In this document: piece after piece, positions 1 through 64,000 of the stretch
How positions within the stretch are numbered: the stretch's first letter is position 1
How the letters are laid out: each line of letters opens with the position of its first letter
NCBI GenBank assembly: GCA_964019055.1
Contig: OZ025212.1
Location: 13,068,891-13,132,890, forward strand
Length of the DNA: 64,000 bases
Source: Anthopleura xanthogrammica
Lineage: Eukaryota; Cnidaria; Anthozoa; Actiniaria; Actiniidae
Direction of reading: 5' to 3'
The notes under the pieces: model-generated
Databases searched by the model: none
What the model saw: only the letters and a program-made list of their open reading frames with translations
What the model was told of the DNA's origin: nothing
Made by a program: the position numbers and the translations under genes

Positions 1-369
1 AAAATACCAAAACTTAAGGCTAATTCTGTTATATTGTTTTTATTGATAGGATATCTTGGTCTCAAAAAGTGTACTCAAGAATTTTTTTTGGGTATAAAAC
101 GCTCTTGAATTCTTAGACAACGTGCTAAAATAAAAGCATGCGCAGACGTTTTTCGCTAAGGTCGGCACATGTGGGATCTTCGTCTCGAAAAAGTTAATTT
201 TGATGATGCCATTCGAATTATTTTTCATGGGATTGTTGAAAAAAACGTTTTCGAGGGTACATGGCTATGAAATGTCATGGAAACACTTTGATTGAGTCTA
301 CCAAACTCACCTTTTCGTGTTATTGAGAAGGGGTTTATATCCAATTACGTACGCTGACCCGGGAAGTAC

Positions 370-620
370 GGGTGGCGTAGCGGTGAGAGCGCTTCCCTCT
401 CACCAAGGCGACCCGAGTTCGAGCCCCGCTGGGCTCGGTGTCGTATGTGAGTAAGTAAAGTTGTTTGTTGGTTCTCTCCTGTGCTTCGAGGGTTTTTCCA
501 GGTTCTCCGGTTTTTCCTCCCTCCTCAAAAATCAACTTCTAAATTCCAATTGGAATGCAGTGGAGGAATAGCCACTATGTGGATTCCACTGTTAATCACA
601 TTTATTATTTTATTATTTTA
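370..620 (+). repeat. tRNA-derived SINE copy 1
   Basis: The head GGGTGGCGTAGCGGTGAGAG resembles a polymerase III A box, and GAGTTCGAGCCC about 45 bases later resembles a B box. The body that follows (TTGTTTGTTGGTTCTCTCC, then CTTCGAGGGTTTTTCC) is shared with copies near 10645, 42725, 45400 (reverse) and 45784. The 3' end runs into a TTTATTATT-rich tail. Polymerase III transcription is inferred from the boxes; activity is not shown. Confidence 0.75.
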
Positions 621-1050
621 TTTATTATTGAGTCAAAAACCCATACGTTTTGGCTTGTAATGGTCGCGTAATGTTGAAAGAAGGTGAAAAACTTAATCAT
701 AAAACGGTTGAAAAATCTACCGTTTTCGATCTTACCACATTAAGACCAATGGCTAAAGCTGTCAGAACTCGCAGCCCAAGCTCTTTGAGGTGATTGTAGA
801 AAGTCTGGATGGTTGATTTGAAGGTTGGTATTAAATCATCACTTGGAAAGTTCTGGAAAGAACGCAGGCCTCAATATTGAGTGACAGTTGGAGTGCAATA
901 TACAAATATTATATTACATGAGACCCATATGATATGGCACTTTCGATACTTACAAACTTAGTGGTCTCCAAGGTTCCTATGTCAAACGATTCTTTCAAAT
1001 CACCTGGTCTGGTTGTGTTTGTTCTAGCATGAAAGATGATTATTAGGTTA

Positions 1051-1541
1051 AATACATCCTGCAACATAAGAAACCTGACAAAAAAATACGATACATCCTG
1101 CAACACCAAGAAACCTGACCAAGAATACAATACATCCTGAAACACCAAGAAACCTGACCAAGAATACAATACATCCTGAAACACCAAGAAACCTGACCAA
1201 GAATACAATACATCCTGAAACACCAAGAAACCTGACCAAGAATACAATACATCCTGTAACACCAAGAAACCTGACCAAGAATACAATACATCCTGCAACA
1301 CCAAGAAACCTGACCAAGAATACAATACATCCTGCAACACCAAGAAACCTGACCAAGAATACAATACATCCTGCAACACCAAGAAACCTGACCAAGAATA
1401 CAATACATCCTGCAACACCAAGAAACCTGACCAAGAATACAATACATCCTGCAACACCAAGAAACCTGACCAAGAATACAATACATCCTGTAACACCAAG
1501 GATCCTGACCAAGAATACAATACATCCTGCAATACCAAGGA
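1051..1541. repeat. 39 bp minisatellite, about 12 copies
   Basis: The unit begins AATACATCCTGCAACACC and ends AAACCTGACCAAG; successive copies are 39 bases apart. Several central copies share a TGCAAC to TGAAAC or TGTAAC change. Because 39 is a multiple of three, more than one minus-strand frame stays open through the array, giving 13-residue repeat proteins that I do not regard as genes. Confidence 0.93.
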
Positions 1542-2891
1542 ATACAACCTGGTCATGTATGTAATACTTTGAGGAGCACAATGTAAGACGTACGATTCTC
1601 TCTCCAGCTCGTCCCATCCAGTTCGCGACACACCTGTTTTCTTTTGATAGTTTGCTTTGACTTCCGTTGTGAGACCAAAGAAAGTAGCCATTATTCGCTG
1701 AACATTGTCTACCTGCATTAAAAATCATGGATAGGATTTTGTTATTCATACTTTAGCAAGGTTCGCTTTTACCTTTCACTTAGGCTTCTTATGGAATCAA
1801 GAGCTCACATGTTAGCAAATGTTGTTTGAACCTTGTCTTCGTTTGAGGGTATTTTCGGGTTCTTCGCTTTTCCTTCTTCGAAAAACCTAACACACTAAAT
1901 TCTAATTCGATCCTTGCCTTGAGCATGATCAGCCCAGAGGTTATTTCAGGGTATCGCAAATATTGGAAGTTTTTGTTTTTTGTTTACACTATTTTAGGAC
2001 AAAGTTTATCGCGGATCCTGTTGATATATTTTAGATGTTTGTTGCCGCAGAGATAAGAATTTTATCAGTGAAAGTTTGTAAACAAAGTTCAATGTTATGG
2101 GACTAGCCTCACAGGGGTTTCACCTGGCACGACAATTGGAAGAACTTCAGAAATGTCGAACCGCAGAATCCAACGGATCCAGAATTTTTTAGGATGGTAC
2201 GCCCCATTTATGATCAGGACAAACCAATGACCCAGCATATCAACAATACTAGCATATAACAAGATCGTTAGCTCCTGTGTGTGTTGTGGGGGGGGGGGGG
2301 GGGATGGATTCGCACCGCCTGCACCCCTCCCCTAGATCCGCCCCTGAGCTGCATAACATTACGTAGATCAAAAGCCTGAGTAGGCCTGATATTTTATGGC
2401 TGGTATTCAGATTCAGATAAAATTAAAACACTGAGCATCGGGTAGCTTTTAGCCTGGAAGTGCTTTCCCCTCTCTATCAATTTATGAGATCTTTGAAATA
2501 GGATTCTTAACTCGGGGATTGCTGGGTTATTTTTTATAACCTGGAGACGGGGGAGAGGGTCAGAGGATTTTGGGTCACACGGACAACTGGATTATAGAAC
2601 CAGCTTTAGATTTACAAGCATCAAAGGAAGAATCACTAAGAAGCAACATCTTTTTAAAAGATAGTGCCTCTTGGAAGGGGATTATATTTAATTTTTATTA
2701 TGTCGTATCTATTTTGAAAATATTTCCGATCCCCCAAAGCCTTTGAAATTGCAATAACAACGATTTTGACCAAAGAAAGAAACTTCAAAAAAAGTATGTT
2801 TTTCCTCTGCCAGGCCTTTTTAAAAAGTTTCTTGACTTCGCATGCAGAATGAAGAATAACTAGAAACAGAAATAATTATATTTTACTTAAC

Positions 2892-3078
2892 TGACTTCGT
2901 CTTGCGAAATGCCATGATTCTTTAGATACACAAACCCCATCGTACTACAGGCAGAATATACATTTTTAGCTAACTCTTGTACAGCATTATCGGTGACTGG
3001 AGGTGTTTCTTTACGAGTAATGCTCAACGCTTGAAAATCAACAACTTGAACGGTCTCTGTTGTGTTTGTCTTCTCCAT
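2892..3078 (-). CDS. 2-oxoglutarate/Fe(II) dioxygenase-like protein, first coding exon (partial)
   Basis: The exon encodes the N-terminal DIOX_N part of an isopenicillin-N-synthase-like dioxygenase: VQVVDFQALS near the start, then YSACSTMGFVYLKNHGIS. This family uses Fe(II), oxygen and 2-oxoglutarate to oxidise small molecules. The iron-binding HxD...H core is not in this exon. I chose the ATG at 3078 (MEKTNTTETV); the frame is open further upstream but has no ATG before a stop codon. The exon ends at 2892 with a GTTAAGT donor, phase 1. No later exon could be seen in bases 1-2886, so the rest probably lies beyond the left edge. A broken retained fragment is the alternative. The substrate cannot be predicted. 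Confidence 0.65.
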
Positions 3079-3404
3079 GATGGCTGCCGTGACAGAATCA
3101 GCTTCTTCGATGAAGTGCTCGGTATTCAAGACAAATTTGACTCAGCTGACCTTTTAACTTAATGCATATCATGTATTGCTTTATATTTTGGTTTACTCTT
3201 TCTGAAACAATTGAAGTGTCGCGAAAAATATGTACTTAATTTACAAGAGTAGGAAACGATTTCCTAGGGGAGGGGTGGGTCACTGTTACGTTCATGCTGA
3301 TATTTCAGATGGAAGGATCGTTCGTCAGCCGAACGCATTGAAAACAATGAATAATAAGGCGGTCTTCTTTGATGTCATTAGGTTCAGCTCATGAGAAGAT
3401 CGAC

Positions 3405-3602
3405 CAGGGGCGTAGCGAGGACCTTGAAAGTGGGGGGGGGGGGGGGGGGGGGGCACCCAGGCACCCAGTATAAAAAAGCAAACCAAAAAACAGAAACCAA
3501 ACGTTTTCATATATTCAAACATTAATTACACTTTGCCGGACAATTGGGGGGGGGGGGGGGATTTTAAGGTACTTAGAATGCCCCCCCCTCGCTACGCTAC
3601 TG
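3405..3602. mobile_element. hAT-type MITE with 8 bp target duplication
   Basis: The element starts CAGGGGCGTAGCGAGG and ends CCTCGCTACGCTACTG, which read as near-perfect terminal inverted repeats (14 of 16 bases). It is flanked on both sides by the direct repeat AGATCGAC (3397-3404 and 3603-3610). An 8 bp target duplication with short CAGxGGCG-type ends fits the hAT superfamily. The interior carries two long G-runs and no transposase. Confidence 0.85.
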
Positions 3603-4029
3603 AGATCGACGTTTGAACTGGGCCTAATTTTTTTTCCTTCAGGTTTTACGGTGCTGATAACCTTTGGGCTTTGTGTAGAGAAATTGTATCTCGTTCAAGA
3701 CTATTCATCGGAAAGAACTAAATTAAACAGAATACCGGGTATGAATTGTTTACAATACAAGTAAAATTCATTTCGCATTTTTATTCTTCGTTTATGATGT
3801 TGTATGTTAATATATATATAATATAATGTTTTATTTCTCTATTTAAATATTGCTGTGTTATTCACATATCGATTGAGATCAAATTGAATTTTTCGGTCCA
3901 GCGGTAATACGCACTAACACGACATCACGTGATTCCTTTTCCCTGCATTCCTGGGGCCAGACATTCTCCTTAGAATTTGTCCAATTTTTTTTATCCAATA
4001 TGGCAGCAAGTGATCACGTGACGCTTTAT

Positions 4030-4172
4030 ATAGACCCCTTTCACGTGACGTCAAAGTAGCTCAATTTGGAGGAAAAACAAAGAAATTTAATATCCCGAGA
4101 ATTGAAAACCTTTTGTTTTGTCCTCCAAATTGAAATGCATTCCGAAGTGTTGCAATTAAGGAGCGAGTCTAT
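4030..4172. mobile_element. CACGTGACGTCA MITE, copy 1
   Basis: This is an inverted-repeat element starting TATAGACCCCTTTCACGTGA and ending in a diverged GAGTCTATT. The inner arms are CTCAATTTGGAGGA and TCCTCCAAATTG. Related copies are at 37049-37190 and 51871-52006. It has no coding capacity. Confidence 0.8.
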
Positions 4173-4957
4173 TGCTCTTTTATAGAGTTTCCAACTCGAA
4201 TGCGAAGTAATCTAACATGAGAGTGGAGAGCGGGAAGGTCGCAACCCCCCCCCCCCCCCGTCTCCAACCCTTCTCCCTCGTCAACCTTCCCTCCCTTGAA
4301 GTCCCTTCTAGCGCTACGATTTTCTTTTCGCAACAAAATTTTCACAGGAAGATGTTTTGAACTTATGGGGTATATTTGGGAATATTTGGGAATATTTGAA
4401 CTACTCAAACTGTGAACAATTTATCCCCAGTGAACGCTATCTTAGTTGAAATATTTCATAGTCCAGTTTAAAAAATAGCATTGTGTAATGGCATCGCAGT
4501 TATTACATTCGATATTCTTCTTCGTCTCGAGGAAGACTGATAACGAATGCGTACCGCATAGACTTATAGGATTGAACCAAGATGGTGAAATCTTATTTTG
4601 TCGAAGGGAAGGAGAAGGGAGGTTCATTTAACCCCCCATTGCCATTCCCTTGGCCTTATGTGTCTATCTAACTTAATACGGTAACGCTGTTCACTTGTGC
4701 AACTGTTGCGCACAACTTTGCCTGCTAGTAAGGTACAGCAGAAGAATCCTTACGTGCCTCACATTTCATCGTGCAACCAAGCAACGTAGCATTTAGCATT
4801 CCATATGTGTCGCTGTCTCGAATTCGGTCAGCCCACATGTGGCTGTTGTATTTAATTCATAGTTTTGCTGCAGGATGAGTTGTGTCATTCCTGTAAAACC
4901 GCAGCTCTTTTGCACGGGATATTTTCACCGTGTGTCCGAGTCTTTATCTTCCTTATT

Positions 4958-14508
<9,551 letters not shown>

Positions 14509-17257
14509 TTTTCAAACGAAAAACGCTTGAATGCTCACTGTTCTAGTGAGTTATTCACTTAGAAATTACAGCTAAGTAATTACTCTTTTAAAATTCAGTA
14601 ATGATGTGATGTTCAATGCACGCGTGATCTGGTCACTGCTTTGATTATCACCTTCTACCTGAAAACAATGGATCTGGCGAACACCGTCAAGCCAAAAAGA
14701 TTTCGTGTTTTCCGCTAGTGCGCACCTTCCACAGTCTTAAGTGATCTTGGTATTTCCAAAAAGCGGGTTTCAATTCAACTTTAGAGGCGTAAAACAAACA
14801 AACTTAAAAGGATAAATCACATCTTTACGGGTAGTTTCGCTTGCTCATTCATTTTGGAGTCATCAGATGATTTTCATTCACTGGACCTCACTATTATCAG
14901 CCTTAACATATGCACAAGATAATTTATGAAGTGTTGAGGGAGCTATCGAATTTTAGCAATCCAATATAATTTGTGGAACGCGTTTGTTTTCTCAAGAGCT
15001 AGATCAACCCGCGAAGTTCATAATGAGAACATCTAAAATCTTACATGATAAATTTGCACAAAAACAAAATTGTTTTGACTAGAAAACAAAGAGTCAAATC
15101 ACTTGGTGCTAGCTACGGGGATAATTACATCATAAAATGCTCTCTTCGCTGATTGTTCGTATTACTAGAGGCGGAATTCTACACGAATTTACATAGAAAA
15201 TGTTATAATATTTTACTGTTTGATGTATCATAGCAACCGTTGCAGAAGTCGAAGTTTTGCTGTCAAATTCTTGATTTGTATTTGGTAAAAAAACGGGATT
15301 CTTCCAATTTGTTCTCGTTACGATCAAAATGGCAAACAGAGAGGGCCATAGTTTGCTTTTCAACTGACGTTTACTCTGGGTATTAACAAGTCAATCACTC
15401 AACTTCAATCTACGAGTTATAAAATAATCTAGAGATGTGTAATCATTTGTTCTTAAGTAAAAATAACGTAACAGGTCAGGATATTTGTAATTATCACTTA
15501 ATTTAATATATATATTTATACGGAAAGGAAAAACTCTCTAAATAGACTGTAAAATGAGCGGTCTTGAAAGAATTTTTTTTTTTACGAAAAATTTCATGTT
15601 GTTTATAAAACGCACAACCCAAAACTCTTAGAGTCAGAGTTTATCATCTTTTTTATTATCTCTTTCGGCATCATGGATGCGAAAAGAGCTTTGATCTGTA
15701 TTTCTATTCTACTTGACAACGTTCGCTTATCAACCTCATGAATGCTAGAATTCTCACTCGTAGCTACAGATATCGCTTAAAACTGATATAAGACATATCG
15801 GCTTTACTCCGGTATGCCTTGAAAAGGTTTTCAAAAGAATTGAATGCACCAAAAAGGTCAAAATGGGAACAGCATTGAAGCTAAGAGTGGTCTCTCTTAG
15901 ACCATTGAGAGCTTTGTCTTTTTATCTTCGCTTTTCTAATCACATCGACTTTATTAAGTACAATATCACAAGGGAGTTGTCGAGTCCATGATCACTAACT
16001 TAGGATTAATGGAGCAGTCTTTCAAGATTTGCTCTTATATGGCATGTTTCCCGTCTGTTATCTTGCGAGAAGGAATCTATACCAGTCAAAAATAGATTCT
16101 AGTAGCGTAGGCAGTAGTAATAGTAGTCTTGTTTTTCTGACAAGTCCAGCTGCAAAAACTTGACTGGTGGTCACTGGTGGTCGTTATTTAGTATTATGAA
16201 TAATGAACAGTTTTTTTTTACATTTGTGTACTAGAAAGAAGATGAAAGCACGTACAATTAATAAGCTGTTATAGTATTATTGTTATTAAAATTCAAATCA
16301 GATACTGATCTGTACATGCGCAGTTTTACTGTGAGTCACGTTACAGTTAAATTATCGAGATGTAACATGTGATGATCGGATCACTTGTTCAACATGGAAG
16401 ATGCTTGTTTTGATAATGAAGTGATGATGATGATGGTCATAATAATGGTGATGATGTTGCTGCTTCTTCAGTTGCTAATTGGTTAGATAAACTTTTAATT
16501 GATTTATAACTTGCTTTGACTTGCCTGATAATGATAGTTGACTGTGAAGATGGTGTTAATGATGAAATAAACAATTATAACGGTAATGATTATAATATTT
16601 AATACTTATGAAATAAATAAAATCTCAGTTGTTACAGTGCGAATCGAAAAACCGTGGGCACCCGGGAATATTTCAGAAATCATCGTTCGTTGAGCAATCT
16701 GCTGAACTGCAAGAAGTTCGCCTTGGTGATTTCAAAAACAGAAATAAAAAAAGAAGAAGGATAGGCAGAAAGAAAGAAAGAAAGAAAGAAAGAAATATTT
16801 ATTTATTTACCAATATTTAGCCAGGAGTTTGCCCCTTCAGCATTGCTGATATCAATGGGAAAGAAAGAAAGAAAGAAAGAAAGACTCATCAATACAAATA
16901 AAACACAGGGATCCCAGTACACGTTTCCCCTGAAACAGTTATCGCCGCTACCGCCAAGAACGCCTTGTCAAATCTCACCTTCTGAACAAAAAAGTCATCG
17001 ATCCGCAAAACTCAATATATTTTATTGTTTTATTCAATTTTCGTTCCTTATACACGTATTAGTTCATCTTGTATTCCATATGCAATGTTTATATTTCCAA
17101 GTTGAAAAAAATTCCACCTAAAAAACGCAATTCTTGTGGCTCTTTTTTTGGTGCTTTTAATTTATTGATGAAAAGCAAAACAACTGAAACCCGTTCCTGT
17201 CTCATGCAGCTGTACTTTTGTCCGCTTTAACTCATTCATTGACTAGATTGATTAAAT
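14509..17257. other. Region between the Kv and TTLL start codons
   Basis: The two genes are divergent, with start codons about 2.75 kb apart, so this stretch should hold both promoters and 5' untranslated regions. I could not identify a convincing TATA box or initiator. It includes GAAA microsatellites at about 16770-16797 and 16860-16884. The minus-strand open frame at 15130-15363 has no recognisable family. Confidence 0.5.
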
Positions 17258-20200
17258 ATGTGGCGTTCTACGGGTTTATCTTCTTCAAAAGACTACAAGG
17301 TTAGTGAATATTCTTACGATAAGATTTATAAATTATATGTATTTAGGCGAATTGACAGAGCTTCGAAAATGAACTTGGCTTGGCTTTTGTTAAACTCTTC
17401 TTTGAATTGTTAATGTTAATTTAATTTTCGTTCTGCGTTTTATAATAATAAAGCGAGGTATTTCAGTCTCTAATTATTTGAAATTAAGATTTCTTTTAAT
17501 CTTTTTTTAAGTTCTTAAATACACTTGATAACCTTCAGATAAGCTTTGTCGTAACTGAACAACTTCCATACTTCGATGTAGCCTAGCGACTACATAGAAA
17601 TGACAACGTCGTAGCCTATTCATGTGTTAAATATAGGACAAATTATTCTAATGTTTTTCCTGTTTAAAATTTTGTTAAAGTGCTGAGTCAGATCATTCAT
17701 GTACTCTTTGGGAGGGGATATATGTCAGGGTTAACAGAGTAACGAGAAGTAGTTACTGACGGCCGTACAGTACAGTAATGAACTTGCTATAACTTGATTA
17801 GTGATGTCCTCGGCAATTCTTACATAAAAGTTCATTCAGACCCTCTGCCCTCTCCTTGGAAATTCCAGTCTCACTTGAACTACACAATATATACCCTCCT
17901 CTGACCATCCCCACCCTTGGGAATTGAAATCCCTCTCCTTGGGCAGTTAAGGTATAGCTGTTTTTTGGAACTACACAATTTACCCTCCTCTGACCATTCC
18001 CACCCTTGGAAATTCAAATCCCTCTCCTTGGGCAGTTAAGGTATGCCAGTTTTTTGGAATTACACAATATACCCTCCTCAGACCCTCTCCACCATTGGAA
18101 ATCCAAATCCCTCTCCTTGGGCAGTTAAGGTATAGCTGTTTTTTGGAACTACACAATATACCCTCCTCAGACCCTCTCCACCATTGGAAATTCAAATCCC
18201 TCTCCTTGGGCAGTTAAGTTATGGCTGTTTTTTGGAACTACACAATATACCCTCCTCTGACCATTCCCACCCTTGGAAATTCAAATCCCCCTCCTTGGGC
18301 AGTTAAGGTATAGCTGTTTTTTGGAACTACACAATACATGTATACCCTCCTCAGACCCTCTCCACCCTTGGAAATCCAAATCCCTCTCCTTGGGCAGTTA
18401 AGGTATGCCAGTTTTTTGGAACTACACAATATATACCCTCCTCTGACCATTCCCACCCTTGGAAATCCAAATCCCTCTCCTTGGGCAGTTAAGGTATGCC
18501 AGTTTTTTGGAACTACACAATATATACCCTCCTCTGACCATTCCCACCCTTGGAAATCCAAATCCCTCTCCTTGGGCAGTTAAGGTATGCCAGTTTTTTG
18601 GAACTACACAATATATACCCTCCTCTGACCATTCCCACCCTTGGAAATCCAAATCCCTCTCCTTGGGCAGTTAAGGTATGCCAGTTTTTTGGAACTACAC
18701 AATATACCCTCCTCAGACCCTCTCCACCCTTTGGATGGAGAACCACTTCACAAGTAATCTGATTCTATCAATTAATACTAGTGGAAATGTTATCGAATAC
18801 TATATACTGTGACAAAACAATTTCAAATAGATTTTTCTAATGAATTGCATATCTCAAATTTGTAGTCATAAGTTATCGATATCTTTGAGCTCTTGACTCA
18901 AGGTTTTTTTCTAAAGATTCTTAACTTTCTTCCCTTCAAAAAAATCAACTTCAAAATTTGCTTTAAATTCCAATTAGATTTAGTGTAAAAATTAAGAACA
19001 ACACTGGTCAGTAGAAATACCACTTCTATATATATCCAATTTATAATTTATTTGTTACAACATACATTACAAAAGAAAAAGAAAATGGCCCGGCTTTTGT
19101 TGATAAGTTGAAAGCCCTTTCCTAAGAAATAGATGAACTCCTTCTAGAAAATCATTCATAAAAAAAAATTCAAAAGGTAGTTTTAAAAAGTCATTTAAAA
19201 AAACCAAGTCAAAAGACTGCAAGAATTCAAGCCAGGAGCCAAAATGTCTAATTTCTTGATTAACACTGAGTGTATTGATGGGTATATCAGACAACATGGT
19301 GCCTCTTGCCGTACTCTGGATCTCAGTTTCTTAAGTTAGATTACTAAACTCGATGAATAAGAATAATAAGCCTCTTGAAAATGAGAGTGATATGATAACA
19401 GATGGTAATCATTTCATGTGCAGGAATTACCTTAGACCATTTAAGTTTGGCTACAGTACGTATATTTAAATATTTTCACATTCTATACTGTGTAATCTTC
19501 CTACTAGTAGGTACTATTTCTTTGTTTGCTTGTAATGCTTGACAAGATACATAATCAGACATGTTTTACTCAAACAAGGAATCTAATAAAATCCCAAGGA
19601 AATGATATGTGGTTTTAAATGGGAAATCATAACATAATCATGGCCAAACTAAATCCATTTATTAGTAAAAACACACTAAATCTACAAATCTAATATCTCT
19701 ATATATTTAGGTTATGTACTTTAAATTTTGAAAAAAATCATTTGACAAATTTTTTTGGGGTTAGGGAGTGTGTATGTGACTAACGTTATGGTTATAAAAA
19801 TCCTAAGGGTGGGGGAGGGGTATGTATGATATCCAGTTAAATGGCCTAATCATTAAAAGCCTAATCAAAGTTATCCAGATCTCAAAACTGCCCCTTCATT
19901 AATTCCCCGCACATCTTGAAAGGTAGCTGTGCCTCAAAGCAAGGCATATATGAGATGATCATGACCTTGCAATGATAGAGATATGAATAATTGTTCAAGG
20001 TGTTAAAAATGTCTCTATCATTACAAGGTCACCTCATGCCTTGCTTCAATACAAAGGCACAGCTTAACGTTTCAATTTGGTGCAGGGAACTGTGAAGGGG
20101 ACTATTAGTAATAACTGAAGAAATAAGTTTAACACGTCTTCTCTGATTATAGGATCATGATGATATTAAGTACAGGCATCCTCCACCACACGGAGGAGGG

Positions 20201-20362
20201 GTACATATCTCCAACCGTCTTCTACAACTAGTAGTTGGCTGTCTTGTCTTGGGTGTTTTGCTGCTGTTTGTTAATGTTTTACAGCTTAATAATCTAAATA
20301 ATAGAAGTTTTGGTGATGGGTCTGTGGCTCAAAAACCTTTGGCCTTTATTTGTGGCAAAAAT
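17258..20362 (+). CDS. TTLL exons 1-2: start and membrane anchor
   Basis: Exon 1 (17258-17299) starts with an ATG, encodes MWRSTGLSSSKDYK and ends at a GTTAGT donor in phase 0. It was chosen because exon 2 has no ATG in frame and this is the nearest upstream ATG exon I found with the right phase; another first exon is possible. Exon 2 (20153-20362) encodes a His/Pro-rich head followed by LLQLVVGCLVLGVLLLFVNV, a 20-residue hydrophobic helix. Just after it is an NRS glycosylation sequon. This suggests a type II signal anchor with the enzyme domain in the secretory lumen (inference). Confidence 0.65.
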
Positions 20363-23300
20363 GTAAGTTTATTTTTTAATTTTTTAATTTTTTAAAAAAA
20401 TAATACATATTAACTTTATTTATTAATATCTTCTATCTATATATCCTAGTACAACAATTACTGTACAAAAACAATGAAAGTAAGACAACTAGGTTACACA
20501 AAGAGGATGTAAAGATATATATCATATATCAGTAATAATTATGATAATGCTGGGGATATTATTTACTCCATTTCTCATAATCATTATTTGTAATAACATT
20601 TTTTTTATTTGGCCATTTTATACTCCATTTTTTTTTGTTGTGCATCAAAATATTTTTGAAGAGAGATAAAGTGGGCATTTTCCCTTTATCCCTAGATTTG
20701 TAAAGAAATATCTTAAAACATAATAGAAGTTTATTGGTATGTTTGTACTACTGTACCTCTACACGAAGGTTTCAAAGTGAGGATTTGTGCCTAATGCTCA
20801 GTGAGTCAAAACACTATCAGGAGAAAAGAATAAATTTAATTTAGCACAGAGCCTCTTACTGAAACCAATCTGTGTGACAAGCGAAGTATATCTCAGAAGG
20901 CTATAAATTATTTGCCATTCTTCTTCTTTAACAAACATTCAGTAACATGTTTCTTTTTCTGTCTTACAGATTCATACAGGATACCTTATCCATGTATTTA
21001 ATGTATTCCGACGAGTTGGTTATGTAACCATGGAGACAACCAACAACCAATGGGATGTGTTGTGGTCTCATGAATATCCCTTTGCATTAGATGAATTAAA
21101 AGAACAACTTCATGAGCTGCGGGCCTACCAAAAGGTTAATACTCAATTCAATTTACTTTACTCTAACTTCTTGTTTCATTTTGTAAATTTATTCCTTTTC
21201 AATCTTTACTTCATGAGATGTCAGACACTGGATAAATGAAAAGTGGGAAATACAAATTATTAAAAAATTAATGGGAGATAAAGTGGGAACTGAAATTGGA
21301 AAAAAATGGAATTTGATTTGTGTAAAGTGGAAGTGAAAGAAAATAATGGAAATAGGAAAATAAATGTCAGGAAAACCTGAAAATTACTTTAAAAAGTTCA
21401 ACTCATTGGGGAAGAATTAATCATGAAGTATTTATTAATGGTTATATTTTAATTTTTACTTTCAATTTTACCTCTAATTTTAATCTTAATTTTACCTTTT
21501 TAAATTTTTATAATTTTAATTTTCATATTTTAATTTTTACCTTTTTTATTAAGTGTTCTCTCATATATATTTTAACAACATGTATAACAAGGATGTCTTG
21601 GATTTGATAAATTTTGCGCATTCCCAAAAACTATCCATAATCCACTATGAATGAGGATGTTTTGAAAAAAAATATTTCCTCCCCTCTGGAATTTCCAATT
21701 TTCTTCCATACATTCCTTGTAATTTTAATTTTTTTCTGACTCCCTCTCCCCTGACCCTCCCCCTCCCCCACCCCTGATGAATTTCTGACTTCCTCTATGT
21801 TGGGGAATGAATATTTTTTGGAACCATACATGTATATAACACATTCCAGAGATAAGCTGATATCAAAATGTCCTAAATATCAATCATGATTATCTGATTT
21901 GTGATAGCCAGAGAATAACATGTCAAACATATGTTGACATGTGTCTGATAGACCTTTTTAGCTTGGGCGTAGTGTATAATGCTTTCTCATTTCAGACCAT
22001 ATGTCATTCCTAAGAGTATCATTTCTTAATGTTTAATGGTTGTGCATGAGAAGACACATGAATATGGATACAACTCAAACAAAGAAACTAGCTTTGTTAT
22101 TCTCAAAAACATAATTACACATGGTCTGAAATGGGAAAACACTTTGCCCAAGCTAAAAAAGTCTGTTAGTAATAACAATTTTTTCTATAAATTCCTATAG
22201 GTGAATCATTTCCCAGGATCTGGGTTCATCTGTAACAAGGCTAGTCTTGCTGTCTCTCATTTTCCATTTCATCCCGTGGCTTTTGAGATTCCCAAGAGCA
22301 AAGATAAGTTTCTAGAGGAGGTTAGTTATATATTTTTTTTGTATAACTTCAACATTGGATTAGAAATACAGTAAACTATGAAATGGTATATTTTATATGG
22401 GGTTGGGCTTGTGAATCTTGCATTTTTAATCTGGTTTGAGCAGAGAGGAATTGATCCAGGGGGAGGGGGGTGGAGGCAGGGAGGAACAACAGGGAGGAGG
22501 GTCAGAGCCCACATGAAAAGAGGGAAGTGAGGAAATCATTATTTATCCACTTCCATAATTAATATTTTATTAAGTGTGTTTGAGGAGGGAGAAACAGCTG
22601 AAAAAATAGGAAGGAGACTAGCGGGTTGAGATAAGAAATACTGTAGATATGACTTAACAATCATGTATGATTTTTTGGGAGGCCCTGAGTTTTCTAATTA
22701 ATTCACCATTTCTCACACACCCTTTGACAGATTACACACTTTCGCTCTAAGCCGGAAAGGAAACAAGGTCTAAGGGCCATAAGCTAACAAAGATAGAAAA
22801 TTAAATATCTAATTAAAAGTTTCCATTCACCTGAGGGGAAAAAAAGCTTTTTTACAACAATAGGGCATTTACGACAGTCGCCTTATAAAATGAGATTAAT
22901 TTGTTATTGAAAAAAAGGCCCTTCCATACTACTTCCGGCTTGGAGTATATAAGTGTGACAAGTGTGTATCTTAATACATAGCTAATATGGTTTATTACCC
23001 TAATGAAGTTTGATTGATATTCAAACAGTAGATAAAGTAATGGGTAGTGTATGAAGCATATATCTGGCGGCATTTCATGGCCAGTAATGGAATTATTTAC
23101 TGTAATGTAGATTTTTTTGGACTTTGAGTCTGTTCCCAGCCTGTGTTAAGCCGTTAAATAATAAAAAAAAGATTATCATGGTACTGTGCCTTAAAACAAT
23201 CTATTAGCTCTAGACAGTTAGTATACACAGATCTTTTAATTTGGGAGTAATGTTTTTTTGCATTTTCAATGATGTACTTGAATTGATATTTTAGAAGTTT

Positions 23301-26300
23301 ATTTAAAAGTTTTATTTTAAGCACCTTGTATTTCTGCAAAAATTATTCATACCTCTACCATGGAGAGTGATAGGAATTTCCAAGGGGTGGGGATGGTCTG
23401 AGGAGGGTATATTGTGTAGTACCAGAAAACATCCATGCCTCTCCCATGGAAGGGGATTGGAATTTCTAAGGGGTGGGAGGGTCTGTCATCAATGAAAGTT
23501 GTTGATGGTGGTTGTAGGGGAGCTATAGGGATGATTTTATTATTAATATTACCAATAACATTTTGACCCCCTACGACAAAATCCTAAATCTTTTAAGAAA
23601 CATTTACCCTTGGGAAAAAAATGTACCCAAGGCAGGCCAATTTTAACAACATAATCATTTAATTGTCCTTGCAGGTGAGTAAGTTCCCTCATAAGATGTG
23701 GGTAGAGAAGAGTAACAGCCACAGGGGAATCAGGATTAAGTCGCCATCAGGTATATATATATACTAGTTGTACAATTATTTCAAGTGACATACCATGGAA
23801 TATCCCATGAGTCACTTGTAGTTTCTGGTATACATACGAGCCTTTAGGCGAGTATGTATGCAAAGAAAATACAAGTGACGAGTGGGATATCCACGGTATG
23901 CCGCGAGAAACCATTGTATAACCATTTTATCCCACCCCATAGAAAATACAAATGAGTAGATTCAATGCGCAGTGCATGTTGGGAAGGAAGAGTGAAATAC
24001 CGACGAATATGCAACAGCTTTCCTGCTTTCTGATTGGCTGTATTTTCTATGGTGTGGGATAAAGCACTATATATTATTACAATATATATTCAAAACCCTT
24101 CTGAAGCCAAGCATTAGGATTTTGTTTGCATAAAAATGCAAAATTTCTGTGCTAGCACAACCGTGTTACAACTTCTGATTTTTTTTTTTTGATCTTCAGA
24201 AATGAAAGTGGACGGTACATCCAATGATGCATTTGTTGAAGAGTTTATCTCTAATCCATATCTTATTGATGGAAGGTATTTATCTTTATAAGTTATTAGT
24301 AACATCAGTTATAACTCCCAGAATACTCTCCGGGCTGATCATAGTCAGTGTATGTGCGATTCAGGTTGAATGGTACCATAGCGTGTTATGACAAATAAAT
24401 GGGATTTAGCAGTGTCATCTCTACAGATTAGCTACCATAGAAAATACAAATGCGTAGATTCAACGCGCAGTGCATGATGGGAAGGAAGAGTGCAATACCG
24501 ACGAATATACAACGGCTTTCCTGCTTTCTGATTGGCTGTATTTTGTATGGTGCGGGATAAATAATTATATGAAATGATTTCCATACTGAAATGAACAATA
24601 TTCTGAGCCCCAGATGGGAATCAAACCCACGACACTATAGTTCTTTTAGTGATAGTTCACTATTTGAGAAAAACATCAAAACAAAGAGGTTTGCAAACGG
24701 GGTAGGAATGATGGAGAGAGGGGATGGGGTGGAGGGGGTGGGGCTCCATTAACCTCAAACCTTGCTGAATGGAACCACCGATATTGATTATCTCATTCAA
24801 ACTTTAATTTTTCTGTTTATTTTTAGGAAGTTTGACATTGGTATTTATGTTGTCTTAACTTCCATCAAGCCACTCCGGGTCTACATCTTCGAAGATGAAG
24901 TTTTAATTAGGTAATAATAGTTAATTGTCGTTGTAGAGCAGTTTTCTAAGATTGTGAAAATTTCAAGGTATAGGCGTGCCGATGACTATACCGTTATTAT
25001 AAAATAACTTTTAGAAATTTTTCATTATGATGGGCCATGGCTGAAGCATGCATTATGAGAGTCCACAGCACGCATGCGCACTTTCTATTTCGTCATTGAT
25101 GTCAAAAATAACAGCTACTCTAATTTGTATTTCATGAAAGAAATAGAAAATGCGCGCGCTGTGTACAGCCATAAAGCACTTGGGGATTGTCTGGACACTT
25201 GAGAAGTGTTGAGAAGCGCTCCGCTACGCGTCTTGTTTCTCCTACCACATCTTTTGTGGTCTGCCAATACCCGCGTGCTTTATAACTCCACACAGCACGC
25301 GCGCGCGTTTTTTAGTGTATCGGTTGCAGCGCGTAATTGGAGGCGGCGCTTAAACGAGTAAATACGGTATATGTACAACGAGTGACCATCACGTGACGCT
25401 AGCGAGGACGCGGTCTCAGAACAATGGAGCAAGCGCGTTGGAGAAAAATTTGTAGGTTTCTTTTATTCTGTTATGGGACACGCCAATTTAGTTTTGAAGA
25501 CGACGCTGCGCAATGCTAGTGCTGTTGTCCTGGAAGCGCGTAATCCACTGCCGTGACTTCTCAAAGTCATTGTCTGGGCTGCCTGTAGGTTCTCTTCACG
25601 GAAATTGTCTAAATATTATACAAGAATCTGGCTGTTTTTTTTCCTTCTCTATCTTCTCATTTTATTAGTAGTTCTTTATTTTTATATTTTGTTATTGATA
25701 TGGTTGCAGGTTTTGTGTCAAAAATTATCAACCTCTCGATGTGAAAGATGAGAAGCAGTATGTGGTTGGTGACGAGTACACACAACCCTGGGAAGTGAGT
25801 ATTGGTTCATGAATGGTCGGTTTTAAGTACTTTTTTTTTTAATAATATTTAAACAGGTTGCCCAATTCAGCATAGCTGGTTTAAATGGGGACCTGTATAA
25901 CTAAATCTAATAACAATACAACAACATTAAATACAAATAATGGTAACACAAGACGAAAAGGAGAAACGAAAAGAAATCACAAGGATTTGAAGTGGCTTTT
26001 CAAAGCCGTTTTGAATTTGGAAAAAAAATAGTTTCGTGTCTAATTTTACTTTTTTAAAAGTACTGTTTAATAAACGAGCAGGTTTTTTTTATCAGGTTTA
26101 AAAGCACGAGGCCAAGCCGTAGCTTTTGAATACGGCATAAATGCTCTCTTGATACGGTAATAGAAACATCAATACCATTTAAAACCAAAAGCGACGCTCA
26201 CACGTACGCAATTTCGTAGCATATCATCTTCTGATAGACATATAGCCGAGCGCAGTTCTTTTGTAAATACAATGTCAAGCCATAGATAATATTACGAGTC

Positions 26301-26745
26301 TCCAGCATCAATGCATTCTGAACCAAAAGAACAATCAACAAGAATCAACAATCTTTTGTTTGGTGTTATATATTTGATTGAATTAACAAGTCAGAATGCA
26401 TTGCCGAGGCAATGTTTACCGAACGAACCTGTTGTTAGATTTGTCAGAATCGTATTAGAAAATATATTTATCGTAACCTTCTAAAATGATAGATAGTTTT
26501 CAAGGGTTTTATTGGAAATGTTGCGTCGAGCGACACCCCTGAAGGCTAACATATCGCTTCTTGTTTCCAGCTGCCATCCCTTGCATCTCTTTGGAAACAT
26601 GGCAAGTTTTCTCGTAAGCATACGTTACTCACCCATTTGAAGAAAAAAGGTATATTGTATATTGGTATATGGTTTTTCTTTCCCCATCATTAAATAAAGT
26701 ATCTTCATCATCATCATCATCATCATCATGATCATCATCATCATG

Positions 26746-26798
<53 letters not shown>

Positions 26799-26826
26799 CA
26801 CCATCATCGCCATGATGATGATGATG

Positions 26827-26896
<70 letters not shown>

Positions 26897-28952
26897 CATG
26901 ATGATGATGATCATGATGATGATGATCATGATGATGATGATCATGATCATAATATATTCGTCGCTTCCCTCCTTTTTCACCCCTATTTATGGCGAGTCTA
27001 ACCGTGTGTTTGAAATCGTTACAGGTAAAGATGCAGATAAAGTGTGGCGGGATATGCTTAGTGCTATCAAAGAGGTAAACTACAGTACGGAACACTTTTT
27101 ACTTTATCATTAAACCATCAGCTTGCAGACACACAAGTGCTAACCTCCTAGTGGATCATGTAGAAGTTCAGCAATTGAGATAATCGAAGGGGAAGTGTTC
27201 CTAGTGGCTTCCACCTCCGTCTTGACCCTTGGTGTAATATTTTCCAATTTCAAACCACATGCCACTACCCTTAAAATTCTTTGTTCGAGTTGTATCCATA
27301 TTCTTGTGTCTTCTCATGCACAACCGTTAAACAATGAAATGATACTCTAGGGAATGACATGTGGTCTGAAATGGAAAAATACACCCAAGTTAAAAGGGTC
27401 TGTACATGTTAATTTATCATCATTTTTTAGGTTTACATCAAGAAGGAAGTTGATCTTATATCCTCCTCTTCGGCTTATGGTGGATCTAGGTATGTATCAC
27501 AAGGGCGTAGCCAGGATTCCAATAAGGGGGCTCACTCCCCAATAAGCTCAACAAATCACCACTCTTTTCTTTCTCCACAAAACACATACAAATATTAATA
27601 TTAATTATTAATTTTAATTAAAATTGTCAATAGTCCCCTTCACAGTTCCCTGTGCCATCTTGAAAGGTAGACGTGTCTTTGCATCGAAGCGAGGCGAACG
27701 GTGAGCTTGTAATGATAGAGATATGTGAATAATTGTCCAAGGTGTTAAAAAAGGTCTCTGTCATTGCAAGCTTACCTTTGGTCTCGCTTCGATGTAAAGG
27801 CACAGCTACCTTCGAAGATGGTACAGGGAACTGTGAAGGGGACTTTTAAAAGGGGGCCACAAGCACCCTAGGCCTAGGGTGATACGCCTTGTAGGGGACT
27901 TAATGTTCTATTGTTTATCACCTCCCTTTGGCAAATTGATTAAATAAATAAATAAATAAATAGGACTCCTTGTGTACACCATTGTGCAACAAACTGGATT
28001 AGTTTCACTGCAGTTTTCACGTCAATGATGTGACAGTTTTGCTCAATCTTTACTTTTTTTTGTTCTAGGAACTTCTTTGAATTGGTTCGTTTTGACTTTA
28101 TTCTGGATGAAAACATGAATGTCTGGTTGATGGAGGTAAGTTTGTTTGCCTTCGAGATCCACCATTTTTTCTTATAAATGAGCCATGATTTAGGCCTTTC
28201 AGTCTGAGTTGGCGAACATGGTGCATACTCCCCAAAAACCCTACACGCTAAGTTTCGTTCGTTTAGCCATAGCCTGACTTAGCTAATCTCGGAGGTTGTT
28301 ACTGATACCCCAGGGGCGGATACAGGGGGTAGATTGGGTGGATATCCATCCCCCCCTCTTTAGAGTTGTTAACAAAAAAAAAAAAATTTTTTAAATAAAA
28401 TAAAATAAAAAATCTGATTGCATCTTGTATCTAATTTATATTGTGCATATATCCTAAGGCGTTAATAAACACTGGGCTTATACGATTACCATTTCTGAAC
28501 TCTAATGGAGAATAGATACCTTGAAGTAGCTTTGAATAAGATTATCCACTTCCCTTTGTAAAATCCTGGATCTGCCCCAGGATCCCCCTTACTCTAATGA
28601 AAAAACCTCCCCTATAGTTCAGAGCTTGACCCACTTTTATCGATGCGCGCGCGACAAGAACGAACGGAGTAATGGAAGGAGACTGGTAAGAATCGTAAAG
28701 ATATCAGCCCTTCTGTGTTTCGTGCGCGCGCGCTGTTTTTTATCTTAATTTTGCGATATGAATTAATCAGTTAATGAGGAAAGTGGGTCCAGTTCTGGAT
28801 TACCTCCCCTATTGCTTACCATGTGTCCGTTACACTACTCCATTCCACAAGGCAACATAAGTAATAGTTTTGTATGTATTTGTCATCAGGTTAACATGTC
28901 ACCCAATCTGTCATCTGGTAGTCATAGTGACAACGCACTTATGTATGAACAG

Positions 28953-28983
<31 letters not shown>

Positions 28984-31172
28984 CGTGTAGGTGTGTGTGT
29001 GTGTGCGCGCGCGTGTGTGTGTGTGTTTGTGTTGAACACTGTACATGTTATGGGATTGAACACCGATGATAGTGTCGATTGATAGCGATGAATATGAAAA
29101 AATAAGGTTGATTGATGATGAATGATGATGATGCGGATGATGATGCTTGAAGATTGTTGAGGATGTTGAACATGGTAGTGCTGATTGATGATGGTTATCA
29201 ACGTGATCAATCATGGCGATGTGAATTGATGTTGAAAAAAGATAAGGGTGATTGAGGGTGTTGGTGGTGGTGATTGATGGTGATGGTGATTGGCGATGAT
29301 GGGAGTGGTGATTGATGATGATGATGATATGATGATGATTGATTGTGACCACAATATGATGATGATGCTGTTTTTAATCCTTTATTTATCTTTTTTACTA
29401 GGTTCTATTTAATCTTTTTGCATTGGTTGGAGTCAGCAATAGATTAGCACACACCACCAGATCCAGGTAATATACTATTTATATCTTTATACAGCTATTT
29501 CAAAAAACGTTGAATACTGCATACTGAATAGTGCATACTGAATAGTGCATACTGAATAGTGCATACTGAATAGTGCATTCCAAGACCAAAGGGCATTGTG
29601 GGTCTCATTAATTTGAAATAAAAAGGAAATATACAGCTATTTGCTCTCTATATGTAGCTAGAATATTGTTTCGGATGGAATGCACTAAAAATGAAATAAA
29701 TAATCATTATTTTTCAGTCCAGAGAGTGAGAAGGATATGATTGTAGCTGATCATAACATCGTTACCTCTCATGATACGTGCGCCAGCAAAGAGTGTAAAA
29801 TGTCTTGCATACACAAGGTAAAAATCACATGCTACATGATATGATCTCTCACGCGGGCCAGGGGCGGATCTAGGGGAGAAGAGTTGACTAGGCATCATAT
29901 GTGATCTTTCCCTTGATTGGAAAGTTTTTCTTGGGATTCTCCGGTTTCAAAACCAAACGTAAATTTCAGCTCCATCTGTGAGTCAGCCATGCCCTGACTT
30001 AGATCAGCCCAGAGGTTGTTTCAGGGTTTGATCTGTGAATTAGCCATTACCCTGACTTAGATCAGCTCAGAGGTTGTTTCAGGGTTTGATCTATGAGTTA
30101 GCAGTGCCCTGACTTAGATCAGCCCAGAGGTTGTTTCAGGGTTTGATCTGTGAGTTAGCAGTGCCCTGACTTAGATCAGCCCAGAGGTTGTTTCAAGGTT
30201 TGATCTGTAAGTTAGCCATGCCATTACAATGACTTAGATCAGGTTGTGTCGAGGTTCAATACAGTTACCACTTGGATTTGCAGCTTTTCTTTTATTCATT
30301 TGTTAGATTAATGTTAATATGAATTCTTAATTGTATTTCCAGTCATGCCAAACTTGTCATCAGTGTCTGACCGTAGAACAGCGGTCTTTCCTCAAAGCAG
30401 CTTATTATGAACACGTCAACAGAGGAGGCTATCGACGCGTGTTCCCGCCACCAACGGTAAGCCTGGTTTTCGTTTTATATAATTTTTTTCAACTACAATG
30501 ACCTCGGAAAGCTATCATAACATAGCCGAAACGTCAAGTAATGTTTACAATTTGCGATTTTTCAGTAAAAACCTTATTTCAGTACCTCGTAACATTTTTT
30601 AAAGAAGGGGGGCTTAGAATTAAAAGATATAGTGGACTAGAATTTATAAGACTGAAAGTTGGGGCCGAAAAAGAATTTTCGAAAAAGAATTTTTGTCTCA
30701 AAGAATTTTTATCCTTTAGTCAAACTTGTAGAAACAAGTTTGGCTTGGTTGGTTAGATGTACTGCTTTAGAATTGAGAGATCTGTGGTCGATCCTCAGTG
30801 ATAACTTTTTAAATTCGCACAAACGGTCCCAACAAACTTCAACACTGTTGGCAGTTTTTGGTCATCGTTGAAAGACAATACGTACAAACTGCAATGAATT
30901 CTGGGAGAAAACTGTACCCACAATGCATATCAGTTTTAAAAAAGCCGCAGGTCGTGCCTAGCTGTTTTCTAACACAGGTAGACCAACCTACAGTAAACCC
31001 TTGTTCGTTTAAATAAACTTTTTTTTATTAATTTTAAAAATCGATTTTAATTGGTTATCAGAATAAAGAAGAAGCTCGTAGCCAAAAGTCGGACCATCTT
31101 AGTTCGTCAAATCAACTGATGGACCTCTGGTTCAAACAAAAATGTCTACAGGACTCTTCTTGGTGTCAATAA
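17258..31172 (+). CDS. Membrane-anchored TTLL-family amino-acid ligase
   Basis: Tubulin-tyrosine-ligase-like enzymes use ATP to add amino acids such as glutamate to proteins. I assembled 17 in-frame exons giving 509 residues: 17258-17299, 20153-20362, 20970-21134, 22201-22320, 23675-23750, 24200-24275, 24827-24910, 25710-25794, 26571-26613, 27025-27074, 27431-27489, 28069-28135, 28890-28952, 29402-29466, 29718-29817, 30343-30456, 31062-31172. Family marks are NHFPGSGFICNK, the ATP-grasp segment WVEKSNSHRGIRI, DGRKFDIGIYV, and FDFILDENMNVWLMEVNMSP. A single membrane helix precedes the enzyme domain and a cysteine-rich tail follows it. This layout recalls the TTLL15 type of invertebrates; that subfamily call is from memory. 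Exon 1 is the least certain part. Confidence 0.9.
17850..18735. repeat. 91 bp satellite, nearly 10 copies
   Basis: The unit contains CTCTCCTTGGGCAGTTAAGG, TTTTTTGGAACTACACAATA and CCCTCCTCTGACCATTCCCA. Copies are 91 bases apart. Two variant types alternate (CTCTGACCATTCCCACC versus CTCAGACCCTCTCCACC). Diverged single copies in the opposite orientation lie at about 23350-23485. The array sits in intron 1 of the TTLL gene. Open frames through it are repeat products. Confidence 0.93.
19888..20107. mobile_element. AGTTCCCTG MITE, copy 1
   Basis: This is a long inverted-repeat element. The left arm has CATCTTGAAAGGTAGCTGTG and the right arm ends CAGGGAACTGTGAAGGGGAC. The centre has mirrored TGCAATGATAGAGATA and TCTCTATCATTACAAGG. 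Full or partial relatives are at 27631, 50598 and 56322. Confidence 0.8.
20970..28952 (+). CDS. TTLL exons 3-13: catalytic domain
   Basis: These exons encode the TTL domain from IHTGYLIHVFNVFRRVGYV to NMSPNLSSGSHSDNALMYEQ. Exon phases agree throughout: 0,0,1,2,2,0,1,0,2,0,0. The ATP-binding lysine context (HKMWVEKS), the HRGIRI glycine loop, the KFD motif and the metal-binding acid cluster FDFILDE...MEVN are visible. The motif usually read as KFDxR is KFDIGIY here, so the arginine is replaced by glycine. Two exons are very short (43 and 50 bases, at 26571 and 27025). Confidence 0.9.
21950..22167. mobile_element. CAGACCA MITE, copy 1
   Basis: Ends GACCTTTTTAGCTTGGGCG and GCCCAAGCTAAAAAAGTCTG are inverted. 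Inside are TTTCAGACCATATGTCATTC and its mirror ACATGGTCTGAAATGGG, with GAAGACACATGAATATGG in the middle. It lies in TTLL intron 3, 33 bases from the next exon. Relatives are at 27213, 36862 and, diverged, 7166. Confidence 0.8.
23350..23485. repeat. Isolated 91 bp satellite units, reverse orientation
   Basis: Two units on the opposite strand resemble the 17850-18735 array: GGAATTTCCAAGGGGTGGGG then GAGGGTATATTGTGTAGTAC, followed by a second GGAATTTCTAAGGGGTGGG. They lie in intron 4 of the TTLL gene. Confidence 0.65.
23925..24065. mobile_element. TATCCCAC MITE, copy 1
   Basis: Starts TTTATCCCACCCCATAGAAA and ends TTTCTATGGTGTGGGATAAA, clear terminal inverted repeats. The interior CGCAGTGCATGTTGGGAAGG is shared with the second copy about 500 bases downstream. 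It lies in TTLL intron 5. Confidence 0.8.
24427..24561. mobile_element. TATCCCAC MITE, copy 2
   Basis: Contains CCATAGAAAATACAAATGCG and CGCAGTGCATGATGGGAAGG, ending TGGTGCGGGATAAA. It is in the same orientation as the copy at 23925 but in the next TTLL intron; the 5' terminal bases (TTATCCCACCC) are missing or changed. Confidence 0.75.
25040..25350. mobile_element. Nested inverted-repeat elements in TTLL intron 7
   Basis: Arms CACGCATGCGCACTTTCTATT and GAAATAGAAAATGCGCGCGC are inverted around a short centre (25063-25162). A second fragment rich in GCGCGC follows at 25180-25320. No coding potential and no clear target duplication. Confidence 0.45.
26704..26949. repeat. (CAT)n/(ATG)n imperfect palindrome
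   Basis: About 115 bases of CAT-type repeats (26704-26815) are followed immediately by about 130 bases of ATG-type repeats (26815-26949), with interspersed GATCATGATC. The halves are complementary, so the stretch can fold on itself. It lies in TTLL intron 9, between the 43-base and 50-base exons. Confidence 0.93.
27213..27401. mobile_element. CAGACCA MITE, copy 2
   Basis: Left arm TTTCAAACCACATGCCACT, right arm ACATGTGGTCTGAAATGG, centre CTTCTCATGCACAACCGTT. It ends near AAAGGGTCTGTA, 30 bases before the acceptor of TTLL exon 11. Confidence 0.75.
27501..27893. mobile_element. GGGCGTAGCC element with nested MITE
   Basis: It starts CAAGGGCGTAGCCAGGATTC, a common hAT-type end, 12 bases after TTLL exon 11, and appears to end near GGGTGATACGCCTTG. 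It is interrupted by a complete AGTTCCCTG MITE at 27631-27845, which must have inserted later. Confidence 0.5.
27631..27845. mobile_element. AGTTCCCTG MITE, copy 2
   Basis: Begins TAGTCCCCTTCACAGTTCCC and ends GGGAACTGTGAAGGGGACTT, almost perfect terminal inverted repeats. Inner arms carry GTAGACGTGTCTTTGCATCG and its complement. It lies inside another element. Confidence 0.85.
28311..28580. mobile_element. CAGGGGCGGATACAGG element
   Basis: Starts CAGGGGCGGATACAGG and ends CCTGGATCTGCCCCAG, imperfect terminal inverted repeats of 16 bases. The interior is AT-rich. No target duplication could be read. It lies in TTLL intron 12. Confidence 0.6.
28953..29032. repeat. (GT)n/(GC)n microsatellite at a splice donor
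   Basis: GT repeats broken by GCGCGCGC blocks start exactly at the donor dinucleotide of TTLL exon 13. GAT/ATG-rich sequence continues to about 29355. Confidence 0.95.
29402..31172 (+). CDS. TTLL exons 14-17: helix and cysteine-rich tail
   Basis: Exon 14 (29402-29466) gives VLFNLFALVGVSNRLAHTT, the end of the TTL domain. Exons 15-16 (29718-29817, 30343-30456) carry eight cysteines in CASKECKMSCIHKSCQTCHQC followed by a basic-aromatic stretch YYEHVNRGGYRRVF. Exon 17 (31062-31172) ends DLWFKQKCLQDSSWCQ and a TAA. If the domain lies in the secretory lumen these cysteines could form disulfides; if cytosolic they could bind a metal. I found no AATAAA close to the stop. Confidence 0.9.
29960..30255. 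repeat. 57 bp SINE-tail tandem repeat, about 5 copies
   Basis: Each unit holds GATCTGTGAGTTAGCCATG, CCCTGACTTAGATCAGCCC and AGAGGTTGTTTCAGGG. It is preceded by a CAGGGGCGGATCTAGGGG end at 29862 and by CTCCGGTTTCAAAACC, a fragment resembling the SINE body. The same unit forms the larger array at 45962-46425. Confidence 0.88.
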
Positions 31173-31534
31173 CTGGTATTCCTGTGGTGAATGGAGACAC
31201 AGGGATCCCAATATTGAAATTCTTATAAGTACACAGGGATCCTGTAGTGCTCATAGCGATTTTCCAATTTTAAATAATTTTCATAATAAGTGAGCTTTAA
31301 ATGCCAAAAATGTGCACATTTTCATGACAGCAAACGCTTTTCGTCATATATTCTGTCAAAAGGAGTTACTTATACACTATCGTATAGTGTGATGGAATCT
31401 TTTATTATCATCGCCATCATCACCACCACCATCATTATCAACATTAATATCATAACACCATCGTTATTATCAACATATTTTTTGGTATTTATTGCAATAT
31501 ATTAATAACATTAATTTTTACAATTGTGATTTAT

Positions 31535-31783
31535 TTTAAAGGGGCACTTGCATGGATGAAAACGCCCCAATTTTGGATGAAAACGCCTCAATTATGATTA
31601 TGAAAACCAGATTGGCAAAAGTTTTAGCTTGGGAGCCACACATTTCTCAACTGCAAGTGGCTCCCAGGCTAAAGTTTTCGCCAATCTGGTTTTTATAAAC
31701 ATAACTGAGTCATATTATCCTCGTATACTTGAATTATTTGGACTTTCAAAAACTGGGGCGTTTCATCCAAGTGACCCTTTAAA
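31535..31783. mobile_element. TTTAAAGGG MITE
   Basis: Ends TTTAAAGGGGCACTTGCATG and TCATCCAAGTGACCCTTTAAA are inverted (with small differences). Inner arms AAAACCAGATTGGCAAAAGT and TTCGCCAATCTGGTTTTT, and GGGAGCCAC versus GTGGCTCCC, extend the hairpin almost to its centre. Confidence 0.85.
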
Positions 31784-31960
31784 AATAAAAAACTCAACTA
31801 AGTCCGGCAGTTTCTGTTTTTCATTCCATACTAAAAAACTACAAGCGTCTATTTATTTAAAGTCGCCAGCACCATCATTATCTGTGGGCCAAATTGGAAA
31901 CCAGCTCAGTATATTCTGCTGTATTTGTTACCCACATTAAATAAAGATTTATTATTCTTA

Positions 31961-31965
31961 TTATT

Positions 31966-32054
<89 letters not shown>

Positions 32055-32056
32055 CA
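31961..32056. repeat. (ATC)n(ATT)n microsatellite
   Basis: Runs of ATC followed by ATT units, preceded by an AATAAAG and TTATT run. Serine- or leucine-rich open frames across it are artefacts. Confidence 0.93.
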
Positions 32057-32119
32057 GCACGCCCATCATCACCATCAGCATCAACATCGATATCATCATG
32101 TATCTCGATTCTCCTATAC

Positions 32120-32370
32120 GTTTTATCGGGAGAGAGCCGCCAATATAAAACCGTATTGTCGGCTCAGAATTACCGGGCGATAGGAAAATTGCAATACAAA
32201 ACTTATTTCGATTTTGAGCCGCCAATACGGGTTATATTGACGGCGTTGGAAGAAAATATGATTCCGTATTGGCCTTCGTTGCTTCGCGACTACGGCCGAT
32301 ACGGAATATATTTTCTCCCAACTAGCCGCCAATATAAACCCGTATTGGCGGTTCAAAATTGCATTAAGCT
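32120..32370. mobile_element. CCGCCAATA nested inverted repeat
   Basis: Outer arms GAGCCGCCAATATAAAACCG and AATATAAACCCGTATTGGCG and inner arms GAAGAAAATATGATTCCGTA and TACGGAATATATTTTCTCCC give several overlapping hairpins. It appears to be a MITE, or one inserted in another. Confidence 0.65.
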
Positions 32371-32735
32371 ATAATAATATGCTTTTTAAAACAAAAAAAC
32401 AAGTGTTGGTTAAAATCTTTAATTTCTTCCAATAAAATGATAACATTATATTAAAACTATTTCAAAGTATAAATCTAATTCTAATATAATTCTTGACTAA
32501 ATCCTATAATCAGAATACATTAAAAAGTATTTTAAAAAACGTTGAGTGTTGTACGTATGTATTGATCTAGAAAAAAATAATTTTCATAAAATATATATGG
32601 ATTGAGAAATTATCGAGAAAGATTCAAGTCATTTTAGAAAGAGAATGATTCATTTGCGTATAGCGAGATCTTGTTAGTACATTTGATGTACTGACAACAT
32701 TTTCTGAGTTCAAGTTCGTTTTAAATCTTTCGGGA

Positions 32736-34755
32736 CTAGGTTTCTGACCGCGAGTATCCCGCGGGTCGTTCCTTTTTGACCGAGCATGCGCAGAATATAG
32801 CAGTGTTATACTTCATGAATCTTTTACAAGGGTTTGGTCTTGTTTTGCCGACATCTTTAGAACTTAGGCAGAACTCTCCGTAGGAATGAAGTCCGAAGGT
32901 CGGCGCTTCTGTGATTGGTCGACTGAAAGCGGTGATAGAATTGATGAAGAACGCATTTCCCCTGCTTATGAAGCGAGAAGTTATGATCATATTGAAAAAC
33001 GATTCGTAACCATCTTCGATTGCTTCTGCCGTCAGGATTTCTATTCTTTCGTAAAAACGCGAGTCGCGGTTATTGTTGACAAACTTAGCGCATGCTCGGA
33101 ATGCGTTTCCGCTGACAAACAAGGCTGTCACGCGAGTTCTTTTGACCAATCCGTTGAAAAAGATGCGATCGTGAGCCACCGCTCCAAGCACTACGACACG
33201 TGGTCCATACGTTTGACGAATACCTAGAAAACAATACAAAATATTTTGACCTGATGTGCCAGATAAATATCTGTGTTTCAATAGCAAATATTACCCGAGG
33301 GAGAGGGTGTAGGGAAGATTTCTTAACGCAAAGGAATACCTAAACTGAAAATAGCTTCTATACGGAACGTAAAAATGATGTTATACTAGACAAGGTCCTT
33401 CAAACTTGTTTCTTTTTTACCTTGCGCTATAACTCAATACAGCGACAGTCGACGTTACACGAGGGAATGTTTAACGCAACTTGTGTCGTGTTAGACTGTA
33501 AAGGTGTGTAAACACAATGAGATTTTTCATGCGATGCTAGACGGACGTCGTGTCATAACGTGTTATAACAAATCGGCGCGAGACAAGCTATACAGGAGGG
33601 GCAATGTCTCGAACGTGTTGCCGCGGCTTTCGTTGCGAAAAATAGAACTCGACTCTATCTCTCATAACGGTTGCGGCAACGCTGCAACCAGATTGCTAGA
33701 CACGTTATGCTACACTAAGCAATTTTCTTGGAACTTGTCTTACAAGGAACATTGCCTTTAGTGTAGCACCGTCTTAACATTCTCCATCAGAGGAGATTGC
33801 TTCTTGATCAATCCACAAGAACTTGCGCCTTGGGCACTTCTAACATTTGCTTGTGGAATCAATTATTCCCAATTACACATAAAACAGGTGGTTTTCGAAC
33901 ACTACTGATATGAGAAAAACGCTAGTTTAGAAAGCATTTTCTGGTTGCACTGGAATGATTGTAAAATTGATCTTGGAACTAAATATTAGACAATAAATTT
34001 GAACAAAGGGGGACCAAGAATGGACCCTTGGGGAATGCCGCATGTAATAAAATGAAAGTCAGAAAGAGTAAAATATCTAAAGTGTTAAAGATCTTTCCAT
34101 TACCTGCAGCAATATGGGGAATAAAGTCTCTACTGTGCGATAGAGCAGTAACAATCACCAGCTTTACAGGTGTCGATGCATCAAGTCCAAAATACTCGGC
34201 CCAACTCTGTCCTCGAGCTGGCTTGGGCTGCCTTAAGTAAACGTGGTGGTAGTGAACTCCATCTAATTCCGGTAAAATAATCAATCCGTTGCCTTGACGC
34301 TTGTGCACGATGGCACGATTCCCGGCAATTGGGAGTTGTTGATCAAGTAATATCCTCTCCGTAGTGCATCCAAGGAGAAGGCATTGTTTTGGAATCCTAC
34401 GACTTAGAATATTTAAAGTTCTCGCCAAGTGTCGCTCTTCGGTTCTCCTGGCATCTCTGTCTCGTCGTAACTGCCAGCTCTCTCGCTGATTGAATAAGAT
34501 CACAACGCTAGGGTTCACCCAACTATTATCCATCAGTTCTTCCACCTCGTTTGTTGATATAAAACTTTTATCGTAGAATTTTATCACACACCGACTGCGC
34601 TCGTTGAGTAAGCGTTTCGAAATGTCAAACCACATTTTGTTCACGCATGACGTTGTTCGAAGGGTTTTAGCCGGTAGAAGGTGTAAAATGGCGTCCACCA
34701 TTTCTGGTAAAGACCCAAGAAATGACTCTGATACTTTCTTTCTTCGAGTGATCAT
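32736..34755 (-). CDS. FBXO22-like F-box and FIST-domain protein
   Basis: A complete two-exon gene, 379 residues (human FBXO22 has about 400). Exon 1 is 34755-34104 and exon 2 is 33223-32736, joined GCAG|GTATTC in phase 1. The F-box is near residues 13-50 (LGSLPEMVDAILHLLPAKTL then CVNKMWFD), which in FBXO22 recruits SKP1 to form an SCF ubiquitin ligase. The remainder matches FIST-N/FIST-C: PKQCLLLGCTTERILL, VKLVIVTALSHSRDFIP, and FGLHSYGEFC near the C terminus, equivalent to the FGFFGNGEIG motif in the human protein. I infer a substrate-recognition subunit of an SCF ligase. Divergence from the human protein is considerable, so substrates cannot be transferred. It faces the 35281 gene head to head. 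Confidence 0.85.
33224..34103. other. FBXO22-like gene intron
   Basis: An 880 base GT/AG minus-strand intron. At about 33705-33766 an inverted pair TGCTACACTAAGCA / TTTAGTGTAGCA suggests the end of a small transposon or hairpin. The plus-strand open frame at 33504-33761 overlaps this and has no family signature. Confidence 0.6.
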
Positions 34756-35074
34756 CCTAGTTTACTTTAAATCCAAGAAAAGAAGTCTACAAAGATTTAA
34801 TTGACGGTAATTATTGGATTATGACGTACTCGCGATAAGATTTCGACTATTGATTATCAACTTGTAAACAAACCGCCCTTAAAGTGTGATATACCTAGAG
34901 GAAGTGAAACTTGCTCCACACCCGCGGCGATTCAACAGGTAACAGCAAGCAAAGTTTAAAATATTTACCTAAAACAGCAACAAACAAAAGCCAACCAAAA
35001 ACCACCAGTAATCGAATCAGGTCGTTCCACTATTTGATGTAAGTTCGAATTGCTGCGCGTGCGTACTTAGTGAC

Positions 35075-35082
35075 TGACGTCA
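35075..35082. promoter_or_regulatory. CRE palindrome TGACGTCA
   Basis: A perfect 8-base cAMP-response element, the binding site of CREB/ATF-family bZIP factors. It is 199 bases before the ATG at 35281 and about 320 bases upstream of the FBXO22-like start codon. Binding is not shown. Confidence 0.5.
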
Positions 35083-35209
35083 TAAATGATCTTTGATGTG
35101 CGACTGATTCATTTTCGTAAGTTGTTTGAAATTTTACTAAACGACAAGATGTTTTACTCATCGAAACTAGAGATCTGATTGTCGACTAACATCACAACAA
35201 GAGGCAGCG

Positions 35210-35217
35210 TATAAAAG
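35210..35217 (+). promoter_or_regulatory. TATA box TATAAAAG
   Basis: A perfect TATA element 64 bases before the ATG at 35281, which would put transcription start roughly 35 bases before the ATG. This implies a very short 5' leader. Confidence 0.6.
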
Positions 35218-35280
35218 TGAGAACAGTTCCAGAAAAATACTCAGAATTTCAGTAAAAAAATTAATTGTACAGTTAAAAAA

Positions 35281-38200
35281 ATGGACGAGAGAAAATCTGG
35301 CGAAAAAGAGTTTCATGAAGGACAGGCTGATTCCTCCCAGAACGATTACCAACGTCGAAAACAAGCTGCGAAAAAAACAATGCTGATAGTGAACGATTTT
35401 AATCCCAACGAAGATACAACTTGTGGTGAACGTGTAGCTTCTTTTCTCGTATCTGCGGATTTTACAAATAAAGAAGACGATTCTAAACACCACAACAAAG
35501 AAGCCTTCCATCCAAGCAGGCCGATTATGTGGACGAGAGGGAAGTATAAATCTCGCGATGGAAAATCTCAGAGTTCTCAAAACAAGGCATTTTATTCAGA
35601 TATGGTGGTAAGGAGATCTAGAAATGATCTTACGACAGCTAAAAACGATGGGGGTTTTGTCCATAGAACCAAAAATCAGCGTTCAACTTTGCAACAATCA
35701 AGCGAAGCAAATAACACGGATCCAAGCAGTAGAGAGGAATACGGCGTGGAGAGGAAAAAAACAATTTCTCATCAAAGATGTTTTGAGACTTTTGATGCTT
35801 CAACGAGCAAGGATGAAAAATACAGTGCAAATTTTGCATGCTCAGATAGAGTGGCTATTCCAAGGATGAAAAGTGAACGAGAAGATATTTCATCCGTGGA
35901 AAAGAAGCGAACGAACGATTTTAAAGCCACAAGCCCTGAGGACTGGAAATGCAGCCAAGACGAGAATCCAGAAAAAGGTCATTTTAAAGCAACAACTGCT
36001 TCGAGAAAGGAAAGATTTAATGTTGCTGAATCTAAGAAGAAAAATATTTCAGGTTCTAAAGCAGTCGAAAAGGAATTTAAAGATTCTGAAAGAAGCCTCC
36101 AAGCTAATGAAGAAAATCGCAAATCAGCGAAGGTCAGAGGAACTGCTAAAGAACCAGTCGGGAAGAAAGTTGCTAAAACTTCTTCAAATATGGACAAAGA
36201 TGAGCTCAAGAGTAAATCCGAGAACCATGTAAGTGCTGCGTTCACGGGACATCTACCTGGAAGAATTCCTGGAACATACTCACTCATTGATATCGAAAAA
36301 CTCAAGCAAAAGCATTCAAGATGCTGTCGAGAGTGTCTGGAGGCCCGTGCGAGAAGTGCAAGGCCTGTCAGGAACGTCAACAAGCAAGAAGACACTAAGA
36401 AGTTAGCATGTCAAAAACCAACTGTTCCAGTGGTTGTCGATGGTTCTTCTGAGGAACAGTTAGAAAGTAGCATTGTGTTTTTTCGCAATGCTCTAAATGC
36501 AGTTGACCTGCTTGAAAGACTTTTCCAAAACATCGGCGGCACGAAGGAATTTTTGCAGAATGTTTACGATGGGTTGGAAGAATCCAGCGATGTTGCTAGA
36601 TGCAGGAGGAATATAGCTGATGCACGTCGACGAGATGAAGGTGCAGCACAGCAAAAAAATGTCCCCAAAAATGAGAGCAAAGAAAAAGTAACTAGCGAAA
36701 ATCACGAAGATGAAAGCAAGAAGGCATTGGGCAAGCGAAAAAAAAAAGACCACAGTAAAATAAAATTCAAGAGCAGTGGTGCAACTGGACAGTCAAGTGA
36801 TACAACAAGGTACATATTGGCCTCATTTGAGGTTTATAGCCCGTATTTGTTATGATGCTGATAGAGGTTTGGGCATAATGTTTTCTCATTTCAGACCATG
36901 TTTCATTCTTAGAGTAGTATCATTAATTTGTTTGCACATGAGAAGACACATGAATATGGATACAACTCAAACAAAGGATCTTATTCTCAAGAGTATGAAT
37001 GACACGTGGTCTGAAATGCAAAAAATTACGCCCAAGCTAAAGAGTTCTATAGACCCCTTGCACGTGACGTCAAAGCAGCTCAATTTGGAGGACAAAACAA
37101 AATTAAAGCATTTCAATCTCCTGAGAATTGGAATGTATTGTTTTGTCCTCCAAATTGAGCTGCATTCCGACGTGCTGCAAGGGGTCTATATTGCTCAGTC
37201 TTTTAAAATAAAATATTGAATGACAGTGAAAATTCATCTTCTTGCACGGTCACGGTACAGAGTGGATGAGATCCTTCGAACTATTCATTAAAGGCAAATT
37301 TTCTGCTTCATCAAACAAAATGCTTTGACCAGGCGTGGTCAAGGTCAAGGTCATGGCATTGCTTGATTTCACCGTACATTTCTACCCTTCGAGCAGAGGT
37401 TATTTATCCCCTCCGCAGGGGAAGAAAAAGACCTCTGCAAGCAGGTTTTATGTTTCTAATGGTAATACAAATTCTCTAAGCTAACGTTTATGGACAAGTT
37501 AGTTAATGCCATTGAAGTCATTAGTTTTAAGATTGATCCCCATTCACAGACTTGTTTCAACCCAATTTCATAGCATTAAGCCTTAGCTTTAAATATCTTA
37601 AGGTCCGTTTACGTTAGCAATTTTCTCGCGCGACTTGAGCGGTGATTTTATCGCAATCTCGATCGCGAGTGTAACACGCGGTGATTTTATTGCAAACTGG
37701 CTGCGATATTCCCTAAAAAAATCGCCGTTAAAATCGCCACACAAGTCGCGCGACAAAATTGCTTATGCAAACGGGCCTTTATAATGTAGGACTGCATTCT
37801 GTAAAAGGGAAGAGCACTTGAGGATATTAGATTTTATCAGTATTAATTTTTTCTTCTGGACCTTCTTTTTCAAAAAAGCCTGAAACAAGACCAGAAATCA
37901 AAGACTAAGCGGGACCGCGATAAAAACCTCCTGGAACTCAGCGACGAATGGAAGAAAAGGTATAGTTATCTATTGATATTTGATTCTGTATTCCAGATTT
38001 CGAACATCTCACAGGCGTGGGGCACGACACGTTCACGATACGGGATTGACGCCATACTTAGGGCCAGTCGCATTACTCAGGATGAGCCAATAAAAATGCT
38101 CAGGCACGCCCCATTACGGCACGTTGCGCTGTCTCGGTAAGGAATTTACGACATTCTTTGAACCAATCACAGGGCGCGATATCACTGATCAGACAATGAA

Positions 38201-38304
38201 AATGCTCAGGCACAATACCGTTACGTCACGTCATACATAATACATTATCAGTCCATGTAATACATTATTTCTTCTCTTTCAGAAATCACAATGTTAAACC
38301 ATAA
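35281..38304 (+). CDS. Uncharacterised Lys/Glu/Ser-rich protein
   Basis: I do not recognise this protein. Three exons give 543 residues: 35281-36809, 37879-37959 and 38283-38304, with both junctions in phase 2. It begins MDERKSGEKEFHEG at an ATG just after a TATA box. Most of the chain is highly charged and low in hydrophobic residues, so probably disordered and possibly nuclear (basic clusters such as KALGKRKKKDHSK). One ordered-looking segment lies near residues 393-450, with SSIVFFRNALNAVDLLERLF then FLQNVYDGLEESSDVA. A cysteine pair occurs in HSRCCRECLEARARSARP near residue 350. Exons 2-3 are short and rest on splice sites and frame only. An AATAAA at 38309-38314 lies directly after the stop. 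Confidence 0.75.
36862..37047. mobile_element. CAGACCA MITE, copy 3
   Basis: Arms AGAGGTTTGGGCATAATG... and GCCCAAGCTAAAGAG, with TTTCAGACCATGTTTCATTC mirrored by GACACGTGGTCTGAAATG. Centre shares GAAGACACATGAATATGG with the copy at 21950. Confidence 0.78.
37049..37190. mobile_element. CACGTGACGTCA MITE, copy 2
   Basis: Begins TATAGACCCCTTGCACGTGA and ends TGCTGCAAGGGGTCTATA. Long inner arms CAGCTCAATTTGGAGGACAA and TTGTCCTCCAAATTGAGCTG are perfect inverted repeats. This is the best-preserved copy. Confidence 0.9.
37601..37781. mobile_element. GCGCGACTT inverted-repeat element
   Basis: Ends GGTCCGTTTACGTTAGCAAT and AATTGCTTATGCAAACGGGCC are imperfect inverted repeats. Inner arms CGCGCGACTTGAGCGGTGAT and its relative with CACACAAGTCGCGCG continue the hairpin. 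Confidence 0.75.
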
Positions 38305-38534
38305 AAGAAATAAAAGCAACAACCAGATGTCTTTGAAAAGTGAATTAAGGATTTTCAGCCATTTTTTTAATGTATTTTAATCGAGAACATGTTCCTTATG
38401 CAGTACCTTCTTAATGTAAAATATTTAATATATTTTGTTTGTCGTATCATGGATAAATGTTGTATACTAAAATATTGATATACTTATAAAAATGACGCGA
38501 AACATTCACAATAACATGATGGTAAATGTTCCCT

Positions 38535-38870
38535 CTAGAAAACCTGTTGTCTGCAATATTATTGTCCATATGGTAAACAACATGGTTTCTAGGGGGATGT
38601 CACACGTAGCATCCTTTCCTGCAATGCTTGCACGCCATATTGCAGACAAGAGGGTTTCTAGGGGGATGTCACACGTAGCAACCTTCCCTGCAATGCTTGC
38701 ACCCTATATTGAAGACTACAGGGTTTCTAGGGGAGTTATCACACGTAGCAGCCTTCTATTTCAAGCTTGCACACCATATTGTAGACAAGAGGGTTCCTAG
38801 AGGGAAGTCACATGTAGCAACCTTCCCTGCAATGCTTGTTGACTACACCATATTGCATTGTAGCAACCTT
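38535..38870. repeat. 69 bp tandem repeat, 4-5 copies
   Basis: Units contain GTTTCTAGGGGGATGTCACA, CGTAGCAACCTTCCCTGCAA and TGCTTGCACGCCATATTG. The GTTTCT mark recurs at 38585, 38654, 38723 and (as GTTCCT) 38793. Copies are diverged at 5-15 per cent by eye. Confidence 0.85.
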
Positions 38871-41800
38871 CTATACAATGGTTGCCCATGTACAAGCACC
38901 GCAGAGAAAGTTGCTACGTGTGACAAGTTTTTTCGTAACTTAACTAATAAGGTCCAACCCTGTCTTACAGTCACTAATGCGACGCAAACTCTCTACTCCA
39001 GTCTTGCAAATAGCTTATGTCTACAAGAAGATTAGACACTAAAACTAAACGAAAACATTGTTCGCATAGCGTTGACGTTTGTTTAAACAATCTAACTAAT
39101 CTCATCCCAAAACCTACGCAATTCAGAGCCGCCCTAAGGTCACCTCACAAAAGATGGTGACAGCCATGGCTACATGGTGTATCTAATGACGTCAATTGTT
39201 AAGAAAGGACAGAGTAAAACTGTAGCCAGCTGATTGATGGAACAGTTGAACGATTAGGGCATTTATCTCCATTTTGTTTTCGTCCAAGACCGAAAATGTT
39301 CAAAAACAACAGCCATCGGTTGAGAATTTTAGTTCTGCAAAGCTCTTTATGTGAAATTTTGTCTGGCCCAATGACAACCTTGAAGAAGATTTTACGGTTA
39401 CAATAAATGCAAAACAAAACCAAAAAAGAAAAAAAAAGAAAAAAAAAGACAAAAGAAAACAAAAAAAACAAAAGAAAACAAAAGAAAAGAAAAAAGTTTG
39501 CTTGCAATTTCTATTATATACACTTGTTTGAACAAGATTCTTTCATTTCTTATTTGTAAATTACGTCTTCAAAAAGACTTCGGTTTCATATTGCCTAGAC
39601 TTTCTCTAATATAATAGGTCCAAAGTTCCTCTAATAGATCCAAAGTGTCGAACACCCGCGCCCACGACCGAACATTACGTTGACACTGAAAAGACTACGT
39701 AACAATCATTTTGTTTTTTTAATTTTATTTCTTTCTTATTTCTACGGCCAGCTTCATTTTTACTTCATTAATCTTTAATCAAAGCTAAATGGACTTGCAT
39801 AACTTACCCAGTCCAATTTTATTTGAATAAGAAATATATTCTTGTGACAGAGTTTTCAACATTGGTTATTTATGTAAACAAATCGTCTGTGACATCAGTA
39901 GAGACCTATGGAGCACATTTCTTTGAACCTTCTTGCGTAAACTTGGCAACTCATGGATTCAGTTCACCAAAACGATCCTCGTCATTTAATGGTTATAAAA
40001 AAGGTGAGTTGAAACACTTCAAAAGGATTTTCCATTATTTTTCAAACAATTGGTGAACTTAAAACTACGGCTTAAACATGATAAAAAAAAAAAACAGAAA
40101 AGTTTCTAAACCAAATGATTTTAGAATAGCTAAAATGTATTTTGAATTTGTCAAAAAAATGCTCAAAACTTTTTAACTATATTAAGGTTATCGAGTGCTT
40201 TCAAGCAGAAAAAAAAACCCGTATATATATTCTAATTCTAAAAATTTACTTGAGCTAATGGATTTTTAAGTAGTTCCATTATCATGGTGTTTTATTTCTT
40301 CAGCATACATAATCCATGAGTGAACATTTTGTAAAACTTAAGCACTGGAAGATATCGATTGAAAAGGGGAAATTGTCCCATAGTTTTCTTGATCCAAGTA
40401 GGATATTATCTCCGGGTTTTCGTAGCGGAGGTTACACAAGTTTAAGTTGCTTAGATAAATTATGAATAAAATTGGACGGTTAATCGAGGCGCTTTGCATG
40501 AGCATTATCTGAACAGATGTTCAGAATGGTTAAAATCCAATGAATTTAATAACGATTATTAGTTTAGAACCACGAATTGTTTATAAACGACTCATTCAAT
40601 GTAGTTTTTAAAGACCAAAAAGCAAACTAATAGAACTGTTCAATCCTTGTGTTGTGGATTCAGACACCTATTTCAATCTTATGTAAACAATAAGTGATGA
40701 ATACGCCTTCCAATAACACATTGTGAACACTTTTAATAGCTTATTAAATCGAGATAAAGTCGATAAAGATCTACCTCGATATGTCTACCATCTGTTTCAG
40801 CTACTTCTTAAGCGTAAAATACAAAATTACTGGTGCTAATCCTTTGAGAATCAGTCAATTCGTTGGCTTCTGCAAACAAGTAGGATCGAGTTCGGTTAGG
40901 GCAAGCAATCAGTTCTATGTTGTGCTGACAGAATGGGATATTTACTTCATATACCTTACGTACACTTTAGTTTCTATTTCCATTGCCGTCAGTCAAGCCA
41001 AGAAGATAGAGTTACATTTAAATAATAATATCAATAGGCATACCGCCAAACTCACATTACGAATGATACCATCTATGTAAAGCCCTCAGAATCAGCTTTT
41101 GTTTAGATAACTAAAGGATCAAGATCATTGATCTTCAGGTGCACACTGAGCTTGAAAAACACTATGTTCGAGGACAAGCCGATAGAATTCTAGTCAATTT
41201 ACCATTGCCCTTACGTGGTCAGTAAGTTTTTTTGTTTACGAATTTTTTTTCACTTTTCTGCTAACTTTTCTCCCTTACTTGTCATAAAATCTAAGACTAG
41301 AGACTAGAACACTAAGATATCTATATAGTCGGTTCTAGTCAACTCACCACCGGCTGCACGTGAATAGTCAGTACATAATTTTTTTACTGAATTCTTTTTC
41401 CCAAGTATTTTTGCTTAATCTATGGTATTTCTGGCACTGGCCCCAGTTTCAAGTTCTCAGTTCTTACCACCAAAAAAATATTCGACTACACCAAACTCAC
41501 TTGTCAACTGAAGTAAGCGTGCCTCAGCTGACCTGGTGTCTTGTCTACGCAGATTCTTTGCTCATTTGTACATCACTAAAAAAAAATAGATTACCTAAAG
41601 TATAAACTAATCCAAGTACATCGCTGAAAGACACTTTTTAAGCCCGAGATGTTTACAAACCGAAATTTTTCACGCGATTTTTATGTTGACCAAAGTTTAA
41701 CAAAAAAACTCTCAAAACAGTATTCAATGTGTGTCGTCGAACTTCCGGTCCCCTAAAGGTATAAACACAGATCAACAGTATCACATCAGGTTGTTCGTCA

Positions 41801-42724
41801 TTTGGTTTTTATTAAATCTTGGTTTATCTGCTGAAATGTCACTACAGTCATAAGGTTACATTTCTTGATTAATGGTTGAGTTGTGCTAGACACTAGTTGG
41901 TAGGGCCCTGGCGATAACATTTGCCGAAGGTGTCCTTTGTTAAATTTGCTTAAAGTGACCACCTATGGGTTTTAGGATATCACCAAGGAAGAACTGAGTT
42001 GACCAGTAAGCCATCATGGAAACAGCGGTTAACAAAATTTCAGCGACTTTATCCCCGTTCTATGATGCACAAATTCAAAACTTTTAGAATTCGCGTGACT
42101 TGTAGAAGGCTAGAATTTTGTCCCTGCAACAGGATTTTGTTATACAAACGAGAACTCGGCGATAACGTCACACAAGAAGAATATTGGTTCGGCTTCATGT
42201 TCTACCCCCCACCTTGAAAATAACATGACCATCATGTGAAAAAAATGATAATCGCTGGTGGTTAATTATCTTGAACTGCTTGGGTACAAGGATTAAAAGA
42301 ATGACTAAAATTAAAAGGAAGCATTTGAATTCAAAAATCTGCGATAATATTAAGAAGACGTTTAAACGTTACCTTAAATGTCATTATCAATTCAAAACAA
42401 GGAAGAATAAAACGGAAAACGATATGAATATTGAATATAAACAAATTTAAAGAAATATTAATTAAATGAATGAGCCAAACAAAGCCGAGTTTTCGCAGAA
42501 GGTTCCAGTATCATAGTAAAACCTTTAAGTGGTTCTTTGTTGTGACATTTACTCTTCTCCTAACCGTCTCTCTTTTCCTCCGACTAAGAACTAAGATCTG
42601 AAACGTCATTACAGTTCCAAACTTCTTTATACACGATGGTTATGTTTTGGGTTCTTATCCCTTCGCTTCAAAAAGAATTTTCGACTATAGCCGGCTGCTC
42701 TTTCTCGTATTTATTTTCCTGCGA

Positions 42725-42950
42725 CACAAGGGCTCATGATCAATGTTGTATGTGAGTAGAGTTGTTTGTTGGATCTCTCCTTTGCTTCGAGGGTTTTTCT
42801 CCGTGTTCTCCGGCTTTCCTCCCTCATGTCTAAATTCTTAACTTCTAAATTCTAATTCGATCGATCTTCAGGCCTTCACCTATTTTGGAGCCTAGCTCTG
42901 TTGTGATCGTCCAACGCTGTGATACAACAGTCAAAGCTCAATAGATTTTT
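42725..42950 (+). repeat. tRNA-derived SINE copy 3 (5' truncated)
   Basis: The A/B-box head is missing or decayed. The body TATGTGAGTAGAGTTGTTTG, CTTCGAGGGTTTTTCTCC and CTAAATTCTAATTCGATCGA is clear, followed by GGAGCCTAGCTCTGTTGTGA. Confidence 0.7.
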
Positions 42951-43669
42951 TTATTTTTCTTATTTTTACAAGAATTCCAGATTTTTGAAATACCTTGATG
43001 GCTAGCCTCGATATCTTACGCACTAATAGTATTATGACAGCGATATGTGTAACGGTAACGCGAGAGCAGAAATATTCAAGATTTTTTAAGGGATCGTTAT
43101 CAGCCATCTTGAATCACTAAGTGAGGCCAAAGGTGAGAACGGGGGCGGGAGGGGGTGGGGGGCGGGGTTAACTTGGCCCATGGACCAAAAATTGACGCCA
43201 TAGCTTGTCTACGTGGACAAGAATAATCTAGAAATTTAGGTCGAATCTTCTTTCTGCTGATATTTCCTTTGCTCGGATGTCAAAAATTTGACTAACTTTT
43301 ATTTTACATGGTTCTCAACCTTTTACAAAACTCTCTTAACGCACTAAGTCAAACTTTTTTAAGGAACTAGTTTCGTCACTTGTTAGATATTATCAAACCT
43401 TAAAGTTAAAATCTTCTTTCGTTCGGGATATTTAGTGTAATATTTAGCTGTTCTCACTTTCCATCATCTCATACACCGAATTTTATTGTGATTAAATTTG
43501 TGTTGCTGCTATTTTGCCCCCTCTGGTGACCATGATCCTTAGCGTTAAAAATAGGTTCACGCCATAGTGAAGTTTACTTCTGAAAATACCACCCTTCTTG
43601 ATTATAACGGAAGCAAAAGCAATTATTTGTTGTGAATTATTTTTATCTTTGAGTAAGTTGCTTCAGGGT

Positions 43670-43810
43670 TCGACAACTGACTTTTGTCCAGTTTTCCGGT
43701 TTTTCTCCCTCGTTTGAATCCAACACTCAAAATTCCAATTTGAGCTTTATTAAAGTCAGCCATGCCCTGACTTAAGTAGAAAATCCCAAAGTTTGTTTCA
43801 TCCAGAGTTT
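43670..43810 (+). repeat. SINE 3' fragment
   Basis: Contains GTCCAGTTTTCCGGTTTTTC, TCAAAATTCCAATTTGAGC and CAGCCATGCCCTGACTTAAG, which correspond to the SINE body followed by one unit of the 57 bp tail repeat. Confidence 0.6.
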
Positions 43811-44963
43811 ATTCCATAAATTATAGGATTATTGGAGACTGTAGGAGTCTGACCAATGAATCTAAGGACACGCAATGCGCGCAATGTTGCAGGCAATCGA
43901 TGTTGCGAGCCATGTTACACGACGCAATTCATTGCACGCAATGTTGTTGAAGTAAAAAACGATCCTACTTCAGCAAAACATAGCCCGCAATATTACGCGC
44001 AATGTGTTCACGCCTTAAATCCCCCCCCCCCCCCCAGAAACTGGCGTACCTTTGTTTCACGTCATTACAAACGATTCAACTTTAACGAGCCGACGATGAG
44101 TTCAATGGAACCCAATAATCAGCTTATCAATAAAATGATTGACAAATGACCTTTTCTTTGCCTCCCGTTCCACAGACAAACTAAAACAAACGAGACGAAT
44201 AATCCAAACGATGTGGTTCTTGCTCTTTGTAGTCCTGTTACCTCGAATATGAGTTGGATTTTGTTCTTCACTTTTCTTTTCGCCTTTGGAGTGGCAAATG
44301 ACATCAAACCAAGAGGTAAGAAGCTCTAAAACAATGTACGATAATCTTCCTAAACTGATACTCGGTATCCTTATAATCATGACTCTCACGAGGTACTTCA
44401 GTGAGTCACGAATCTTCCGGTTTCACTGTAGTTGGTTTTTGGAGTATTTCTAGCGCTCTTGAGTTCATTGTCTTAAATAGGAAATCAAGATTCAATAGTT
44501 GGAATATTATTGCTAATTTTATTAATCTTCTTGAAATACTGCTAGCGGTGTCAAGTCAAATGTGGTGCCTAAAATTGTAGCTTGAAAAACCGGCAACAAA
44601 TAGTACTTGATATTGATCAAAAGACGAAAAATAAGCCGCATAAAACATGGGTCTAAATTACTACGGATTTAAATCTTAGGAAAAGAAAATTCAGAAAACA
44701 GCTAAGGAAAATGATCTTCAACTTTAAAATAAGGTAGAAAATCAATTTAAATTGCGAAAAACATGTAGTATGATTAAAACGCGTTATGACACATTTGTCT
44801 GTGATGATTTGATAACGGAAAAGGAAAACCCAGTGCTGACTGATAAAACAAATGAGAATGAGATAAGTTTAGATCTTGAAAATGTCTTGTCAAATTGTGA
44901 TTTTGGTGTACATTCCCGTCGTGGTTTATTAATGAGGTAAGGATATTTGGGCCTTTTTAGAAA

Positions 44964-44986
44964 GAAAGGAAGGAAGAAAGAAAGAG

Positions 44987-45021
<35 letters not shown>

Positions 45022-45024
45022 AAA
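44964..45024. repeat. (GAAA)n microsatellite
   Basis: AAAGAAAGGAAGGAAGAAAG followed by regular GAAA units. Similar GAAA runs occur near 16770 and 16860. Confidence 0.92.
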
Positions 45025-45399
45025 AATGTCCTTGAAACATCGGCTTTTTCGATTTATTCTATTATAAACAACCCCCGTCTAGCTACAAGACTTGATAATA
45101 GGATTTCTTTATGAAGAATTCAAGTTTAAACCTCTTATTGGGGATTAACTGAAGATGGTTTATCAATTATCGGATTTGTTTAGAAATCATTAGGAAAAGT
45201 TGAATTCAAATCTAGCATATTTTGGACTTGAAATCCGTAAATAGCTTGGGCGCGTTTCCGTTGTTTGAGTGTTTGTTCAGTGTTGTCTACTGTGCTGTGT
45301 ACTGTATGTTTTAAAGTTTGTTGCTTAAAATGTTATGATAATAACATAAATAATGGGTTTTTAAAGAGGTTCCCCAGAGTGGCTCTTCTTCCACTGAGA

Positions 45400-45585
45400 T
45401 TCAAATTGGAATTTAGATGAGTAATTTTTTTGCGTAGAGAGGAAAACTTAACTGAGAAACTTGAGAAAAAACCCCTCGAAGCAAAGGAGAGAACCAACGA
45501 GCAACTCTACTCATGTGATACCGAGTTCGGGACTTATCAAACCCGGGTCGCATTGGTGAGCTAAGCCAACGTGTTTCCTAAAAGC
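45400..45585 (-). repeat. tRNA-derived SINE copy 4, reverse strand
   Basis: On the minus strand: GACCCGGGTTTGATAAGTCC (B-box-like), GAGTAGAGTTGCTCGTTGG, CTCCTTTGCTTCGAGGGG, then CTAAATTCCAATTTGAATCT. It lies 200 bases from the plus-strand copy at 45784. Confidence 0.75.
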
Positions 45586-45783
45586 TGCGGTGTTACTTGT
45601 AATATAATCTTAGAATGTTTTTTTTCGGTATGCGTGGGAAACATACGGCACTGACTTACAGCGTATACGGTGCGACATACCGTAACATTGAAAATTAAGG
45701 GTTGACTTCACGTTGTCTACGAAGAAGCTATCGTAGTTACACTATCAATGGAAGTAAGCAACTCGTCTGATTTAGAAATCAAG

Positions 45784-45970
45784 GGTGGCGTAGTGGTACT
45801 GAACTCGCCTCTTACCTCTGGGGTCTCGGGTTCGATTCCCGGACTTGTTATCGCATGTGGGCAGAGTTTGTCAGGGCTCCCCCTTGATGCAAGGATTTCT
45901 CTGGGTTCTCTGGATTTCCTTCCTTCACTGTTCAGTCGCAAAACCTAACACGCTAAATTCCAATTCGATC
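45784..45970 (+). repeat. tRNA-derived SINE copy 5 with intact boxes
   Basis: Head GGGTGGCGTAGTGGTACTGA (A-box-like) and GGGTTCGATTCCCGG (a perfect B-box match GGTTCGATTCC). The tail CTAAATTCCAATTCGATCTG passes directly into the 57 bp tandem array. Confidence 0.85.
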
Positions 45971-46425
45971 TGTGAATTAGCCGGGCCCAGACTTTGATCA
46001 GCCCAGAGGTTGTTTCAGGGCTCAATCTGTGAGTTAGTCATACCCTGACTTAGATCAGCCCAGAGGTTGTTTCAGGGTTCAATCTGTGAGTTAGTCATGC
46101 CCTGACTTAGATCAACCCAGAGGTTGTTTCAGGGTTCAATCTGTGAGTTAGCCATGCTCTGACTTAGATCAGCCCAAAGGTTGTTTCGGATTTCGATCTG
46201 TGAGTTAGCCCTGCCCTGACTTAGATCAGCCCAGAGGTTGTTTCAGGGTTCGATCTGTGAGTTAGCCATGCCCTGACTTAGATCAGCCCAGAGGTTGTTT
46301 CAGGGTTCAATCTGTGAGTTAGCCATGCCCTGACTTAGATCAGCCCAGAGGTTGTTTCAGGGTTCAATCTGTGAGTTAGCCATGCCCTGACTTAGATCAG
46401 CCCAGAGGTTGTTTCAGGGATCGAT
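45962..46425. repeat. 57 bp SINE-tail tandem repeat, about 8 copies
   Basis: Units are exactly 57 bases apart (GTTAGC at 46261 and 46318). Each holds AATCTGTGAGTTAGCCATG, CCCTGACTTAGATCAGCCC and AGAGGTTGTTTCAGGGTT. The first unit is continuous with the SINE at 45784, so the array grew from the SINE 3' end. Confidence 0.93.
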
Positions 46426-47343
46426 AAAATTTAGAGGTACGCATTAGTCTGTGTTGATAAGCCACTGCCGTCTTGCACCAAGTAACACATCTGAGTACAT
46501 ACATTAAGATTTCTACACACGAGTTTTTTAAATAAACCTCTTAGATTTTGTCAACAAAACTGCACGTAAGTTTTTTTGTAAGTCTGAATTAAGGACCAAA
46601 AGCATTTTTTCCCTGTAATTCTAACGTTACCGTTATATTTTATTAACTTTTTCTCCCAGCTTCCGATTCGTAACTTCAAAGTTCTCGTCCTTCTCCTCTC
46701 CTCTATGTCTTTGCTTTCAAGCTTCACCCTTCACCCTTTTTACTTGTTAACTCAATGAATGGAGAACCTATTGTTGGCCTTTAGTGAGATCTTTATTGAC
46801 AGGTTTAATTACAGCGCTAGACACAAACTCAATCTCGTGTTGCAATAGGCTCTTGTCGTAGCCTGTGTTTACTGCCGGGTCGTTGTGTCAAATCTCTTGA
46901 CAAACAATCAAAAAAGATTCCAACTTTCTTCAAGAAGATTGTTCTGTTCATGTAAAGCTCTGTCTGTGAGCAAACTCTCCTCAACTCTACACAGAAATGA
47001 TTTAAGGTTCAAAAAAATCTTCGCTTTCAGTTTGACTGACTTGAATAATTTTGAAATGTGCTCTAAAAGAAAAGCTACTTGAACTTCTTAATTTTTCATT
47101 TGAAGTAGATAAAACTACTCTCCTCTGAGTTATTTCTAGAAGTTTCTAGGCTGTTTTCTGAGCAAAGAGAGTTGAATTCTTTTCCAAATAACTCAGTTCC
47201 ACTGATATCTTGACATTGTAGCTTTGTCCGACCTGGAGTGAGTTTGCAAAGGATCGTATCCTTTGCAACGGCTTTCTGCAACGTGTTAAAAAATGTTAAC
47301 TTTTCGCTTGGATTCTGAGCTGCTACAATCAGGCGAAGACAGA

Positions 47344-47428
47344 ATGCATCCTAAAATCTCTCGAACTCTCTTCGCAATAGTCCTAGCATTTTCATATCTT
47401 GCAAGAGTGGCTACTCAAGGCTGGCATG
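47344..47428 (+). CDS. PKD1-like exon 1: signal peptide
   Basis: ATG at 47344 begins MHPKISRTL followed by the hydrophobic [16 protein letters not shown], a standard secretion signal with likely cleavage near VATQG. GTGAGT donor in phase 1, matching the discoidin exon 2.4 kb downstream. An upstream untranslated exon is possible. Confidence 0.85.
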
Positions 47429-50400
47429 GTGAGTTGTAACATTCTCTTAGTAGTTCACTAGTTGAATTCCATTGTCTCTTTAACAGTTGAATTCAGTTAA
47501 TTTTCGATTAAATAATTGAGTTGATAGGTAATCTTCGATTTTTGGCATTGATTTTGACGCCGGGTTCTTTAAGCCCTTTTTATAACCATAAAAATCGCTC
47601 TAAAACTAGTCAAGTTGGAATTAGAAAACTTTGGAAGCGACGAAAAGAAGTGAAGAAGAGTTCAAAATTTTATCTATTTCACAAATATAAGCTCGATGTA
47701 TTATCTAAGTTAAGAAGTCTCAAAGAAGTATAACTCATAAAATATCATATTATTTCTGAAGAAAACTGTAAAAGGAAAATAAGAAAGAAATATCAAATTT
47801 CCAAGTTTTGATTTAAGATGAATTTGAAGCAAAAATGACAGACATTTCTTGTCAACTTTCTTTGGAGCAAGTGAAACGAAATCATAAATTGTTTATAAAG
47901 TACATAAAATAAGACAATGGCTGAAGGGAATGGTACTTTGTTATTTTGAAGTGTTCTGCCCTGATCCTGAAATAGTTCTTTCGGCGAATTCACGTTTCTT
48001 AAAGTATTTATTGTTGCAAAAATGCGTTTATCATTAGCCATACTTATCGTATGTTGTAAAACGAAAAAGAGGAGTATTCTGAGGCAAAAGAAATTTGGGA
48101 ATTTGGGACTTTCTTCATTAAAAAAACGTTTTTTATCTTATAATCCGATTACGTTGTTTAAGATTTGACGTGCTGGTTGTTCGTTTGAGAAAGAAGGTAT
48201 TTTCATCCCTCACTACTGATGGAATACTTTTTTACGTCCTCTTATTTTATGTTATTTTGATACAAAGGAATACTGGTGTATGAATGCTACAGCAAGGGTG
48301 GCTATGGAAGAGTCATTCTGTGTAGCAAACAAGTAGAAGGCGTTTACTGTTCCTTTAGTTCTGTTTAAAAAATAGATATTGGCGAAATGGGAAAGGAAAA
48401 AAATTAAGTGAAGTAGTGAAAAAAGAAGGAAAGGAAAGGAAAGGCGAGGAAAGGAGAGTGAACTGAAAGAAAAAATGAAGGGGAGCGAAGGAAAAAAGAA
48501 ATAAAATAGAGAAACAAAAACGAAAAAGAAAGTGCTTTTATGACCATTTTTAATCAAACATAAAACTAAAATTAATTAATACCGAATCGTTCATAATTTC
48601 GACTGAGTAACAGGATACAAGAGCAAAGAGAACTACAATAAATCAGCCTCATGTCATGAACAGTGTAAACTCATTCCTTACCAACTATTTTTTCATTTCC
48701 TTTATATTTTGTTGTATTTATCTTTGGCCTTAACTGCCTTCAAATAGTAAACAATTCTACTTTTTGTTCAGAGTCCGAACATTCTGCCGGATCTTGGAAC
48801 AGTTGCTATGGATACCTTCGTATATATCCAAATAAAAGTTCTGGTTCTTTCTGTGTCCTTGAACATTTCAGTCTGGTATTCTGAAGGTGTTTGATTTAAA
48901 TATTGTAAAGTCTGGTGAGGATTTGGATATTCGAAATTTTTAGTTGCTTAAGATTTTAGAGGAGAAATGAAAGTTCGTTCGTTCGTTCGTTCGTTCGTTC
49001 GTTCGTTCGTTCGTTCGTTCGTTCGTTCGTTCGTTCGTTCGTTCGTTCGTTCGTTCGTTCGTTCGTTCGTTCGTTCGTTCGTTCGTTCGTTCGTTCGTTC
49101 GTTCGTTCGTTCGTTCGTTCGTTCGTTCGTTCGTTCGTTCGTTCGTTCGTTCGTTCGTTCGTTCGTTCGTTCGTTCGTTCGTTCGTTCGTTCGTTCGTTC
49201 GTTCGTTCGTTCGTTCGTTCGTTCGTTCGTTCGTTCGTTCGTTCGTTCGTTCGTTCGTTCGTTCGTTCGTTCGTTCGTTCGTTCGTTCGTTCGTTCGTTC
49301 GTTCGTTCGTTCGTTCGTTCGTTCGTTCGTTCGTTCGTTCGTTCGTTCGTTCGTTCGTTCGTTCGTTCGTTCGTTCGTTCGTTCGTTCGTTCGTTCGTTC
49401 GTTCGTTCGTTCGTTCGTTCGTTCGTTCGTTCGTTCGTTCGTTCGTTCGTTCGTTCGTTCGTTCGTTCGTTCGTTCGTTCGTTCGTTCGTTCGTTCGTTC
49501 GTTCGTTCGTTCGTTCGTTCGTTCGTTCGTTCGTTCGTTCGTTCGTTCGTTCGTTCGTTCGTTCGTTAATTTCCTACTTTAATTTTTTGCTTTTTTGTTC
49601 ACTAATATGTCTCATTTTTCATTCATTTATCAATCAATATATCATTCCCATTCCACCCATCCATCCATCCATCCATCCATCCATCCATCCATCCATCCAT
49701 CCATCCACCCATCCATCCATCCATCCATCCATCCATCCATCCATCCATCCATCCATCCATCCATTCATTCATTCAGTCCTTTATTCGTCTATTATCATTT
49801 ATCTATTAATCAGCTGCTGAGGCAATATCCATTTATCATTGTATATATCTATTATTATCCAGATTGTCGCAAGCCACTTGGTATGGCCAGTGGGGACATC
49901 CAAGACAATCAAATCATCGCAGCTTCGGTATATAACAAAGAGACGACCTACGGTCCATCATTTGCCAGACTTGGTTTCCCTGGTGGCGGGTACAGGGCGG
50001 ATCCTAAAGCTAATCAGGCTTGGATCATGGTCAATTTTAACAAGCCCACCATTATTACTGGCATAGCGACCCAAGGGTTTGGTAATGTGAGCATCCAAGA
50101 ATGGGTCAAGAAGTTTTATCTTGGGTATACAGTTGGAGGGGGAAATTCATTCTTTAAAGATGTTAAAGGAGGAAAACAAGCGAAGGTCAGTGGAATGCGG
50201 CTTTGTTTTTACACGTTTCTTTGGTTACTAGAGAATAAAATTCCATGACAGCACTAGACGGTTTTAGCATCAGGACGCGAAAATGCTGCAAATGGCGTCC
50301 TGTTGACAATTAACATACAACTGATTTTCACATCGTTCACATGACTGTACTGATGATCTCTGCTTTTGTTGTGTAGTCACGTGATTGTTCATAAATTACC

Positions 50401-53400
50401 TTTATATATTTGTATATTTCTTTCTTCAGCAATTTGATGCCAATGTAGACAGCAACAGCATTGTTCATAACAACATGCCGGTACCCGAGTCTGTCAGTAC
50501 GATCAACATCATGCCCATCACATGGAATCAGAACTTTGCTATTCGCTTTGAGCTGTATGGCTGCTTAGCAGGTAAGCTAGGATAGTCACCTTTAGCAATA
50601 GGCCCCTTCACAGTTCCCTGTGCCATCTTGAAAGGTAGCCGTGCCTTGGCATCGAAGCGAGAAATGAGGTGACCTTGCAATGATAGAGAATAATTTTCCA
50701 TAGTGTTTAAAAAGGTCTCTATCATTGCAAAATTTATAAACAATTGCAATAATTGAGAACAATAGGCTGATGTGAATTTTGTCATTAAAAGTCATCGAAT
50801 AGATACCTAGCCTCTAGACGTTTCATACCTAAACTACCACAATCCTTTTCAAAAAATATTTTCATATTCAAATGTTTGAACTCCTTTGAGAATACCAAGA
50901 CAATAGTGAACATTAACACAACAAAAAAAGCTACCGAAAGGGATTCTGGAAGTGTAGGTATAAAACGTCATCATGCTTTAGGCCTATTCAGAACATACGA
51001 AAACGATTGACTTTGAGTGATTGCAACTGATTTCCAAACTTTGAATAGCGTATAAAGATACGACTGTGTTTTTAAGATTTCCGTGGTATTGAAGTACTGA
51101 CTTGCATGACATTAATTTTGTATGATTTGATGAGTTTATTGTTTGTTTTTTTCTAGATGGGTACGAGTGTTTAAGCACTCCATGCCAGAACAACGGTACA
51201 TGTGTGGACATGGTTGCCAGTTATCACTGTAACTGTACGACAGGATTCAATGGCACTAACTGCCAATATAGTGAGTAGAGATGATATAGTTTGTAGATGT
51301 GGAGCATGAATATAGTGTATCAATGTATCCTTCCATCCCGTCCAATCTCTTCCCGCCCACACTTCCTTTCCCATCCAATCCTTTCATCTATCTGTCCATC
51401 GGTCCGTCCAACCGGTTCATCGATCCATCTCATTCTTCCATCCCATCCCATCCATCCATCTATCAATCTCATCCATCAGGGAAGTAGCGACGTAGAGAGG
51501 ACCTAGGATCAAGGGGTTACCGCTGCCAAAAATTGCAAATCGCCGAAACCAAAAAATGAAAGATAAAGGAAACGCGATAATTGCAGACGCAAATAACATA
51601 AAGTGAGCAAAATCGCCGCAACAATAGCATGTGGGAATAACACTTTCCCTAAAAAGCCATCACTCAACTCTATCCTACTTGTTTGCCAGATATTGACGAC
51701 TGCGCCAACTCTCCCTGCAACGGCGGAAACTGCACCGACCTTGTCAACAACTTCTCTTGTGACTGCCTTCCTGGTTACACCGGCAAAACCTGTAACATAG
51801 GTAACTATGGAAACCACATGCTTATACACCCTAAAAGTGTCAGACAAAATAACTGCTGTTCACGTTCAAGTATAGACCCCTTTCACGTGACGTCAAAGCA
51901 GTTCATTTTGGAGGACAAACAAAAGAATTGCAATCTCCTGAGAATTGGAACCTATTGTTTTGTCCTCCAAATTGAGCTGCATTCCGACGTGCTGCAAGGG
52001 GTCTGTAAGCATCAGCAACATACACAGACTCAGTGCAGCTCTTCTCTAAAAAGGCAATAATGCACAACTTTCTCTGGGTGTTTCTGATGGTACTCGGCCT
52101 GAAAACTGAAATGAAAACCACAAAGCTGTGCCATTTTATCGATTGTTCTGCTAAAGCCAGTCTGTATGTAATTGTCGTTTCGATCTCTATTTTGAAGACA
52201 TCGACGAGTGTGTTATTTCACCCTGTCAACATGGTGGATCATGTAAAGATGTTGTCAATGGATACGAATGTACGTGTATTGGAGGCTACGGAGGAAAAAA
52301 ATGCGAGGAAGGTAAGTTATCTTGTGCATTTTCTTAGCATTCTATATACTTAAAAACAAGGGGCCCTCACAACTGGGTACTATAATGTTTCGCCATTTCA
52401 CGTGTGCAGTTAATTCCTCGATCGTAGTGTTGCGACATTTCAAGGAACGGATACTTTAAACATCGTAAATGGCTTTGCACCATCACGTGATAGCAGCCAT
52501 GACAGGAGGCAGGAACAATTGAATCTGGTCTAATCTGATTTACATGAGAAAGAATTCAGTTTCCCAGGGGAAAAAGACTATTGTTGTGCCTCCTATTATG
52601 GCTGCCATCACGAGATGGTGTAAAGACTCTATACATTTTCATGTCCATGAAAAGTCTAACCGATCGAGAAATTAAAGGAAGGATAATGCCCAATGACACA
52701 TGATCTGCTTGAAGCTATCTAGTGTTGTCCTCCATTATATGTGATGGAAATAGAGGAGTCACGTAGCATGTTGCATGTTGCATGTTGTTTAATGAAATTA
52801 CAATACTAATCCGCGTCTCTCTTTTTTAGAAACCGGGTTTTTCTTAATTGTTTGGCTCCAAGTAAAAGCCAAGCAGTTCACCATGGATTTCATGAACAGA
52901 AGTTCTGCTGCATTCAAAACAAACGCCTTCCAGGTTAATCAAGAAATCGCCTCGATGTTAACTCAAGACCAAGGATTCCTGTCCTCTGACGTAATACGCT
53001 TCAGGTAAATAAAGACTATGCAAAACTAACCTTTTTATTTTTGCAATTTTGTGTTGAAAAAGCAGCTGTTCTCGTGATAATATATCTTGTGTTTTGTTTT
53101 AGTCCGGACAGCTTTCTTGTGGTAGAGGTTTTGATTGAGTGTCTTAAGAACAGTACTGGTAGTATCATGGACAACATGGAAAGGAAGATTTTTAATGGAG
53201 CAAGAATATTTAAGAATGATTACATCAAATTTGGAGACACAGGTATGAACGCCTTAGCTAGATACATAATAAGGACCGGGAGGGGGGGGGGGGGGGGTGG
53301 GGGGTTAGCGCCTCATATTTTTAGCCAGAAATTATTTTCTGCTCAAGATGCCTAACATAAGTTCATAACAATAAATATGTTGCAATTGCCTCTCAGAAAT

Positions 53401-56400
53401 TTCATTTCTGAGAGCCTCAATTTCAAAATTTTCAAGGTGAGTACATTCCCATAGGACTCCTCAGAATAGCCCCCCCCCCCCCCCAGCCATGCCACTTAAA
53501 ACTATGCTCCGCGGTCCCTACACATTAGTGTTAGGGTCTGTCTTAACTACTCACATATCTACTGACCTATTTAACTGCCTTCTTACCTACTTGCCTGCCT
53601 GCCAACCTCCGTTTCCCCTACTGACATACTTGCCTGGTTCCCTAAAGACAACACGCACCCACCCATTCTACCAACCTACCAACCTACCAACCTACCAACC
53701 TACCAACCTACCTATCCACCTACCGACCGACCAAACTATCTACACCTACCTGTCCTATATTGATTTAAATTTCAAGTAGCCACTTAAGGATTTTTTTCCG
53801 TCAACAGTAAATCTATATTGTAAGCCACCCAAGGTCACGCTACCATTCCTGAAGACACTATCACAGGCCACTCATATCAGCCGACACATGACCTTCACTG
53901 TCTCCATGCCAACCGAATTAGCATGCCAAGCAGCTAATTACATTGCGTCGTACAATAGTGCTATATACTCTATAAACAATATAACTGGCTCTCTTCAAAA
54001 TGTATACCAAACTTTTGGCAACTTAGCTCAGGATGAAACGACTTGGAAAATTCCCGCCAAAACGTTGGCTTATGGGAAATATTACGTGAAAGTGACTTCA
54101 GTCATCGAAAATAAACGAGGTACATGGAGTAGTGACTTTGGATTTATTGTTGTGGGGGCGATTCCGCTGGAATCGAGGATTGCAGGCTCAAGCTTAGTGT
54201 ACCAAGGAATCAAGGAAATTGTCTATCTTAATGGTTCTGGTTCCTGTGATCCTGACGTAGGACCGGGAAACTATGATGGGATGGAGTTTATATGGCTATG
54301 TAGAAGAGACAATGAAAGTTTTATGGGTGACCCTACGTCACTTCCTGTTGTGACACCGTCGTCTAATCAGAGTGCAGATCTTGGAGGATGTTATGGAACT
54401 GGAGTGGGGAGACTGGAATCAAGTCCAATGGAAAAGTATTCTTTGGGACTGGATATTGATAGAATGAATGGAAACGCAAAGTATGTTATAGCACTGCTGG
54501 TGAAGAAAGGAGAACGAAGCAAGTGGTCAGAGCACTCCATCTTTGTTAAAGAGGAAATTGATATTTCACTCAAGTGAGTACATTTTGAAAGAAAAGAAAG
54601 AAGAAAGACAAAGAGAGAAGGGAAAAAGAAAGTGAAATAGAAAGGAAGAAAAGAGGGGAGGGAGGGAGAAAGGGATTAAGGAAGAAAGGATCAAAGGAAG
54701 GAAAGAAGAAATGAAGAATAGGTAAAGGAAGGATGGAAGGAAGGAAGGAAAGATATATAGATAAAGAATGAAAGAAAGGATAGAAGGATGATGGGGAAAA
54801 AGGAGAGACAATTGCAAAAGTAGACATTTTACCTAACTTTTTAAATTAAATAATTAAACATTAGATAGACTTTTATTTTATTTTCTGAACCATTTTCAGA
54901 TGCATTCAGAACTGTCGTCAAAGTGTCATTCCCTCTGGAAGGCTCATCATCGAGACAACCTGCGAGGGTCTTCTTTGCAACAAGATAAACAACTACGCAT
55001 GGTACCTACAGTACCTGGACTCCAACACACAAAAATGGTTACTCGTACCAAATTTTGCCGACTACATCCTTACTTACATGAACTCCCCAAATCTTGTCAC
55101 TAAAGAAAGTCTTCTCAGAGGAAATACAACATATCTTCTTCGCCTCACAGCAGAGGCCCCCGGAGGCATCGTAGATACGACAAGTTATCGATTTGTTACG
55201 AATCACCCTCCGACTGGAGGTACTTGTGACGTTGACTTGCAAGAAGGAGAGGCGTGGTTGACATTTTTCAGTTTTGCCTGCAGCGGCTGGCAAGATGTAG
55301 ATTTACCGCTGACCTATAAGTTTCGATATAACACGAGTGATGGAATCGAAATGGTGTTTTTCTCTGGAAAATCCAGCTCAGCTCGAGCCAGGCTGCCTGT
55401 TGGAGACAAGATGAATGACATGATGCTTCACATCCAGATTCTTGTGCTGGATTATCTTGGTTCTGCTGCCAGCTTCTGGCTGCATGTCAAGGTAAGGAAC
55501 ACAATGGTGGAGGGAGGAAGGGTGATGTGGGAACGTGGTAATGATACTGTAAATGCAAAGTCATGTTACGGCAACCATGCTGGAGGTCAGGAAAGGGTCT
55601 GGAGGGGTGGGGATGGTGAAATAAATATTTGCATACACCGTGGCTTCTGACATGGCAAGTAGACCAATTTACGTTTTTGGTGAAGATTGAAGTTCTAAAT
55701 ATTCGTTTTTCGAATTGATAGCATAAGATTGCTAAGCCCCTTGAATATTCCACGTGAATATTCCACATACAATCGTTGCTAAACTAAGACAGAGATTTCG
55801 CAACAGACAATTCGAAACTGAAATATCATGCTAATGTTATCTAAATTGTAAAAAAAGCTCTGAACCCAGGTGAATGGATATTTATCGAAGAAACAATATT
55901 TGTATTATGATCATCCGGGTGGATGTAGTCCTGAGTAGGACTGTTTGATGTGACTGACGTTTCGACAACCTGAGCGGAAGTCATCTTCAGAGTCAAGTGA
56001 AGGATAAAGTCTAAATCATAGAGTACCACTCTTTATTGAATCCTACTAATCTACAATCTAGAATATATGATGATAGTTTTAATTTATGTCTTGTATATTA
56101 GGTCACTGACCCTGCAATTTCAAGCGCTTCCATCGAGGAAGCCGTCGGTAAACAGGGCGAGATGAATCAGTATCTTCAAGACAACAACATTGAATTGGCT
56201 GCCCAGCATGCCACATCTGTCCTGTCAGTTGTAAATAATGCTTCTCCACAAGAAATATCACTACTTAAGAAAATAGAGGTAGGTTCTGTTTTGTGTGGGC
56301 CCCAGCTTGAGCTCCGCTCCAATAGTCCCTTTCACAGTTCCCTGCGCCATCTTGAAAGGTAGCCAGTCCTTTGCATCGAACCGAGACGAACGGTGAGCTT

Positions 56401-59400
56401 GCAATGATAGAGGCCTTTCTTTACGCCTTGGACAATTATGCACATGTCTCTATCATTGCAAGCTCACCGTTCGTCTCACTTCGATGCAAAGGCACGGCTA
56501 CCTTTCAAGATGGCGCAGGGAACTGTGAAGGGGACTATTCCTGCAATTGTTCCGCATACCTTTAACCTCAGTCTGATATCTCATTTCATAGATAAAAGAT
56601 TTAATCGTGAAGGCCTGGTCAAATGTTACTGTTACTAATCTAGAGGAGATAGGACAAGTATCGGCTGTTATTACTGGAGTCTCGGACAAAAACAATGAAG
56701 TGTCATTTGAATCCCAGGTAAAGAACTACCCCTATCTCTAATTACTCCAAAACCTAACTCTCCCTCTCCTCCGCCTCCCTGTCAGGGTACCAGATGCACT
56801 GGGCTTGCCGAGTAAGATTGGTTGAATGCAATATTGCTGGTAAATTTTTTTAAACAATATGTATAATTTTCTTCGCTGCTTAAATTTCGCAAGTAGCAAC
56901 TTCATGACTTCCATGTCATTATCATTTTATTCTGACTTGGCAAATTGTTTATCCACTATTCCATGACATATATAGAGGTTTTCCACTGCAGCCATGTTTA
57001 AGGGCAGGAACAATGCAATTTTTTTTACATGACAAGAGAATTTATTTCCCAAAGGAGGAAATTTCTATTGTTTTGCCCTCTAACATGGTTGCCGTGAAAA
57101 ACCTCTATTTTTAGTGATCCTCAATTATTTTCCGACAGAAAACAATACTCACCCTCCTTGGAAACATGACAACCATTTTGGAATCCGAAGTCTCCAACAA
57201 ATCCAAAAATGATGTGAACGAGCAGTCGATTCAAGGTGTTGGTTCGAGTCTACTGCACGGTGTTGGGAACTTCATCGAAATAGCGGCCATAAATGCGTCT
57301 CTGACAGAAAAGGAAACTGGAAAAACTAGACAACTTAGAAATACAGAAAGTGAATATGGCAACAAAGAGGTCAGTGATCCTGATTGTAGAAGTGATATTG
57401 GTTTGCGGGACTGACAAATAACTACTACTACTACCGTAGTCACTCGAATAAGCGCCTCCCTCGAATAAGCGCCACATTTGGGACAAAAAGTTAATAAGCG
57501 CCTCCCCCGAATAAGTGCCGCGGTCCCGAAAGAAAGTTATGTTAGTCACTGCAAATTTTTCGCACATAGAACTATACCATTCAATTAAAAAAAACATGTT
57601 TCTTTGTCGCGTCCAAGTGTTAAATAAACCCCGGCTCAAATAAGCGCCGACCTCAAATATGCGCCGCACTTGAGGCGCGAAAAATTTAATAAGCACCGCG
57701 GCGCTTATTCGAGTAAATACGGTATTTGGGATGATGTTTTCTGTAGCGGTAATGCACTAGCCTATCATCCCTGGGGCTTCTGGTTTGATTCCTGGACCGT
57801 CTTGCATGGCATCACATGCGAGTAGAGTTTGTTAGGGGTTGATTCAATGGGTTTTTTATTCAGATTCTCCAGTTTACCTTCCTCCTCAAAACCCAGCACG
57901 CTAAATTCAGATTTCAGAAGGTATTTCAGGTTTTTTATAAAATGTGACTTATTACAACATATATGTATGCGAGATAAGCAAACTAAGGTAAAATACACGC
58001 CAATTTTATTCCCTTTTTTTCTTTCCAATAATTCCTCTAATATCCCGGGAATTTCTACACAATTGTCCAAAATATCACTTGAAAGACACTCAACCAACAC
58101 TCAAATGTTTTTGGCACTTTCCCATTTTTTGTATTCACAGAGCATATCAATGGTACAAAAAGCTGCCGAGCTGATCGATCAGGTTGGGAGCAGCTTGATA
58201 CAAACAAAAGAACTTTACGAAAAACCTAGTGTCTTTACGACAAAGTCAATATCAATGGTCATCGATAGGCAGAAACCAGACCTCATTGGTGGAAAAACAC
58301 TCGAAGAAAAAGGCATGATGATATCACTTCCAGGAGCAGAGGAATTACTGAGGGGGGAGGACGCGGGAAAAGAGGACCACCTTAGTACTCAGGTAAGGTA
58401 TTTGGGGGTTCATTTGACGTCATGATCCACATAATTACTAGATTAGTCCAGTCTCTTTCCTTCACCGACTTCGGACAGAAAGTGAATCCGCGACTGGACT
58501 ATTACTAGATCAGAAATGCAGGACGGATTACCAGAACTGGGATATTTGGGTTGAGAATCGGCAAGCATCCCGATTGAGGAAATTCCATACATCGGTCCAT
58601 TGGTCAAACACAAAGCATTCAGTCGAGGTTTTAAGGTTCAAATTTGAAAAATATTTTTATAATACCCTGCAGCCTCGATTTAATTCTCTGTGTGTACCAG
58701 CTAAAGTGACCTTCAGAACGAACTCAAGGTCAACCAAGCAGAATTAAGGATTCGACATTGCTTGGAAAATGCTAATCAAATATAGTTGACCCAAAATTCC
58801 TTTCGGGGAATGCGATCAACACAGCTGGTAACCAGTAGTGGACTGATGTATGGAAAATGAGGAATGGCTTTTTCAAATGATTACTGCAATTTTCATAAAT
58901 ATGCGAACTCTGTAATTGCGAGTTGCTCGCTGGAATTTGGTTTTTCACTGCCGCCAATCATAAATATAAAAGGTACTGACTGATTAGTTTTGATTGATGG
59001 AAGCGATAAACCAAATTTCAGCGTGCAGCTCGCAGCTACCGAGTTCGCATGTTTATGAAAATAGCAGTAATAGAGTGGTTTCATGCATATTCTGCAGGCC
59101 AAAGCAATCAAAGTTTTCCTCTTTGGAAAGTAAAATATCTTGTCATGTAACAAACATCACATTTTTCTTGCACTGAAACATGGCGGTCGTGATGAAACTA
59201 CTGTATTAAGAATGAACTCATTTTTTTCTTTACTAGATGGTATCGCTAGCATCTAATCCATTCACCTGGGACACCAGTGCACAACACGTCAGATCTTCAT
59301 TTCTCGACTTCAAGTTAAAGAACACCAATGGAACTCATATGGAAGTCAAAAACCTCAACAAGGACTTTGAATTATTTATACCAGTAAAGCATAGTGGCCA

Positions 59401-62400
59401 AGACCCTCCTGAGAACAAAGAGTCTTACTTTGTAAAACCAACTGTGAATGGAAGCATGCAGTATCACATCATTAACATACCTGGACACGAATATGCGGTG
59501 TCGATCAAGATAAAACCTTTGTCAGCGGTAAACTTGACATTGTACATGCGCTATGGCTCGAGACCAACATTTTATGAATACAACTACACAGCGGTCATAC
59601 CTAACTTTGAGTCGTGTAACTCAACTAAACTTGGAGGCTTTCGCAATTGCACCTCTGATCCTTTTACTGTAACCATATCAAGCGCCTTAACTGGCCATGT
59701 TGGACTTCATTACATCGGTATTTTCTACAAAAGGCCATTGGTGACGTCAGAGAACAAAACAGAAGTACGCATGCGTATGAGGAGGGATTGTTTTTCAAGT
59801 GGTGGTCGTCAAAAGAGATCGTTATGTGTTGGTGTTAAGGACCCTCCTCCAACTGAATCCACAATTGACGACCTTGTACCAAAATATGACCCAAAAACTG
59901 ATGTGAATTACACAATGTCTGTTACTATAGCAACATGTTTATTTTGGAACACGACCCAGCAGAAATGGACATCATATGGATGTAGAGTAAGTACTTGGGT
60001 ATATTTGAATTTTTTTTTTTTTGAGTAGTTGATATATTTTTGGATGCATGTTATTACTCGTGTATATATTGTATTGCATCGAACTGCTTTTTTTAGACTC
60101 TACCGCCTCCAATTTCTTACAAAACATTTCTTGACTGTTCTAATGCTATGGCGACTACTATGGTCACGTAGTGCTCACTGATCATTGTCTTATCACCACG
60201 GCAACCAACTAATCACAACACTAGTCTAGTCTTGACACTTTCATTTCAACATCATTTCTTTCAACACTATATTTTTTCTACTTTACTTTTTTCTAAGGTT
60301 GGACCGAGATCAAGAGTAGGACTTCTTCATTGCCGTTGTAACCACTTATCATCGTTTGGCGGGAATTTCTTCGTGGCTCCAAATCCAATCGACTTCAACA
60401 AAGTCCAGCAGCGATTCATTGACTTTGACCCCGAGAACTTTGTTGTGTTCTTTGTGGTATTTGGTATTTTTGGGCTGTACCTTGTGGCTCTTGTAATAGC
60501 AAGGCGAGCTGACAGAAAAGATAAGGCCAAGGTAATAAATCAATATGAGTAATTATTATGAACTAGTTTTAAATCACTGAAGTAGAATTTATCTCACTAA
60601 GAAGCACGGCACAGAAGTTACCGTGACCGTGCGTTGTCAAGGGATAACAGACGTCAGATCGCGAATTCTATATATAGTACATTAGTCAACAAGAGAAATT
60701 TTTGTTAGTACCTCTTGTTTCCTCTCCTAACATGGCTGCCCTGTTTTTGTTTATCATGATTCAAGAAACCATGATGCAAAGTTTTATGCATCTTTTTTTA
60801 GGCAACGGAAACCCTTCGTCTGTTATCATCAAATGAACACCTCTTCGAGATATCAGTTTACACAGGTATGTGGCGAAATAATGGCACGACTGCTAACGTA
60901 GCAGCACTAGTCTACGGACAGAATGGACAAAGTGAAGTCCTTCCACTCAACGACAGATACAGCAAGAGAAAGCTTTTCGCCCGGGCAAGCGTCAATGTCT
61001 TCATAGTCTCGTTACCAGACTCTCTCGGTCCCATGGTAGCGATCAAGTTATGGCACGACAATGAAGGTACCAGTCCATCCTGGTACATCAACCAGATTGT
61101 CATCCGTGACTTAGATAATGACGAGAAAACATACTTTGTGTGTAATCGTTGGTTGGCTGTCGACAAGGAAGACGGTGAAGTTCAAGCTACTTTTGGCGTC
61201 TCTTCGAAGGAAGAACTTTCTAGCTTCAAATATCAATTTTACTCCCGAATTTCAAAAAATATGGGTGATGGACATCTTTGGTTATCAGTAGTCACCAGGC
61301 CTCCTCATAGCCCGTTTACGCGTGCGCAGAGAGTGTCTTGTTGTTTATCTGTCTTGTACTGTGCAATGGTTGCTAGTGCCATGTTCTATCAGTTTGGAGA
61401 GAAGAATAAAGACAGTATTAAATTTGGACCTTTGCGGTTAAGCGTCAAGCAGTTGATGATTGGCATCCAGAGCGCTTTAATCGTGGTTCCAATCAATCTT
61501 ATTCTTGTTACTATTTTTAGAAACGTCAAATTTTCTAATAATACCAATAAACCTCGACGAAATTCTTACTTGCCGGAAAAACACGAAAAGGACGGAAAAA
61601 CGAAACAGAAAACTCCAGGTTGTTTTCCGCACTTTTTCGTTTACATCGGGTGGTTTTTATGCATGGCGACTGTGATTGCTTCAGGAACTTTCACCATCTT
61701 GTACAGCCTCTCGTGGGGCGGGGAAACATCCAACCAATGGCTGACCTCGATTCTCATCGCGTATGTACAAGATATAGGTGTCATTCAACCCATCAAGGTG
61801 GTCTCTTTTGCGGTTATTCTCGCCCTTATAATAAAAAAACCTGTCGAGGAAAAGACTTCTCATTCGATCGAAAAAGCAGATTTAGAAGTCAATACTAAAG
61901 TGACTATTGTTCCACCTGAGGGAGAAAAACTGGAAGAAGCTCGCACATACAGAAAAAATATTGTGGAGTCTTTTAGAGCTGTTGGGGAGATTGTGTTCTA
62001 CCTGATGTTCGTGGTCTGTTTGATGGTGTTTGTGTATGGTAATCGTGGTTATGATCGGTACCGACTGACAAAGTCTATCGACGATATCTTTACCTCATCT
62101 TTCAAAAAGGTAAACCATAACATCAATATGTCACTCGGTTTTTATTATTATTTGAATTATTGTTTTACTCGGTGGAGTAAGTGTGGGCTGGGTGTGGTAA
62201 GCAAATAGAGAGAAAAGAAAATAGGAAATTATGGGAGTAGAAAAAAAAAGAGAAGGGAAAGGAAGTCAATGAGATGCAAAAAGCGAGAAGCAGGACGCAT
62301 ATAATTCTTCTCAAAACTATTCTAAAATTGAGGCTAACAGGAAAATACATGTAAAGAAAACACACTTTTCTCGAATTTGTGCCATTTCCTTTGGATTTTC

Positions 62401-64000
62401 CTACAGCTGGTCTGAAATAGTGACGTAGAAATTACGTCACTGTAAAACTGATGTACTATTAAGCCCCAGCGATTATTCAGACATGTCAAATTTATACAGA
62501 AAATATTCGGAACACAAAACCTCAACAATACCTAAACAAAATAGCGTAGAAGCATGCAGTGTTTTCTTATCTAATCGTAGTGATTAGCAATGGTGCATCT
62601 CAATCTTGCAAAATTTTCTCGATTCTGATTGGCTAACATTTTTTCTCAGATCAGCTGGCTGTTTGTCTCGCATCTAAGATAGTTTTGAAAGGAGACGAAA
62701 ATTGTATCAACCACTAAAATATGTATACTCATAGGCTTACAATCTCTTATTTGCATTTTATCAAAGATTTCAACCACTCAAACATTCTGGAATTGGACAA
62801 GAACGCATTTAGTACCAGGTTTGTATGATACCACGTGGTACAGGCCAGGAGGACCTAGGTTTCCTGAGGGGTACATATCGAGTAAGGAAGCATTCCTTGT
62901 TGGTATGCCTAGGTTCAGGCAACTGCGGGTTAAAACAGGTGAGCATTTTCTGGGTATTGAATACATCTTGCATACCTATGTTAAAATGTCAAAAAATGTT
63001 AATCTAAAATAGCAGCATTTTACAGCAGCAAGAACAGCAAAAAAACACCAAGAGAAACGTTAGCAACAATAACAGTAACCACAACAACAGAAACAATAGC
63101 AGCTGCAACAACGCATGTAAGCAAGAAAAAATAAAGACAACAACAAACTGAGCAGCAATAACAACAGTCACGTGACAAAAACAACAGCAATTCTTGGGTT
63201 GCAACACGTCACTCAAAATCCCTCGAGATATAGATAACAATGAAACAGCCGCCATCTTGGTTGATACAACAAGAGAATCTTAATGAAGAATGCTTTGTAT
63301 AGTCAACCAACATGGCGGCTATGACGTAATATGCAACCAATAATGACAAAAGTGGCAGCAGCAGCAAAAGTACAAATAAGCAACCAACAACACAAACGGT
63401 AACAACAGCAGCAGCAGCAGGAATAAAAACAGTGACAAAAACAATAACATTGAGCCACCTTAAAAAATCCAAAATGGTGGTTGTGTTGGAATGTTGAACT
63501 AATCTAATGATGATGCACAGAACTAATGTAGTGCTATATTCTTGCCTTTTATAGAGTCCCCTTGTGAAGTGGAGAACTCTTTTCCCTGGAGTGGGCTGCA
63601 TTTCAACCGTTGTATTCTGCCATACGAACCACAAAACGAATACAGAACTCTGTACAACTTTCCACGATGGATCCCGGTGAAAAACATTAGCACTTATGGA
63701 TCACTTTTTGATTTAAAAAGACTCTGCCCAAAACCATGGAGATACAAGTCCTCCAAGGAACTGAATACTTTTTCCATCCAAGGAGTAAATGGAGATTACG
63801 AGGGGGGTGGATATGTGGCAGATTTGGGGTACAATAGCGAAACAGCTTTGGGTGTCATCAATGATCTACAGTCAGACAACTGGGTAGATAGACTTACATC
63901 TCTTGTCATCTTGGAATTCACCGTGTTCGAGCCAACTAGTTCGCTTTTCAGCCATGCAAAGTTTATCTATGAAGTCGTTCCTTCGACTGGAAAACCACTC
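47344..64000 (+). CDS. Polycystin-1-like receptor-channel protein (3' end beyond window)
   Basis: Nineteen coding exons give at least 2086 residues: 47344-47428, 49863-50185, 50430-50571, 51157-51270, 51690-51800, 52198-52311, 52830-53004, 53103-53242, 53808-54573, 54900-55491, 56102-56278, 56592-56717, 57139-57369, 58141-58392, 59237-59986, 60298-60531, 60802-62109, 62767-62938, 63555-64000+. Polycystin-1 family proteins are large surface receptors that pair with TRPP channels; the best-known members act in cilia or on sperm. The order here is signal peptide, discoidin (F5/8C), EGF x3, SEA-like, REJ, GAIN/GPS, TM1, PLAT, TM2-TM6, polycystin (TOP) domain. The N-terminal discoidin plus EGF module is unlike human PKD1, which has LRR, WSC, lectin and PKD repeats. 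The last helices and the C terminus lie outside the window. Confidence 0.93.
48973..49567. repeat. (GTTC)n tetranucleotide microsatellite, about 149 units
   Basis: 595 bases of GTTC repeats in which I see no interruption, ending GTTAATTT. It is CpG-containing (one CpG per unit). The tetramer reads as a Val-Arg-Ser-Phe repeat over 200 codons from an ATG at 48967; this is an accident of the repeat. Confidence 0.97.
49655..49775. repeat. (CCAT)n microsatellite
   Basis: About 27 CCAT units with one CCAC variant, decaying into CATT repeats. It ends about 90 bases before the discoidin exon acceptor. Confidence 0.95.
49863..50571 (+). CDS. PKD1-like exons 2-3: discoidin (F5/8 type C) domain
   Basis: Residues about 29-183. 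[20 protein letters not shown] opens the domain and [10 protein letters not shown] closes it; these two cysteines form the usual end-joining disulfide. Typical core residues are [36 protein letters not shown] and YLGYTVGG, then [12 protein letters not shown] and INIMPITW. Such domains bind glycans, lipids or matrix ligands. The exon 3 junction is phase 0. Confidence 0.93.
50598..50735. mobile_element. AGTTCCCTG MITE, copy 3 (truncated)
   Basis: Starts ATAGGCCCCTTCACAGTTCC and carries CCATCTTGAAAGGTAGCCG and GTCTCTATCATTGCAA, but lacks the right end. It sits 26 bases after exon 3 of the PKD1-like gene. Confidence 0.75.
51157..52311 (+). CDS. PKD1-like exons 4-6: three EGF-like domains
   Basis: Each exon is one EGF domain with phase 1 at both ends: 51157-51270, 51690-51800, 52198-52311. 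All have six cysteines. EGF1 begins [19 protein letters not shown]2 [18 protein letters not shown]3 [16 protein letters not shown]. The second and third start with the D/N-I-D-D/E-C calcium-binding pattern. They probably form a stiff stalk. Symmetrical phases allow skipping or duplication without frameshift. Confidence 0.93.
51871..52006. mobile_element. CACGTGACGTCA MITE, copy 3
   Basis: Starts TATAGACCCCTTTCACGTGA and ends CGTGCTGCAAGGGGTCTGTA. Inner arms TTTTGGAGGACAAACAA and TTGTTTTGTCCTCCAAATTG are inverted. It lies in the intron between EGF2 and EGF3. Confidence 0.88.
52471..52628. mobile_element. ATGGCTGCC inverted-repeat element, copy 1
   Basis: Arms GCTTTGCACCATCACGTGAT with AGCAGCCATGACAGGAGGCA and TGCCTCCTATTATGGCTGCC with ATCACGAGATGGTGTAAAG are inverted. 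It resembles the element at 56972 in its inner part (GGCAGGAACAAT / ATTGTTGTGCC). Confidence 0.75.
52830..53242 (+). CDS. PKD1-like exons 7-8: SEA-like region
   Basis: Residues about 297-401, exons 52830-53004 and 53103-53242 joined in phase 2. The pattern [14 protein letters not shown], then [17 protein letters not shown], then [11 protein letters not shown] looks like an SEA domain (two strands, helix, strand). The autocleavage GSVVV motif is absent ([10 protein letters not shown] instead), so it should not self-cut. A different fold is possible. Confidence 0.5.
53275..53490. other. G-run/C-run bounded intronic segment
   Basis: A 17-base class G-run near 53282 and a C-run near 53470 bound about 190 bases containing the hairpin GCCTCTCAGAAATTTCATTT / CTGAGAGCC. 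It may be another G-rich MITE. Downstream (53670-53720) is a short CCAACCTA repeat. Confidence 0.4.
53808..55491 (+). CDS. PKD1-like exons 9-10: REJ region
   Basis: Residues about 402-854. Exon 9 contains [15 protein letters not shown] and MEFIWLCRR, the usual opening of a receptor-for-egg-jelly module. Exon 10 contains the strongly conserved REJ end: [20 protein letters not shown], then [19 protein letters not shown] and [14 protein letters not shown] domains are extracellular Ig-like folds found in sperm receptors and polycystins. The 766-base exon is the largest in the ectodomain. Confidence 0.9.
54580..54800. repeat. GAAAGA/GGAAGG purine-rich low-complexity DNA
   Basis: An imperfect A/G-only stretch in intron 9 directly after the donor. 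Serine/phenylalanine-rich open frames on the minus strand here are artefacts. Confidence 0.85.
56102..58392 (+). CDS. PKD1-like exons 11-14: REJ-to-GAIN linker
   Basis: Residues 855-1116, exons 56102-56278, 56592-56717, 57139-57369 and 58141-58392, all phase 0-0. The sequence is largely helical and polar ([60 protein letters not shown]), which is the usual form of the helical subdomain of GAIN folds. Several N-glycosylation sequons are present. Because all four exons are multiples of three, any could be skipped in frame. Confidence 0.88.
56322..56538. mobile_element. AGTTCCCTG MITE, copy 4
   Basis: Starts AATAGTCCCTTTCACAGTTC and ends AACTGTGAAGGGGACTATT, near-perfect inverted ends. Inner arms GCATCGAACCGAGACGAACG and CGTTCGTCTCACTTCGATGC. 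It lies between exons 11 and 12; the AATAG/CTATT ends suggest a TA-type target. Confidence 0.88.
56972..57108. mobile_element. ATGGCTGCC inverted-repeat element, copy 2
   Basis: Ends ATAGAGGTTTTCCACTGCAG and TTGCCGTGAAAAACCTCTAT are inverted; inner arms GGGCAGGAACAATGC and CTATTGTTTTGCCC. It ends 30 bases before PKD1-like exon 13. Confidence 0.82.
57432..57723. mobile_element. CGAATAAGCGCC element
   Basis: Ends TACCGTAGTCACTCGAATAA and TTATTCGAGTAAATACGGTA are terminal inverted repeats. Inside, AATAAGCGCC-like motifs recur at least six times in both orientations. No coding capacity. Confidence 0.88.
57745..57920 (+). repeat. tRNA-derived SINE copy 6 (diverged)
   Basis: CTGTAGCGGTAATGCACTAG (A-box-like), GGTTTGATTCCTGGACC (B-box-like), then ACATGCGAGTAGAGTTTGTT and CAGATTCTCCAGTTTACC, ending near AACCCAGCACGCTAAATTC. 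It follows the CGAATAAGCGCC element. Confidence 0.7.
58870..59080. mobile_element. Inverted-repeat element in PKD1-like intron 14
   Basis: Arms GATTACTGCAATTTTCATAA with ATGCGAACTCTG and CGAGTTCGCATGTTTATGAA with AATAGCAGTAAT are inverted, as are GAATTTGGTTTTTC and ATAAACCAAATTTC. About 80 per cent arm identity by eye. Confidence 0.65.
59237..59986 (+). CDS. PKD1-like exon 15: GAIN domain
   Basis: Residues 1117-1366, a single 750-base exon. It contains [38 protein letters not shown] and [20 protein letters not shown], the beta-rich part of a GAIN-like fold, and ends [16 protein letters not shown], the first half of the GPS. A basic site GGRQKRSL at about residue 1311 resembles a furin site (R-x-K-R). 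About ten N-glycosylation sequons fit an extracellular location. Confidence 0.88.
60298..60531 (+). CDS. PKD1-like exon 16: GPS cleavage site and TM1
   Basis: The exon completes the [23 protein letters not shown]. The expected self-cleavage HL|S lies between residues 1383 and 1384, with the following serine as nucleophile. TM1 follows: [20 protein letters not shown], then a basic cytoplasmic [11 protein letters not shown]. Cleavage in polycystin-1 keeps the two halves associated. Confidence 0.92.
60802..62109 (+). CDS. PKD1-like exon 17: PLAT domain and TM2-TM6
   Basis: A 436-codon exon, residues 1445-1880. The PLAT/LH2 domain ([20 protein letters not shown] to [17 protein letters not shown]) is the cytoplasmic lipid/protein-binding module placed after TM1 in all polycystin-1 proteins. 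Then come TM2 ([20 protein letters not shown]), TM3 ([20 protein letters not shown]), TM4 ([20 protein letters not shown]), TM5 ([16 protein letters not shown]) and TM6 ([20 protein letters not shown]). The end [17 protein letters not shown] leads to the TOP domain. Confidence 0.93.
62767..64000 (+). CDS. PKD1-like exons 18-19: start of the polycystin (TOP) domain, partial
   Basis: Exons 62767-62938 and 63555 to beyond 64000, joined in phase 1. [40 protein letters not shown] and [18 protein letters not shown] match the extracellular domain of polycystins between the first and second channel-region helices. The stretch ends [13 protein letters not shown]. The remaining channel-region helices and the C terminus are not in the window. 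Confidence 0.92.
63005..63450. repeat. CAA/CAG-rich low-complexity DNA
   Basis: Irregular AACAACAGCAGC-type DNA interrupted by an inverted pair AACAGCCGCCATCTTGGTTGA / TCAACCAACATGGCGGCT at about 63244-63321, likely a small MITE. It lies in intron 18. Leucine-rich minus-strand open frames here are artefacts. Confidence 0.85.

What the first reader, a model, noticed from the sequence alone, without database searches (positions are those of the whole stretch)
47344..64000. Polycystin-1-like protein with an N-terminal discoidin-EGF-SEA-like module
The exon series shows signal peptide, F5/8C, three EGF domains, an SEA-like region, REJ, GAIN/GPS, PLAT and the polycystin domain in one frame. Human PKD1 and PKD1L proteins use LRR, WSC, lectin and PKD repeats instead. 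A discoidin-EGF sensor joined to a TRPP-type channel half would be a distinct ligand-sensing design in this lineage.
Basis: partly seen in the sequence, partly recalled or inferred. Interest (0 to 1): 0.75.

Follow-up and report, generated by a model that had tools for sequence, protein, structure and literature searches.

The report
Hexacoral discoidin-EGF polycystin-1-like receptor gene
This stretch holds most of one gene for a large cell-surface receptor-channel of the polycystin-1 family whose outer tip is a discoidin-EGF-SEA module, a layout also found in four other anemones and stony corals but not reported for the human members.

Summary
Nineteen exons (47344-64000, +) with GT-AG borders join into one 2086-residue frame without a stop. 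Pfam finds F5/8C, three EGF, REJ, GPS, PLAT and the polycystin (TOP) domain; SEA passes its cut-off only when scanned alone. The frame is open at 64000, so the channel pore lies beyond the window.

The exons belong together: one Nematostella protein (P0001, 55% identical) matches 18 of 19 exons. Oculina, Stylophora and Montipora have the same layout.

It is not unique to this animal, but rare. Of 84 polycystin relatives, 16 have F5/8C in their Pfam list (14 hexacoral, 2 amphioxus) and 4 have F5/8C plus EGF, those 4 all hexacoral. With the window these form one clade (100/100), inside an 18-row clade in which 14 rows carry F5/8C and 4 are models lacking the front. The EGFs sit on three phase 1-1 exons between F5/8C and SEA, which fits exon shuffling.

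Best mechanism: a GAIN/GPS-cleaved adhesion receptor-channel subunit whose discoidin-EGF tip binds an external ligand. Identity is firm; ligand, cleavage and gating are inferred.

The parts
47344..47428 (+). exon 1: start codon and putative signal peptide ([26 protein letters not shown]...)
   Evidence: sequence and phase; no homology support, so another first exon is possible
49863..50571 (+). exons 2-3 (49863-50185, 50430-50571): F5/8 type C (discoidin) domain, Cys30 to Cys181
   Evidence: Pfam 47.0 bits, cut-off 28.2; coagulation factor VIII and neuropilin chains in PDB, E 1.5e-35 for a chain with two such domains, 3.2e-19 for a single domain
51157..51270 (+). exon 4: EGF 1, phase 1-1 exon
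   Evidence: Pfam; phases
51690..51800 (+). exon 5: EGF 2, phase 1-1 exon
   Evidence: Pfam; phases
52198..52311 (+). exon 6: EGF 3, phase 1-1 exon
   Evidence: Pfam; phases
52830..53242 (+). exons 7-8 (52830-53004, 53103-53242): SEA-like domain
   Evidence: Pfam SEA 29.1 bits alone, 23.1 in whole protein, cut-off 26.4; SEA matched, below cut-off, in 4 of 5 homologous pieces (in P0007 another family scored slightly better; P0005 none)
54002..56206 (+). REJ domain (exons 9, 10, start of 11)
   Evidence: Pfam E 1.2e-66, residues 467-889
56102..60360 (+). exons 11-16 up to the GPS motif: region expected to be GAIN (inferred); GPS at 59933-60360 with the HLS site at residues 1382-1384
   Evidence: Pfam GPS 30.9 bits; H1382 and L1383 invariant in 10 of 10 aligned proteins
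60430..60510 (+). TM1 after the GPS
   Evidence: hydropathy peak 2.97
60847..61179 (+). PLAT domain (exon 17)
   Evidence: Pfam E 4e-17
61330..62049 (+). TM2 to TM6 (exon 17)
   Evidence: five hydropathy clusters; PDB Polycystin-1 6a70_B, E 7.3e-52, best stretch residues 1384-1686
62101..63988 (+). polycystin (TOP) domain: end of exon 17, exons 18 and 19; frame open at 64000
   Evidence: Pfam E 8.2e-28, profile positions 2-185 of 199

Best explanation
It is the orthologue of a hexacoral polycystin-1-like gene (database label 'PKD1-like 2') with an F5/8C-EGF(3-5)-SEA front end. Shown here: exon model backed by homology, domains, clade membership, open frame. Inferred: the discoidin-EGF arm binds a matrix or cell-surface ligand; the GAIN/GPS cuts itself at HL|S; the two fragments stay joined until ligand or pull exposes the stalk after the cut; the stalk then changes the conductance or signalling of a channel that the C-terminal half forms, probably with PKD2-type subunits. 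The EGF exons were most likely inserted between F5/8C and SEA in a common ancestor of anemones and stony corals.
For: One frame, 18 GT-AG introns. Domains. Same order in P0001-P0004 over 92-100% of the query at 47-55% identity. Clade of 5 at 100/100. EGF-less paralogues P0005-P0008 run from the last F5/8C residues (ELYGC) straight into the SEA-like region, and the three EGF exons are all phase 1-1, as insertion predicts. EGF number is 3, 5, 4 and 3 in P0001-P0004 (counted on the alignment; Pfam gives 3 and 5 for P0001 and P0002). GPS HL[ST] kept. The pore half of P0001 aligns to polycystin-2 at E 1.7e-45, more weakly to PKD1L3 (4.2e-21) and PC1 (3.6e-9). In human PC1/PC2, removal of the PC1 N-terminus exposes the stalk and raises calcium permeability, and Wnt9B, which binds the N-terminal LRR, acts only if PC1 can be cleaved (PMC12513491, abstract).
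Against: No transcript, ligand, cleavage or current data. The pore is outside the window and the own genome could not be reached. The SEA call is borderline. Exon 1 is unsupported by homology. Insertion of EGF against a single early loss rests on a branch of only 87/77.
Confidence: 0.75

Rival explanations
1. Two neighbouring genes: a secreted discoidin-EGF protein (47344-52311) followed by a REJ-polycystin gene, wrongly joined.
For: Exon 1 lacks homology and intron 1 (2.4 kb) holds a 595-base (GTTC)n array and a 121-base (TCCA)n array, where assemblies can err. The homologous proteins are themselves predictions.
Against: Four annotated full-length proteins in four species hold both parts; phases fit across every join. 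In paralogues a discoidin domain without EGF is joined to the same kind of polycystin.
Confidence: 0.04
2. A surface or matrix adhesion protein: GPS cleavage sheds the discoidin-EGF-SEA-REJ half into the matrix and the channel half matters little. A different coral REJ protein (WSC-PKD-REJ-GPS-PLAT) was found in the skeletal proteome and was proposed to be shed this way (PMC4890752, passages).
For: F5/8C and EGF are adhesion modules (general knowledge); 28 of 32 N-glycosylation sequons lie before the GPS serine.
Against: The membrane, PLAT and TOP part is the best conserved: tblastn identity to P0001 is 58-69% for exons 16-19, against 36-58% for exons 2-15 apart from one 62.5% match at EGF 1; and P0001, P0002 and P0005 keep a PKD_channel.
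Confidence: 0.2
3. A gamete-recognition receptor like sea urchin REJ proteins, with F5/8C as the egg-coat binder.
For: REJ family relation; a 'polycystic kidney disease protein 1-like' transcript is among genes upregulated in Euphyllia ovaries (PMC7579821, passages, where it is listed for its likeness to a skeletal matrix protein; not shown to be this gene).
Against: No expression data for this gene. A Nematostella 'Pkd1l2' is listed as a candidate gene downstream of Gcm, and most such candidates are expressed mainly in neuronal clusters (PMC10491807, passage; which paralogue is not known).
Confidence: 0.1

Closest known systems
Nematostella vectensis 'polycystic kidney disease protein 1-like 2 isoform X1' (P0001) and homologues in Oculina, Stylophora, Montipora (P0002-P0004)
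   Same: whole domain order, F5/8C + EGF + REJ + GPS + PLAT + polycystin domain; same clade
   Different: EGF number varies (3-5 in them, 3 here); 47-55% identity
EGF-less hexacoral F5/8C polycystins (P0005-P0008, P0042, P0045, P0046)
   Same: F5/8C, REJ, GPS, PLAT, channel in their Pfam lists; SEA-like stretch aligned in P0005-P0008
   Different: no EGF between F5/8C and SEA
vertebrate PKD1L2 (sloth P0035)
   Same: REJ-GPS-PLAT-polycystin-channel body
   Different: C-type lectin (PF00059) and SUEL/galactose lectin (PF02140) instead of F5/8C-EGF-SEA (Pfam list)
Nematostella polycystin 1 of hair cells (PMC8846589, passages)
   Same: REJ, PLAT, TOP, 11 membrane spans
   Different: WSC and PKD domains in front; reporter expressed in hair cells
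coral skeletal REJ protein of Acropora digitifera (PMC4890752, passages)
   Same: REJ, GPS, PLAT
   Different: WSC and PKD repeats; no F5/8C or EGF in the passages read
sea urchin SpREJ1 (PMC1934368, passages)
   Same: REJ family protein with one EGF domain
   Different: C-type lectin domains; lacks the large membrane part

Membership tests
Polycystin-1 (PKD1) family | REJ domain | tested here: met
   Pfam 225.6 bits, cut-off 25
Polycystin-1 (PKD1) family | GPS with cleavage tripeptide | tested here: met
   GPS 30.9 bits, cut-off 22.5; HLS at 1382-1384, HL invariant in 10 of 10; cleavage itself not tested
Polycystin-1 (PKD1) family | PLAT after TM1 | tested here: met
Polycystin-1 (PKD1) family | polycystin (TOP) domain | tested here: met
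   97.7 bits, cut-off 23.6
Polycystin-1 (PKD1) family | 11 membrane spans with PKD_channel at the C end | tested here: inconclusive
   6 span clusters seen, window ends at 64000; PKD_channel present in P0001, P0002 and P0005; own genome could not be reached
PKD1L2 subfamily as known from vertebrates | C-type lectin and SUEL lectin front | tested here: not met
   no such Pfam match up to E 1; F5/8C, EGF, SEA instead
PKD1L2 subfamily as known from vertebrates | groups with vertebrate PKD1L2 rather than with other polycystins | tested here: inconclusive
   vertebrate and amphioxus PKD1L2 rows form a clade (100/97) apart from the 28 rows that hold the window (83/86; all cnidarian but for P0009, whose source names no organism); four bilaterian rows (P0041, P0063, P0111, P0114), most with long branches, fall near the cnidarian rows with support of 83-86; vertebrate PKD1L1, PKD1L3 and PKDREJ were not in the trees
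hexacoral F5/8C-EGF polycystin group | F5/8C + EGF front and membership of the clade | tested here: met
   clade of 5 of 5, 100/100, in 100% of 200 bootstrap trees
cleaving SEA domain | G-S-[VI]-[VI]-V type cleavage motif (recalled) | tested here: not met
   here [11 protein letters not shown], against MSPGSVIVELD in P0008

The most novel reading that the evidence does not exclude
Hexacorals built their own branch of polycystin receptor-channels by placing a discoidin domain in front and, in one branch, slotting a variable run of EGF exons behind it. This would make them discoidin-gated calcium channels, neuropilin-like or DDR-like sensors fused to a TRPP pore. In the rows seen here the F5/8C-EGF form is absent from vertebrates, octocorals and Hydra; amphioxus has F5/8C with PLAT in two proteins of other make-up (P0111, P0112).
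Probability: 0.35. Interest if true: 0.65.

Novelty: new variant of a known kind. Interest (0 to 1): 0.4.

Why it matters
Polycystin-1 proteins are large sensing receptor-channels whose natural ligands are mostly unknown. A lineage that carries a compact discoidin-EGF tip, with EGF-less paralogues for comparison, gives a natural domain-swap test of whether the front sets the ligand while the GAIN-channel body stays the same. It also shows that the database label 'PKD1L2' hides a distinct hexacoral group.

Tried and rejected
Two-gene reading: rejected, because homologues carry both halves and phases fit. A second polycystin copy elsewhere in the window: none found (of 103 tblastn pieces from 11 relatives at E 1e-4, 0 lay wholly before 47000). 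Membrane-binding discoidin like factor VIII C2: disfavoured by eye only (in the alignments the residues at the recalled membrane-spike positions, MF and LL in C2, are polar or mixed here); this is not a test. Self-cleaving SEA: motif not kept here. Third protein search with a profile was swamped by EGF proteins (1493 matches, 120 listed; 4 of the 120 list PKD_channel), so it adds nothing on breadth. Structure prediction was not used: the spliced protein is not given letter for letter by the window DNA, and the same-layout homologues exceed the length limit. Papers: searches (20 of 214, 20 of 319, 15 of 238, 5 of 5, 3 of 3 and 10 of 13 papers listed) showed no title or abstract start that describes an F5/8C-EGF polycystin; subscription papers on Nematostella and Hydra polycystins (recalled) were not seen.
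Full report
WHAT IS THERE. The region reads as one gene on the + strand. Nineteen exons between 47344 and 64000 join into 2086 residues with no stop; all 18 introns begin GT and end AG, and every junction keeps the frame. I chose the borders by eye, so the fit is partly by construction; homology is the independent check. Pfam finds, in order, F5_F8_type_C (residues 54-178), three EGF (about 188-296), SEA (306-374, below cut-off in the whole protein, above it when scanned alone), REJ (467-889), GPS (1349-1387), PLAT (1460-1570) and the polycystin domain (1878-2082). Hydropathy gives six span clusters: TM1 after the GPS and five after PLAT, up to residue 1860. The frame is open at the window's end, near the end of the polycystin domain; the pore part is beyond the window. 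The window's own genome could not be reached.

IS IT ONE GENE. The full-length search (41 rows) returned Nematostella P0001 (55% identity, 100% of the query covered), Oculina P0002 (49%, 92%), Stylophora P0003 (47%, 99%) and Montipora P0004 (48%, 99%), each a single annotated protein with F5/8C, EGF, REJ, GPS, PLAT and channel domains in its Pfam list. By tblastn P0001 hits 18 of 19 exons; P0002-P0004 hit 16 of 19 each, missing exons 1, 8 and 13. Exon 1 is hit by none of the eight relatives tried. These are predicted proteins; I saw no transcript.

HOW COMMON IS IT. A search with the GPS-to-pore part of P0001 gave 84 relatives. F5/8C (PF00754) is in the Pfam list of 16 of 84: 14 from hexacorals and 2 from amphioxus. 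F5/8C with EGF is in 4 of 84, all hexacoral (P0001-P0004). None of 3 octocoral (Dendronephthya) and none of 2 Hydra rows lists F5/8C. The search finds only relatives that share short exact words and have similar length, so absence is weak evidence; and a Pfam list can miss a domain: Acropora P0044 lists no F5/8C but BLAST shows one (36% identity to the window's, E 4e-22).

FAMILY TREE. Rows were chosen by hand: 48 of the 84, 2 of the 41, and the window; one (P0112) was dropped as too short, leaving 50. The 36 rows left out are mainly bdelloid rotifers and further echinoderm and amphioxus rows. A second, careful tree kept 35 of the 50, without long or distant rows. In both, the window and P0001-P0004 form one clade (SH-aLRT 100; 100/100), window nearest Nematostella. 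They lie in an 18-row clade (99; 100/100), hexacoral apart from P0009, whose source names no organism. Of its 18 rows, 14 have an F5/8C domain (13 by Pfam, P0044 by BLAST); the other four (P0009, P0043, P0047, P0048) are models that lack the front, P0009 starting before REJ and the others later, which I take as truncation. So F5/8C looks ancestral to this clade, and EGF a later addition before anemones and stony corals split, or an early feature lost once; the branch that would decide is only 87/77. Against a single origin of F5/8C in polycystins: three further F5/8C rows fall outside the 18 (P0056 next to it at 80/73; P0058 among WSC/PKD-type proteins; amphioxus P0111), and the EGF-less F5/8C label needs six changes on the careful tree (P0044 counted as lacking it). 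In one search vertebrate and amphioxus PKD1L2 stand apart from the cnidarian rows, but with 83/86; four bilaterian rows, most with long branches, fall near the cnidarians. So the label PKD1L2 is a best-match name, and orthology is undecided.

HOW THE FRONT AROSE. The three EGF domains are each one exon, each phase 1-1, and the EGF-less paralogues P0005-P0008 pass directly from the end of F5/8C to the SEA-like stretch. EGF number is 3, 5, 4 and 3 in P0001-P0004 (counted; Pfam agrees for P0001 and P0002). This is the pattern expected of exon shuffling and tandem exon gain.

HOW IT MAY WORK. The F5/8C domain is complete between Cys30 and Cys181 and is nearest in the PDB to factor VIII C1/C2 and neuropilin. 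The GPS keeps its cysteines, tryptophans and HLS. The SEA-like stretch lacks the recalled cleavage motif. The pore half of P0001 aligns to polycystin-2 (E 1.7e-45) better than to PKD1L3 (4.2e-21) or PC1 (3.6e-9), and the last span of P0001 has no Arg, Lys or His from IIGPV to AILN (read). Human PC1 has pore-blocking Arg and His residues (PMC12183636, abstract), but I did not align those positions: the PC1 match ends before this span. I favour a cleaved receptor-channel subunit: ligand or pull on the discoidin-EGF arm, exposure of the stalk, change in the channel, as reported for human PC1/PC2 with an N-terminal ligand (PMC12513491, abstract). All of this is inference for the present protein.

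NOVELTY. Member of the PKD1 family with a variant front end. The architecture is already in public protein sets under automatic names. I found no paper describing it in searches (capped lists); I read passages of six papers (in one search only reference-list entries) and abstracts of two. EGF in this family has a precedent in sea urchin SpREJ1. The Nematostella polycystin 1 of hair cells (PMC8846589) and the coral skeletal REJ protein (PMC4890752) have WSC and PKD domains instead.

Noticed in passing
48973-49567 and 49652-49772: Intron 1 carries a perfect 595-base (GTTC)n array and a 121-base (TCCA)n array; assembly or splicing here deserves care.
   Followed up: partly
45964-46419: Eight 57-base tandem copies about 0.9 kb upstream of the start codon.
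   Followed up: no
4961-6037 (-) and 13879-14511 (-): Two frames that look like parts of a voltage-gated potassium channel (Ion_trans 136 bits; BTB_2 95 bits), upstream on the other strand. Only 4 of the 113 upstream frames of 70 aa or more were given to Pfam.
   Followed up: partly
33982-34761 (-) and 35221-36852 (+): A 260-aa frame with a sub-threshold F-box match and a 544-aa open frame with no Pfam match.
   Followed up: no
   Followed up: partly
P0008: This EGF-less Nematostella paralogue has a canonical-looking SEA cleavage motif (PGSVIV; motif recalled) that the window protein and P0001 lack.
   Followed up: no
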